The notes beneath the pieces were generated by a model that searched no databases, had not been told where the DNA came from, and saw only the letters and a program-made list of their open reading frames with translations. This document shows, piece by piece, positions 1-64,000 of a stretch of 64,000 nt of DNA. Origin of the DNA: Symbiodinium natans (lineage: Eukaryota > Sar > Dinophyceae > Suessiales > Symbiodiniaceae); assembly GCA_905221605.1 (NCBI GenBank), contig CAJNDS010002402.1, forward strand, positions 62,001 to 126,000. Reading direction: 5' to 3'. The first letter of the stretch is position 1. Each line of letters starts with the position of its first letter. Both the position numbers and the translations under genes were made by a program.

Positions 1-42
1 GCTGGAGTCGTCTCCCAAACATGACATAAAGAAGGACCTGGC

Positions 43-258
43 CTTGTCTTCCAGTGCTGTGGACAGACTGGCGAGCTTGTCTGCGTCTGCCTGTGAGAAG
101 CTGTCCCATCCGCTGCACTTCCCAGCGACAAGCCCTCCCAGACACCCCACACCCCCGGAGTTTCTGTGAAGAGAGGCCTTCATCTCCAAGGTGCCCAGCA
201 CTTGCTGAACACTGCATTGCAGCTCATGTTGCTTCATCTTGACTTCAGAGATTTGAGC
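43..258 (-). CDS. Diverged coiled-coil exons e and f at the left edge
   Basis: Exon e at 178-258 encodes 27 residues beginning AQISEVKMKQHELQ, and exon f at 43-90 encodes ADADKLASLSTALEDK, a shortened f type of 16 residues. Both keep the AG/GCN start and AAG/GC end. They are clearly more diverged than the 1127-bp copies, so the array continues leftwards into older repeats outside the window. Confidence 0.6.
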
Positions 259-3200
259 CTCACATGGGCACCCGCAAGAGTTCAGTAAAGACTGGAAGAG
301 CATTCGGATCATTGTTTCTCGTTTGACTGACTCTTACTCGTATCAGCACAAGCAGGGCCTCTCACCACACAAAGCCCGACCAGGCTTGATACTGTAGCTC
401 TCTGGAGGACTTTGGGTTCGTGTCCCTTTGTAGGGATGATCTGGGATGGCATACTCTACATACCCACTCGAATGAATGAGGCACCGACATCGACCGACGT
501 GCAATTGTCACAGCCGAATGCACAAGGACCCTCCTGGCCTCATGATCCACAGGTGCAGGAGCATGTTGAAGCTGGTCCAGCTTCTGGTGCAGTGTGCTGA
601 TCTCTTCGGCTTCAGCCTGTGACTTATGGATCTTACAGGCCAGGAAATCCAGCAACGAGCGCTCTCAGCGGGCCTTCTGCTCCAGTGCAAGCTCCAGGCG
701 ATCCACCTCCTTCTGCAGCACCGCGGCATCACCCTGCACCTAGTGCTCTTGGCCACTCACTGCCAACCGATGCATCACTCGCGTCAGCAGCTCACCCTAG
801 CCTTGTGCGCAAGCGCCGCCTTTAGCTCCATGCTTTCGTTTTCCAGGGCACTGATTCGCTCCGAGGCCTCACAGGGCTTAAGAGCAGCACACCCACAGAG
901 TGCATCGACTCGGAGGATCTCGAAGGATCCGACATTGGACATGTCGCAACGCGATCGGCACGGAAGGCAACGGCCGCAGGCCTTCTGGACATGCTCCTGC
1001 CCCGCGACGTCATCCCGATCGGCCTGTCGCCCAACACAACCCATATCTCGGTTCGCACACAAGGGCACAATGATTCGCATGCACAGGAAGCCATGGTGTG
1101 AGACAGTGATATCACGCTGAGGTCTCACTTCTTCACATCTTGGCGGGCGCGCGCTCATGACGCGCTGGGACCAATGTCCTGGCCTTGTCCGTCAGAGCCG
1201 CCGAAAGTGTCTGGAGGCTGTGTTGCAAGCTGCTGAGATGGCCCGCATCAGCCTGCAGACGGCCCCTTCCAAGGCTACTAGCCTCGGTGATAAGCAACCA
1301 ATCCCATAACCCATATTGTGTGGCCCGGCCTTCATCTCCAACGAGCTTAGCATGTGTTGCATGCGTTCCTTCATTTCTTGCTGCATCGTCCTCACCTCAG
1401 ACATCTCTGCCTGGCGTTGGAAAAACGCACCGCGACCTATTGATGAGCCAACCTCTACTGGTGCGGTACTGCAGCCGGGGATACTTTACAGGACTAGGTG
1501 TCTATCCAGTCCAAGTGGAGTTCGACTTATGCTTTGCAAGATCCCTGCTTCTCAGGGCACAAAGGGCAGAATGCGAACTGGTCACGATGCCTTAGCTGCT
1601 TAGCTTTAAGGTTCTCCTCCGTTGCATTGCCTAAAGGGGACTTGGCATGTTACACCACACCTGGCCTCATGATCCACAGGTGCAGGAGCATGTTGAAGCT
1701 GGTCCAGCTTCTGGTGCAGTGTGCTGATCTCTTCGGCTTCAGCCTGTGACTTATAGATCTTACGGGCCAGGAAATCCAGCAACGAGCGCTCTCAGCGGGC
1801 CTTCTGCTCCAGTGCAAGCTCCAGGCGATCCACCTCCTTCTGCAGCACCGCGGCATCACCCTGCACCTAGTGCTCTTGGCCACTCACTGCCAACCTATGC
1901 ATCACTCGCGTCAGCAGCTCACCCTAGCCTTGTGCGCAAGCGCCGCCTTTAGCTCCATGCTTTCGTTTTCCAGGGCACTGATTCGCTCCGAGGCCTCACA
2001 GGGCTTAAGAGCAGCACACCCACAGAGTGCATCGACTCGGAGGATCTCGAAGGATCCGACATTGGACATGTCGCAACGCGATCGGCACGGAAGGCAACGG
2101 CCGCAGGCCTTCTGGACATGCTCCTGCCCCGCGACGTCATCCCGATCGGCCTGTCGCCCAACACAACCCATATCTCGGTTCGCACACAAGGGCACAATGA
2201 TTCGCATGCACAGGAAGCCATGGTGTGAGACAGTGATATCACGCTGAGGTCTCACTTCTTCACATCTTGGCGGGCGCGCGCTCATGACGCGCTGGGACCA
2301 ATGTCCTGGCCTTGTCCGTCAGAGCCGCCGAAAGTGTCTGGAGGCTGTGTTGCAAGCTGCTGAGATGGCCCGCATCAGCCTGCAGACGGCCCCTTCCAAG
2401 GCTACTAGCCTCGGTGATAAGCAACCAATCCCATAACCCATATTGTGTGGCCCGGCCTTCATCTCCAACGAGCTTAGCATGTGTTGCATGCGTTCCTTCA
2501 TTTCTTGCTGCATCGTCCTCACCTCAGACATCTCTGCCTGGCGTTGGAAAAACGCACCGCGACCTATTGATGAGCCAACCTCTACTGGTGCGGTACTGCA
2601 GCCGGGGATACTTTACAGGACTAGGTGTCTATCCAGTCCAAGTGGAGTTCGACTTATGCTTTGCAAGATCCCTGCTTCTCAGGGCACAAAGGGCAGAATG
2701 CGAACTGGTCACGATGCCTTAGCTGCTTAGCTTTAAGGTTCTCCTCCGTTGCATTGCCTAAAGGGGACTTGGCATGTTACACCACACCTGGCCTCATGAT
2801 CCATAGGTGCAGGAGCATGTTGAAGCTGGTCCAGCTTCTGGTGCAGTGTGCTGATCTCTTCGGCTTCAGCCTGTGACTTATGGATCTTACGGGCCAGGAA
2901 ATCCAGCAACGAGCGCTCTCAGCGGGCCTTCTGCTCCAGTGCAAGCTCCAGGCGATCCACCTCCTTCTGCAGCACCGCGGCATCACCCTGCACCTAGTGC
3001 TCTTGGCCACTCACTGCCAACCTATGCATCACTCGCGTCAGCAGCTCACCCTAGCCTTGTGCGCAAGCGCCGCCTTTAGCTCCATGCTTTCGTTTTCCAG
3101 GGCACTGATTCGCTCCGAGGCCTCACAGGGCATAAGAGCAGCACACCCACAGAGTGCATCGACTCGGAGGATCTCGAAGGATCCGACATTGGACATGTCG

Positions 3201-6200
3201 CAACGCGATCGGCACGGAAGGCAACGGCCGCAGGCCTTCTGGACATGCTCCTGCCCCGCGACGTCATCCCGATCGGCCTGTCGCCCAACACCACGAATCT
3301 GGATGGGCATAATCTCACGCTGCACGCCGTTGCCTTGCCCCGCAGCTCGGCCACAACAGCATCGAGGTCTGCCTGGCACGAGCAAAGGCTTGGCGCATGG
3401 TGTGGTAGCGCGGGATCCGCTATCACTTGCTCTCATCTCTTGAACGGATCTGTCGTGGCCTTGTCAGCATCCCTATTCTCGCATAGCTCCTGCACCAGAT
3501 CGGCCTTGCATCATCGTGGGGCATCCCGCATTGTTGTTGAACAGCATTCGGTCAAGATATCTTCTATTGCCTTCCGCCATAGGCACATACATGTCCACGT
3601 GATCAAACCTAAGTTACTGACTTCTGCCTCTGCATCCACGCCGAGCATGCCTACTCCCTCTGAGCATTGCGGGTGTGGAGGCCACTGGTGGCCCTTACAT
3701 GTTGGCGTGGGGAAAGGAGTTTCGTTTTTCGAGGAATCGTGGAGTGCCTGTTCCAAGCATGCCCGCTACGGATTCTTCAGATTGGCGGCAGCCGGTGGCC
3801 CCTTCCGAAAAACAAGTGACATATAGTGAACTTCTGTCAGATCATTTTACACCAATGCTCAGAACGTGGGTCTGTGACCTTTGGCGCGCTCCAACGAGAT
3901 GCGAGTGGACTGCAGGTAAACGACCACAAAGCTGTCTTCTCTCGAAGAAGACCGCATCAAGGGAGGTGCACGGCCCTCTAACCCTGAACCTTCCACCGGC
4001 AACCCGAAGCTTGTCGCATTACTTCGCCCAAGAACCGCGCTGCAGTAATACAGCTTCTTCAGGTTGGGGACGCTCAAAAGGCGCACGCTTTCGCAGAAGT
4101 CGGGTGGCCTTGTCTTGCAGAGCCGCCGACAACGTCTGCACGCTCTCTTGCAAGCAGCTCAGCTTGTCCGAATCGGCCTGGGAAGGGCGGTGTCATCACC
4201 CCTGCCATAAAGAGCATTCCCCGCCTGTGCGAATCCTGGGTCCCCCGCCTTCGTCTCCAAGGAGCTTAGCACATGCTGCATGCTCTGCTTCATTTCCTGC
4301 TGCGTCATCTTCACTTCGGACATCTCTGCCTCACGGACAACCGGACAAGCGAGGACCATCCCAACACAGTGTCACAGTAGGGCAGAGTGAACTTCAGAGA
4401 CCGAGATCAAGAGCATGAGCTGCAAAGGGTCTCCCAGAGAGTCTCCCGGCCTCATGGTTCACCGGCATGGGTGGGACATGTTGAAGCTGATCCAGCTTCT
4501 GGTGGACTTTGATGACATCTTCAGCTTCGGCCTGCGGTTTGCGTCATACAGGGGCTCGGGAAAGTCGACCCTTTTATTGGGGGAGACGTGAAACCCCAAT
4601 GAACGCAGAGGACTCAGGAAGTTGACGAAGTCGACTGCGGGATCCTTTCCCCCCAATGAACGCACGGATTTTACAGCTACGACAAACAGCGAAAATCAGT
4701 ACTGTCAGTACGCAGGTATCGAAATCCCCGAGGAACGCTGGGGCTCAACATGCCTGAAAACATCATCCAACATGGTTGCTGAAGGACCTCCGCCCGAGTG
4801 AAACGCAAGCAAAGCATGGAGTCAAGCCTAACAAAACTTACGAGAAGAGGCACCATTTCTCTGAACCTATATCGCATCGTATAGCCAACATGGCTTATGA
4901 CATGCATGCAATTCCGCCCGAGGGAAACGCAGTTTCGGTCGATTTCCTGGAAAGCTTCCCCGCAGTGATTTGCAATCGCAAGAAAAAAGGTCAACTTTCC
5001 ATGTTGCGTGTACCATCCGGCAATCAAAACAGCGGCAACGACAAGGGCTGTGGTAAATGGTGGAGATGTCAAAAGACCGAACAAGAGGTCAAAATCCATC
5101 CAAATCCATCCAGTAGGTCTCAAAAGACTGAGGCCTTTTGGATCACAGCGCCCGTTAGGTGCTGCAGCTGCTGCTGAAGGGCGAGGACGCCGCCGGCATC
5201 TGCCTCGCCAAGCGTACCGCCATGTATAAAACTTATTAAACTACGACATAGACGTCGAATAGTCTTACAGGTCCCGACCTTGCTGTCAAGTGTGGCCCAG
5301 ACTTCCTCCATCGAGACCTCCTCCAACTCAGCCTGCGACCACATTTGCAGGGCTCCACTCCAGAACAAGTATCCAAGGCTTCCCGTAGCCTTGAGATCAT
5401 GCAGCTGTTGGGCCGTTGTGCTTGAGTCTGCCTGCAAGTTGATGGCAAGACTTGGCCTTCATGTTGACTTCTCGTGTGCCTATTGGCTTCAAGCTTTTTG
5501 ACTCTGAATCCCGCGTCCTGACACCTGGTCACCTGACTTATCCTTCCACTCAGCTGCAGAGTGAGTTTTGCCCTTTCTTTGGAGCGGATGCTCGGGACTC
5601 TCCAACCCTACCTCACTGATGCCTGCAGATCGTTCTACATCGTTCTACGGCGTTTTGCCATCCTGGGGTTCGTACTGGAAGTGAGCCTTCGGGTCTGAGT
5701 CTGTTTGTTCGGACCCGCTTTCTGGCAAGCGAGTCGCCCGCAGGTCGCAATAGCTGATGCGCAGGCAATGCTTTCTGATGCTGACTCAGCAATAAGGCTC
5801 GAGGCCAAAAGGAGAAGGAAGGAGAAGAATACGGACGCTCAAAAGGCGCACGCTTTCGCAGAAGTCGGGTGGCCTTGTCTTGCAGAGCCGCTGACAGCGT
5901 CTGCACGCTCTCTTGCAAGCAGCTCAGCTTGTCCGAATCGGCCTGGGAAGGGCGGTGTCATCACGCCTGCCATAAAGAGCATTCCCCGCCTGTGCGAATC
6001 CTGGGTCCCCCGCCTTCGTCTCCAAGGAGCTTAGCACATGCTGCATGCACTGCTTCATTTCCTGCTGCGTCATCTTCACTTCGGACATCTCTGCCTCACG
6101 GACAACCGGACAAGCGAGGACCATCCCAACACAGTGTCACAGTAGGGCAGAGTGAACTTCAGAGACCGAGATCAAGAGCATGAGCTGCAAAGGGTCTCCC

Positions 6201-9200
6201 AGAGAGTCTCCCGGCCTCATGGTTCACCGGCATGGGTGGGACATGTTGAAGCTGATCCAGCTTCTGGTGGACTTTGATGACATCTTCAGCTTCGGCCTGC
6301 GGTTTGCGTCATACAGGGGCTCGGGAAAGTCGACCCTTTTATTGGGGGAGACGTGAAACCCCAATGAACGCAGAGGACTCAGGAAGTTGACGAAGTCGAC
6401 TGCGGGATCCTTTCCCCCCAATGAACGCACGGATTTTACAGCTACGACAAACAGCGAAAATCAGTACTGTCAGTACGCAGGTATCGAAATCCCCGAGGAA
6501 CGCTGGGGCTCAACATGCCTGAAAACATCATCCAACATGGTTGCTGAAGGACCTCCGCCCGAGTGAAACGCAAGCAAAGCATGGAGTCAAGCCTAACAAA
6601 ACTTACGAGAAGAGGCACCATTTCTCCGAACCTATATCGCATCGTATAGCCAACATGGCTTATGACATGCATGCAATTCCGCCCGAGGGAAACGCAGTTT
6701 CGGTCGATTTCCTGGAAAGCTTCCCCGCAGTGATTTGCAATCGCAAGAAAAAAGGTCAACTTTCCATGTTGCGTGTACCATCCGGCAATCAAAACAGCGG
6801 CAACGACAAGGGCTGTGGTAAATGGTGGAGATGTCAAAAGACCGAACAAGAGGTCAAAATCCATCCAAATCCATCCAGTAGGTCTCAAAAGACTGAGGCC
6901 TTTTGGATCACAGCGCCCGTTAGGTGCTGCAGCTGCTGCTGAAGGGCGAGGACGCCGCCGGCATCTGCCTCGCCAAGCGTACCGCCATGTATAAAACTTA
7001 TTAAACTACGACATAGACGTCGAATAGTCTTACAGGTCCCGACCTTGCTGTCAAGTGTGGCCCAGACTTCCTCCATCGAGACCTCCTCCAACTCAGCCTG
7101 CGACCACATTTGCAGGGCTCCACTCCAGAACAAGTATCCAAGGCTTCCCGTAGCCTTGAGATCATGCAGCTGTTGGGCCGTTGTGCTTGAGTCTGCCTGC
7201 AAGTTGATGGCAAGACTTGGCCTTCATGTTGACTTCTCGTGTGCCTATTGGCTTCAAGCTTTTTGACTCTGAATCCCGCGTCCTGACACCTGGTCACCTG
7301 ACTTATCCTTCCACTCAGCTGCAGAGTGAGTTTTGCCCTTTCTTTGGAGCGGATGCTCGGGACTCTCCAACCCTACCTCACTGATGCCTGCAGATCGTTC
7401 TACATCGTTCTACGGCGTTTTGCCATCCTGGGGTTCGTACTGGAAGTGAGCCTTCGGGTCTGAGTCTGTTTGTTCGGACCCGCTCTGGCAAGCGAGTCGC
7501 CCGCAGGTCGCAATAGCTGATGCGCAGGCAATGCTTTCTGATGCTGACTCAGCAATAAGGCTCGAGGCCAAAAGGAGAGGAAGGAGAAGAATACGGACGC
7601 TCAAAAGGCGCATGCTTTCGCAGAAGTCGGGTGGCCTTGTCTTGCAGAGCCGCTGACAGCGTCTGCACGCTCTCTTGCAAGCAGCTCAGCTTGTCCGAAT
7701 CGGCCTGGGAAGGGCGGCGTCATCACCCCTGCCATAAAGAGCATTCCCCGCCTGTGCGAATCCTGGGTCCCCCGCCTTCGTCTCCAAGGAGCTTAGCACA
7801 TGCTGCATGCTCTGCTTCATTTCCTGCTGCGTCATCTTCACTTCGGACATCTCTGCCTCACGGACAACCAGACAAGCGAGGACCATCCCAACACAGTGTC
7901 ACAGTAGGGCAGAGTGAACTTCAGAGACCGAGATCAAGAGCATGAGCTGCAAAGGGTCTCCCAGAGAGTCTCCCGGCCTCATGGTTCACCGGCACGGGTG
8001 GGACATGTTGAAGCTGATCCAGCTTCTGGTGGACTTTGATGACATCTTCAGCTTCGGCCTGCGGTTTCCAGCATGTCATACCATGCGGCAATCAAAACAG
8101 CGGCAACGACAAGGGCTGCGGTCCTTCTGCTCCAGGGCAAGCTGCATGCGCTCCACCTCCTTCTGCAGCGCGGCGGCGTCTTCCTCCACCTCACAGCAAA
8201 TACCGCTGTCCACTCGTGCACTGGAAAGCGTGGCAGGCCTGCTTGATGTGATCCTTTGGCGCAGCCTCGTCCCGATCAGCCTGGCATTCGAAGGCTGTGC
8301 ATGACGGGTGGGCAAAGTCCCATGGTTCGTTTCAGCCATGCACGTATGCACGTGGCGGAGATGTCATCAAGAGACAACAATACATCCCATACGTCGACAG
8401 GCAAGACTACACAGTGCAAAGCTGAAAGCCTTCTGGTTCAGGGTGCTAGTCAGCTGCTGCAGCTGCTGCTGCAGGGCGAGGACACCGCTGGTGTCTGCCT
8501 CGCCAAGCGAAAACAACAACTACCACCCTGCCCCTGCGTCCCTGTGACCCTGTACCCCCGCCCCTGCCCTGCGTCCCTGTGCCCGCCCCCGCCCCTCCCC
8601 CCTTTCCCAAACCCTGATGACAGAGGAACACACACACACACGAGGTACTGGCCTTGCTGTCAAGTGTGGCCCAGACATCCTCCATCGAGAGCTCCTCCAA
8701 CTCAGCCTGCGGATCACAATCGTGTCCAACACCACGTTTGCAGGCCGCTCACTCCAGAACACGTATCCAGGGCTTCCCGTAGCCTTGAAGTCATGCAGCT
8801 GCTGGGCCGTTGTGCTTGAGTCTGCCTTCAAGCTGATCGTGTCTGGCACTTTGCCACACTGTGCATTTGGCTTCAAGCTTTTTGACTCCTGGTCACCTGA
8901 TTCTCCCATCCCACTCAGCTGCAGAGCGCCACATACCCAGCACGAGTTTGCCCTTTCTTTTGAGCGCATGCTCGAAAGCCTACCTAACTGCAGATCGTTC
9001 TACATCGTTCTACGGCAGCTGATGCGCAGGCAATGCTTTCTGTTGCTGACTCAGCAATGAAGCTCGAGCCCTCTGCAGGGCTCGACTACGACTCTGTCGC
9101 CGACTAACCGGAGCTGCAGTACCACAGCGCGTCAAAAGACAAAAGAGAACAATACAACTACGCAGCGCAAAGCTGGTGCCTTCTGGTTCAGGGAGCTGGT

Positions 9201-10732
9201 TAGCTGCTGCAGCTGCTGCTGCACGGCAAAGACACTGCCGGCATCGGCCTCGCCAAGTGTGCCAACAAGCAGAAGAAAAGAGCTACACTAATATGTACAG
9301 TGCAGATGTCGAATCGTCTGACGTGTCCTAAGAACATGCCGAACAGCCTGACGACGAAGGATCACACACACACACACACACCCATGGTCCTAACCTTGCT
9401 GTCAAGCGTGGCCAAAACTTCCTCCATCGAGACCTCCTCCAACTCAGCCTGCGACCACATTTGCAGGGCTCTCACTCCAGAACACATATCCAAGGCTTCC
9501 CGTAGCCTTGAGATCATGCAGCTGCTGGGCCGTTGTGCTTGAGTCTGCCTGCAAGTTGATGGCAGTGAAACTTGCTTAAGCGTCCGTGTCGCAGACTCCT
9601 GCCCCGCAGCCCTCGGCATAACGCAGGAGCAGGAGCAGTAGCAGTAGGAGGAGTAGTAGCAGCAAAACTAATCGTAGTTGTCGTAGTCGTCGTCATGGTG
9701 CTCCGGGGGCCTTGTCTTGCAGAGCCGCCGACAGCGTCTGCACGCTCTCTTGCAAGCAGCTCAGCTTGTCCGAATCGGCCTGGGACGGGCGGTGTCATCA
9801 CCCCTGCCATAAAGAGCATTCCCCGCCTGTGCGAATCCTGGGTCCCCCGCCTTCGTCTCCAAGGAGCTTAGCACATGCTGCATGCTCTGCTTCATTTCCT
9901 GCTGCGTCATCTTCACTTCGGACATCTCTGCCTCATGGACAACCAGACAAGCGAGGACCATCCCAACACAGTGTCACAGTAGGGCAGAGTGAACTTCAGA
10001 GACCGAGATCAAGAGCATGAGCTGCAAAGGGTCTCCCAGAGAGTCTCCCGGCCTCATGGTTCACCGGCACGGGTGGGACATGTTGAAGCTGATCCAGCTT
10101 CTGGTGGACTTTGATGACATCTTCAGCTTCGGCCTGCGGTTTCCAGCATGTCATACCATGCGGCAATCAAAACAGCGGCAACGACAAGGGCTGCGGTCCT
10201 TCTGCTCCAGGGCAAGCTGCATGCGCTCCACCTCCTTCTGCAGCGCGGCGGCGTCTTCCTCCACCTCACAGCAAATACCGCTGTCCACTCGTGCACTGGA
10301 AAGCGTGGCAGGCCTGCTTGATGTGATCCTTTGGCGCAGCCTCGTCCCGATCAGCCTGGCATTCGAAGGCTGTGCATGACGGCCCAAGTGGGGTGGAAAC
10401 ACGCTGGCACATGATGGGCAAAGTCCCATGGTTCGTTTCAGCCATGCACGTATGCACGTGGCGGAGATGTCATCAAGAGACAACAATACATCCCATACGT
10501 CGACAGGCAAGACTACACAGTGCAAAGCTGAAAGCCTTCTGGTTCAGGGTGCTAGTCAGCTGCTGCAGCTGCTGCTGCAGGGCGAGGACACCGCTGGTGT
10601 CTGCCTCGCCAAGCGAAAACAACAACTACCACCCTGCCCCTGCGTCCCTGTGACCCTGTACCCCCGCCCCTGCCCTGCGTCCCTGTGCCCGCCCCCGCCC
10701 CTCCCCCCTTTCCCAAACCCTGATGACAGAGG

Positions 10733-10769
<37 letters not shown>

Positions 10770-12938
10770 TACTGGCCTTGCTGTCAAGTGTGGCCCAGAC
10801 ATCCTCCATCGAGAGCTCCTCCAACTCAGCCTGCGGATCACGATCGTGTCCAACACCACGTTTGCAGGCCTCTCACTCCAGAACACGTATCCAGGGCTTC
10901 CCGTAGCCTTGAGATCATGCAGCTGCGCCGTTGTGCTTGAGTCTGCCTGCAAGCTGAGCATCGGTGTCGCAGATTCTTGCCCCGCATTATTATCATTTAC
11001 AAAGTCGGGCGGCCTTGTCTTGCAGTGCCGCCGAAAGTGTCTGAACGCTCTCTTGCAAGCAGCTCAGCTTGTCCGAATCGGCCTGGGAAGGGCGGTGTCA
11101 TCACCCCGCAATAAAGAGCACTCCCTGCCTTTGTGAATCCTGTGGTACCTGGCCTTCGTCTGCAAGGAGCTTAGCATGTGCTGCATGCTCTGCTTCATTT
11201 CCTGCTGCATCATCTTCACTTCAGATATCTCCACCTTGTCGTGAAAGGAACTGGATGCTCGATCAAGCTTCTGAACTTTGCCTGGCTGTTAGACCTGTAC
11301 CAAAAAAAACAGAAAGCCCGTAGAGCCTCATGGCCACACTCCACAGAATACAGCAAGCAGAGTCAAACAATTGAAAAACAGTGATGCATTACGCTGTAGA
11401 CTGTAGAGGCCATCTGGCCGAAAAGCAACGTGTTTCCCCAAACAAGAACAGCCTCCTGGTCCACAGGTGATTGAAGCTGTAGCTCGTGGTGAAGCTTGCT
11501 GATCTCTTCTGTTTCTGCCTGTACATGAAGTTGAATTCAGCAAGCACTGCCAAAAACTGCTGATGCGGCAGCAGGCCTTTTGCTGCAAAGCACGGTCCAG
11601 ACGCTCCACTTCTTTCTGCATCAAAGCGGCGTCTCCCTGAAAGGCACCAGTCCGTATTCGCAAGCACATGTACACTGAAACCGGAATCCAGCCTTGCGAA
11701 CAAGTGCTGCCTTCAGCTCGATGCTCTCACGCTCAAGGAAGTTTATGCGATCCGAGACCTGTGTAGGCTCAAGTCGGCTCAAGGCTCAAGGCGCCACAGC
11801 AAGAACCGCATATCAGGCAGAAACTCTGGCAAACTCTTACACCGGGCACACGGCATATCGCATCCAGAATGTGACATCCGGCACGTCCGGCACGCAGACC
11901 GTTCTCAAACAGTCAGCTTCCTGCAGTCACAATCATGAGAATCATGAGAAGCACCGAAGCATAGGGCGCTATGGCTATGGCTAGAACAAGAATCAAGCTG
12001 CCGGAGATCACCAGCGAGGAGTGCTTAGTGGGGCCCGAGCAGCTTCCGATGGCGTAGGAATGCTCGGCTCCATGATGGTGCGAATGCGGCGTACGCGGCG
12101 TCAAATCCCACAAGTGCAAATTCCGCAGGGAAGGTCAACCAAAAACAAAGAAAGATGACAACATGGTGAAAACCGTTTCTAAACTTCGTGAAAATATACT
12201 CCTACGATCACGCGGGACACTGCCAATGCCTGTGGGTCAATATTCGAGCCGTGGGTGGCAAAGCATGCACGCATCAGCATGCAGAACAATCGATATGCCA
12301 AGATGACATTATGGGCCGCAGCTGTTTGCTGTTGCCCGAAGACGAGGCCGCAGCAGGGCCACACTTGTGAACCTGCAAGCACGCAAGCCCAGAGGCAGCA
12401 AAGGCGAGACAGAGGGAGAACAACACGCCACAACACGACACAACATGCCACAACATGCCACAACATGCCACAACAACAATAAGAACAAGAAGAACCAAGG
12501 TGCAGCAACACGAGCAGAAAAACGACAACAGTAAAAATGCTACGTAACCTGTACAAGTCTCCAAGCTCCCAGGGGCTCTACGCGGCTCTACTGTTCACAA
12601 AGGCGCCTGCCCAGTGGAGTCCATTCCTCGGACGAACTTGTCGAGGAACCCACTTTCGAGAGCCTGGGGGAGAAACCATCAGAAACGCCTGTTGGCCAAA
12701 TGCACAAAATATCTCACGCAAACAGGAGCGGTAAGAAGAGAGAGAGGCTTCCCGAGAGGAGCGTCCCGAGAGGGGGGCATCCCGACGAGAGAGCGTGTTC
12801 TCTCTCTCTCTCTCTCTCTCAAATGATCTCTTGGTGCCTTGTCGGCACGCCGCCGCTCGGCCGTCGTCAGGCGCCCATCCGCGTCTTGGTCAAAGCACTT
12901 GCCGATGAAATAGTCAAGCTGGCCCACAACTCCATCAC
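43..12938 (-). CDS. Modular coiled-coil protein with EF-hand exon, many micro-exons (3' end beyond window)
   Basis: A single minus-strand gene is inferred from 56 short exons plus an EF-hand exon. Nearly every exon starts at a GCN (Ala) codon right after AG and ends in AAG (Lys) or GAG (Glu) before a GC, GT or GA donor, so all are phase 0-0 and any number can be added or lost in frame. Modules are 13-27 residues, amphipathic and rich in Gln, Glu, Leu and Lys, as in a rod-like coiled coil. Types, named here: e (27), f (23), b or R (14), a (18) or S (22), c (23) or G/g (20-22), d (22-27). About 1185 residues fall inside the window and the array runs off the left edge. I recognise no named family; a cytoskeletal or scaffold role is inference. 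The exon calls rest on repeated splice-compatible boundaries and homology between copies, not transcripts. Confidence 0.75.
539..1410 (-). CDS. 132-residue coiled-coil cassette e-f-R-S-G-d (1127-bp repeat, copy 1)
   Basis: Exons: e 1330-1410, f 1184-1252, R 982-1023, S 802-867, G 674-733, d 539-616; exactly 1127 bp from the equivalents in the next copy, with only scattered single-base differences, mostly in introns (for example near 626, 770 and 1756). Confidence 0.7.
1666..2537 (-). CDS. 132-residue coiled-coil cassette e-f-R-S-G-d (1127-bp repeat, copy 2)
   Basis: Exons: e 2457-2537 (AEMSEVRTMQQEMKERMQHM), f 2311-2379 (ADAGHLSSLQHSLQTL), R 2109-2150 (ADRDDVAGQEHVQK), S 1929-1994 (ASERISALENESMEL), G 1801-1860 (GDAAVLQKEVDRLELALEQK), d 1666-1743 (AEAEEISTLHQKLDQLQH). 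Lengths 27+23+14+22+20+26 = 132 codons, the same total as the differently built e-f-b-a-c-d cassette. Every donor here is GC. Confidence 0.7.
2793..4329 (-). CDS. Hybrid coiled-coil cassette e-f-X1-X2-R-S-G-d
   Basis: Exons: e 4249-4329, f 4109-4177, X1 3460-3504 (15 codons, ADLVQELCENRDADK), X2 3334-3372 (13 codons, ADLDAVVAELRGK), R 3236-3277, S 3056-3121, G 2928-2987, d 2793-2870. X1 and X2 occur only here. This is where the 1765-bp family (e, f) joins the 1127-bp family (R, S, G, d), so X1/X2 mark the junction. A further splice-compatible segment at 3571-3627 encodes a non-coiled 19-residue stretch and is doubtful. Confidence 0.6.
4451..6094 (-). CDS. 132-residue coiled-coil cassette e-f-b-a-c-d (1765-bp repeat, copies 1-2)
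   Basis: Exons: e 6014-6094, f 5874-5942, b 5390-5431, a 5279-5332, c 5135-5203, d 4451-4531; again 132 codons. All exon positions are the neighbouring cassette minus 1762-1765, and introns match almost base for base, so this is a very recent duplication. Exon e differs from the 7776 copy at one Ser/Cys position (KQC versus KQS). Confidence 0.7.
6216..7856 (-). CDS. 132-residue coiled-coil cassette e-f-b-a-c-d (spans the 1765-bp repeat, copies 2-3)
   Basis: Exons: e 7776-7856 (27 codons, AEMSEVKMTQQEMK at start), f 7636-7704 (23, ADSDKLSCLQESVQ), b 7155-7196 (14, ADSSTTAQQLHDLK), a 7044-7097 (18, AELEEVSMEEVWATLDSK), c 6900-6968 (23, ADAGGVLALQQQLQ), d 6216-6296 (27, AEAEDVIKVHQKLDQLQHV). 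The sum is exactly 132 codons. The c-d intron is about 600 bp and free of recognisable exons. Confidence 0.7.
7978..9931 (-). CDS. Coiled-coil cassette with an internal b-a-c duplication (copy A region)
   Basis: Exons: e 9851-9931, f 9711-9779, b 9507-9548, a 9395-9448, c 9180-9248, then a second b 8784-8825, a 8653-8706, c 8430-8498, then R 8239-8280, g 8124-8189, d 7978-8058; 223 codons. Type a appears here with a GT donor (9395 copy) and a GC donor (8653 copy), so donor type drifts between duplicates. The second b ends in DFK instead of DLK. No S-type exon is recognisable between R and g. Confidence 0.65.
8628..10766. repeat. CA/TG microsatellites in coiled-coil gene introns
   Basis: Short CA tracts occur at about 8628-8641, 9364-9382 and 10735-10766. 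They sit at the same place relative to exon a in three duplicated cassettes and differ in length, so they are natural markers for ordering the duplications. Confidence 0.8.
10053..11234 (-). CDS. Coiled-coil cassette e-f-b-a-c-R-g-d (copy B of the ~2.1-kb repeat)
   Basis: Exons in transcription order: e 11154-11234, f 11014-11082, b 10908-10946, a 10777-10830, c 10536-10604, R 10314-10355, g 10199-10264, d 10053-10133; 167 codons. Exon b has lost one Gln codon (13 instead of 14 residues) relative to its sisters, an in-frame 3-nt deletion. Exon e starts VEISEV instead of AEMSEV. Exon g ends before a GA donor, exon a before a GC donor. The intron between a and c carries a long CA tract (from about 10735). 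Confidence 0.65.
11453..11758 (-). CDS. Coiled-coil exons S, G, d (first cassette after the EF-hand)
   Basis: Three exons in transcription order: S 11693-11758 (22 codons, begins VSDRINFLERES), G 11577-11636 (20 codons, GDAALMQKEVERLDRALQQK) and d 11453-11518 (22 codons, AETEEISKLHHELQLQ). They are the most divergent copies of the S, G and d types that recur at 0.5-3.1 kb, so the S-G-d order is old and was not created by the recent duplications. Donors are GC after AAG, AAG and GAG. Confidence 0.65.
11760..12837. other. Intron or spacer with no recognised exon
   Basis: Between the S exon at 11693-11758 and the EF-hand exon I find no module matching the coiled-coil pattern. The stretch holds a CAACATGCCA tandem repeat (about 12430-12475) and a CT run (about 12800-12820). 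Open frames here are low-complexity reading of these repeats. Confidence 0.5.
12838..12938 (-). CDS. EF-hand exon at the 5' side of the coiled-coil gene
   Basis: Read on the minus strand this exon encodes LDYFIGKCFDQDADGRLTTA followed by Glu, with a complete EF-hand loop: Asp at positions 1, 3 and 5, Gly at 6, a hydrophobic residue at 8 and Glu at 12. It ends in AAG before a GC donor (exon edge at 12838), the same phase-0 Lys/GC boundary used by the coiled-coil exons downstream, which suggests it belongs to the same transcript and would make the rod calcium-responsive. The upstream boundary is uncertain: AG sites at 12923/12924 and 12939/12940 are both possible. No paired second EF-hand was found upstream. 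A separate small gene cannot be excluded. Confidence 0.55.
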
Positions 12939-12949
12939 CTCAGTGTTGA

Positions 12950-15049
12950 GTCGCTTCGAAAAGTGAAGAACATCCAAGGGGAGCTACTCAAAATCTGATG
13001 GTGTCTCTCTCCGTGGCACTATAAACTTGGGCCCGGCACCATCAAAATCATAGCTCCTTACTTCTGGAATTCGTCCCTGCTTGCGGGCCTTTCAGCAACA
13101 CAAGCCAGTGTGAGCGGTTGAGCCCCACGATTTGCCGCTAGCACCCTCTCGCCCGCTCGTTGAAGAGGGGTATAGCACAGATGACCGCAGAGTTCCAACG
13201 AGCTCCACGCCTGCTGCAGTTCTGTTCGGGAGCGGATGGGTGGTGGCGCATCCAACCTGCAAGAAGATTCGCATTTTTCGACGCTTCAAGACGGTCGGGC
13301 CGACGGGCCCATGAAAGTCTTCGAAGCGAAGCATAAACGTGCCACACAGACCACTTGGGATGCCAAACCTGGAAACCACACGTCTTTCGAATTCTTGCGA
13401 CGAGTATGCGGCAAAGCACTGCCCGCACTCGTTATGAGCTACCAGCTTGGTGGACCGCAGCACTACCAGCAAAGCACAAAACCAACTGAAAGGCACGCAA
13501 AGCCAAATAAAGATCCAGGCATCTTTGTCCAGGAAATGAGACTTGTCCTGCAGAAGACCGGAGCAACGGATTTGAATCTGCTGCTAACAAACATCTGAAG
13601 CCTTAAAGGGCTTGCTGTGGTGGTGGTGGCCGAAGATGTCGTAGTTCGGCACCGTATATGCCCCCTGCTCAGGTGCTGCCATCCACAAGACTACCGAACT
13701 AACTTCAGCTTGTGAAAACACAGCTGCTAACAACACAAGCCAGCATAGCAGGCTGCGACATTGCAGGCAGGACGTGTTGCTCGACCTACATTTGTTGCAA
13801 AGCTCTCGCCATAGTGGATCTGAGACCTCGATAACAACTGTCCTAGTATGCTCCGGTCGCCCTTGAAGCGGCCTAGCTGAGTGCTGGATGCGGCTAGCTG
13901 CATGTTGACAGATTGGAAAGGCCAGACGTGCAATGCTGCGGACGAAAACCATCGCGCACGCCTAATGTGACATGAGTCGTGCAAGGCATGTTCTATCATG
14001 ATCCGACTCCATCGACAGTCTCTCAACCCGGTTGGCACTCTCACTTGCCTCAGTCCGTGCTTGCTAGTATCCACGCATGTGATTCCAGAATCTGCGCACG
14101 CTTTTGCATAGACATGGCGGCCTGTCAGTTTACGGAAGCATCTACAGCAACCGACATCTACCGTTTCGGACAGGGGAAACCGGAGTAGCTCAAAGCTTGA
14201 ATGTTCTCATCATGGCTGAACACGGAGCATCCTCCATAACAGCTTCTTGAATTCCACATGTATCCACTGGTGTTCGGAGACTTTCTTGGAGTGCCTTCAC
14301 AGCTGAAAGGCTGGAGCAGTATCGTGAACAAGACATTGTCTCGTGGCGTTTTTGCGTAGTTTGGTGTTGTGTTCTTTTTCGCGAACACCTGTTCTTGCTT
14401 GACATGTTCACGACACATGGCGCATGGCGAAGCATCAAGTTGTCGAAGCCTCGCTTCTTTCTTGCGCCTGGCCCACCCACCCCCAACAAAGCATGAGGGA
14501 GAGGTTCAGTTTGCATCATGGCTCGTTGCCCGGTTTTTGACTTAAGACCTTTGCATTGACCTGATCCAGCATGTGCTGTGCAGGTGCTCCCTTCGGTGTG
14601 CCCCTACATATTGTACATGCTTCGGCGCTCAGCCAGGCCATGAAATGCCAATGAAGGTGATGAGTTCAGGACCAGACGTCCCTTCGGGTCAAGGCTAGTC
14701 ACCGGTTGATTTTGGCCTTAAACCGCTCACCTAGATGCTCACATGCCGGAGCTGTCATTCCCAGCCCCTCTGCAGAAGCGCGCAACATCACAAGAGTCTA
14801 AGGTGCAAAGCGCAAGGCACGCAGCGAGAGACGATTGCTACGGACGGCTGGCCACTGCCCCTTTTCTCGCTAACTTAGTCCTTCGGAAAGCTCAGGCAGG
14901 AGTCCTAAGGCTGAACTCGACTTGCCTTGCCATCTACCTGGAGAGTTTCCAAGCCTTCGCATTAGCCTTGTGAATTCAGATGCACTTCTTGTGCACGATC
15001 GTCGGCCTGTGCAGCAAGCTGCGGCTGGTTGCCGGGTGTTTCTTTCCTT
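12950..15049. other. Intergenic stretch, nothing firmly recognised
   Basis: A minus-strand frame around 13095-13225 is open and could hold a 5' exon of the EF-hand/coiled-coil gene, but no family or clean splice pair supports it. The rest, up to the actin-like terminal exon near 15.05 kb, shows no homology I recognise on either strand. Confidence 0.35.
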
Positions 15050-18000
15050 CCAACCGATCTGCTTGGGACGAAACCCATCTTCCAGATAATCAGTACGGTC
15101 AATGCACATCTCCTTGGATTGTTGTCTTTTGCAAGAAAAATTCAAAGAAGGCACATTGAGTCGAGTTGGGTACTCTATGCGACTGAAGCTCCGTAAACAG
15201 GTCGAGATCCGCAAGCATCGCACCTGCTGTCCAACACTCAAAGTATGATCGAGCGCCGATCGTATGCCCATCGTGCGTCCTCTCAAGTCTGTGTTCCTTC
15301 ACCGAGACATACATGTGGCCTCCTATGAAAACTGAAAACCGACGATCATCCGGTGCCAGCACGCCTGCAGCGGGCAGCTGCTGGTAGCCGGTTGTGGCTC
15401 TCTCTGAATGCTACAGCGAAGTGAGAAGAACCGCAAGTAGCCAAGGGACGTATTCGAATGGTGCTCGGAGTCAGCTTCGCAAGCTGGGCTTGAAGCCGCT
15501 TGCCGAATCCTTCAACGGCAAGACTTTCAGCACTCAGAATGCCCTCAAATTTGCCTTTGGGGAGCCTGAAAAGCTCAGATCGCTTGAGGCATGGATGCGA
15601 GGTAGTGCATGGTTTCTGGGTACTTTCTGCAAAGCAAAGCTTGCCATGACCGCTCGAAAGCATGCTTGAATGCGCTACGAAGTCGTCACAAATGGCCTGA
15701 ACATCAGTGCCCGAACAACAATCGGTGCCCGAACTAAATGTCAGAATGAGTGATTGATTGATTGCCTGTGGGCGCGAACGCCCTTGCGTTTGCAAGGCAA
15801 AAAGGCTGCCCCAAGCTGTACGTTAGGAGACAGAATGAGTGACCCCAGTGTACTCTAGTCTGGCTGGCTGCTCTCCGTGCTTTGCAGCCCTGGTCATGCC
15901 GAAACGCTCGGCCTGGACATGTGCATTCAAAGGGACAACATCATGGACGGCATGGTGAAGAGGTGTTGTAAGTGGAACGGTGGCGGCTTGTCGCCAGCTC
16001 TCGATTTGCGAGGGCAGCTCGCAGAACCCCATCGCGAAGCGAACGTGAACGCGTCGGAATGGTGGTGGGGAGACCCACAGGATGAGACGGTATTTTCCTG
16101 ATCGAAGAGTAGAAGATGTCAAGGCTAATGGCCGGCCCCCAGATTTGAGCACTCGGCTGCTGCTCCAAACAATTGTGAAACGAACTCATTTGCGCCCTCA
16201 TGCATTACATGATTACACGATCGCACTGCACAGGCCTGGGAAGCAGGTGCTGCCACCTGACCTCCGGCACAAGTGTGGGATCAAGGAAATCACTCCGTAG
16301 CATACGTAGCATAGAAGGTGAGAGGTTCAGGCAAAACCACGTTTGCGAAGAGCTCCCTTCGAATGTCCAGATCACACCTTGCAGCATTGCTGTGTGGACA
16401 TAGATCAAACGAAACAACTTGCCAACGAAACGTCCTCGCTAGAACGAAGCCTCATTATGGACTTGTATAGCTGGTCGTGGATGCCCTGACCGCGCACCAA
16501 GCTGACAAGTCACGCAAGGCGACTCACATCTGATAGGAGGTGCATCTTTATAAGGAAAGACAGGCCATTGCAGAGCGGATGAAGCCGGATTCAAAATTGA
16601 ACAAAGATGTAAATCAAAAATTCAGGCCCCCCCTCGGAAGGGCGGACCCTAGCATCCCTATGGCTTAAAATCGAATTTAAATCTCTGCACCAAGCAGCAG
16701 CCGCCAGGACCCGCCACAGTAAGGATTTAAGTTCGAATTTATGCCCTTTTCTGGATGATGCTTCAGCAAGATGCGAAAAGACTTGCCTTCACAGCTGTTC
16801 GGTATCTGGTATCAAGGATGAGGATTTGAATTCAGAATCGCCCATAACCTAAACCCCTAAAGCCATGTGCTGTAAGCCCTCAAGTGCATCCTTTCGCCTA
16901 AACTAGCCACTCTTCTGCTTATGAAACTGAATACAAGCCGCCCTAAACCCCCCCCTCCGGTACCTATTTTCGGTCTTTCCGTAACCTGGCCTGACCCTTT
17001 ACTCACTTCCTTCCGAACCCATTAATAGTGGTGGGACTGTGGGTTTCCCAGAAAAGCAAAGGATCTGAAATAGGTACCTGCTGGGGGGAGGGGGGACTCC
17101 ACTCTTCTGCTTCTGAAACCTAATAAAACTGCCCTAAACCCCCCCCCCCTCCAGTACCTATTTTTCGGTCTTTCCGCAACCTGACCTGACCCCTCGCTCG
17201 TCTTGTGAAACGAGCCGCCCGAACCCCTGCCTTGCAATACCTATTTTAAGGTCGCACAGGCCCGCACTGGGCCTGCAATGCAGGCGTCTTGCAACATGCA
17301 GTTTGGCCTTGAGTGCACATCTGACTGCCCAACCCCCCCCCCCCCCCCACTCTGACAAAATGCTCCCGCCCCCCCCAGGCCTGTGGCACCTGCCCCAAAC
17401 CGTCTGGAGGAGCCGAAATCCGATGTCGCGGGCGTTCCAGGCTTGGCCCTTCTCACAGAAAACCTTGCGAAAAGCCAACCAAAAGTGACCAAAATGGAAT
17501 TGCGAAGAATGTTCTGGGGGACCTCACCTAGGACCGCCCCCGCCTCCTGCGGCACTGCTTGAAACCCTCCCCCAGGACCGTTGCCGCATGCTACACCCGC
17601 GATGGGCCGGCCCGGCTGCCGAGGCGGCGCTCGCAAGCGTTTACAACTATAGACCTTTTAGATTCGAATTCGAATTCAAACCCGGACAGGAGGAAACCGT
17701 AGACCTTTTAAATTCAAATTTACACCCGCAGAGCAGGAAACCATAGACTTTTTACATTCGAGTTTCAACCGAGAGTGGCAATTCCAACTTAGATTCGAAT
17801 TGAAAACCTTGCTCTGGTACCGGGCGTTTCGAGTTTAAGCCCCTCAATTCCTAGAGGATTCAATTCGACTCTGCAGTAAAACCCACGGTAAAAGAAACCA
17901 TTGTATAAGAAACTAAGACCCTAGATCCAGGGATTTTGAGCGATCTGCGGTGCCTTTTAGCTAAGAAACCTAGGGTACCCTAGTGTTGGAGGTGCTACTT

Positions 18001-21000
18001 TCTTAAAATCGCGTCTACAAAGCTCTCTAAAAACTTTTCGGGAAACATTGGGGCCCAGTCCAATGCTGCAAGTCGTGACTCCCCCGCGCCTCTGGCCGGG
18101 AGTCACATTCCAGGGCTCTAAAACGCTGGCCCTACCCCAAAAAAGCGCGGGAGTCACATTCTAGAGGTTCGCCCGTGCTTCTGGCCTGACCCTACCCCAA
18201 AAACGCGCGGGAGGTTTTCAGCCCTGAAAAGCTCCAAAACGTGACTCCCCCGCGATTCTGGCCTGACCCTACCCCAAAAAGCGCGGGAGTCAATCCCCCA
18301 CGGTACCTGGAACATGGGTTTGGTCTAGTGGTATAGCGTATTCCCTTAAGAAATGAATTAAGAAACCAAGACTACCTGGTTCAAATCCCGCTGGATACAT
18401 AGGTGAATGGAAATTTAGAACTTAGGGTACCTAGTGCCGGCAAACCGTTTTCTTATACAACGTTTTAGTGTAATTCCCCAGCAGGCTAGGAGACAAAGAA
18501 CATCAAATTATATTCGAACTTACGCCTCTTTAGGCAGAAAGAATTGCATTCAAATCCAGGCTCTTCAGAGACGACCCTAAAACCCACAAGCAGAAGATCT
18601 AAGTCAAATTCAAGTCTTCTTTGCGTCTGAATTCCGTCCACATTCATTGCAGTACGGTGACAAGAGATGACAAGAGGAGCCTGCCTCCGTCTCAGGCTTA
18701 CCAACCAGCGCTGGATTGAACAATGCCTCTCTGCACAAAGCTTGGATGCTTCAATGCTTCAATTGAAGTGGATTGAAAAAACTTGATTCGCTCACTTCTG
18801 CCTCTGCGCACTTGAAGCGCTCAGAGTTTAGTCGAATCACAGTCCCATCTGGCAACTCCTAGGCTTCACCAAGAAGACATGCACACGCGGAGCTACACGT
18901 GCAGCATCGTTCAGACTAAGGTTCGTGAGAGATGGCACAAGCATTCGTAGTCTCTGCCTGACAGTTACCGGAAACGTCCAGTATTCACTCTTTACAGGCT
19001 CGGCGATCCGTGAAAGCTGCAAGTCCACTGAACTGAACGCCTTCGCCAGCTCTTCGTCAAAGTTGGCCGCAACGTAGCAGCACTGGCACGTCGAGCTGAA
19101 GCTTTAGCAAACCACATGCTTGGCTGGCTCTTCATGATTCGGCAGTAGCATTGCCTTCTCTTTCATGTCGCGTGCAATCTCCTGAGCATCAGGCTGCCTA
19201 GTGCAACGCAAAAAACTAACCACTGCATTGCTGGTTCGAACTTGAATTTACCGTCATGAAACAGCTGCTCCGCATTAGCTGCTCCACATGCTGCCAGATG
19301 GCACGCTCCGCCGTGGTAGACAGCGACGTGCCTTGATCACAGGGCACCCGATTCCAAGCTGTGCAAATGCGGGCTGACATGCCTGACTCGACCACCAGCT
19401 TCATCAGGTACCTGAGGTGCGAGAGCATGGTCCTCAAACCCCTGCGGCATAGCGAATGATCGAGAAACCTCATGAAGACCATTGAAGACCCCTGTGGGAA
19501 GAGCACTCTGTCAAATCCCTGCCCGCCAAGTCAATGCGATAGACCGCGTGCGGTAGGAGGAAGCCCTGGCTGCGGGAGGCAACCAAACACCAAGAAACGA
19601 AACTCAAACGAAACGAAACGAAAACGACACGAAACGAAGAAGCGAATCCCTTCCTTTTTGTTGCGTGTACGGCGCGTACCCTACTTTTTTGGCGTGAGTA
19701 GGAACCCCGAGCACTCTACGATACTGGCCGGATCGGCAAAGAATATCTCTCGGATAGACTAAAACAGCACACAAAAAAAACAAAACAATGGAATCTCTGC
19801 TTTGCAGCTCCACATCCACCATCTGTGAGCTCACGTTGAGTAGGGACAGCTGGCCTCATAGACGGGCACCACGTGCGTAACGCCATCTCCACTGTCACAC
19901 ACAATCCTGCGAAATGTGGTGCTGGAGCAGGCGGCGACCGAACAACAGCTTTGTCTGAGTCAACCCAAAGTCAAGGCAAAAGGAAAGCCGAGGAAAGCCC
20001 ATGTCCCGGTTGTTCTGCCGGATGAGTACATGGCGAGCACCGCCTGAGTTGATATATACCTCAGCTTCGCAGGCCGGTTCTTTGCTCTGGGGCAGTGGCA
20101 CTTTGCGGCCGTGCAGCAGCGCAGGAACATAGAACACCTTGCAACGTGATCCAAGGGAGACGGAGCTGAAAGAGCTGTGCCCGCAAGGCCTCAAACATGA
20201 TCTGTGTCATCCGTTCACGATTCGCCTGGTAAGGAAAATAGCATCCCGAACCGGAGGCTCTACATTCATATGCAAAGAGTTGCAGGGGTCCTTGGGATTC
20301 AGCGCAGCTTCGGCGAGCAACACGGCCTGCTCCTCACTCGCAATTTGCTTCGAAAACTTCAGCAAAAGACAATGGACAGAGGTATCACAACCTCACTGAG
20401 CTGCAAGGCCGTGGGCTGGACCCTGAGCTCGTTGAAGAAAGTGTGTCTCCAAATCAGCTCCATGTCCTCCCAATCCTGCGCCATGCAAAATACCGGACAA
20501 CCTCTCCACAAAACATCAACAAACCCTAAGCTATGTTTGCCACACACATGTCCTGCACAATGCCGTGTTCGACAGGATAAGATATCTTGAGAATGCCGCC
20601 TCATTGTGCCATGCACTGGAAAAGCCTAACGAGGCAGCTTACTTGGCTGCTGCAGCTCGTAACTTTCTGCGATATGTCCGATAAATCGGGGGTGCCACGC
20701 TTTGCTTGAGCTTCCTCTCCTGCGGTCCACTGTGATCCACAGGGGCCCCATGTTATACACATTGTCACACATCTTTCGTCTCTCAGTGCTTTCAAGTACT
20801 GCACGTGCCGGTTGTCCTATGTAGTGATCTTGCTCTCCAGACCCTTGCATGACATTGGCCTTGGCTATCCGAAAACAAAGCAGCTCAAGATTTTCAGAAG
20901 CACGGCTGTGAAAGCTCGGAGAGCTCCGAACAGCTCTGAGGAAGATTTTTTCGGGGAACTCAGACCACAGCTTGCTTCGGTCGGCCAATTATTGATGGGA

Positions 21001-21145
21001 ATTTGCAGCTCGGCTCTTCCTGCAGGATGAATCGCGTACGAGCTAGAATCCATAGGGGTCCGTAGGAGGCTCTGGAATCATGCACTTGGAGAGGTCCTGA
21101 CCGGCAACTCCAGCCTTGCAAATGCCACTGCCGACCTCGGCTAGC
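15050..21145 (-). CDS. Divergent actin-family protein (actin or actin-related), multi-exon
   Basis: Exons on the minus strand follow actin order. P1-loop segment EVGSGICKAGVAGQD (about 21125-21075); DHYIGQPARAV (about 20800-20835); DWEDMELIWRHTFFNELRV (about 20480-20420); ANRERMTQIMFE (about 20230-20190); VFYVPAL then YISTQAVLAMYSSGRTTG (20140-20010); P2-loop segment IVCDSGDGVTHVVPVYE (about 19910-19860); YLMKLVVESG then TSLSTTAERAIW (19410-19270); CCYVAANFDEELAK (about 19085-19044); ELPDGTVIRLNSERFKCAE then ALFNPALVG (18866-18710); EGFGKRLQAQLAKL TPSTIRI (about 15530-15445); APDDRRFSVFIGG (about 15355-15315); a terminal IDRTDYLEDGF (about 15110-15070). Actins bind and hydrolyse ATP and polymerise or serve in ARP complexes. 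The P1 aspartate reads Glu here and several cores differ, so this is not a conventional actin; an ARP or a decaying copy are alternatives. The exon between ALFNPALVG and EGFGKR is not clearly found. Confidence 0.8.
18075..18297. repeat. GC-rich inverted/direct repeats (hairpin cluster)
   Basis: GTGACTCCC at 18075-18083 pairs perfectly with GGGAGTCAC at 18098-18106. The motif CTACCCCAAAAA followed by GCGCGGGAG recurs three times (about 18133, 18191 and 18270), and GACTCCCCCGCG near 18243 pairs with CGCGGGAGTC near 18283. The cluster ends about 25 bp before the tRNA-like element, as in a composite short element. Confidence 0.7.
18314..18398 (+). other. tRNA-like sequence with Pol III A and B boxes
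   Basis: TGGTCTAGTGG at 18321-18331 fits a tRNA A box, and GGTTCAAATCC at 18378-18388 is a perfect B box. Spacing is compatible with a tRNA carrying a long variable arm or small intron. However, the T stem has only three of five pairs and the acceptor ends do not pair, so this is more likely a tRNA-derived SINE head or pseudogene than a working tRNA gene. Confidence 0.4.
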
Positions 21146-21149
21146 AACC

Positions 21150-23430
21150 GCCTTGAGCTTCCCACAGCTTCAGCATTTAGATACTCTAGATAGTCTACTG
21201 AAGCCCCTGAAAACGCATGAGCATGCTTCAATGCTGTCGTGCTTTGGGTTTCTTACTGAGAACCAGGCATCTATTACAACTGTAGGCCCGAGGCCCTGCA
21301 TCGAGACAACGCAACTTCTTTGGCCAGCAAGGTTAGACCATACAACCTCGAAGCGTTCCGTGGTTCTATGATGTTCTATGTCAACATGTCGATTCTGCAC
21401 CTTGCTCATCGCGAGGCGCAATGCTCCGTGTTCATTGGGAGGCTATGGATTGGCCGGAGACGTCCTACTCATGGTGCTGCTGTTAAGAAAGATGTGTATA
21501 TGGATGTGCTTGCGTTTGTTTGCTGTATTTGCGTGTATGATTTTCTTTGCGTGTGGCTCCACGCCGTTGGCCTCACACCAGACCTACAGCTTGCTGATAA
21601 TCAAGCATGTCCGGGCCATGCACTTTTAGTGACGACTGTGCGCAGAGCCAAGCGGACAAGAGGCATGCCAGAAACTGACACGCTGCTAGGCAACTCTTCG
21701 AAGGCTGTCTCAGCAGCACGCCAAACAATGCACCGCATGCCATGGACTGTTTTTCCAAGACAGGGACGCAGTTCTGAGCTACAACAGCCAGTGCAACAGT
21801 GCGACCTTTCTCGGAGTGTCTAAGTGTCCCGACTAGGCGCGAGTCCTGCTCACAACCGTCACAGCCACTCGAGAAGGAAGTTTGGCGACTCCAACGGTTT
21901 GAGGGAGCGCCACGTCACCAGTGCTGCTAAAAGCAGCACAAGAGATACCATGAAAAGCCCCACTTCCTCGACAGCTTTCCAAGAGTTTTCTAAGAATGTC
22001 AAGCACGCACTCTGATAGGCAATGTCGGAAGAACTAATGGCTTGAGGTCATGTTTCAATGGCAGGGTCATACAATGGGAACCTTCAAGAGCTTCAAACGG
22101 ACCTTAAGATCTTCAAGCACAAGGGTCTGCTATGACTGGTCCGCACGCACGAAGGGTGGCCACCGTCGACCAATTGAGCGCAGAATGAGCTGGCATAGTT
22201 CCCAGCACCATCCAGGGCGAAATCGCACCCAATAGTGACCTCACACAAAAATGTTCCCTTCACCGTGGCTTCACATTATCCTTAAGAGTTAAAGGTCCGA
22301 AAAGCATGCAAAAACTCACAGCTATCCGCAACCCGCAACAGTCACTAGGAAACCAGGACGTCTTTTTGGAAGCTTTCCGGGCACACGTGAGCAAGCATCA
22401 TGAACATTGATGGAACAGTGACTGGGAAGCGATATCAGTCTAGAAGACCCCATGATTCTGCAACCAGTGCCTCCGGCCGACACGCCCCCCGTGCCACAGG
22501 TGGCAGCTGCCAAATTCGTTTGCGTGATGCTATGGGGGGGACCAGGACTGGATCCTGCAGACAGTGACATAACAAAAAGAAAGCAGTCTGGCCCTCTCTT
22601 TGCCGCCTTCCTCTTGGCAGCCACCCCACCCAAGCTTCACTCGGCACAGCAAGGCCTGTTGCCTGGCATCTTTCGGTGGTGGGAAGGTGGGAAAAACCAT
22701 CTCTTGTGCCGGCTTCTGACTTCTTGGCAGCCACCACCCCAAGCTTCATTTGGGGACAGGCACACGAGTACCAGCAAGGTATTGCACCGTCTGCTGGCAC
22801 GCCACTTACTGCTAGCTTCGGCAAACAGGGCATCAGGGCTCCTCCGGCGAGCCTGTACGTCCTGTACGTCCCCCAAGCTCACTGAAAACGGGTCGGCGAA
22901 TCACCGGCATCTTCTTTTTCGACCCTGCGGCCTGTATACATTAGGCTATGCATGTGGCTGGAGTACTGACTGCCCTAGCACTTCAATACCACAGAAAGGG
23001 CATATCTTTCAGCCACCTTCAACACCTTCAGCACTGCAGCTACGAGCCATCTTAGGCACAAGAGGTTTGCGCGGGTGCCTGACTTTCTAATGGAGGATGT
23101 GGAGAACCCAGAAGCAGACGTCTGCACAAGCATCACCAAAGCCCCGCAAGTTCCAAGGTTGCGCCGGGCAGCATGGTGATGTGAATTGAATGCGCACTGC
23201 AGCGCTCAAGGATGCCTTTGGTGAAAGGTGCTCACATTCCTTCAAAAACCTGTTCACAGACATGTTCACACGCTGGAGACTTCACTTCGAGATCGTTCGT
23301 GCATGGTCACGTCATATCTGGCTTGTGTCAGGTGCAGCCGGGAATGCCCCAAGCCGGATGCAAGCCGAGCGGATCCTCTCGCCCTGTCTGAGCAGCCAGT
23401 ACGTGATATGCCTTCAGTTGCGACACGGGC
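21150..23430. other. Spacer with no recognised gene
   Basis: No family is recognisable on either strand. A direct repeat built around TTGGCAGCCACC and CAAGCTTCA occurs at about 22612-22650 and 22724-22760. The 212-codon plus-strand open frame at 22452-23090 overlaps that repeat, lacks family motifs and is opposite to every supported gene here, so I do not call it a gene. Confidence 0.4.
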
Positions 23431-23441
23431 AACGTATGCTT

Positions 23442-25312
23442 CTATGCCGATGCGACACAATAAGGAAGAAAAGTCCGTGTCCTTTGGTCAAAGCAAGCAG
23501 CCTCCACTGCCTTTGGATCGCCGGCCTTCGCCGCTCGAAGAAGCTGAGTTACTGCCAAGGCTTGCACAGCTGTGAAGACCAGCTCCAGCGCCGTCCACCC
23601 CAAACCTGAAGGGGGCGAGCCAACTTCCTCCACACATCCTCATACCTCTGACCACGGGAATCGGAATTTCTATGAAATTCCCTGCACAGTCCTTGCCTAA
23701 AGCGAAGGTCGCCTCAAAGCGCTGGGCCCAACCAAACGCGAACAGCATAGCTACCCGAACCGATTCCTGGCACGCAGCATATCAACTATTCTGGAAAGGG
23801 ACACGTAGAAAGTTGTAAAAAGTTGTGAAAAGCACTTGTGGAGTGAGAGGATGAGAAAGGCTTATCGATTTTCTACCTCGCCTCGGCTGGCCCAGACAGC
23901 AGAATCGTCATGAGCGTCAGCCACGCTTGCTGTGATGGAGAGTCAGCCAAGACTGCCTTCTGAGAACACTTGACACCATTCCGCACATGGCACTCTGTGA
24001 AGCCGCTCCCGAGCCTTAATGCCAAGGATGCAGGGCATGCGGAGGAGCAGAGCAAGCCACCAACCACCGGCACCAGCCAGCAGAATCATCCAGTCATTGT
24101 CTGCCTCGGACTGCATGGCTGCGATAACTGCACGACGACTGTGCTGCGACTTGCTCGGCCCCTTGCTGCCCGCTCAAGACTAGACCAGACCAGCATGTTG
24201 ACATGCGTGCTGCGCTGCACGCGTCATCAGGATGTAGACGATGACAAACGGGGCAATAGATAATAGAAGCAACCTCAGTGACACAACAACGCAGCGTGCG
24301 ACCACAGATTCTGCCACGCCATGCTGGCCGCTCGCCACTGTGACAGCGACCGAGCTGCGGGAAACAGCACCGCACTTTCCTAGAGAACGCATCGATCTCC
24401 TCATCAGCTGGAAGAGGTTTGTACTCCATGGCCTGTTCAGATCTCGACGAGAGAAAGCCTGCTCCGTCTGTCTCTGACTTAAACAACACATCTTTTTTTT
24501 CTCGTCTTTCAAGCTTCAGCAGGAGAGCATTTCTGGTTCTTCACTTGTCTAGGAGTGAAGAGGAGCAGCTTCGCCTCCGTGCTTTGAGCAGAGCCTTGTG
24601 CAGCTCGGACGGCAAAGATGTGCAAAGGCAAACTTGGTGTACGTGTTTACATCGGCCAGGTCGCATCGAAGGGGAACTCTTGATGTTTTGGGACGTTGAC
24701 GCACTAGCCTTGCCTCACGCCCAACGGAACCGCAGGTCCTCCTCACTGCTGCTCTCGGCAGGGAGGTGGCCAAGCGTGTCCATCGTTGGCTCCTCGCCGC
24801 CGTGCCGTGCCGTGTGCCGTGTTCAAAGGGCCACGCATGAGCTCGCTTTCGGCTGCCGCCACAGTGGTTGACTGCAAGGGGTCAGCTCCCCGGCAGGCTG
24901 TAGACATACTGCCCCGCGTCTGCAGCTCAACTGCAGCAGCAGCCCACGATCTTCCCGAACAAGGCACTGGAAGGGCGGGTGCCATTTAAAAATCTCCCAG
25001 CAGCTGATGGCCCCAGTGCAGGTAGAGCTCTTTGGCAAAACCGTGGCCTCTCTGTCTCTCCCGAAGTAGAGATGTACCTCATCTCGCCGTGAGACACGGC
25101 CCACAGAAGTAGAAGGGCCCATGTGGGCCTTGGACCCGGGAAAAGTACCCATGGCTTCGAAGAGCAGACGGCTAGCCAAAAGAGCTCGCATCCAGTTCGA
25201 GCGGAAATGCACTTATGTGGAACCGCATCGAAAAAGCCACTGTGCCTCTTGCACTGGTATTGGTGTCCAGGCTTTTGGAGGCAAGGTGGAGGGGTGTGAA
25301 GCCCTCGTGATC
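23442..25312 (-). CDS. Ankyrin-repeat protein fragments
   Basis: Two minus-strand segments look like ankyrin repeats. One begins at 25312 just after a CACAG acceptor and reads DHEGFTPLHLASKSLDTNT, matching the DxxGxTPLHLA core. The other, at 23633-23442, reads GLGWTALE and then LLRAAKAGDPKAVEAAC, the GWTALE and LLxAAKxGD elements of the repeat. They are 1.7 kb apart, so several exons between them would be needed for one protein; I could not place these. Ankyrin repeats mediate protein-protein contacts. Two separate genes or fragments remain possible. Confidence 0.4.
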
Positions 25313-26225
25313 CTGTGTAGTCAGTAGAGTCCGTCGTCTATGCCAGGAGCTGCAGAGCCTCGACCAAACCCGAACAAGTAAAAATTAACCCAGCCCGCAC
25401 AAAGCCTGTACAGCGCCCCGCAGGCTGCCGCAATGGCCACCGTGTCACGGATGTCACGAGAGAAGCCGCTGCACCGTGATCACCTTATTAGACATGTGAG
25501 GTCTTTGCACCTCTTCTTGCTCTTTGTACTAGTGCTTCTTGTTCTGCTCTTGCAGAAGGTTGAGCACCTTCATGAAATAAACAGCTAAGCATTGAAACAC
25601 ATGCTGTCACATGCACAGTGCACAACACAACTTCTCTGCTTGCCATGCAGTCAAGACCAAATCGCGCTTGTTTGCGTCTACAGTGTGGCATCATCTGCGG
25701 GTTGCTCTAAATGAAGGGTCCGGTCCTTTCAAAGGGAATCTTATTAAAATTATGAACGGTACCTACCGTTGACCCTCGTTTCGAACAACCTCCAGTCTGG
25801 ATTGGAAGCATCATTGCGGTGTCTCGGAGATCACAGCATCCACTCGGCAGGCTTGCTTTCACAGGTGGCTACATTGGCGGACGTTCCTGGAAAGAAGCCC
25901 TGCCGAAGACTGTATGCGGATGGACCATGTCCCGAAATCGGCTAGGCAGGAGCTCCAAACGATTCCAAACGGGCAGTGGCAGGTTGTGAAGCAGTCACAG
26001 GCAATGGCCAGCCTGGTGCACGTGTGACACACTCTGTGGCAGCACAGTGCACCGTTGGAAGGCAATCCTAATCAACCCCTACATGTACATGCCTAGCTTG
26101 ATGCCACCGCAAACGCCTTTGTAGCGCTTGAGCCATGTGACCGCCACGCCACCCTCACGCCAATCAACAAAACTAAGATTCTGGGCAGATGTTCCGCTCA
26201 GCTGTGAATTCCTTCCTTCAGCACA

Positions 26226-28065
26226 TCAGATGATGCACTGGCCAGAAAAGGCAACCACGCTCACTTCCTCGTTGGTGTGTCGTCGCTCGGTGTCGCAATT
26301 GACGTCCTCATCCTCACACTCCAAAGAGCAAGAGATTGTACACTTTCGGTCACAAACACTGAGCCCCCGCTGCTTGACTAATTCGGGGGCCACAAATCGA
26401 ATCATGCCTGTGAAACCACTAGGTTCCGGCCATGGCAAACTTCCAGGTGCAGACCAGTATCGATGGCTACGTCGACAGACGAAGCTGTAGATTGTAGGAC
26501 CCGCACCCATCCCCCATCGGATCCCCACCTTTTGGACTGGCTCGCAACCACCAGGGGCCGGACACTTCCAATATTGGTTCCCAATGGCACGGTGGCCCCA
26601 CCGTTGCCCCAGCCAGGCACACTTCTTGTCGAGTACACGGATGCACATTGAACGCTTTGGCCTTGCGCAAGTCGATTCTGTGCTTGGAACAAAAGAAGTA
26701 TCAGTTCGGGGTAGCTGTGGCGAAGGTCCGGTAAAGATCGAGCACTAGCTGGAGTGACAAGATGTCACGAGCGACTGGTGCTTTTCTACGAGCCAATACT
26801 CCGACTGTTGTGAGGTATACGAGTATGGTGAGCAAAGGGGCCCCGCGCCTGTAGCAGCTTGGAAGGAATGGGCACCTTGCTGGACGGCGATCCAACCAAC
26901 CTCTTCGTCCTGGATGTTCAGGCCTCCATGCTGCGACGTTTCTGCCATCTCCAGAGCCACCTCATCGTTGGAGGAACTGACGAACATTTACAAACACCTG
27001 GCATTTGCCCCGTAGGCCCCGCAGGCTTGACCCACAACGTCTGAGCGCAGCACCCAGGCATCTGCAGGGTTCACACTGTTGACCCCCACCTCAGAGTTCT
27101 TCAAAGCAACAGCATGTCACTCTGGGCACGCCTTTTTCTGAAGCCGCCAAGATGCGGTAAACCACGGCTGGGAGTCCGATGCTGGCAAGCCGGCTTCGTT
27201 GTTGGCGGTCTGGATCGTTGCCAAGAACGCGGGTCTCTGCGTGAAAGGATGCTGAAAGTTCACTTTGTGCCATGAAGTGCTGAGACCTCCTTTCGAACGG
27301 CTGGATGCATGAACAGCACAAACTGAGAGTGGAAGAACAGAGAGACAGCATATGCAACCCAAAGCCATGAGTCCTGCAGGTCTGCACTTGGTACTGGCCG
27401 CGAGCTTCGAAGTTGAATCCCGACCCGCTTCCAACCACAAGCCACTGCCTGCACCGCTTCGGCACTTCGCTGCTCACTCACGCACCAGGGCTGTCACAAG
27501 CGCTGCACTCGTACTTAGCCGCAAGAGAAGATGCCACATGATGAGACAACATGCGAGCACAGGCGAGAGCATCGGCACTAGCACAGGCGCCAGCACATGC
27601 GAAGCGAATCGAAGCGATATGAAACCGATACTGTTCAACAATCATACCGCAGGTGCATCTGCAAGCCTGGCCTGGGAGCTGAGAAACTCCCGGTGGCATG
27701 GCCACGAAGGTCACCGTCATAGCGAGTTGGAGGCTCGGCGTGCTGCCTGGTGGTGTAGCAACGATGGCCTCAAAACCGGTGGTGGTGACCCCTTTCAGGC
27801 GGATAGCTGCGGGTCCTTCTGTTTCGCCGGAGGGGGCGAGCACCACGATTGGGGGCTCGGCAAAGGCCGCACTGAAGGAAGCACTGATCCACTCTCCGCT
27901 TCGCACAGTCACTTCGCCAACCTCAAGGCTTGGTGTACCCGCAAATGTCCTTGTCGTGGTTGTGGTCGTGGTCGTTGTAAACATCCCCACTGTAAAGGCT
28001 TTGGACCAGGCAAGGATGCTTGCCGCTTCACCAACGTGCGAGCGCTCGGAGTCACAATAAGCATC
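26226..28065 (-). CDS. Repeat unit 3 and C-terminus of the astacin gene
   Basis: Exon 27672-28065 finishes unit 2 (DAYCDSERSH, ILAWS), has a short Thr linker and starts unit 3 (SLEVGEVTV, PPIVVLAP, GFEAIVATPPG). The rest of unit 3 is spread over smaller exons: GGLSTSWHKVNF and TANNEAG (about 27295-27150), VALEMAETS and EEVGWIAV (about 26970-26850), RPLVVASQ to VDVAI (ending at 26462), and a last exon 26226-26312 reading DEDVNCDTERRHTNEEV to VVAFSGQCII and TGA. The final intron 26313-26461 is GA-AG. Middle boundaries (26.5-27.6 kb) are approximate. Confidence 0.65.
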
Positions 28066-31000
28066 CTCAATGTAGAGAGGGAGAGAGGGAGGAGGAGAGA
28101 GAGTAGGGAGAGAGAAGAGCGAGGAGAGAGACACGGACGGAGAACGAGACTGGAGAGCGGCGAAAAATGCAAAAGAGCGAGCGCGAGATGGAGTGGTTTG
28201 GGAGTAGTGAGATTGGCAGGTGTGTTTGACAACGACTGTCCTCATCTACAAAGAGGTGCACAGAGGAGCCAGACGAGGAAGACATCCTGAGCCAGCCGCC
28301 GTTGTTGCCATTGCGTGATGACTGGCTTCCCACCACAAGTGGTGAATCGGTTCCCAAGTCCACTGACAGGCTGACTTCGGTCGCTCCCTCGTCCAGACCC
28401 TTCACGACGGCGTTTGTCAATGCAACACTGTAGGCAACAGGTCCCAGCTCCGTATCAAAGCTGCCCTGTCCCGCCTCCATGGCAACATAGCCTACTTCTT
28501 CCGTTACGTTGACATCTCCAACCTTCGATGTCTCAGCTGATTCCAAGGCAACGGACACTTCCGTCTCAGACAGAGCCTCACAAGCTAAAGTTAGCCAGGG
28601 CTTGGAGAAGAATCTCGGCACAGCCCCTTGCTCGTTGTTCGCGCTCTGCAGGGTTGCTACGACTGCTGGTACGGAGGCGAATGGTGAGAGGAAGCCGATC
28701 TTGGCCCAACCGGCACTAACCCCCTGAGCTTGGCAACTTGTGCCCACTTGCCTGGCTGAAATCTCCTTCAGCCCAGCTTCAACTGTCCGGCCATCAGGCA
28801 GCATATGCACTCCAGGCAGAACAGCCATGTAGGACACCGTCATGTCTGTTCGGGTGTCAGTCGGCCCTGGTGGAACCACAACGAGAGCCTGGAAGCCCGA
28901 GGCAGACACGGATCTGACCCGTACACTGAGTGGAATTGTCTCTCCACCAGCGCTCGCCCCGGGCATCAGCACGACCACAGGCAGACCCTCAAATCTGCTC
29001 TGGAAGGAAAAGCTCTGCCATCCAGCACTTTCACCTCGCAGATTGGGCAAATACGCAGAGTTGGCACATGCTGTCGCTCACTTCATCTGACCCTACACCG
29101 GCCACTTTGAGCACTATGCAGTGTTACTGCGCTTCCCCCTGCCTGCCACAACGATCGTGCCAACTTCGAGGAACGCGGAGCCGGCTGCATTGGTGGTCGA
29201 TGAGCCTGGGGCCTGTGTGGTCGTGGTTGTCATCACAGTCGTTGTGGTGGTCGTTGTGGTGGTCGTGGTGGTCGTTGTGGTGGTGGTTGTGGTGGTCGTT
29301 GTGGTGGTCGTGGTGGTGGTGGTGGTGGTGGTGGTGGTGGTGGTGGTGGTGGTGGTGGTGGTGGTGGTGGTGGTGGTGGTGGTGGTGGTAGTGGTGGTAG
29401 TAGTGGTAGTGGCGGTAGTGGCGGTGGCGGGCAGCGCAAGGCTACCGGACCACGCGATCAGGGCAACTTGTTCACTAGCATGCTTCCTTTCATCATCGCA
29501 GTACGTGTCTTCATCAATGAAGGCTGCAACTGTAGAACTTGCCACTGACGACACTCGAAGAAATCCACCATCCGACCCCACGCGTGACACTTGACTCCCC
29601 AGGACTAGAGGAGACACTGTCTGGAGATCTGTCTGCAAGGGCACCTGCGTGATTCCGTCATCCAGGCCCTTGACCACCTCTCCTGTCACCAGCGCACTAT
29701 AAAGCACCTGCTGGGACGCAACCTGAATGCTTCCGTGACCGACCTCCATGGCAAGGTACCCGACCTCCTCTGCCACTGTGATGGTTCCGACATTCGATGT
29801 CTCTCCCGACTCCAATGCGATGTCGGCGGACGATACCGACAATGAGGAGGCGGCCACTGTCATCCAAGGTGTGGAGAAAGTCATTGGCACATTTCCTGCC
29901 TCGTTGTTGGCAGTCTGCAATGTCAGCAGCAAAGCAGGGGGCGCCCCATACAAGTTCCAGAACAGCAGGCTCGACCAGCTTGTTGAGAGCCCGGAAGCCT
30001 TGCAGTTACTGGACGCCTGGCGGGCCACGGTTTGCACTCGCCCTGCCTCGAACCTTCGACCATCCGGAAGCTGGTGCACACCCGCTGCCGCCGCCATGTA
30101 TGCCACAGTCATGCCCGAGTGATTGCCAGATTGGCCGGGGGGGACGGCAACCAGCGCCTCACGGGCGATATAACGACTTATAAGGGCTACAATCAGGCTA
30201 CAGTTTACAATCGGCTACCAGGTTTTGCAGTGCGCTTGCCAACAGTTTTTTTGGAGTTCATGAGAACCCTGCCTCGAAGCTGGCTGCAGTGACACCACGG
30301 ATGCGAACATTCGCCGGTACAGCCTGTCCCGTCGGGAGAACAACAATCACCGGCGGCTGCTCGAACTGACTGCGCAAGTGGAAGACCTGCCAGCCATCCT
30401 GACCTGCCCGCCCCCGTGGATGATGCACAGGTCTCAATACTCTGGTCTAGAAGATCCGACTGCTGCACACACTAGCATGAGCCGGTACGGGACATGATGG
30501 CAGATCACCCGTGAAGTTCCTACTGCAAGCATCTGACATCGCAGTCACCCGATGCATCCGCAGGCGTGGCGGATGAGAGTTCCAAGCTGAGCGCGAAATG
30601 CAACTCCAGTCCCAGCCTGTGACAGTGATCTCCCCAACCTCCAGAAAGGGGCCGGATACTGGAGGTGGCGGCTCGCGAGTTGTGGTGGTGGTCGTCGTGG
30701 TCGTCGTGGTCGTGGTCGTGGTCGTCGTCGTCGTGGTCGTTCCAGTGGTGCCGCCGATCAGCCTTGCAATCCGCAGCACGTGCATCATGGATGTGCATGT
30801 GCCAGTCCTTACAAGAAACATCTCCTGTCACAGTGCTGAGACTGCAGCCGGCATCGATAGGCGTCCAATACTTGCTTGATGTCACCCTCGGACAAGTGAT
30901 CTCGATTTCCCACGAGTTTGTTGTTTGATGTGGGAATCGCATCGAAGTAGTAGCCATTCGCAATTGTGCGGTTGCTGCTTCTCTGACGGTAATAGTGCAT

Positions 31001-32235
31001 GATGCTTTCCTCGGATGTGACAGCACAGACGCACAGCGTAGCCGATATCAATTTCAGTGGCAGCTGAATCTAAACAAGGAAACTCATGATAGCCATTGCG
31101 CAACACCGGGTAATGCATCCGTTGTAAGCATTCTAAGCTTCATAGTCGTACGCCGCATGGCCAATCTGTGGATCAGCCCCGCCATCGTCCGCTGATCCGA
31201 TGTACGTCTTCTCAGACGGAAGATATTGAGACACCCATCGGCTGTCCACGTTCTCCCAGTACATCTGCAAAGCAGGACCCTTTCCATAGTACTCCGCTTG
31301 CGCATCCGCCCGCTTCTGCTCGTGATTCAGACCCAAGCCTGCAAAAGAGTGGATGTCACTACCGACAGGGCATGCGTGGCGATGACAAAAAAAGGTACAT
31401 GCGCGGCTGTGAAAGAGCCGAGTCAGCCGAGTGGCAGTGGCCAATTTCATGAACCATGCTGCCCCTGTGGTTCATGTTCTTGCACCATCCTAAGTTGATC
31501 CTGCCATAGCTGTAGGGCCTACCCAAGTTGGACCAGCAGCTTCCGGTGTCGTAGATGCCAATGAGATAGTAGGGAGAGACGGCAGCATCATCCTCAATCA
31601 CCGCAACGCATGTGTGCGTGCGCCAGTCGGCCGCTGCTGCCCGGAAAGCCTCCTTCCGTGTGTCGTCGACATCAGTGTCGAACTTGTACCGAACGACCAC
31701 ATACTCCTCCCACTGCGGGACCATGCCCTCCGGCGCCTGGCTGGTACGCTCGATCCACGGCCGGCCAGCTTGGCAGCCTGGACTGTCATTGCAAAGCCTC
31801 TCCCACATGGGGTTGGAAGTCTCACTGGCCACTTCGTCTTGCAAGAGGGCGGCCTTGGCTGCGTCTCCTTCATCAAGCGGTATGCCGTCTTCCTCTTGCG
31901 CCGGTGTCAGTCGCTTGCCGGCAACAACCGAATCAACGTAGGCGGTTGCGGCTGCATTCGGCTTGAGAAGTCCCGCACGGACCGAGCCACCACTTTCAAA
32001 AGGGCCCAGCCAACGATAAACGCGCATTGGGCAAGAATCTCCCATCACGCAATCACCCAGAGGGGCTGGCAAGGTGAGTCCAGGCCGGGGAGATGCTCCC
32101 CAGACAGCTGTGTTCAGTAGACTTGCCCCACATCGACATTCATCTTGCACCAACGCAAACAGGTCTAAGCCCTGACTGATGCAGAACTCGAAGCACAAGG
32201 ATGCTGTGAGCTCATTGGAGCGCATGCGGAAGAAC
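26226..32235 (-). CDS. Astacin-type metalloprotease with WSC-like region and repeated lectin-like units
   Basis: Resolved exons: 31436-32235, 31142-31338, 30825-31009, 30617-30762, 30273-30403, 29143-30157, 28241-29034, 27672-28065, then less certain exons, ending with 26312-26226 and a TGA stop. Reading frames stay in phase across all these joins. The order is a WSC-like Cys region, a propeptide-like stretch, an astacin catalytic domain and three ~300-residue repeat units joined by poly-Thr linkers. Astacins are secreted zinc endopeptidases; lectin-like units would target it to glycans on a surface or matrix (inference). Introns start GC or GA and end AG. The true N-terminus with signal peptide was not found upstream of 32235, so the gene is incomplete at its 5' end as annotated. 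Confidence 0.8.
28241..29034 (-). CDS. Repeat unit 2 of the astacin gene
   Basis: A single 794-bp exon joined to unit 1 through a 108-bp GC-AG intron (29035-29142). It contains the same landmarks in the same order: GWQSFSFQSRF, PVVVLMPG, SGFQALVVVPPG, MTVSYMAVLPGVHMLPDG, SANNEQG, EEVGYVAMEAG, VVKGLDEG, SPLVVGSQ and HLFVDE. It ends at a GA donor and joins DAYCDSERSH across a 175-bp intron rich in CT on the sense strand. Confidence 0.75.
29143..30762 (-). CDS. Poly-Thr linker and repeat unit 1 of the astacin gene
   Basis: Exon 30617-30762 encodes a Thr-rich linker then FLEVGEITVTG; exon 30273-30403 gives DGWQVFHLRSQFEQPPVIVV and ends SFE; exon 29143-30157 continues ALVAVPPG, then MTVAYMAAAAGVHQLPDG, TANNEAG, EEVGYLAMEVG, VVKGLD, SPLVLGSQ and DEDTYCDDERKH, followed by a second linker of roughly 65 Thr. 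The W..F...F..PP pattern with a later GF/SF strand resembles H-type lectin domains, but I cannot confirm the family from sequence alone. Introns are GC-AG: 30404-30616 and 30158-30272. Confidence 0.75.
29205..29425. repeat. (GTG/GTC) triplet tract coding for the poly-Thr linker
   Basis: On the minus strand this is ACN-type codons (ACC, ACG, ACT), giving about 65 threonines within the astacin gene. The codon mixture at the right part and pure CAC/ACC at the left suggests the left part expanded recently. Related shorter tracts are at about 30680-30740 and 27950-27985. Confidence 0.85.
31142..32235 (-). CDS. Astacin catalytic domain and WSC-like N-terminal part
   Basis: After the acceptor at 32236 comes a Cys-patterned segment, LCFEFCISQGLDLFALVQDE then CRCG, resembling the second half of a WSC domain. 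About 150 residues further on WEEYVVVRYKF and HTCVAVIED match the start of an astacin domain. The zinc site is built across a 97-bp GC-AG intron (31339-31435): MVHEIGH before and CLGLNHEQKR after, giving HExxHxxGxxH. The Met-turn is built across a 132-bp GA-AG intron (31010-31141): AAYDY before and ESIMHYY after. All catalytic signatures are therefore present, so the protease is likely active. Confidence 0.85.
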
Positions 32236-32905
32236 CTGCGTCAGACGAAGGCATTCTCACAGACAGCAGGAACCAAAGATGCAAATGAGGCAAGGCACGG
32301 CATGCCGCCACGGCAGGGCGAGTCCTACGAAGCTGCAGAGAGGTCTTCGGTTTGGACTTGGTTCGGGTCACATGCGGATGCACTCACATGCAGATGCACT
32401 CACACGCACTCACATGCACTCCTGCCGCCAGTCGATGCAAGTCTCATCAGCTCCATCTTCCGAAGGGGGCGCTTCATCTCCTCTGCACAGCTTCAAGAAC
32501 AGAACCCACTTGCGCCCAAAGGGAGGGGACGAAAGTTACAAAGGCAGAGCACGCACATCCAACGATCCAGCATCATGAGCACCAGGCGGCCCTGTTTTCT
32601 CCTAAAGCGCTTGTGTCAAGCCTGAGCGATGCTCCCTCTGCTCGATTTCAAGGCCGACAAGTTGACCCATGCCCACGAACAGGACGAGGCGACGACTCGC
32701 ATTACAGCATTAGGTCTTCGGTGGCCTTACACGAAATCTGTGGCACAGCTCAATGCTTTGAGGTACATAAGATGTGTTTGTATATATTTGTTAGAGGCGG
32801 CTTGAGTAGGCATGGGGAATCCCTAACCACTGTACCAATGCACGCGAAGGAGTCCGCCTCGGGCTGTCGTCAGATCCCGTGCGAGACCTGGAGTGATCTC
32901 TAGCT

Positions 32906-33241
32906 CTACAAATGCACTGTCGTTGGGGGCTGAGAGGTATCTAGCAGCATCTGAACCTCTGGGCCCTGGCGCGCCCAGCAACCCAGAATCATGAGCATCA
33001 GGGGCCCCTGGTCTCTCCCAAAATGCCGCTTCCGAGTCTTCGGCGACAACTGCTCGAAAAATCCCGACGGATCGGACACGCAGAGCATGAGACGACCGTT
33101 CTCCCTCAAGTTTGAGGAGAGAGCTTCCCAATATCTGGCAACAACGGGGAAAGGAGATAGAGACCTCTCCTTCCGCAGACACTCTGAAACATCACAGGTC
33201 ACAGAAACGGAAGAGGGCCTGCGGCGAAGCAGCCGACGCAC
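32906..33241 (-). CDS. Unrecognised coding-like segment
   Basis: A minus-strand frame reads ARYWEALSSNLRENGRLMLC then VSDPSGFFEQL and a basic KTRKRHFGRD stretch. Composition looks protein-like and the frame is open for 112 codons, but I recognise no domain. It may be an upstream exon of the astacin gene (which lacks its 5' end) or a separate gene. Confidence 0.3.
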   Translation of the reverse strand: MRRLLRRRPSSVSVTCDVSECLRKERSLSPFPVVARYWEALSSNLRENGRLMLCVSDPSGFFEQLSPKTRKRHFGRDQGPLMLMILGCWARQGPEVQMLLDTSQPPTTVHL

Positions 33242-34580
33242 TCATAATTTGTGTCATGCTCCATCTGCGCATCCGTGTCGTCACCTCAGAGTATGGGCAC
33301 GGCACGGCATTCACACCCAACACACAGGCACAGAGTCACAGAGACGTGTCCACACACATCTCAAGTATTCTCAATCCTTCAGTTCGCCCCAAGCGACTCG
33401 CTTCCAGCTCCTCCTCCACTTCATCAATTGCCCTGCATTCGCTCGCACAGCCCATGACGCCACAGTGACAGCGCCTGGCAGTTCAGGATAATGCAGGCGG
33501 TACGGCATGCCTCGCGTTCATTCATGCTGCATTCGTGCTTCACATGTTCACACGCTGCTCCTGAAGAGTCTCGGTTTGAAGAGGTGCTCGCAGGCGAGGT
33601 TAGGCAGTGGATCGCCAGCAGTCGAGTTGCATGTCAGGTGCCGCTGCTGGAAGGCCACGTTGGCACTCGGGTGTTTGAGAGACTCAGGACAAACGCGAAA
33701 ACAATCCCCAAAGGGTGAGGCCACCCAAGAAGCGTCGTGCTCGAAAGCCGCAGTCGCTGCCGAAGTTGAGCGATACCTGAAGCACAGGCTGATCCCCTGC
33801 CGGCAGTTCTGAGAACCCAGTCTTCTGCGCATCAATATCAATTTCCTCTCTTATCGCATCTCCTCACCAAGCAGCTGGATGAACAAGCTTCCACTGCTCG
33901 GACAAGTTCGGCTCGAAGGTTCCGAGAGCGGATCTCCTTTTGAAACTTGTGAGATCAAGAGCACTAAGAGCAGTTCCCGGCAACTTTTGAAGCTGAACCC
34001 TGTCGGACCTGGCCTGCCAGAAGAGGCAGAAGACGAATTGCTAGGCAAGCGCTGGCCTCGATGCAATCGCCGGGTGTCGTTGAGTCGCTGAGCTTTACCA
34101 GACTCCCAAGCCCAAGCAACCCAAGCAACCCAAGCACTTCCTGCCAAACCCCACTTGGGCCAAGCCACTAGCCTCAGCATGCTGCGACTCGAGCCGTGAA
34201 GCGTAGGCGACTGATTGGGCCCAAATGGCTTCACCGGATTTTCCCCGTGGGCAGCGGAGCTTCTAATGGCTTTTAAAGATTCAGGAGGAGGACAACTTGA
34301 GAAGCAGCAGCGATGCAGCAGCCCCTTTTGCATTGGTCCTGCTCGGTTCTTTAAATTGCATCCAATGCTCTGTTCCGCTTCCAGCCTTGCCAGGCCGAGT
34401 AGAAGTCGTGCCTTCGCATGATGTTGCCTCAGCCAGAAGGATAGCGAAGGCTTTGCAAACTTCCTACTTTCCTAACAACGGATTGCGCAGTGCGACCAGC
34501 CACAGCAGTTCGTAAAAGTTCGTCGCGTCATCTCCGCACCGACGAGCTTCCTTTTGAGATAGGCTGTTGCTCACAGGGAT

Positions 34581-35510
34581 TCATGAGGATGCACTGCACT
34601 TGCCGAATTTGCCAGCCAAAAGTAGCTCCCAGCCAAGCCGCTCTCGCAACTGATCATCAACTTTCTCATCAAGTCCGCGGCACCGAGGATCGTTCGGAAG
34701 GAGTGTCTGAAAGATGCCCTTGGAGTCCAAATCTCTCCTGTGTCTCGCAAAGGCATCTTCAGCAAGGGCGGATACACGCACCACAGATGGCTTGCAGAAA
34801 GGGGGCACCTCTCATGCATGTAATTCGGCACCGGGCAACAACCCTTGAAGGGCGTAGCCTTTTACTCTTCCGGGCTCTTCTTCCGACGTGTTCTGGACCC
34901 AGGTGACAGCGAGGAAAAAAAAAAAACGAAACACCCAGCAGGACCTCGACCACGGCCCTCAACTTCCTCTGAAAAGGACAATGCCGAGGATCATGAGCAG
35001 CTGGAGGCCGCCACCCCCGAAGACAAACATCTGAATCGTCCCCAAGGCATAGGCCCTCCTGAGCTGCTACCCAACCTACTGAGCTCCTGCTGAGCTCCTG
35101 CTGAGCTCCTACTGTCACCGGACTCTCATGTCGTGGGGGTCCCTGCATGTCCCTGCAGGTTCCAGGATCGCAGGATTCGGCAAAGATTCAGGAACTTGCT
35201 GCGCGAGACGGGGCGGCCCAGCTTCGAGTAGGCTGAGAGCAGCGAGGTGATCAGGGCCTCCTATCGGCCAGCGCATGCATCCGCATGCATCCGCCAAGAT
35301 CACAAGGAAACCCAACAAAAACCCCCATGGTCAAGCTTTCAGCAGGCCACCTTCTGTCCTCATTCTTGTCAAGGAACTCAGGCTCCAAGAAATGCCAGTT
35401 CCAGGCCCACTCCTGGCCAATGTTGTTCATACAGCTTTGCTGCCAATCGAACCTCAGTGCTCGTCTCAAATGCACTCTGCCACTCTGCCATTCCAGCATG
35501 CAACAGCTTC
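34581..35510 (-). CDS. Unrecognised exons of a minus-strand gene
   Basis: Two coding-like segments were seen: one near 35450-35370 reading STEVRLAAKLYEQHWPGVGL, the other at 34808-34581 with DAFARHRRDLDSKGIFQTLL and DDQLRERLGWELLLAGKFGK. Both are charged and helix-prone with no repeats. I know no matching family; linkage into one gene is inferred only from strand and proximity. Confidence 0.3.
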
Positions 35511-36779
35511 CGTTGAAGACGGAATTGGTCGATAAGCAGTAATCCATTGGCATTTAATGCATTTAAGGCTCAAAACTTAAATCACTGGGCAAAGTGACGA
35601 AGATGAGCATGCACAGCACGGCTTTGGGACATGGACTGGCAACACAGGCAATACAGCATCTTGAAGTCGATTACAGCTTAGCTGCAGCCCCATCCTCAGC
35701 TGCTCACTGCCACCTTCGCGCCAGTAGAAGGCATTGTCGGTGGTGAGATCGTTATGGCCAAACGCTACCTAAGACACTCCGAGGCTGAAACAGCGTAAGA
35801 TCAATTGAAGGATCTGCATACACGGCCGCGCTTGACTTCTGTCTTCGTTCTACCTGTCACTGTGCCTTTGAAACTGCACCCTGTGCTGCAAAGCAGCCAT
35901 GTCCCTTTCAAGGGCCAGGCTCGTGAGGATGTCAGCCATATCCCAGATGAGCTCCCACTCCTGCCGGTTCAGGTTCCCAAGATCCCCGCCCTTCCGCTGT
36001 GTTCACCTTGCGTGGCCTTTCCAACCAGGTCGATGGGGCAGCTCCACGTCATCCATTCAAGGTTTGCGCTCTTCCCCTTGACGGTTTTCTGAACAGTCTG
36101 CTTGAGGCCCATCCAGCCACTGACCATGCAGAGGAGCCACATCTGGCCTCAATGAGTGGGAAACTTTGAAACTGCACTAACACAGTGAATGCACTGTCGA
36201 GCGATCGCACGCCAGTCAGAAGGTCCGAAACGTCCAGAAAGCAGCAAATTGGGTGGCACATTGCAGAGAAAGTTTCGGCAGTACAGTTCAGGCCCTGTTC
36301 AAGTGCTCACCGGCTATGGCCCAAGTAATTCTAAACATGCGATAAGTTGGACTTTGTCGGGACCATGCCCTCCATGAGCGAGTGAAGTGAAGTGAGAATT
36401 GGGTGAAACTCATCGACGCCACGAAATACCTCAAAGGTAGAACTGGTGCCCTGGCATCTCACGTACTCTCGCACGAGACGGCAGGTGCTACTATGTCGAC
36501 CCTCTACCTCAACAACTCTCCAGAGCTACAAAAGGGGTGCTGCAATGAAGCCAAATTGCCTAGATAGAAAAATCATCGACTGGCACGAAGGCTGGACAGA
36601 TATAGCAGCACGGCCTACTGCAGCCTGATGCAGACTGTCACCCAGACCATTGCAGACCGGTCTCGACGAGTTTGGTGAAAGCGAGGAATTTCCACCGGCT
36701 TGGAGCTCCAGGAATGGGTATGGAGTCTGGCACCGGTCTCTATGAACAAGAGCTGCTCCTGCACATCCCCAGCGTTTCA

Positions 36780-37473
36780 CAACTTATACAACTTGCAAGT
36801 TGGGGAAGTTGCAGTCCCTGGTGTCCTCCAGGGTTGCTGCATCCCGAACTCGGTGCTTCAATGGCAAGAGCTTGCCCGAGCCAAAGTCTAACACTTCCGT
36901 AAGCAGGCAGAACTCACCTTGCAAGAGGGACGAAGAATGACGATTGGCCCAAGGTCCAAGCACCCTAAAAGCACCCTAAGCCCTGAAAATCCCTGAAGGG
37001 TCCAAAGAGTCTACACCTCGCAGAGACGTCGGCATGGGCCTGTCACGAAGTTCAGGTCCACGAAGAAGCCTCGGCGGAAGAGTCTGCAGCTCCTCCTCGA
37101 CACATTTGAGCAATGCTGTGAGTTGCTCTCAGTTTGCAGCCTCGTGGCATTTCGGAGTTCTGAGACAATCTTTGGTCTCAGGCGCTAGGTACTTGTAGAA
37201 AAATGCCTCACACCAGCACACGTCGGAGGTCGCCACCAGCAGCCGCATTGCTCCGAGCTTTTGCAGGTTGCACTTCAAGAAGAAGCGGGATGGCAATTCG
37301 CAAGGTCCAGAGTACTTAACCTCCAGCACAGCCTTGTCACCCTTGACCCCATCTGTAACCTTTTTGTCCAGGTTCTCTACAGATGTTACCACCACACCAT
37401 CCGGCAAATGATTTTCGGCCAGGAGCATGCGAGTTAGCAGAGCCGCACCTGAAGGCGACGTCAAGTCGTCCAC
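36780..37473 (-). CDS. Kinase-like (EcK/APH-type phosphotransferase) N-lobe exons
   Basis: Exon 37186-37473 starts after CTAAG and reads VDDLTSPSGAALLTRML, then KAVLEVKYSGPCELPSRFFL with Lys following and WCEAFFYKYL; it ends at a GC donor. This matches the N-lobe of the ecdysteroid-kinase-like/APH superfamily: a strand, the phosphate-facing lysine in FFLKC, and the E-x-x-FY-x-x-L helix. A second exon from 36917 reads EFCLLTEVLDFGSGKLLPL, fitting the hinge strand (LLTEVL). An exon between them and the catalytic C-lobe were not found, so the gene may be incomplete or its later exons unrecognised. The substrate cannot be told. Confidence 0.45.
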
Positions 37474-37751
37474 CTTAGATTCTGCTCTTGAATACTAGCT
37501 GTGCTTGGCACAACCTCTGCATCACTGCAACTAGATAGCAAGTACAGAACCCCTGCTGCGCTTCGAGCTGTCCAGTTCAGTCTGAGAGCACAGATCGGGA
37601 AAACGAGCCCTGTCAGCTTTCCTCTGGCACGTCGGCCTGTTAGAAGTGTCAAGCGCGAAAACCGAGCAAATGTGAAGACTATTGACATGATGCAAGCTTC
37701 CAACCGGTCCTTTACAGCAAAGCATTTTCAACAGCGTCATCGAAATAGCTA

Positions 37752-38779
37752 GCACCATTGCGTCACGAAGCCAGAAGCACATGCTGCTGACCTCCACAGC
37801 TTCAGGATTCATCCGTTTCAGCGCACGGAGTGCTGCCAAGTACTTTAACTAAGCGGCCACAATAATGCACAAGGCTGCCCCATAGCCAGTGTAGGCCAAC
37901 GAGCTGAGCCCAATTCCACTCTCCATGGCACATGGATACCAGGACTTCCAACCGATGGACAAAATGCCCTCAAGTGTTGGCTGCGCTTCAATGGTGTGAG
38001 TCTTCGTTCTACGTGTACAGTTTACAAGGCGCAACAGTGCGTAACAGGTCCATTTTAAGAGGTACTGCGACAACAGCAACGCTGCCCCATCTAGCTGATG
38101 GCACAACCTGTCAAGCGGAAAGGAAAGCACAGCATAGCACAGCTTGCAAGTGCTGATGACACGGCTGCAGCAGAAGCAGGGCGACCGCCATCATCAACAC
38201 CAAACAGGTTCCCAGCATCTTTGCGGAGCCTGAAAGCGACCACTACGGAGCAGAGCAGAGCCCATTTTGGCGGCGAGCATTTGAACATTGTCCATTCGAT
38301 TGGGAATCTAGCTTCCACAAACGAGTTCACGAACCACATGGACACTCCGCAGTCGCAAAGGCTGGAAGCAGCCCCAACCGTCCAAGTCCGAGTCTACGGT
38401 CGTCTCAGTCCTGCGTCATCTCTGGCATCAAAAATCTCGTGCCTGGAGTGCCATGAAGAGTGGCAGAGCCTGTTTGGTTGGTCCCAGTGTCGCTTCACAT
38501 GGCTACACTTCCGTGCCAGGAAAACAATCGCCAAACCGATGGCTTCTCCTTGACCTTGGCCCACACGCGGGCAGAGTGCACGTGGCATTGTCGCATTGTC
38601 GTCGAACTCACTCTCTCATCCAGCTTGAGTTCTGTCCAAATCTTTCTGAGCCATCTTCCTCCATATCAGTTGCAACGAAAGGCGGTTGCTAACTATTGCA
38701 GCAAGCAAAAGCCGATGCACGGTGTCCTGTCCACGAGGTGCTTTGCAAATTCCATCTGTTTCTTCCAGAAATCGGGAAC
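37752..38779 (-). CDS. Putative membrane-protein exons, family unknown
   Basis: Segments on the minus strand: VPDFWKKQMEFAKHLVDRTP (from 38779, after a CCAG acceptor), TLEGILSIGW and ESGIGLSSLAYTGYGAALCI (about 37970-37850), and KYLAALRALKRMNPEAVE (about 37850-37795). The second looks like a membrane-spanning helix. Splice edges are only partly defined and I recognise no family, so this is a low-confidence gene model. Confidence 0.3.
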
Positions 38780-39069
38780 CTGGATCGTGAGAGCGCATTG
38801 ACAGCAAGATGCGACAGGATTTCCCGGCCACAGCTGCTTCGCCTAGCAGAATCTACACGAGACTCGTCTATGCCAGTTGAGCTGCACCAGCGAGCGTATT
38901 GTGGTCAGCGTCCAGCATAACAAGTTCACGCTGGCTTGCGTGGACGGCAGCATCGAAGTGTCTCTTGGCATTTTCCGGACCCACCTCGTTAGTCTGTGAC
39001 CACATGTGATCTAACGTCATCTTCGAATATCCTCGAAAGGACATCTCGCAGCTGATCTACGCGCTTCGA

Positions 39070-42000
39070 GTTCTTTGAGTTCTTCGATAACTTCGAAGTT
39101 GAGGCCGCAGCTATGAAGTCGTGCTCCCCATGCAGAAGCAATACCGGCCCCCGGTACCCTCGAAGGAAGTCCTCACTTCCCAGGATCCGCAGGCTCTCCT
39201 CACAATGTCTTCACGCAGTTTCAGGTTAGGGTTTAGGCAGTTTAGGGTTCCACACATTTCGACACATCCACGCCTGCCCAGGTTTGCATCCGGGCGGGAG
39301 AGATGCCCGCAATTGCTTCGAAAGCTCCTGGCCATTCCGGTCGGAAGTGCTGCTCAGCTCCCATCCCGCACATGAACATCCCCAAGTCCTCGAACATCGC
39401 GACCTGAGCAGATGGGCATAGCATGTCATGTGATACGAGTATCATGTGACAAGGCTCGCAACTGAGCTGAAAGTCATCCTCACAACCACCGACAACTCCC
39501 ACTCCGCACAGTCAGCGAGCGTTGCGTTTTCTTGACGTTGCATTCAGGGCACAGCTTGCTCGGAAGAGTCCCGCAACCATGAGAGCAGCTGAGCATAGCG
39601 TTCAGCTGCACTCGTTGCGAAGCCAGAGTCCAGAATCAGGCCATCGAATTTGTCCTTCAGTCGCTGGCAAACTCATCCACACACGGTCAACTAAAGCTTA
39701 GACAACAGAGGGTGCTCCTGTCACAATTGCAAAGACCAAGCGAAATGACCTCTGCTCCTCTGACGCACTTATTTTGGGGAGGCGCCCCCCCGCCGGGAAA
39801 ATGATTCAGGGGGTGACTGGGCTGAGCCAGCCGTGCCGCCGACACCGCACACGGGCTCGTCACAAAAGGCCTAACAGGCCGGGGGACCTGGTGCATGGTT
39901 CAATGGTTCCCTCATGAAGGGGGCATATCAAAGGCTGTTGCAGCACAGGACATCGGGGGAAAGCCTAGCGGACCCCCACACGACCCCCGATCCAAACACA
40001 ATGATTTCGCCCGCTTCTCCGAATTTTGCTCATGCGTCCAATTGCATCCTTCCACATTAATCCTGATTCTGGTGCTTCGGTGCTAACCTTCGACTTTCAT
40101 GCGTCCGTGAAACATTTCAGAAAACCACTCACAGCCTTTACGCGTTAAAACTGCTAATAGAAATCATGTGTTTGGCCAATTAGCGGTTGGTCACGAAAAC
40201 CCCAGTGACAAGAGCAAGAGAGAAGAAATACGTGTGGCCAGGGTCTAGAACTATTGCCAGCCACTTCGCACGCAAAGGAAATGCATAAAGAAGAGGCGTT
40301 CACTTGCGGAAATAAGAACCCAAATGAACACGAAGACGGCTGGCCCCCGCCCCCCCAGGATGCGTTCGCATTTTATTTCAGTAACTCCGCCAGCTTAGAA
40401 GCGTGACACGGGCGTAGATGCGTAGAGCATAAGAAAAGCTTGCCGAAGGCCGAGTCTCTGGCATCAGGCCGATGAGATGCGTGGCCACGGCGCTGCCCAG
40501 TGATCGCCCTACAAGTACAACTGGAGCTGGCCACGGCCATGTAAGGCCATTCCTGGGCGGCAACAGACAGCTGAAGATCAAACGAATGGCAAGGATTGCA
40601 TCGGACTATTTAAGCAGGCACTTTGTAGAAAACCCTCCTGAGCCAACGACTGTCGAATGATGTCTGGTAACTTCTGCATGCACTGCTCCGCGTCGCTGAG
40701 AAGATTCGCCATGGTTGGCTTCCCCGATGACCTCTTTGCTGACGACACCACGTGCCGTGATTGGGATTGGTACCAGTAGCCTTCAGACCGAAACACTCGG
40801 CAACTGACCAGCCATAGCCGCGATAGTCGAAAATCAGCATGCCTCGGTATCATCCATTCCTCTTGCATATCCTAAGGTATGCTCCTCTATGTCAGTTGTT
40901 GTGCAGTGCTCCTCTCTGTCAGTTGTTGTTCAGTCCGCACAAGCTCGCTGAAGGATGAGCTTCGAACAAAAACTTGCACTGTTTGTTGTCACGCAGGACA
41001 TGCGGGAGCGAGGGATGAAAGATTTGAGAGCGATGCTTGTGAGAATTCGCGGCGAGTGCTGACGTCGCTGTAGAGGCAGGGCTGACAGATTAGGAACGTG
41101 AGAAGATAAGACTTGAGAAGGGCGGAGGAAACTGAGCGTCGAGAAGCACCGGAACGACAACCAAAACTCAAATTGTACACAAACTTCGTTTGAAAAAGCC
41201 CAGCATGTGACGTTCGAATCTGTTGTGCGCCCTCGATGCCGCAAGAATCTTTGAGCACTCTCACTTGGCGTACGTGAGCACTGTGCGCTCGTATACAGCT
41301 GTACGTGGATGATGAGTTTCCACAGCAGCTGTGCAAGCGCCGGCGCTTCGAAACTAGAAATCTGTAGTCCTCCGTCTTCTTCTTTTTCTTCGGAAGGGTT
41401 GGACCACCCGCTCTCATACGCAATGCATGCCCACCGTCGCTGTCTGACAGGTGAGGCTCGGTCAACTCCCGTGGAATCGACCCAGCAGGAATTCCAAGAT
41501 TCACCACGCAGACACATTCCCCTTCATTCCCTGCAGCCGTATATTCTTGCGCGTGAGCCCTGGCTTCCCCTGCAACAAGCTTACCCTTACTACCCTTACC
41601 TGGTAGTATCCCGTCTCAGGGCTTACCTGCTGGTTTACAATCCTCGGCACTTCGCAAGTCCCTGGCTAGCCTGAGGTTTTGCCTTCGAGCCCATTACTGG
41701 GGGCGAGCTCATACAACCTTGCAAAATCGACTCCTACCCATGCTGGAGCCTGGGCGTGCTACACCACCTGCGCCCATGCATCTTCACGAATGCTGTAGAA
41801 ATGTGTAGTGCAGTGGCCCCCTGGTTCGCAATCCTTGAAACACCCAATAACACAGAATGCCAAGAGGATGATTTTGTCGTCAACACTCAGCAGGACAAGC
41901 TAGAAGAGTCTCTCCCTGTCTCACTCGGGCTGCTCTTCTCGCTGCGTCTGCACCCCTCCTCATGCCAGCACGCGTCCAGGTTCGCAGCGTGTATGGGTGA

Positions 42001-42400
42001 CACGAAACGACTGCGTACACTGACCGGTGGTGTATATACCCATCAGCTGGCGCCGGAGCAGAGAGAGATCCAACAATGTCAACACACAAACTGCACTAGG
42101 AAGCATTGCCCCTGCCTGCCAATTCGAAAGCTGAGGGTTGCACTGCACGGAAAGACTCGATAGATGTCTGCCCAGTCTGTGTAGTCTTCACAAATCTCGC
42201 CATTGCCATGATACAGGATCAAGAGGGTGTTGTGAGTTGCCTTTGCCCTCCGATTCATGAGTAGGCGGTAGCCAATTTCTGCGGGATCTGCTCCTTCCCC
42301 TACACTGCAGCTGCCATCGAAAAGCTGTATGTTTTCAGCAGCCCATCGGACATCATGGTCCTCGTCCCACATAGACTTCCGAGGTCTCAGAATCCGCAGT
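39070..42400 (-). CDS. Alpha/beta hydrolase (ABHD-like serine hydrolase)
   Basis: Exons show the canonical fold in order. About 42400-42160: LLILYHGNGEICEDY, the HGNGE strand and oxyanion loop. 40809-40842: MLIFDYRGYGW. 40731 downward: SSGKPTMANLLSDAEQC. About 40545-40459: PVVLVGRSLGSAVATHLIG, the nucleophile elbow G-x-S-x-G. 39654 downward: KFDGLILDSGFATSAAERYA. About 39180-39080: LRGYRGPVLLLHGEHDFI, the strand and loop carrying the acidic residue. Introns 40732-40808 (GT-AG) and 39655-40458 (GA-AG) join in phase. The catalytic histidine exon was not located, and the join between about 40640 and 40545 is off by frame as I read it, so an exon edge is missed or there is an error. Related eukaryotic proteins include depalmitoylating ABHD17 types; the substrate here is unknown. 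Confidence 0.7.
39224..39250. repeat. Interstitial telomere-like repeat
   Basis: GGTTAGGGTTTAGG followed by CAG and TTTAGGG lies within an intron of the hydrolase gene. TTTAGGG is the telomeric unit of plants and of dinoflagellates. Confidence 0.6.
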
Positions 42401-42725
42401 TGACGAGCATGTCTTTCTCTGCAAAGACACCAAAGTTGGGTGATGCCTTCTGCCATGGCTTTACAAGCCTCATGGCCACTGATGTGACCTGCGACGGGAT
42501 GCAGCCATTGATCAGGTAAGGAAGAGCCCGACATGGGCAGACCCCAGCAGTTTGTTGCAGGAGAGGAATCGTGGCGCCTAAGTCGGTGCCCAAGCAGAAT
42601 CGAAGGCAAAGCAGCGACAGGGATGACGGCCCTGACCAAAGATTTCAACGCCACTTCTGAAGCAGATCTGCGCAGATCCTCTAACTTCCTTATCTACGGG
42701 GAATGGGCAGATCGCCTGCCACCGC

Positions 42726-43532
42726 CTCCAAGGCGGATCCCTCTTGGAAGTCAGCCAACGCATCTTGGTATCGCAGCTCTCTCCAGGCAGCGTGGCCGCG
42801 ACGGACCTTGCAAGGACATCCGATGGCTGCAGAAACACGGAGAACCTTCGAGACTCGGTGCGTGCTTGTGATTGCTTGGCTGAGCAGCGAGAAGGTTCTC
42901 ACGGTCGGAGGCCTCTCGTGATCGAAACCATGATGCAGCTGATAACTGTCATCAGCAACTGCTAGCAGCTCAGCGCAATGCGTTTGTATCGCTGGTCGGT
43001 GATGCCCCCGCACTCCGTGACCCGCGCTGGCCACCTAGACGACCATGCGGATGTGCAGTGCGGCTTTTCTGTTGCTCCTTCGCAATGCCTTGGAGGGTCC
43101 GGTGAACCGGCCGAATGCTCTTCAAACTCCGGGTGTCCTCCCCACACATCCCGGATGTAAGCCGCTAGCACTGCGTCACAAGTCAGCTACAAAATGCGGC
43201 CTGACCCTGCTTTGCAGGTCTTTCAAGAAGGGAGGTGTCCTTGGTCCAGATAACGACCAGTCAGTTCATAAAAAAAGGACCACCTCTTTGACCACATCTT
43301 GTTTGCAGTTCCCTATAGTGAGCCGAGGCTCGACCTTGCCAGCAAGCCTTGTGTCCACTCCGTCGAATTCTTCCAGTTTAAAGCCCAATTTGTCCTTCTG
43401 CGACCTGCAAACAGTGCCCACCTTGCTGTGAACCGTTCACGCCAAAAACAAGGCTGCTCAAGAAAGTGCGTGCTCATGGCAGCTGGAGAACTTGGCATCA
43501 GCTTCGTCCAGCGCCTCGAAGTCAAACATGGC
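42726..43532 (-). CDS. Gene with a TPR-like exon, otherwise unrecognised
   Basis: Exon 42726-42806 is bounded by AAG/GTC and GAG/GC and encodes 27 residues, VRRGHAAWRELRYQDALADF then QEGSALE, with the A-x4-L-x-x-Y-x-x-A-L-x-D-F spacing of a tetratricopeptide helix pair. Upstream exons on the same strand: from 43532, AMFDFEALDEADAKFSSCHE; from 43404, KDKLGFKLEEFDGVDTRLAG and CKQDVVKEVV; about 43255-43200, VVIWTKDTSLLERPAK. The middle exon ends where a reading frame stop follows, as expected at an intron. TPRs form helical scaffolds for protein binding. The remainder matches nothing I know. Confidence 0.45.
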
Positions 43533-43938
43533 CTTAGACGCTGGCAACCAAGCGACGTTGCATGAGGTCTCGAACCCAAACAAGATCCCCGTCAACAGTT
43601 CCAGTCGGGGAACGTTCCGCACTACGACTTCGGAATGAGCCTAAACAAACCTGCCTTGATCTGCTCTGCTGCTCGCTAAGCTCCTGATACCAGATTGCTG
43701 ATGAAAGAGCTGACGGGATCTCACGAACGCTTTATCGAATGCAACAAAATCTTGCTCCCCTCTCGCTCTGCACCGCATTTTTCCAGCGACTTCCATGAGC
43801 TTTGCATGATGACTCACTGCCCCTGCCAGCAACAGCAGAAATAGCCACGACATGTCGTGCCAGTGCGGTGCACGCAGTGCAGGCGGTGCAGGCGGTGCAG
43901 GCGGTGCAGGCGGCGGACCTGTAGGCTGATGTAGGCTG

Positions 43939-45249
43939 TCATCTCTCACGCCGTTTGTCATCCTCGTCGTCGCTGAAGTCGGCGTCTTCATCCATGCGAC
44001 CTCTCTCTGCCGGCTTCTTCTTCCTCTTGTCGGCATTGCCGAGCATTCTCGAAACGCCTGCTTCCGTCTTTTTGTGTCCTTGCAACACACACGGGACAAG
44101 TACTGACTACGGCTCAGAACACAAAGCAAGAAGTTACTCAATGCGCACATTCATTACATTTCATTACATTTCATTACACTCATGGCAAAGTCATATGCAC
44201 GGTCGATAGAAAACGCTAAGCTGGGAAGCTGAAGTCTGGAGCGCTCGCTTTCCTTCTTCTCTCTCTCTCTCTTCTCTCTTCTTCTCTTCTCTCTCTCTTC
44301 TCTTCTTCTCTTCTTCTCTTCTTCTCTTCTTCTCTTCTTCTTCTCTCTCTTCTTCTCTTCTTCTCTTCTTCTCTTCTTCTCTTCTTCTCTTCTTCTCTTC
44401 TTCTCTTCTTCTCTTCTTCTCTTCTTCTCTTCTTCTCTTCTTCTCTTCTTCTCTTCTTCTCTTCTTCTCTTCTTCTCTTCTTCTCTTCTCTTCTTCTCTT
44501 CTTCGTCTTCTCTTCTTCTCTTCTTCTCTTCTTCTCTTCTTCTCTTCTTCTCTTCTTCTCTTCTTCTCTTCTTCTCTTCTTCTCTTCTTCTCTTCTTCTC
44601 TTCTCCTCTTCTCTCTTCTCCTCTCTTCTCTTCTTCTCTTCTTCTCTTCTTCTCTTCTTCTCTTCTTCTCTTCTTCTCTTCTTCTCTTCTTCTCTTCTTC
44701 TCTTCTTCTCTTCTTCTTCTTCTTCTTCTCTTCTTCTCTTCTTCTCTTCTTCTCTTCTTCTCTTCTTCTCTTCTTCTCTTCTTCTCTTCTTCTCTTCTTC
44801 TCTTCTTCTCTTCTTCTCTTCTTCTCTTCTTCTCTTCTTCTCTTCTTCTCTTCTTCTCGTCTTCTCTTCTTCTCTTCTTCTCGTCTTCTCTTCTTCTCTT
44901 CTTCTCTTCTTCTCTTCTTCTCTTCTTCTCTTCTTCTCTTCTTCTCTTCTTCTCTTCTTCTCTTCTTCTCTTCTTCTCTTCTTCTCTTCTTCTCTTCTTC
45001 TCTTCTTCTCTTCCTCTCTCTCTCTCTCTCCCTCTCCCTCCCTCTCTGCCTGCTTTTTTGAGGACTTTGACTTTCTTGGGACGACAATCTCGACTGCAAC
45101 TGTAGCTGGCGCGACCGAGATGCCATTCTAGCTTGCAACGATGCATCCTGCAAAGCGCGATGCAGAGGCTGCCAAGCAAAGTGCTCCCAGAGTGCTACAG
45201 ATTCTGGGTCCTTGATGTCTTCAGGCTCCTCGGCGGGATGCGGAGGAGC
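43939..45249 (-). CDS. Charged, probably nuclear protein; two exons flank the octamer repeat
   Basis: An exon starting at 45249 after CTGAG reads APPHPAEEPEDIKDPESVAL, then WEHFAWQPLHRALQDASLQ and a Ser/Gln-rich tail to about 45050, where it runs in frame into the purine octamer repeat. A later exon, 43939-44078, starts after TGCAAG and reads KKTEAGVSRMLGNADKRKKK, then ERGRMDEDADFSDDEDDKRR and a TGA. Basic clusters followed by an acidic run suggest a nuclear protein. Whether the Glu-Lys-Arg repeat between them is translated is undecided; I favour an intron. Confidence 0.4.
44240..45040. repeat. ~800-bp polypyrimidine (TTCTTCTC)n octamer repeat
   Basis: Nearly the whole stretch is a tandem 8-bp unit CTTCTTCT with a few interruptions (CGTCTTCT near 44500, 44860 and 44880; short CTC variants near 44600). 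The + strand is all pyrimidine except rare G. Because 8 is not a multiple of 3 and no stop is present, all minus-strand frames are open, giving a spurious eight-residue Glu-Lys-Arg periodic protein. Confidence 0.9.
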
Positions 45250-45369
45250 CTCAGCGCATAACACGCATGACAGGTTCGTTCGGTTGATCGGATGAAGGCT
45301 TTGTTCGTGCGACCTGCTCCTCACTTTGGGTGGGATCAGCGCGCTCCGGCAATTCCTCTCACGCAAAAC

Positions 45370-47690
45370 AAAGAAACAAAGTCAAAGTCAAAGCGAGAGC
45401 AAAGGCTGGTGAACTGCCTCGGTTTCCTTGAAGGGCTCAGATTGCATCATTGCCTGCAACAAGAGGCAACAAGAAACGCAAGCTTTTTGCACTGAAAGTG
45501 AAGTGAAAGGCTCCTCAAGGTGCACGCTGGGATCATCTTCTGCCTGCTTTCGCATGCGGCAGCGGGTTGTTCGCCTCACGCCTTAAGCCGGTGCCTCCTC
45601 CTGTGCCTTCCGCTGTGCCTTCTCCTGTGCCTTCTCCTCTACCTTTTGAAGGGGAGCCTCACACACTTCACAGTCTGCATGACTTGATTTTCGGTCAGTT
45701 TTAGGTTACACTGGCGAAGTGGTGAGTGAGCCTTTCGCGCGGCTTCGAACTCCTGCAACGAAGAATGGGTGAAACCATGAAAACTGGGTGCCAACCGGGA
45801 GTTGGGGAACCCAGCTGACTTGGCGCCATTACAACAACACGAAGCGGAATCGTACTAGCACATACAGGAACAAGACCTGAAATTGCTCTATCAGCACGAC
45901 AGCAGAAACATGTCGAGCATCTCGAGTGCTACAAGTAGAAGAATGGCGATACTTGCAACAAGAAGAAAACAACCAAGTGAGTGGGCATTCTGCTGACGTT
46001 GACCTCAACATTGGTTCATTAAGAGCACATAAGCACGCCAAAAATACCTCGGGGTCCGCGAGGTATTCCAGCACAACAGAAACAATTTCAGTGTCGGTGC
46101 AAACGCAAACGACATGGGTCTGATGAACCCAACCGACTGAGAGTGTAAGTGTGTTTTCATCATCGGCCACACGAACGAATGGTAGGTGAGGGGTTGGGGA
46201 GGGGCAGTGGGGGGGGCGAGCCCAGACCACGAAATCCAGAACCTGGGGTCAGTCCAACGTGCTTGAGATTAGCAAGAAGCTTGAGTGTTTTTATCGCAGG
46301 CAAAACACTCAAAACTTCTTGAAACAATCTTGGCCAGAACTTCTTTACATGCCCATCCACGGCCGCCGTCAGTCCTTAAGGGCAGCATATCCACAGCAAG
46401 GGCCAGTCTCGAACGTGACTGTGCTCAGCTGTTTGGATTAACACAATTGCTGTTGTTCTTGTTTGTAAGAGCAAATGCGAAACGGATAGCGGTTCAGCTT
46501 GCGGGTTTTGCTTTGGTTTCCTTTTTGGATTGCTTGGCTTGCATCGCCATGTTGTCTGATTTGCTTGCCCGTTGGGCACAGTCATGTGATTCCACAGACG
46601 TAGGCCAGCTTTGGCGTCTCCATCTCCAGTGATGTGCCATTACAGAATCGCCAATGTATGTGCAATGTCGCCTCGTTGTGTGTCATTCATTCTTGACATT
46701 GATCTGTTGGTTCTTTATGTTTTTGCCTTCGCCTGGTCCTCTCGCGATTAGGTTCCTTCCTTCCTTCGTTTCTTGTTTCGGTCCATTCGTCCTTGCTGCA
46801 TTGTTTTGTTGCATTGCTCCGTCCTTCCTTCCCGCCTGCCTTCCTCCTTCTCCCCACCTCCCTTCGAGTGACCACGGAAAAGAGACAAGCTCTTTCACGG
46901 TTTCGTCTTTGTTGGCTGGGAGGAGTTGCTCTTGACTGGCATCCCCACCTGACTTAGACAAAATACAGCAGAGATTGGCATTCTTTGATCATCCCTAACC
47001 CTATCCTTCACAGAACGATTTCACAGCGGGGTTTCCATGGTCGGGAATAGTTCAGACTCCGTCTGAAGGGGAGCAACTTTCTACCCCTCGGCTGCGTGAA
47101 CGGGCATCGCGAACTCCCCGCTCTCATCGCGATGTAGCCTGGGTCTCAATTCGAGAGAACCCTGGCAAAGAAGGTCAAAAGAATTCTCGCTTCGTGTGTC
47201 AAGACACACGAGGAGTCTGTGGGAGGGATGGGCGGGTAAAGAATTGGAGCGCAGGCTTGAGCTGATCTTGGGAAGAGATGCATGCCAAAGAATCACGTAT
47301 GCAGCGCTCCCTGCCACTCCAAAACATACATGAAGCGGAGACACCATAACTCAACACATGAAAAAAGGTGTCCCTTCGAAGACGCAGTCCTTTGGATCAA
47401 CTCCGAGCTTGGCTGATGCCAAATGCCTCTGCTTTCGGAGCTCACCTCCCACACGGAACCACCACGAACCACTCCTCTGATTTTGATTCTCGAGACGACG
47501 GGCCTATGATTTTCTCGAGGTGTTTGCTTTCTGTTCTTGCCATCTCCACCTGCCGAGGCAACAACTCCACCTATCACAGGTTGACACTTTGCCTGTCGTT
47601 CTTCGTGAAATTCCGGACACCTCCAGGTAAGCACGCCCAGTGCTGAACATCGGCTTGAAGCCCTGAGCGGCCATGCCACATGATGCAACG
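45370..47690. other. Spacer with no firm gene
   Basis: Open frames here are short and do not match families. A hydrophobic minus-strand segment near 46340-46260 (LFQEVLSVLPAIKTLKLLAN) could be an exon but has no supporting neighbour. Confidence 0.35.
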
Positions 47691-48780
47691 TCATGGCATT
47701 TCCGTTGTGCACATGAGGCCCCGACTTTTTCCACGGCCATCATTGCCATCATTACTTTCTGCTCCCTTTCAAGAGTCTCTCGCCTGCACATTCGATCAAG
47801 TCGTTGGCAAATCAGGCAGTCGTTGCAAGCCTCTCTCGGAAGATGTCTTCAGTTCTCTTGAAGGCCTGTCACAGAATAGCAACCGTCAACATCATACAGC
47901 ATATGAGCAAAAGCGGAAGCGCCGACTGTGGCTCATTCTCGGCATGGTTCGTGATAGATGTCCTTATATATTTCATCATGATACCATGTTCCTGCTGTCA
48001 CCTCACAGAACTGCTTTTCTTGGGTTCAAGGCAAATCTGTGCCTCGCGCTTTGTCAAGCCTTCTTCTCGCATCAGCTTCAGCTGCTGGGCCACAAACTGC
48101 AGAGCGTGACGTATTGCGACAGAGGTATGGGATAGAAGCATCGCCTTCTTGCCCTCTTCCCAACATCCCAGCCCACCAGATCAGGCCTGCATAACCGGAT
48201 GGTCATCTCGATATGAATCATTTCCAGCCGACCAATCATTTCCATCGACGTAGCAGTCCTGAAGCTTGCAACAGTGTACCCATGTTTTTCATTTGTTTTA
48301 CAACATGTGAAGTATCAGAAGCTTTGCTTGATTCTGTGGGCTCCTGGAAACGGAGGTCCGGATACTTCTTAAGGAGGAAATCAACCTTGGGGGCATTCTC
48401 ACGGCTGTCTGCCTTCACAGGATCATGTCACCGAGCCACCATCTGCGGGTAGGGATTCCGAATCGTGCGTGCCTCGCATAAGCCCGGGGCTGCTTGATTT
48501 TCAAAATTTTCAGGATGAGACGGAAAGTTCTCACTGGCCGCTGGCCTGCAGGTGCAGGTTGTGGTTCTCCATTGGAGGAACCCGCTGGCACCTGATGCGG
48601 CATGCAAAAAGGGACATGCAAAGGGGCGTAAAGACGTGCCGAAAAAGTTGCCCTCAGGCTGCCACCACTCCAACCACCTGGGTCGCTCCTGAAGCTGGGC
48701 CCATTGTGCAAGAGTACCGCCAAGCAAACTCGGCCAATGCCAAGAGTCCTTCAGGAGCCCCATTTGGGTGAGCATGCGCA
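47690..48780 (-). CDS. Unassigned helical protein gene, several exons
   Basis: Exon 48344-48412 is bounded by AAG/GCA and CAG/GA and encodes 23 residues, ADSRENAPKVDFLLKKYPDL then RFQ. Other coding-like segments on the strand: TLEVVARVRMLTQMGLLKDS (near 48780), AIRHALQFVAQQLKLMREEG (near 48110-48050) and RETLEREQKVMMAMMAVEKV (near 47790-47730). All are helix-prone. No known domain is recognised and only one exon has both edges fixed. Confidence 0.35.
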
Positions 48781-48849
48781 CCCTTGCAACGACCTCAAGC
48801 GTTGAAGTTGAACATGTCACCGCTGTGTCGACGGCAGTCTAAACTAAAT

Positions 48850-51700
48850 GCGTTCTTTGTTCCTACCGCCTTCTGTTAATACGGGCATCACCCTTAGATG
48901 AAACTGTGCGACGCCTTTCAACACAGCTGTTTCACGCGCGATAAGTTCATACTTTGGCTGAGCAGGGCCCATTCTTTCCTCAGACAGCTGCACGTAATCT
49001 GCACAGACCTGCGGAACTCGGTGTATATGGCCGATGTGCACGGCAACAGCAAGCGCCACTCGACATGTTTGCTATTTGAGACGCCCTCCTAGTGTGCCGC
49101 ATACTGCAAGGCCCCAGCATCAAGCTTCGCAGCCCGCCGGAAGTTGGAACCTTGCACAGTATTCACAGCTAAAAGTCATGTGACATGTGAAGACACGGGC
49201 ATCGCCAACGCTTCACATGCAGCGGTGAGGCGGCCCCTTTACTCCCTTTGCTCTGTAATCTTTGAGAAGGCGTGTTGTGTTGAGCGGAACCTCTTCATCA
49301 AACCCTGAAGAAAAGCATCTGTCTGTCTATGAATCTATCTATACCTCTATACATATATATATATATACACTTATATATATATGTGTGTGTTGCTCATTCC
49401 TACCCATCCATGGCTTGCAGATGCAGCCGGCATGTCTCCACGGCACCTTAAATGCTAGCCTGCCCCGATTCTTGTGGCAGGGATGCCGGGACGAAAAATG
49501 TGTTCGGCACGTTCCCGATGCTATATCACATGGCCTCAAATACTCATGGCCCAGAACACAGAGCGCATCTCAAGCACCATGTCTCAAACACCACCCGAGA
49601 TTTCAAGCTTTGCCCCACCCCGACATTGACATGGATTGACCCTGGACCTATGCAAAGCTGATGCGCATCGTTCGAACCACAAATGGTACGTGCTTCTGAG
49701 CCCCGAAACCGTTGGGGTGTATCGCGGCCTTTGGCATGGCATCGATGAGACTTAAAAATGTTCACGGGTTCACAGCTTGCATGCTTGTGCATACTTGCCC
49801 ATGTGCATGTTAAGCTGTGATATGCTGGCAGCATGGGACTTCAAGTTTAGAATAAGGCTCCTGGTGTGGCGCTCCGTTCAGGGGCACTGCCTTGAGCACT
49901 GAACAGCAGCGGGCGATGGCAATCTCAATGGTGGCAAGACAAGAATCATGATTCAGAATATGCTGCTGGTTCGCTTACAACAAGAGCTGGCTGGAGTCGA
50001 CGTTGGCGAGGGCAATTTGCTTCGGACGGGACATCATAGGTTTCACGTTCTGGGCCAAGACCGCCCGATCAACGTTCAGGGATGCCCTAGCACCCCCTCA
50101 GCTCCATCTGGTGATATTTCAAGCCCGGGACACATTCCCGGTTTAGGGAGCCATCCGTGCGGGGCTTGTAGCTCCAGACCGCCTCCCGACTCTTCCCCTG
50201 CGGACGCCCATGCTTTATACATGCTGCTTTCAGACCCAACAGCTCGAGACCACCTGAGGACTGCTATGGCGCCCTTTCTGGACACTCAGGACTCTCATGC
50301 ACCAGGCCTACCTCCCGACATGCGCCCTCCCAGCTTCCTTGTGCCCCCCTGAACAAAGTTCCCTCTCATCAGACATCCAGAAGCCTGGGGGGCTTGCTTC
50401 GTGTCGACCCGGGCCGTACGCCACAGTACAGCCGAAACCGAAAACCCGGGGTGGGGCTCTAAACCCATCGGCACAGCGTTTACAGTTAGTTGGTTCCGCT
50501 CCTTGAGACGTCTGCGAAGCTCAGCCTGCAGCTGAAGAGATGATAGAGGTGCCTTACCATCTGGAGCACCATAATCCGCGCGGAGGTCTCCACTTCTGCT
50601 CTCATATAAGGCAAGGTCTGGGAACACATGTCTCCTCATGCATGCACAACTACTAGGACAGTGAGGAAATCTTTAAGCTTGTGCTCACAAATGCTGCTCT
50701 CAGGATGCGCCATTGCCTGAGTATCACTTGAACATGGCTGAGCCTTGGCGGCGATCATGTGGTAGTGTCAGACAGAACCATTACGCGAAGATGCTCTATG
50801 CAGTACACCACAAGTCAATGACCAAGCTTTTTTGTCACAGACTGCGCAGACCTGGCTTCTGCTCTCAAGGCCTTGATCCGATCCAATACCTGCGCAGACA
50901 AGCAACCCTCCAAGGGCTTTCGCAGACAAGCACACATGGACTGGCTTCTTGCGGGCAGGAAAGCCATCGACTAGAGCCGCGCAAGTACTTTCTCAGAGTC
51001 CCGAGATCTGTTTGGGAAACCGGGTAACACACACCTGATCTGATGTACCTCTGCGGTTTGCGCTGCCTCGCGGCTCTTGGCAAAGAAGGCCGCTGAGCTC
51101 CGGCGGCAGGCGTCTGTCCAGGCGGCGGTGGGGCCCAGCCCACCCTCTAGCAGCGCCCTAGCTGGGCGCCTGGCATCACTCTCTTCACTCCCTTCACTCC
51201 CTTCACTCCCTTCACTCCCTTGTGCCCGTTGAAAGGATCGTAAAACCGTAAAAGATCAAAGTCGATCCAAGTCACAGGTGCCAGCGATCCTCTAGGAGCG
51301 CATGCATGCCGTCTGACGGCTCGCGCTCACCGAGGGCACACAGGATCTTGCCAGGGCAAAGGGAAAGCGAAGGGCACAGAGCAATGGCTCATGGCTCATG
51401 TGGGAGGCCTCCTGGAGGTGATTGTGTAGGTAGGCTTCCATGGAGTCTAGGGCCGTTCTTGCTGCGTCTTTGGCAGCATCAGCCTGTCAGGACAGCAGCG
51501 CCAAGTGCCACACCGTTTTTCATAGCACATATAGCACGCAGTGTTGACTAAGAAGGTCACTGTAAGGCAAGGCCTTATCAGCCGCTGCACTCGCGGCCAG
51601 TCCTCCCATCCCGGTTCTGCGTGAAGCCATCAACAGGGGCGCCTGCAGGCCCTGCATGTCGGCTGCACATAGCTGCACCGGGCATGCACAACTTCACAAC
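48850..51700. other. Mostly unassigned stretch
   Basis: Two overlapping open frames on opposite strands compete around 49950-50640: a plus-strand 134-codon Pro/Ser-rich frame (49948-50352) and a minus-strand frame (50295-50639) with LQLQAELRRRLKERNQ. I cannot decide between them. TA/TG microsatellite at about 49347-49390; CTTCACTCCC tandem repeat at about 51180-51222. Confidence 0.35.
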
Positions 51701-51704
51701 TTCA

Positions 51705-51815
51705 CTCCGGCACTCCGAAATACTTCACGCAGGGGACCTCGATGGCCCGCTTGACTCCCATGAGGTGCTTTCGTAACTCCAGCAACAGATGCACTTCTGC
51801 GACATCTTCCACCTG
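51705..51815 (-). CDS. Possible terminal exon
   Basis: After a GTGCAG acceptor the minus strand reads VEDVAEVHLLLELRKHLMGV, then KRAIEVPCVKYFGVPE and a TGA. It is helix-prone and coding-like. It lies 0.3 kb downstream of the last methyltransferase exon, but the phase needed to join that exon (ending 52120) does not fit, so it may belong to another transcript. Confidence 0.3.
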
Positions 51816-52119
51816 CACTGCATGGCACTGCATGGCACTGCATGGCACTGCACTGCATTGCACCCCTCTCTCACACACACGGTGCACCAGGGATCCGCGC
51901 CTCGACGGCTTCAGTCTCGGAAATGCCCAGGTTGCCCAAGTTGCCCAGGTGGTCCAAGTATCCTCCGCTGGCCCCGGCCCCTGCAGCCGGGGCAATGGGA
52001 TGTTCGCCGAGATGCGCACCGGGCTCTGGGCAACACGCTCTCGAAGAAGCCGCCTGCAACTCTGAAGGTGCAGGCAGCTCACGTGAGAGCCCTGCCGCGA
52101 CATCCCTGATCTGCACTAC

Positions 52120-53199
52120 CTCATGGTCTTTTGCAAAGCCTCTTGCCAGTTGTCCTCATCGATCTCAGGATTTAGCTTGTGCAGCCGGCTGGAATCGTAG
52201 TTCACATAGATGCTATACCTGGGCGAAGCTGAACCAAAAGAGACTCCGACTTGGGATCTCGTCTGCTTCCACTGTCACAACACGTTCTGACATGAGCCGA
52301 AGCACTGGTACACCAAGTTAGGTATTCCTGGCCGAAACAGCACCTGCAAGAAGTCGCAAGGGGCAGAAGAGCGCTCTTTCAGATGTGAGCAAAGATCCAA
52401 CGTGACCTACTGCACTGCTCGCACCCATGGATGGTTTACCAACGCTGGGCTGAGCCGAGTAACTGGGTGCAGGTTCAGCAGCTCCTCCATCAAGGGTGCA
52501 TTTTCTGCAATGGTGGTGCAGAGAAAGCGAGCACCCTGGCAGGCCAGGAAGCCTGCAGCACAAACGGCGAAATGAGTCGGAGTCCGGATATGCAACATAT
52601 CGCAACCTGCAGACCAACAGCACACGCTGTGAGGCCAAAGGGCGCGCAGTGGCCGCATACTTCTCCCATACCTGCAACAGAATCGAGGTCATGGGCTGCC
52701 TCGGGTCTCGTCTTGAAGAAGTTTACACAGTTTACACTTGAACGGTGCCTCACGTGTGATGAAGGGCGGATCGATCAGGACGAAGGCGAAGGAACCTCGC
52801 AGCGCCTCTGCAGGAAAAAGAAATGAACTTCGATCCTGCGCATACTGCATGGAAAGAAAGGCCTCTGGCAAGTTCTCAGGCTCATGGAAATCATAGAAGA
52901 CAAAGCCTGGCTAAGCAGAATCAGTGATTAGGTTCGCAAGGTCTGATCTATGGCACCTGGATCTGACTCCCACTGCCGATCGAAGTCTAAGACTTTGCAT
53001 TTTCTTCGATGCTCCTGTGCACACTCACGTCGGGGAAACACTTGGTCCATCCACCAAAGCTCCAGCAGTTTCTAAGGCCGCTCAAACTCTGTCAGTGATG
53101 AACGTCCTCTGGCAGGCTGAAATACACACTCGGCGATGAGACCAGAGCTGCCGGCCCGTTAGCATCACAGATTTCTTCCACAAACGTGGACAAGGTAGG
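52120..53199 (-). CDS. EEF1AKMT1: eEF1A lysine methyltransferase 1 homologue (EEF1AKMT1/N6AMT2 family)
   Basis: Seven exons join perfectly in phase: 53107-53199 (TLSTFVEEICDANG, SSPSVYFSLPE), 52957-53014 (KVLDFDRQWESDP), 52863-52906 (GFVFYDFHEPENLPE), 52749-52805 (ALRGSFAFVLIDPPFITRE), 52636-52671 (VWEKYAATARPL), 52411-52535 (GARFLCTTIAENAPLMEELL) and 52120-52218 (YSIYVNYDSSRLHKLNPEID). The family is a seven-strand class I methyltransferase that uses SAM to methylate a lysine of translation factor eEF1A; it was first misnamed an N6-adenine methyltransferase because of its DPPF motif, seen intact here. The order SxPSVY, FEYD/LDFD, FYDY/FYDF, DPPY/F, LLCT and YVNYDS matches the human protein. 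Donors are GA, GT, GC, GC, GC, GT. The first N-terminal residues and the last exon are not resolved. Confidence 0.88.
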
Positions 53200-53209
53200 C
53201 TGGGAGAAC

Positions 53210-55790
53210 CAGTACCTCCCAAAGGCAACGAGCAAGCCGCAGCAAATGCGCCATAAAACTGCCAAGTGCACTGATTCAGATCTGCGCGTTCTGCTGTTCC
53301 CTCCAAGAAGGTCTTGGCACCATCCATTGCTTCACAATCCAGCTTGTCTATACTTCGAAACTCGAATACATAGCTACAACGTTGAATACCAGCTTTCAAC
53401 ATCTGAATCGGAAACCCACTCCAAAGTGTTCAAATTTGTCCTTAGTCAACTTGCGGTACCTTGTACCATGTTTCGATCCAGCAGGCAGAGCAGAACGTCC
53501 AGTGTCCCGACATGGTCCGTTGTGAAGCTCTTGCTGAATCTGCAATGATGACGGCATCTTGCCTCAGCGGTATTGCACCGTAGCGTGGTCATGCCAGGAT
53601 ACACTCGATGCGGCGTAAAGGCATCGCTTGTTGCTTGTCAATGGTCTGCCTGCCCTGCACCCTGTTTCAAGTTCGGACCTTTCGGATGTGTTCAGCCTTT
53701 GTAGTGGTTCTGGTGACTGTCGTTTCCCGGTGGATTTCTTCCGCAGGATTTCATTGGCTGTGACTTGCTCCAGACTTCTGTCAAGAAACATGACCAAAAA
53801 CAGATCTCAGGCGGTAGTGTCAAGTGAATCTCTCAGACTAGTGCGCCCAAGATCTCCTCGGACAAACTCCACGGGTGAAAGAGATGAAGGAAGTCAGAGA
53901 AACGAGTCAGAGTGTCAGAGAACGAGAGGGTCTCGTCGAGCGCGGTAAGAACTCTAATGCCCAGCAGCTTTGCTGCTTGGGGAATGAACCGGAATGAAGC
54001 ATGATGGACTCCTTTTCGGCACTAGATTCACTAGATGACCGCAGCTCACAACGGCCACCATGTTGGACACGAGAGCCATGAATGCAGTCGACGTGCGTCT
54101 TGACTGCACCGTCGCGCCGGATGTTGTCACAGCTGCTACGTGCATCAACTGTGCGCGAGCGTGACTTCGTGCTCGAAGTCGAGCTTGTCGACTACCAGGC
54201 AATGCGCTCATTGCTGGCAAAGGGCATCAAGCCACAGCAGAAGTTGTAGCCTAGCAAGCACAACAAAATACAACAAATTGTCCCTCCGCATCCCTCATGG
54301 CTCATTCTCTCTAGGCAAGATAGCGCTTCGACCCAGGGCGCCGGACTCAGCGTCCGCAAACCCATCGGCGCGGTGTCCGGCTGACAATTTCAGTGACATT
54401 GTGTTCTGACCATGGCAGCCATCTTTCTGCGAGTGGATACAGCATCGAGCCCCGCACCCAGCATGCGAGGTCGCCCTGGGCACCTCTACGAGTATCGCAA
54501 CCTTGAAGTATGAGCACCACTCGACATCCAGTCTTAAAGATCTTTGCTGACTTCTGAGACTCCTGCATCTCTCACAGGGGAAATAGGGGTCAAAGCAGTG
54601 GGCCTGCCAAGGACCCACGCTGCCCAACGCTGCTCGACGCGGAACTCAGAAAAAAAATGGAAGAAACAGGCGAGGAGGACCTGCGCATTGGGAGGGCAAG
54701 TTGCTGGCGGCCCAGCAAGGTGATCCATAGCCGGAAGCATTGCAGCAGCCTCGGAGAGCACAGGCAGCACAGGGAATCAAGATGACTTGTTGGCCAAGGA
54801 CTCGAAGGACCGAACATACGACATGTCTGTGCAGACACCTGCTACTTAGTGATTCGTGGCCTCAAAACGGCGAAGGTTCGCAGAGGCAGCGCAACAACCA
54901 CAGCAACTGGTAGCACCCCTCACCCGAAGACCGTCGTGCACATGGACTGTGGCGGCCTGGAAGCGAAGCCTCAGAAGCAGCGGGATGGCATGCTACCGCA
55001 ATAACTATGGCAACTATGGCATAGAAGCATGGCAAGGTCCCATGGAGTGCAAATTTCTATATCATGTAAGAGTCGTCAGTAGATGAGTGAGTGACGCACT
55101 CTCAGGAAACAAGGGGAGGGGACGTGCCCGCACGTTCACGGCTCTTCTCTCATCGAGTGATATCGTATGAAGCAGAACTGTCTCAAATGCCAGTCCAAGT
55201 GACTTGGTTAGGCCGCAGCAGGTGGCAAAGCGGATGTCTCCCATCCAGCAGCTCAGCTCCCCGATGGGAATCGCCCTGTCCAAGATGCCCTCCAGCAAGA
55301 CACGTAGAAATTGCAAGAGGGCAGGCCTGGTGTCACAGCACCGTTCACATGTGAACTCCTGCAGAACTGGATCTGTGGACATGTTGGAAGGACCCTCCTG
55401 ATTCATCACAATCTTCAGTTTGTCAGCAGGTCCTGGTCGAAGCAACCAGGCTCCGCCATAACCGGGCACCTGGATGGATTGAAACGGTCGAGCAAGATAC
55501 TGCAAGGCTTGGGAACAGAAGCTACACAGCGCATGACGCTTTTCATGTGCTGCGGAGCGTGTGCCAGCAGCTTGCATGAATTAAGCAAGAGTCAAAAGTT
55601 AAAAGTGCCGATCTCCACACACTTTACAAATTCAGGCACCCTCTGTGGATGTGTCTAAATTGTAGAGCCAGGCGTTAACTTCCTTTGAATTCGGAGCCCT
55701 GGTGCTGTAACAGGGCCGCGCACACTGTACTGTGCCTGCGGATGCCCGCAGATGCCTGCGAATGTCTGTGCGCACTGGCCTCAATCAAAA
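53210..55790. other. Spacer; 5' part of the methyltransferase gene may lie here
   Basis: The N-terminal exon(s) of the methyltransferase should lie just right of 53199, but none is clearly identifiable. A minus-strand frame at about 55520-55390 (QSIQVPGYGGAWLLRPGPAD) is protein-like and unassigned. Nothing else is recognised. Confidence 0.35.
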
Positions 55791-55798
55791 TCAGCCCC

Positions 55799-56864
55799 CT
55801 AAATGCGAAGCACTTTGCCACCCTGGCTTGCCATGTCATCGCCACGCCCCCATGAATACCCATATTCATCGCAAGTGCTTCCCCATATGCATCCCATGTC
55901 TTCACAGAAGGTGAAGCCTGCCGGGCAGGCTGTCGCTTCTGTCGTTGTAGCTGTGCTCGGGATGCTAGGCGGTACCGACGTGCTCAGCACAGGCGGCACA
56001 GGTGGCGCAAGGGTGACGATCAGCAGCGTGGTCGATGCAGTGGTTGCCACGGGATCCGTTTGCTCCCAACCTGGACACCATTGGCAGGTATCTTCAGGTA
56101 CACAGTGGCAAGCTCCACAGTCAAAGAAGTCGGCTGGGCAGCCGATAACTTGCGATGGCTGTTTCGGGCTGCTGGGTGGTGGAAGCATCGGGTGTGTCCC
56201 TGCTCCCGGACACCACTGACAGGTTGCCTCAGGAACACAGAAGCAGCTGCCGCAGTCAACAGAAGTTGATGGACAGAACGGAATGACAGAGGGATGCATC
56301 GAGATGTTTCTCTGAGGAGAGGTGGGCACCATCGGCGGCTCGCCAAGTGGGCACCATCGGCAAGCTGCTCTCGGAACGCACATGCATGTCCCACAATCAA
56401 CATAGCCGTCCGGGCATCCCGGAATACGCGAGGGCTGTGCGATCTCACTTGCATTGGTTGAATTTGGCTCAACCGGCTCTGGTGGTGCCGAGCTGTCTGT
56501 ACACCACTGACAAGTGGACCGGGGTACGCATTTGCAGTCCCCGCAGTCCACAAAGCGCCTGGGGCAATATGGGACTTCAGAAGGCCTAGCTGTGAAGTTT
56601 CTGCCAGGAACGGGTAAAGTGACATTGGGCTCCTCGCGGCAAAAGCTGCACGTAGCGGCCGGAACGCATAGGCAGCTCCCACAATCGACATAACTTGCTG
56701 GACAGCCAACTACCGATGATGGCCTCATGCCCACGCTGGATTTTCTGGTCGGCTCCTCCTCTACCTGAACCAAGGCTGTCTTAAGGTTCTCCTCCTTTGG
56801 GCTTGATCGCTGCCAGCTTCGCGTTGCTCCTGGACACCACCGGCAAGTAGATCTGGGAACACAC
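55799..56864 (-). CDS. Last exon of the Cys-module gene (five modules plus a degenerate one)
   Basis: The exon starts with the third base of a split Cys-module codon after GCGAAG, reads CVPRSTCRWCPG, and then carries five complete modules ending in CQWCPG or variants (SFCREE, QWCTD, RWCPLGE), a Thr/Pro/Val-rich linker, one degenerate module and VLRI before the stop. Its length, 1066 bp, equals one base plus 355 codons, consistent with the phase-2 intron. Confidence 0.8.
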
Positions 56865-56968
56865 CTTCGCTCAATCTTCTCAAGGCTGAAAACTTCCTGC
56901 GTTTCTCTAACTTTAAACAGCAGGCCCTGGCTACCCTCGTTCTAAACTTGCAGAGAGAAAGAGATAGA

Positions 56969-57004
<36 letters not shown>

Positions 57005-60000
57005 CAGAGAAAGAGAGAGACAAAAAAGACAAACCAAAGAGCGGGAGACTTCTCTAGATGCAGTCAGACTACGCAGCATTAACTACGCAACTGCCTAAGC
57101 TTATGCAGAGAGAAATCTCTTCAAGAGTCATGCCCAGGCTAGGCCAAAGGAGCAAGCAGGTCCCACAGTCCACGTAGGACACCGGGCAGCCTGGGATCCT
57201 GGAAGTGTGACCTGGCGGTGCTGGCAGAGCGGGTGCGGGTGCCGGGGATGCTCCCGGGCACCACTGGCAAGTTGACGAAGGCACGCACCTCAGATCCCCT
57301 CTTGTGAAGGCTACCATGGCTACATCACGAATACATCAGCACAACGTACGCCGGCCAGCTATGCCAAGCGGCAAACAAGTGCCACAGTCAACGTATGAGG
57401 CAGGGCAGCCCGGAATCTGGGATGGTCGCTGGTTGCCGCTGTGAATTGGAGCGGAAGGGGGAGTTCCTCCCGGGCAGAATTGGCATGTTGCCTCGGCCAC
57501 GCACAAGCAGGTTCCACAGTCCACATAGGATGCAGGACAGCCAATGATGCGGGAGGGTCGGGTGACGCCACCAGGAGCTGGAGTGGGATGTGGATTTGCA
57601 TGTCCTGGACACCACTGGCAACTTGACGATGGCACACACCTGGCATGGGCTTGTGCAACATCTCAATCTCGTCACTGCCCAGTTCTCCCAACAAGCAAAA
57701 CCAAAAAACTTCTAGATTCTTTCTGCCAAAGCCGAGACACAGGCAAGTACCACAGTCCACGTAGGATGCCGGACATCCTGGCACCACAGACGGTCGCTCG
57801 CTGCCGCCAACAACTGGTGCTGGAGGAGGAGACGGGGACCACGCTCCCGGGCAGAAACCACAGGTCGTCGGCGGCACACAGAGACAAGTCCCACAATCCA
57901 CGAAGTGGACGGGGCAGTAGGGTATGCTGGAGGGCCGAGATATGATGTGACTTCCACTCTCCAAAGAGGTTGTTGAGGCCAATGCAACTGTCGTCGTGTC
58001 TCCCGGAGCGAGGGTCGTTGCGGCCGGCTCCAAGCTTGTCGTTTCTGGTGTCACGATTGTAGCACCGGGGCACCAAACGCAAGTAGACTCGTGCACGCAA
58101 AGGCACCTTGGTGCATTCAGCCGATGTTTTGAAAGAATAGAGAGTGTCAGCCTTTGCATTGTGAGGGTTTTGTTGAACTTAAGACAACGGCTCCCGGCTG
58201 AAAAGTGGGCGAGCGCGGCACGTGTTTGGGCATACGCCCCGACATCGAAGTTTCACTAAAACAAGATTTTAGCATTTCAAATCCTCTCCGCAGGTTTCAA
58301 GGCATTCCAGGGCATGTCCAAGCATGAACAAATATGAGCAAGGGCAGACATGGATGGATTTTGTGTTTCAAGTGCCACGTGGATTGTGCAACTCGTACTG
58401 CAGCAAAGCCTCGTTCCACAATCAACATAGCTGTGAGGACAGAAGGGGACTTCGGAGGGGCGCGATGCGATGCTTCGGTTCTCTGCCGGCGCCGCTGCAC
58501 CGGGACACCACCTGCATTGAAACGACTCGAAACGAATGGACCCCAAAAGTACCCTTAATAGCGGACAGGGCCGTGCTGCGAGGTGCAGCGGACAGCTCAC
58601 TCACAACTTCGGGGACTGACTCAGTGCCCGGATCATGGGACCTAGCAATATGATTCACATGATATGTCTATTTCGCCACAATGGTAAGCAATCTGCATGC
58701 ACTAAATCTGACTCTAGACGTGACCTCTCATACCTGCATCTTGCAAAACTCCACTCCCTTCTACTGGACACCCCAACTTCAAGATCATGGGGAATCGTGA
58801 ATTAAGTCCGGCTGCAAACACAAACACAGAGCCGAATCACAGTCGGATGCCTGCAGGTGCCGGGGGGGACACAAAGGCACCTCAGATCTGCACAAAGGCA
58901 GGTGCTGCAGTGCTATTTCGCAGCTTCACTTGATGCAGATCTTCTGCTGAGTTCTGCCAGCTTACCACTGAACACATAAATCAGAACAATATGTGTGTGT
59001 GTGCGTGTGCATTTAAAACCTGAAAGCATTGCAGGCAACGTTTAGACAGGCACAAAGTGCACTATGTATAGTATACGTATGTACATGCGTTTTTTACATG
59101 CAACAAATAACATGTTCATAGTTTGATACCTTTCTGTTCTACCCAAAAACCCACACACACACACACCTTCCTATACATCTTTATATAGATGGGGTACCCG
59201 CGCTCCCCGTGACCCGCCTTTTTAATTTGGGTGTGCAATATGGGCTTGAACTAGAAAACTAAACTAACGAAAATGCAAAGCAAAAAACAACAAAAACTGA
59301 CATGTATCGGCATTTTGTGTTTTGTGGTTTGTCTTTGGGTCACAAACGTGTGCGGAGTGTTGGGCCTATACACTGGCGCGTCAGCGTCACTGCGCTTACG
59401 CGAAGTGGCCTTTCTTTTTGATGTAGTTTTTTGGAGAAACCTCAAAATCCAAAAATGCTTGCCTTGTCCTCTTGATATCGCCTTGGGAGATTCGACATAG
59501 AGATTGATCCAATGCTGGCTGTTGGGCGAGATACCCGGTCTGACATGAACTCAAGTCTTGCCTATATGCTCCATGCACGAAGACTTTCTCTGCCCGATCG
59601 CCCATACCAAAAAGAATAAAAATGGGGTAGGTCGCGGGGGGGGGGGCACTAGCATATAATACACACATACATCTATATATATATATATATATATATTTGT
59701 TTATTTATTTATTTATTTATATATCTATCTATCTCTCTATCTGTATGCATATATGACTACATAGTGCAGGGGCCATACGGCTCTAACCTATGGTTCAAAG
59801 AACGGTCAAGGCACGTGCCACAGTCCACGTAGCTATCCGGGCAGCCAAAGATGGATGAGGGGCGCATCGTCACATTCTCACTCGGAGCTGGGAGTGCGAG
59901 TGTCGGCCGGTAAGGAGTAGGGCACCACTGGCATGTGGCTTCAGCCACGCACAAGCAAGTACCACAATCGACGTAGCTCTCCGGGCAGTATGGAACGACC

Positions 60001-60557
60001 GAAGGTCTCATTGTGATGTTGTGCCCAGGTGGTGTGCTGTTGTCCTCACCAGTGCCGGGTCCAACACCACACCACTCACAAGTTGATCTTGGCACACACA
60101 GACAATCTCCACAGTCAACATAGTTCGGAGGACATCCCGGTACTGTGGACTCAATTGGTTCAGGGACAGGCTGATGCAAGCCACCAGGACACCATTGGCA
60201 AGTGGACTCCGGAACACAGCGGCAGGTTCCACAGTCTTTGTAACCCACTGGGCAGTAAGGCACAGTCGACGGTCGTATGGCCAGCCGTCGCGTCCTGGGT
60301 GAAGATGAACTACAGTTACGCTCACTGTGTTTGCAAGTCAAGATGCCTGAGCACAACACGGAGCACGAAACGCCACTCAAGTTCAGACACTGCGTCGACT
60401 GATTCCCACCGCGCAAAGCTGCCCAAGCGGGGAGCACCAAGATGCCTGTCATGAGCAGACCCAGCAGAACACACGGAACCAATGAAATGAAATGCAGAGT
60501 GCCGAGATGGCTGTTGCTCATTCGAACCCCGCCTAGACGTAGGACTGCCACAGCCAT
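55799..60557 (-). CDS. Signal-anchored protein with ~15 seven-cysteine modules
   Basis: Exons: 59815-60557, 58413-58511, 57741-58106, 57373-57639, 57154-57288 and 55799-56864 (stop at 55799-55801). The ATG at 60557 is followed by a hydrophobic segment (LVPCVLLGLLMTGILVLPAW), a signal peptide or type II anchor. The rest is repeats with consensus CPxxYVDCGTCLCVPxxTCQ followed by WCPG, seven Cys in about 30 residues, spaced by Pro/Ser/Thr linkers with N-glycosylation sites. The last module (ACPAGFTFCEDMGCIWGSTC) is degenerate. I do not recognise the module as a named family. The protein is probably secreted or cell-surface and disulphide-rich. The join between the first two exons skips half a module, so a small exon may be missed in 58.5-59.8 kb. 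Confidence 0.78.
56960..57020. repeat. GA/GACA purine microsatellite
   Basis: GAGAGA and GACAGA runs lie inside the last intron of the Cys-module gene; on the sense strand this is a pyrimidine tract. Confidence 0.8.
57154..58106 (-). CDS. Middle exons of the Cys-module gene with equivalent intron positions
   Basis: Exons 57741-58106, 57373-57639 and 57154-57288 each start at CVP of one module and end at CGTCL of another. The three introns after them (donors GT at 57740, GC at 57372, GC at 57153) all split the same codon of the module in phase 2, between CL and CV. Lengths of 366, 267 and 135 bp are all multiples of three, so each exon is a symmetric, duplicable unit. Confidence 0.8.
58520..59814. 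other. First intron of the Cys-module gene, AT/CA microsatellites
   Basis: No clear exon is seen. It holds TG and CA tracts (about 58990-59010, 59152-59165), a poly-G run at 59637-59646, and a TA/TTTA tract at about 59675-59735. Confidence 0.5.
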
Positions 60558-60599
60558 TCTTCACACAAGAGGAAGGCTTTCCGAGGTTTTTTCCGGGTT

Positions 60600-62550
60600 T
60601 GCCGGGTTTTCACCACTCCTTCGAGCCACTGCTGCACAGGTTGGACTGCCTTGGTGGAAGTAAGCATGGAACCCTTTTTTCCCCATGCCTCAGAAGCAGA
60701 CCCCCTACGATTCATTCTGACCGTCTTCGACGATTGCAACAGCAAAGCTTCGGGCGTCTGTGATGTTCCGACGAACACATTGGAAGCGAGACATGTGACC
60801 TCGGGTCAGACACGAGCGGCGCTAGAAACAGCAAACAAATTGGACTTCAGGCTCGCACCAAAAGGTGGCCAGGAACACGGCCCATGGCAACATCCGTGAA
60901 GGTCTCTGATGCATAGGGCTGCTACGCTGCTACAATGGACGTGCAGATGTATGCCCTCGGAGCAGAATGCATCGCTTGTTGAATCCCATCAACCCTTGCG
61001 TGTTAGGATTGTCCAGCGTGCAAAACTCAGACACGCTTTGCTGAACTTCTGCACTGAACTGCACATGCTCTGTACGGTTTGCAAAGAGCTTGCGGGATTG
61101 CTGGTGGCCAGGTTGCACACATTGACTTTCCATATACGTATCTTCAGACTCTTGTTAATTACATACCTATGTACATGTTTCTGCATATGTACATGTACAT
61201 GCATATGTATAGGTATGTGTATAGCTATATATACATATGTATATATATGTATATATATATATATAGTCATGCAGAAGTTTACCTCATAGTCGTGTCCATC
61301 TATGTCTACACCTGTTGGCATCAGACAACGTCCCAACAATTCGATCCACAACTGGACCTGTCATGCAACGCGTTTACGTAGCTGTGAACGACCTCCGGCG
61401 CTCATTTTCAAACGATGCGACCTTCTTTGTTCCCGTGTCTGGCGTGCGATCGCACCACGAGCCTCGCAAGCGCTGCAAGGCTCTTTTCTTTCGGCTCTCA
61501 AGCCTGCTTTGCTAGGACGTAAAGCCCCTCAGGTGGAACTGCTTGTGCGGACTTCGCGTTGATCTGCGACCGGGTCCTCAACGTGGCACCAACTCATGCA
61601 AGTGCTACGGTCAAGAACTCCCGCACGCAAGTCACCGTACAGTGTATGTTCCGCACACTCAAGCTATTGTAAGGTAAATTCCTAGCTGCCCCGCTTGACG
61701 TTTCCTAGAGGCGCTGGAACTGCGCCGTGCCGAAACGCAGGAGACGGGGCTGAGGTGCAGGGCTCAGGTGTTCACCCGGAAGACGGAAAACTCTTCGGTT
61801 TAAACGTCAAACTACAAATGCACAGCAGTGGACATTGCATATCAGATGTGTCATGGGAGACTCTACTGCAATGGGTATCATTCGTTTCAAGTTCAGGGTT
61901 TAGAGTCAGGAGGGCCGCGTCTTGTTACTGCTGTTTTAGAATAATCAAGGCGTTTTTGTCCCCTATTCTCTGTTGCTATTATGTTCTCCCAGTTTTTCGT
62001 TATAACTTTCTCAATGTCCCTAGCAATAGAACTTTGTTGATTAATTTTGATATTCTCTGCGTTTGAATGTGCAAACCTTACAGCATTACAAGGTTTATGG
62101 GGCTAATGGCCATATAGGCTTTGTCGGGATTAGGAGTACGCAAGTAGTTGGAACAACTTGGCTGGACAAGGGCTATCTTAAGGTATGAAACAGGATGTGG
62201 GTGCAACGAAGCCTTCAATTCCGCAGTCCTACACCCCACGGCCCTACATGATCAGCTCTCTACATTACACTTCCTTTTTGTGTACCCGACATAGAGCGGC
62301 CATTGTGTAGAAAGTCATGTCTTCCAAAAAAATCAGCACTCAGCCCGCGCCCCAGCCTCCGATGCAGCCTACCGCGCTGCTTCATCGACAACCTGCTGCG
62401 ACGGACTACTTTCTGCTGAAATTCTTCGAACTGCGGGCTGCTGAGGCACGTGAGGATCGTGTAGTGTGCGCCATACCAATCGCTACCCCATGCTGAGCAT
62501 GTTTGCAAGCCAAGGTATGATGCACTCTAAAACATGTGCCTAAAACCTAA
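60600..62550. other. 5' flank of the Cys-module gene; no firm gene
   Basis: A TA/TACATG tract lies at about 61170-61265. A minus-strand segment at 62508-62260 (QFEEFQQKVVRRSRLSMKQR) is protein-like but unassigned and unsupported by neighbours. Confidence 0.35.
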
Positions 62551-63909
62551 AACCTAAACCCGAAATCCTACCCCAACTCTTAGGCAATCCTGCCCAAGGC
62601 TCGGTGTTTCTAACCTGACTTTGTCCGAGTTTGGTGGTTTGCTTCAGGTCTGCGCTTGGTGATGGCATGTCCCGACATTACTAAACTCATGCAAGACAAT
62701 TTTATGCTATATTGTATACTCATATGATATTCTAACACAGCACGCATATTCATTCCAGTAGGTTTTCGTCTGCTCTAGATTACAATGCCAATTCACAGCA
62801 AGACGGCAAATCCGGTCGGGACCTTTCAACATGACCTATATACTTATTAATCGCACTCATAGCATTACAACACAAAGTCATGATAATAACAAAAGACCAT
62901 GCCATCTTGCACTACTACAATAGCAAGAAGAGTACTGAGAAGACAAAAAGCACCATAGAAAACCCGGTGCGCGGCTTTGGCCATGCACAAGCACATGGCA
63001 GAGTGCGATGGCGTTTTTAGGTTAGCGAAGAATCTGACTTGAGATCGGGGCCACGAAAGCTAGAAACGCGGCTGACAAGCAAGCTTTTTTCGAGTCAGGC
63101 GCAGGGCCTGACCAAGACGGAGGGGGAAGCCTGAAAAGGGAGGGGGGGGGGGGGGGGCAAAAGGGGGGGGGGGGGGGGGGGGGGGGCCCCCGCCCTCCCC
63201 AGAAATCAATTCAGGCGACCCTGAAAGGAGGGGGGGGGGGGGGGACACCTTAAGATTTATTCTGTCAATCCTATAAGGGGGGGGAGGGGGCCCCCCCCCC
63301 CTCCACAGCCCTTTATCTCTTTGATTTTCATACCACTTAAGGGTCGGAGTCGCTTCTTGACCCAGCTGAACACTAGAGAGAATTCTTGTAAACGACAACT
63401 CTCGCGAGCTCCAAGGAGCTAGCTTTCGTGATAAGCGGCTTTTTCACCCGAGCCTATAAAGAGCCACCTACGTCAATTTGCTTTGTTAGCTAGGCTGAAG
63501 CGTCCAGCGCGTACCTTCGCCTCCTCGTTCTCCTTTTCTGCACCCTTCTCCTTTTCCAGAGGAGCCAGGGTGTAGGGTACATGGTCTAGGGGGTGTAGGT
63601 CGTAAGGTAAAGGGTCTGTTTAAGGCTTGGTAGAGGGCCAAGGCGTTTTGTGGCTGGCTCGGTGCCCATGATGGAGGCGGACAAACCCAAAACCCAAATA
63701 CCTAAAGCCCACCATAAACCCTAAACGCCCTCAAGCCCTAAGCGGGTGGGGGCAACCCTTACTAAACCCCACACCCCAAAAACGCGTCTGTATTCTTGTA
63801 TGCCCTACAATTTAGGGCAACAGCTTCCCGACGTCAAGTTGGGGATAGTACATAGCGCCTGTCTAGAATGAAAACCCTGAGGCCAAAACAGCTTTAGGGT
63901 TAGGGTTTC
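62538..63909. repeat. Scattered telomere-like CCTAAA/TTTAGGG motifs
   Basis: Degenerate telomere-type motifs occur at 62538-62570 (CCTAAAACCTAAAACCTAAA), about 63690-63770 (CCATAAACCCTAAACGCCC and similar) and 63893-63909 (TTTAGGGTTAGGGTTTCGG). Orientation flips between the first two and the last. No long perfect array is present, so this is interstitial rather than a chromosome end. Confidence 0.6.
63145..63302. repeat. Poly-G/poly-C blocks
   Basis: Several G runs of 10 to about 20 bases, with short C runs, follow one another. They can form G-quadruplexes and are also typical of sequencing or assembly difficulty, so base counts here are unreliable. Confidence 0.8.
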
Positions 63910-63910
63910 G

Positions 63911-63980
63911 GGATACTACGCTGAAGAGCCAAAAAGCAAGAGCTCGGATACTACGCTGAAGAGCCAAAAAGCAAGAGCTC
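63911..63980. repeat. Perfect 35-bp tandem duplication
   Basis: A 35-bp unit starting GGATACTACGCTGAAGAGCC at 63911-63945 is repeated without a mismatch at 63946-63980. Confidence 0.95.
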
Positions 63981-64000
63981 ATTGTTCAGCTCAGGCCTCT

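Follow-up and report, generated by a model that had tools for sequence, protein, structure and literature searches.

The 64,000 nucleotides of the Symbiodinium natans contig CAJNDS010002402.1 that were analysed here (positions 62,001 to 126,000; hereafter the window) carry an array of short exons on the minus strand, which extends from position 11758 to position 43. The initial annotation had described a phase-0 exon array, and its presence beyond chance was confirmed by using a strict pattern that requires an AG acceptor, the codons GCN GAN, an open frame of 12-30 codons without stop, a final AAG or AAA and a GC, GT or GA donor. This pattern starts at 35 sites on the minus strand of positions 1-12000 and at none on the plus strand of the same interval, while 200 first-order Markov simulations gave a mean of 0.34 and a maximum of 3. 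Elsewhere, four sites were found on the remaining 52 kb of the minus strand and four on the whole 64-kb plus strand. The 35 sites are not independent because many of them are copies, and three are candidates outside the core set. The hand-curated core set comprises 54 exons of 39-81 bp, corresponding to 1,153 codons. From a relaxed exon list, candidates were retained according to their choice of residues and a threshold of helix propensity, and homology brought S 11693-11758 and M 11154-11234 into the core as well. The core exons were picked for an open frame and splice edges, which itself favours the reading; the independent test is conservation.

The exons fall into types, designated by letters, and recur in cassettes, all on the minus strand. 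Cassette A (11014-11758) is open and in phase 0 and consists of S 11758-11693, D 11636-11577, E 11518-11453, M 11234-11154 and L 11082-11014. It is followed by the exons T 10946-10908, W 10830-10777 and G 10604-10536 (10536-10946). Cassette B (9180-10355) contains R 10355-10314, D 10258-10199, E 10133-10053, M 9931-9851, L 9779-9711, T 9548-9507, W 9448-9395 and G 9248-9180, and a tandem extra T-W-G copy lies at 8430-8825 (T 8825-8784, W 8706-8653, G 8498-8430). The next block runs from R to G (6900-8280) with R 8280-8239, D 8183-8124, E 8058-7978, M 7856-7776, L 7704-7636, T 7196-7155, W 7097-7044 and G 6968-6900. Two blocks begin with an E exon that is preceded by neither R nor D, namely 5135-6296 (E 6296-6216, M 6094-6014, L 5942-5874, T 5431-5390, W 5332-5279, G 5203-5135) and 4109-4531 (E 4531-4451, M 4329-4249, L 4177-4109). 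Downstream, a cassette of 132 codons is present as C1 (2311-3277; R 3277-3236, S 3121-3056, D 2987-2928, E 2870-2793, M 2537-2457, L 2379-2311) and C2 (1184-2150; R 2150-2109, S 1994-1929, D 1860-1801, E 1743-1666, M 1410-1330, L 1252-1184). Cassette C3 (539-1023) holds R 1023-982, S 867-802, D 733-674 and E 616-539, and the last exons in the window are M 258-178 and L 90-43 (43-258), the latter being seven codons shorter than the other L exons. Here the gene runs off the window, and its 3' end is not seen because the array reaches the window edge.

Outside the 54 exons there are two N-terminal exons, treated below, and three candidates at 3334-3627 (3627-3571, 3504-3460 and 3372-3334), which show only the pattern of Ala-Asp/Glu at the start and Lys at the end. 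In a codon-score scan with two control stretches, slightly longer versions of two candidates (3451-3504 and 3328-3372) reached 7.7 and 5.2 and did not exceed the control maxima of 9.2 and 11.4, and 3571-3627, the least convincing of the three, was not recovered. The count of at least 56 exons given initially is thus reached only by adding weaker exons (12838-12938, 12607-12663, 3571-3627, 3460-3504, 3334-3372) to the core of 54. The rule that each module begins with Ala-Asp/Glu holds for 42 of the 54 core exons, the other 12 starting with GD (4), AS (3), ED (2), VS, VE or AQ (1 each). Similarly, Lys (44/54) or Glu (8/54) ends 52 exons, as had been claimed for all, and Gln ends the other two. 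The median exon length is 67.5 bp and 39 of the 54 exons are under 70 bp; they count as small exons, and as micro-exons in a looser sense only.

All 54 core exons are multiples of three with phase 0 at both edges; they were chosen as such, and the choice was then backed by conservation. The acceptor is AG followed by G in every case and the donors are GC (49), GT (3) or GA (2), in line with the splice sites of the initial annotation. These predicted sites match the kind reported for Symbiodiniaceae, a match that is supported at the level of sequence (PMC11453091, PMC5177918). GC, GT and GA donors are shared with ordinary intron-rich genes of this family (PMC5177918), and dinoflagellates are reported to use atypical splice sites and to be gaining introns actively (PMC11453091). 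On the strength of its splice sites, the DNA is read as dinoflagellate and most likely nuclear. The dimensions are different: S. microadriaticum is reported to have 21.8 exons per gene with a mean exon of 109.5 bp and a mean intron of 504.7 bp (PMC5177918), whereas at least 54 exons are packed into 11.7 kb here and the 53 introns have a median of 77 bp (range 55-831). In 45 of these introns, in-frame read-through is blocked. With mostly GC donors and most exons shorter than 70 bp, genes of this type may be overlooked or truncated by standard gene-prediction programs.

Self-alignment uncovered copies of several ages. The region 533-2164 matches 1660-3291 at 99.6% (offset 1127), 4068-6305 matches 5833-8067 at 99.4% (offset 1765) and 7628-8836 matches 9704-10957 at 95%. 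Among the 13 self-alignments longer than 150 bp with at least 88% identity, nine reach at least 94.9%, and all 36 of their ends lie in introns; the remaining four are about 90% identical, and eight of their 16 ends fall within exon M. In two recent copies, exons R and D are missing and the reading frame is intact, and the G-E introns of these copies retain the start of the D-E intron (44 bp of it in the intron 6297-6899). Thus, the duplication of multi-exon cassettes in tandem with the frame kept is supported by the sequence, and the frame-neutral duplication and deletion of exons that had been proposed are borne out for multi-exon cassettes and for the exons R and D, respectively. With exon identities of about 99%, 95% and 80%, the copies are of several ages, from which the order of duplications should be readable. 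Copies as similar as those at offsets 1127 and 1765 are of the kind that assemblers mishandle, and an assembly could miscount three near-identical 1127-bp units. It is nevertheless very unlikely that the near-identical cassettes are an assembly artefact and that the true gene is shorter, because some bases differ between the copies and the diverged cassettes A, B and C cannot arise in this way.

The diverged cassettes allow the exons to be compared with their introns. Over the stretch of cassette A from D to L (10960-11660), exon identities for A-B, A-C and B-C are 0.83, 0.79 and 0.80, and intron identities are 0.53, 0.45 and 0.47 (Fisher p = 8e-5, 9e-9 and 1e-4). The corresponding dN/dS ratios, calculated for exon types of the same length and with E omitted, are 0.20, 0.18 and 0.29; with the M exon at 178, two comparisons gave 0.15 and 0.16 and one further comparison, with C, was saturated. 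Variable columns are distributed over the three codon positions as 42/21/72 (p = 5e-7). Moreover, conservation falls at the predicted junctions: across 19 homologous pairs, it is 0.41 in the intron flank, 1.00 at the AG and 0.79 in the exon at the acceptor, and 0.80 in the exon, 0.92 at the donor and 0.40 in the intron at the donor side. Together, the higher identity of exons than of introns, the dN/dS ratios of 0.18-0.29 and the drop at the junctions point to spliced coding exons under purifying selection.

These data bear on the possibility that the array is a decaying pseudogene, whose exons were copied locally and whose translation has been lost. The near-identity of the recent copies, introns included, needs no selection and would fit such decay. 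However, the dN/dS ratios between the old copies, the bias towards third positions and the restriction of length variants to whole codons (66, 78 or 81 bp for E, 39 or 42 bp for T, 48 or 69 bp for L) are at odds with it. Furthermore, a search with 33 distinct exon sequences, at the level of both DNA and peptide, found neither disabled exon copies nor copies beyond the 54 in the whole window, and no match contained a stop; stops or frameshifts in other copies, which had been named as evidence against a gene, were thus absent from the window. The 11 blastn matches with 2 or 4 gap positions all involve the M exon at 178 as one of the two partners, and we read these as paired gaps arising from cheap gap costs since all M exons are 81 bp long. 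A pseudogene is accordingly an improbable explanation.

The exon edges could also have been made by introners, transposons that create introns, entering an older uninterrupted repeat at AG-G sites, rather than by the duplication of exons together with their introns. Introners, a topic treated in PMC9860276, have been reported to be active in dinoflagellates (PMC11453091), and AG and GC-like bases flank the introns on both sides. Introns of this origin would be expected to show target-site duplications of 3-9 bp and to form families common to several sites. In 44 of the 53 introns the flanking repeats add up to 3-5 bases, which is about what splice signals give, and the left-side match, the only side controlled, is 2.28 in the real introns versus 2.13 with swapped introns. 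No intron family was detected among the 53 introns beyond those at cassette junctions, and all 16 cross-type intron matches involve introns at cassette junctions or at the sites of R-D loss. In addition, 18 of 36 exon-type pairs align at z > 2.5 against shuffles (e.g. L-G, 0/500), although shared heptads also raise these scores. Nothing within these 53 introns speaks positively for introners; an origin of the edges by them is considered unlikely, and the duplication of exons with their introns is the reading followed below.

It might further be argued that the array represents several shorter genes in tandem, of a cassette or two each, with their ends hidden in the introns of 600-831 bp. Such arrays are reported to be common in dinoflagellates (PMC11453091), and the longest introns measure 603, 603 and 831 bp. 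On the other hand, each of the 54 exons is bounded at both ends by phase-0 edges of the internal type, and the 21-base spliced leader has no match in the 64-kb window, where a 12-base piece of it was found five times versus 8.6 expected. Judged by the exon edges and the spliced leader, this arrangement is quite unlikely. The array is best explained as a single long gene on the minus strand, spliced and protein-coding, to which we assign a probability of roughly 65% on the basis of its sequence features.

The predicted protein would be rich in amphipathic helices. Within exons, the heptad period of 3.5 is strong (z = 8.7 for 29 unique exon peptides); heptad spacing was no criterion for exon choice, but the earlier helix cut may favour helical exons. 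In the exon types T, R and W, taken by themselves, the heptad signal is weak. The joined chain has periodicity peaks at 3.82, 3.86 and 3.32 and none at 3.5, which makes a continuous two-stranded coil unlikely. Since the heptads are strong within exons and not continuous along the chain, we read the rod as segmented, and shifts in register at the exon joints are deduced from the two periodicities. Of the coiled-coil gene claimed initially, the amphipathic helical modules with heptads stand, whereas an unbroken rod is not supported, given the missing 3.5 peak and the proline-rich ends of the type E exons.

Upstream of the core lies a putative EF-hand exon (12838-12938, minus strand; DGVVGQLDYFIGKCFDQDADGRLTTAERRRADK) with the acceptor ACTGAG and a GC donor. 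Its 3' edge is in phase 0, but its 5' edge begins with two bases of a codon, and the claim that all exons are phase 0-0 thus applies to the 54 core exons and not to this one. A second candidate exon (12607-12663, minus strand; ALESGFLDKFVRGMDSTGQ) has a CAG acceptor and a GC donor and is proposed from its sequence and splice edges only. An EF-loop pattern matched once in the six frames of the window and never in 20 mononucleotide shuffles. In a phmmer search of the PDB, the exon hit 117 sequences at E up to 10, the best being CaBP4 (E = 0.0078). The Pfam family EF-hand_5 was reached with E = 0.12, below the cut-off, by a 28-residue piece, and Pfam returned nothing for pieces of 53 and 50 residues. 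The EF-hand proposed for the start of the rod is therefore weakly supported, by one 12-residue loop, and the exon may belong to another gene.

The initial annotation had recognised no named protein with this design. With respect to protein family this stands: neither Pfam (join of 28 of the 54 exons) nor the PDB (joined rod exons) gave a match above the cut-off, and nebulin repeats were thus not recognised by Pfam in that join. The design itself, by contrast, appears to be of a known kind, as judged by analogy with precedents in animals, in which small frame-neutral or tandem-duplicated exons have been described for schistosomes (PMC10526429) and nebulin (PMC7109182). The micro-exon genes of Schistosoma are reported to have 10-20 short exons of 6-81 bp per gene, mostly multiples of three and most of them 15 bp, and an early paper cited in the same source names in its title tandemly repeated exons encoding 81-base repeats (PMC10526429). 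They encode secreted proteins, have introns of 0.1-5 kb and generate variants mainly by splicing of central exons (PMC10526429). The array shares with them consecutive short exons in multiples of three (54/54 at 39-81 bp), but it differs by its short introns, its GC donors and its amphipathic helix modules (PMC10526429). In nebulin, the eight exons of each repeat in exons 82-105 are present three times and vary in copy number (PMC7109182), and segmental duplications and size isoforms have been described for nebulin and titin (PMC7109182, PMC9109913, PMC9142044). The likeness lies in a very long repeat protein whose gene contains tandemly duplicated multi-exon blocks (PMC7109182); sequence and kingdom are different, actin-binding repeats are not evident in the array, the gene described here is far smaller, and a role in rod length is one that we infer for the array. 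Within dinoflagellates, the light-harvesting complex polyprotein genes of Symbiodinium have grown by intragenic duplication, a likeness in that the growth took place inside the locus, but there the repeated units are whole proteins and not short helical exons (PMC4351107); dinoflagellate polyproteins are reported to be cut apart (PMC11453091). By title and among the matches listed, no open paper was found that describes such a dinoflagellate gene, and none was found on micro-exons in dinoflagellates or on tandemly repeated coiled-coil exons. The sole match for dinoflagellates, exon duplication and coiled-coils concerns Tetrahymena, and those for tandem or symmetric phase-0 exon duplication concern plants.

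If the gene is expressed as read, it would be a clean natural case of phase-symmetric exons and short introns that lengthen or shorten a helical rod with the frame intact. The introns would serve as sites at which unequal recombination can cut without touching the code, and phase symmetry would keep every product readable; cassette number, and hence rod length, could therefore drift freely. The protein may be a segmented coiled-coil stalk of pieces of 13-27 residues in which the register shifts at the exon joints and every type E exon ends in a proline-rich hinge, possibly with a putative calcium-sensing EF-hand near its N terminus. As to its cellular role, we can only guess at a structural spacer or tether, e.g. 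in the cortex or the flagellar apparatus. More speculative still, and rather improbable, is a protist rod whose length is set by frame-neutral cassettes and differs by individual and splice form, i.e. an adjustable ruler or tether that is tuned by calcium at one end and belongs to a family unknown outside dinoflagellates.

Beyond these comparisons, tblastn of viral and prokaryotic contigs gave no relative, and Rfam and tRNA scans of the window were empty. A threefold join of exon L brought up 19 sub-threshold Pfam families (best NPV_P10, E = 1e-4), which we read as generic coil resemblance. Among 26 other minus-strand open frames, two have a Pfam family above the cut-off.

The minus strand carries an array of 54 short predicted exons between positions 11758 and 43, which together comprise 1,153 codons within 11.7 kb. 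Every exon is open, has a length divisible by three (39-81 bp, median 67.5) and follows an AG|G acceptor (54/54), while the donors are GC in 49, GT in three and GA in two cases. Ala-Asp/Glu forms the first residues of 42 of the 54 exons, and the last residue is Lys in 44, Glu in eight and Gln in two. The introns range from 55 to 831 bp (median 77). Nine exon types can be distinguished by sequence (S, D, E, M, L, T, W, G and R); they follow each other from 5' to 3' as SDEML TWG RDEML TWG TWG RDEML TWG EML TWG EML RSDEML RSDEML RSDEML, and the gene continues past the window edge at base 1.

The initial annotation had proposed phase-0 exons that begin with Ala-Asp/Glu after AG and end in Lys or Glu before GC, GT or GA. 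When a strict version of this pattern was counted by start sites, 35 starts, copies included, were found on the minus strand of 1-12000 vs none on the plus strand of that interval, and 200 Markov simulations gave a mean of 0.34 and a maximum of 3. Conservation is stronger proof of the exons than this excess. Among three diverged stretches that each hold a multi-exon block (10960-11660, 9660-10280 and 2260-3010), exon identity is 79-83% vs 45-53% for introns, dN/dS is 0.18-0.29 and the Fisher p values of the comparisons are 8e-5, 9e-9 and 1e-4, with 42, 21 and 72 variable columns at codon positions 1, 2 and 3. When 19 pairs of homologous exons are compared, identity rises from 0.41 immediately upstream of the acceptor to 1.00 at the AG and is 0.79 in the exon; on the donor side it falls from 0.80 before the donor to 0.40 past it. 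Moreover, copies of one exon type vary in length only in steps of a full codon (E 66, 78 and 81 bp; T 39 and 42 bp; L 48 and 69 bp). Taken together, conservation, codon-position bias, junction profile and whole-codon variants indicate that the 54 are real exons, as predicted from sequence, with the edges first proposed. In-frame read-through is blocked by a stop or a wrong length for 45 of 53 introns. With 33 distinct exon DNAs as queries, along with the peptides they encode, the entire window yielded neither further exon copies nor stop codons inside exon matches. Two or four gap positions occur in 11 blastn matches, all involving the M exon at 178, and were read as paired gaps, given the uniform 81-bp length of the M exons.

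Self-alignment revealed tandem offsets of 1127 (99.6%), 1765 (99.4%) and 2076 (95.0%). Thirteen self-alignments exceed 150 bp and 88% identity; the nine at 94.9% or more have 36/36 ends in introns and the four at about 90% have 8/16 ends inside exon M; no probability is attached to these counts because the self-alignment rows overlap. Exons R and D are absent from two cassettes (with E at 6296-6216 and 4531-4451). One of these cassettes is a recent duplicate of the other, so R and D were probably removed in a single two-exon loss that kept the frame and was later duplicated. The intron joining G to E retains 44 bp (95%) from the start of the usual post-D intron, from its second base, and we infer that the absence reflects loss and not gain elsewhere. 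A 187-residue open frame, present in two recent copies on the minus strand (4680-5240 and 6445-7005), spans the G exon and the G|E intron and overlaps the sequence standing where R and D are absent; it is probably due to chance.

Upstream, a putative EF-hand exon (12838-12938, minus strand) carries DQDADGRLTTAE; nothing else in the window fits the EF-loop pattern, which is also absent from 20 mononucleotide shuffles. Its top PDB sequence match is calcium-binding protein 4 (E 0.0078), and Pfam EF-hand_5 is reached at E 0.12 with a 28-residue piece and is absent with longer pieces. The 5' edge of this exon is not in phase 0, since two bases of a codon follow its acceptor. Its strand and position, together with the Lys|GC edge, suggest membership in one gene with the 54 exons.

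Within exons, hydrophobic residues are spaced by 3.5 residues (z 8.7, 29 unique peptides); taken alone, this periodicity is slight in types T, R and W. The joined chain peaks at 3.82, 3.86 or 3.32, not at 3.5, which we read as register shifts at the exon joints. Furthermore, type E exons have a proline-rich end (HVPPVPVNHE or HAPAPVDHE; just SPVDQE in one copy). From these peaks and proline-rich ends, we picture the predicted protein as a segmented rod and not a single unbroken coil. The codon differences among E and T exons are not multiples of seven. The last L exon (43-90, minus strand) is seven codons shorter than the other seven L exons, which equals one heptad length. Pfam gave no family above cut-off for exon joins, and in PDB the joined first 16 exons had no match with E under 0.1.

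The array shares its many short exons of whole codons with schistosome micro-exon genes (PMC10526429), and its tandem multi-exon blocks in a long repeat protein with nebulin (PMC7109182) and titin (PMC9142044), where such blocks are large. Intragenic duplication has been published for Symbiodinium light-harvesting genes (PMC4351107). No dinoflagellate coiled-coil gene of such a design was found in the open literature searched. The mostly-GC donors agree with the usage published for Symbiodiniaceae: S. microadriaticum uses GC, GT and GA donors and has 21.8 exons per gene with a mean of 109.5 bp (PMC5177918), and 25-74% of introns in the family are GC or GA-AG (PMC11453091). As for further backing of a Symbiodiniaceae origin, no spliced leader was found in the window and no relative in viral or prokaryotic collections.

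Elsewhere on the minus strand, two open frames contain known domains: H-type lectin (E 5e-6) at 28070-29077, and astacin protease (E 2e-11) adjoining a sub-threshold WSC domain at 31362-32240. They possibly encode a single surface or secreted protein, or two of them. Three further open frames (55802-60560, minus strand) contain six copies of a motif rich in cysteine, similar to CPxxFxDCGxCxCVPxxTCxWC, for which no Pfam family was found at E up to 1. Finally, a 0.8-kb CTTCTTCT repeat with a period of 16/24 (44253-45047) yields Lys/Arg/Glu-rich repeats when read in minus-strand open frames.
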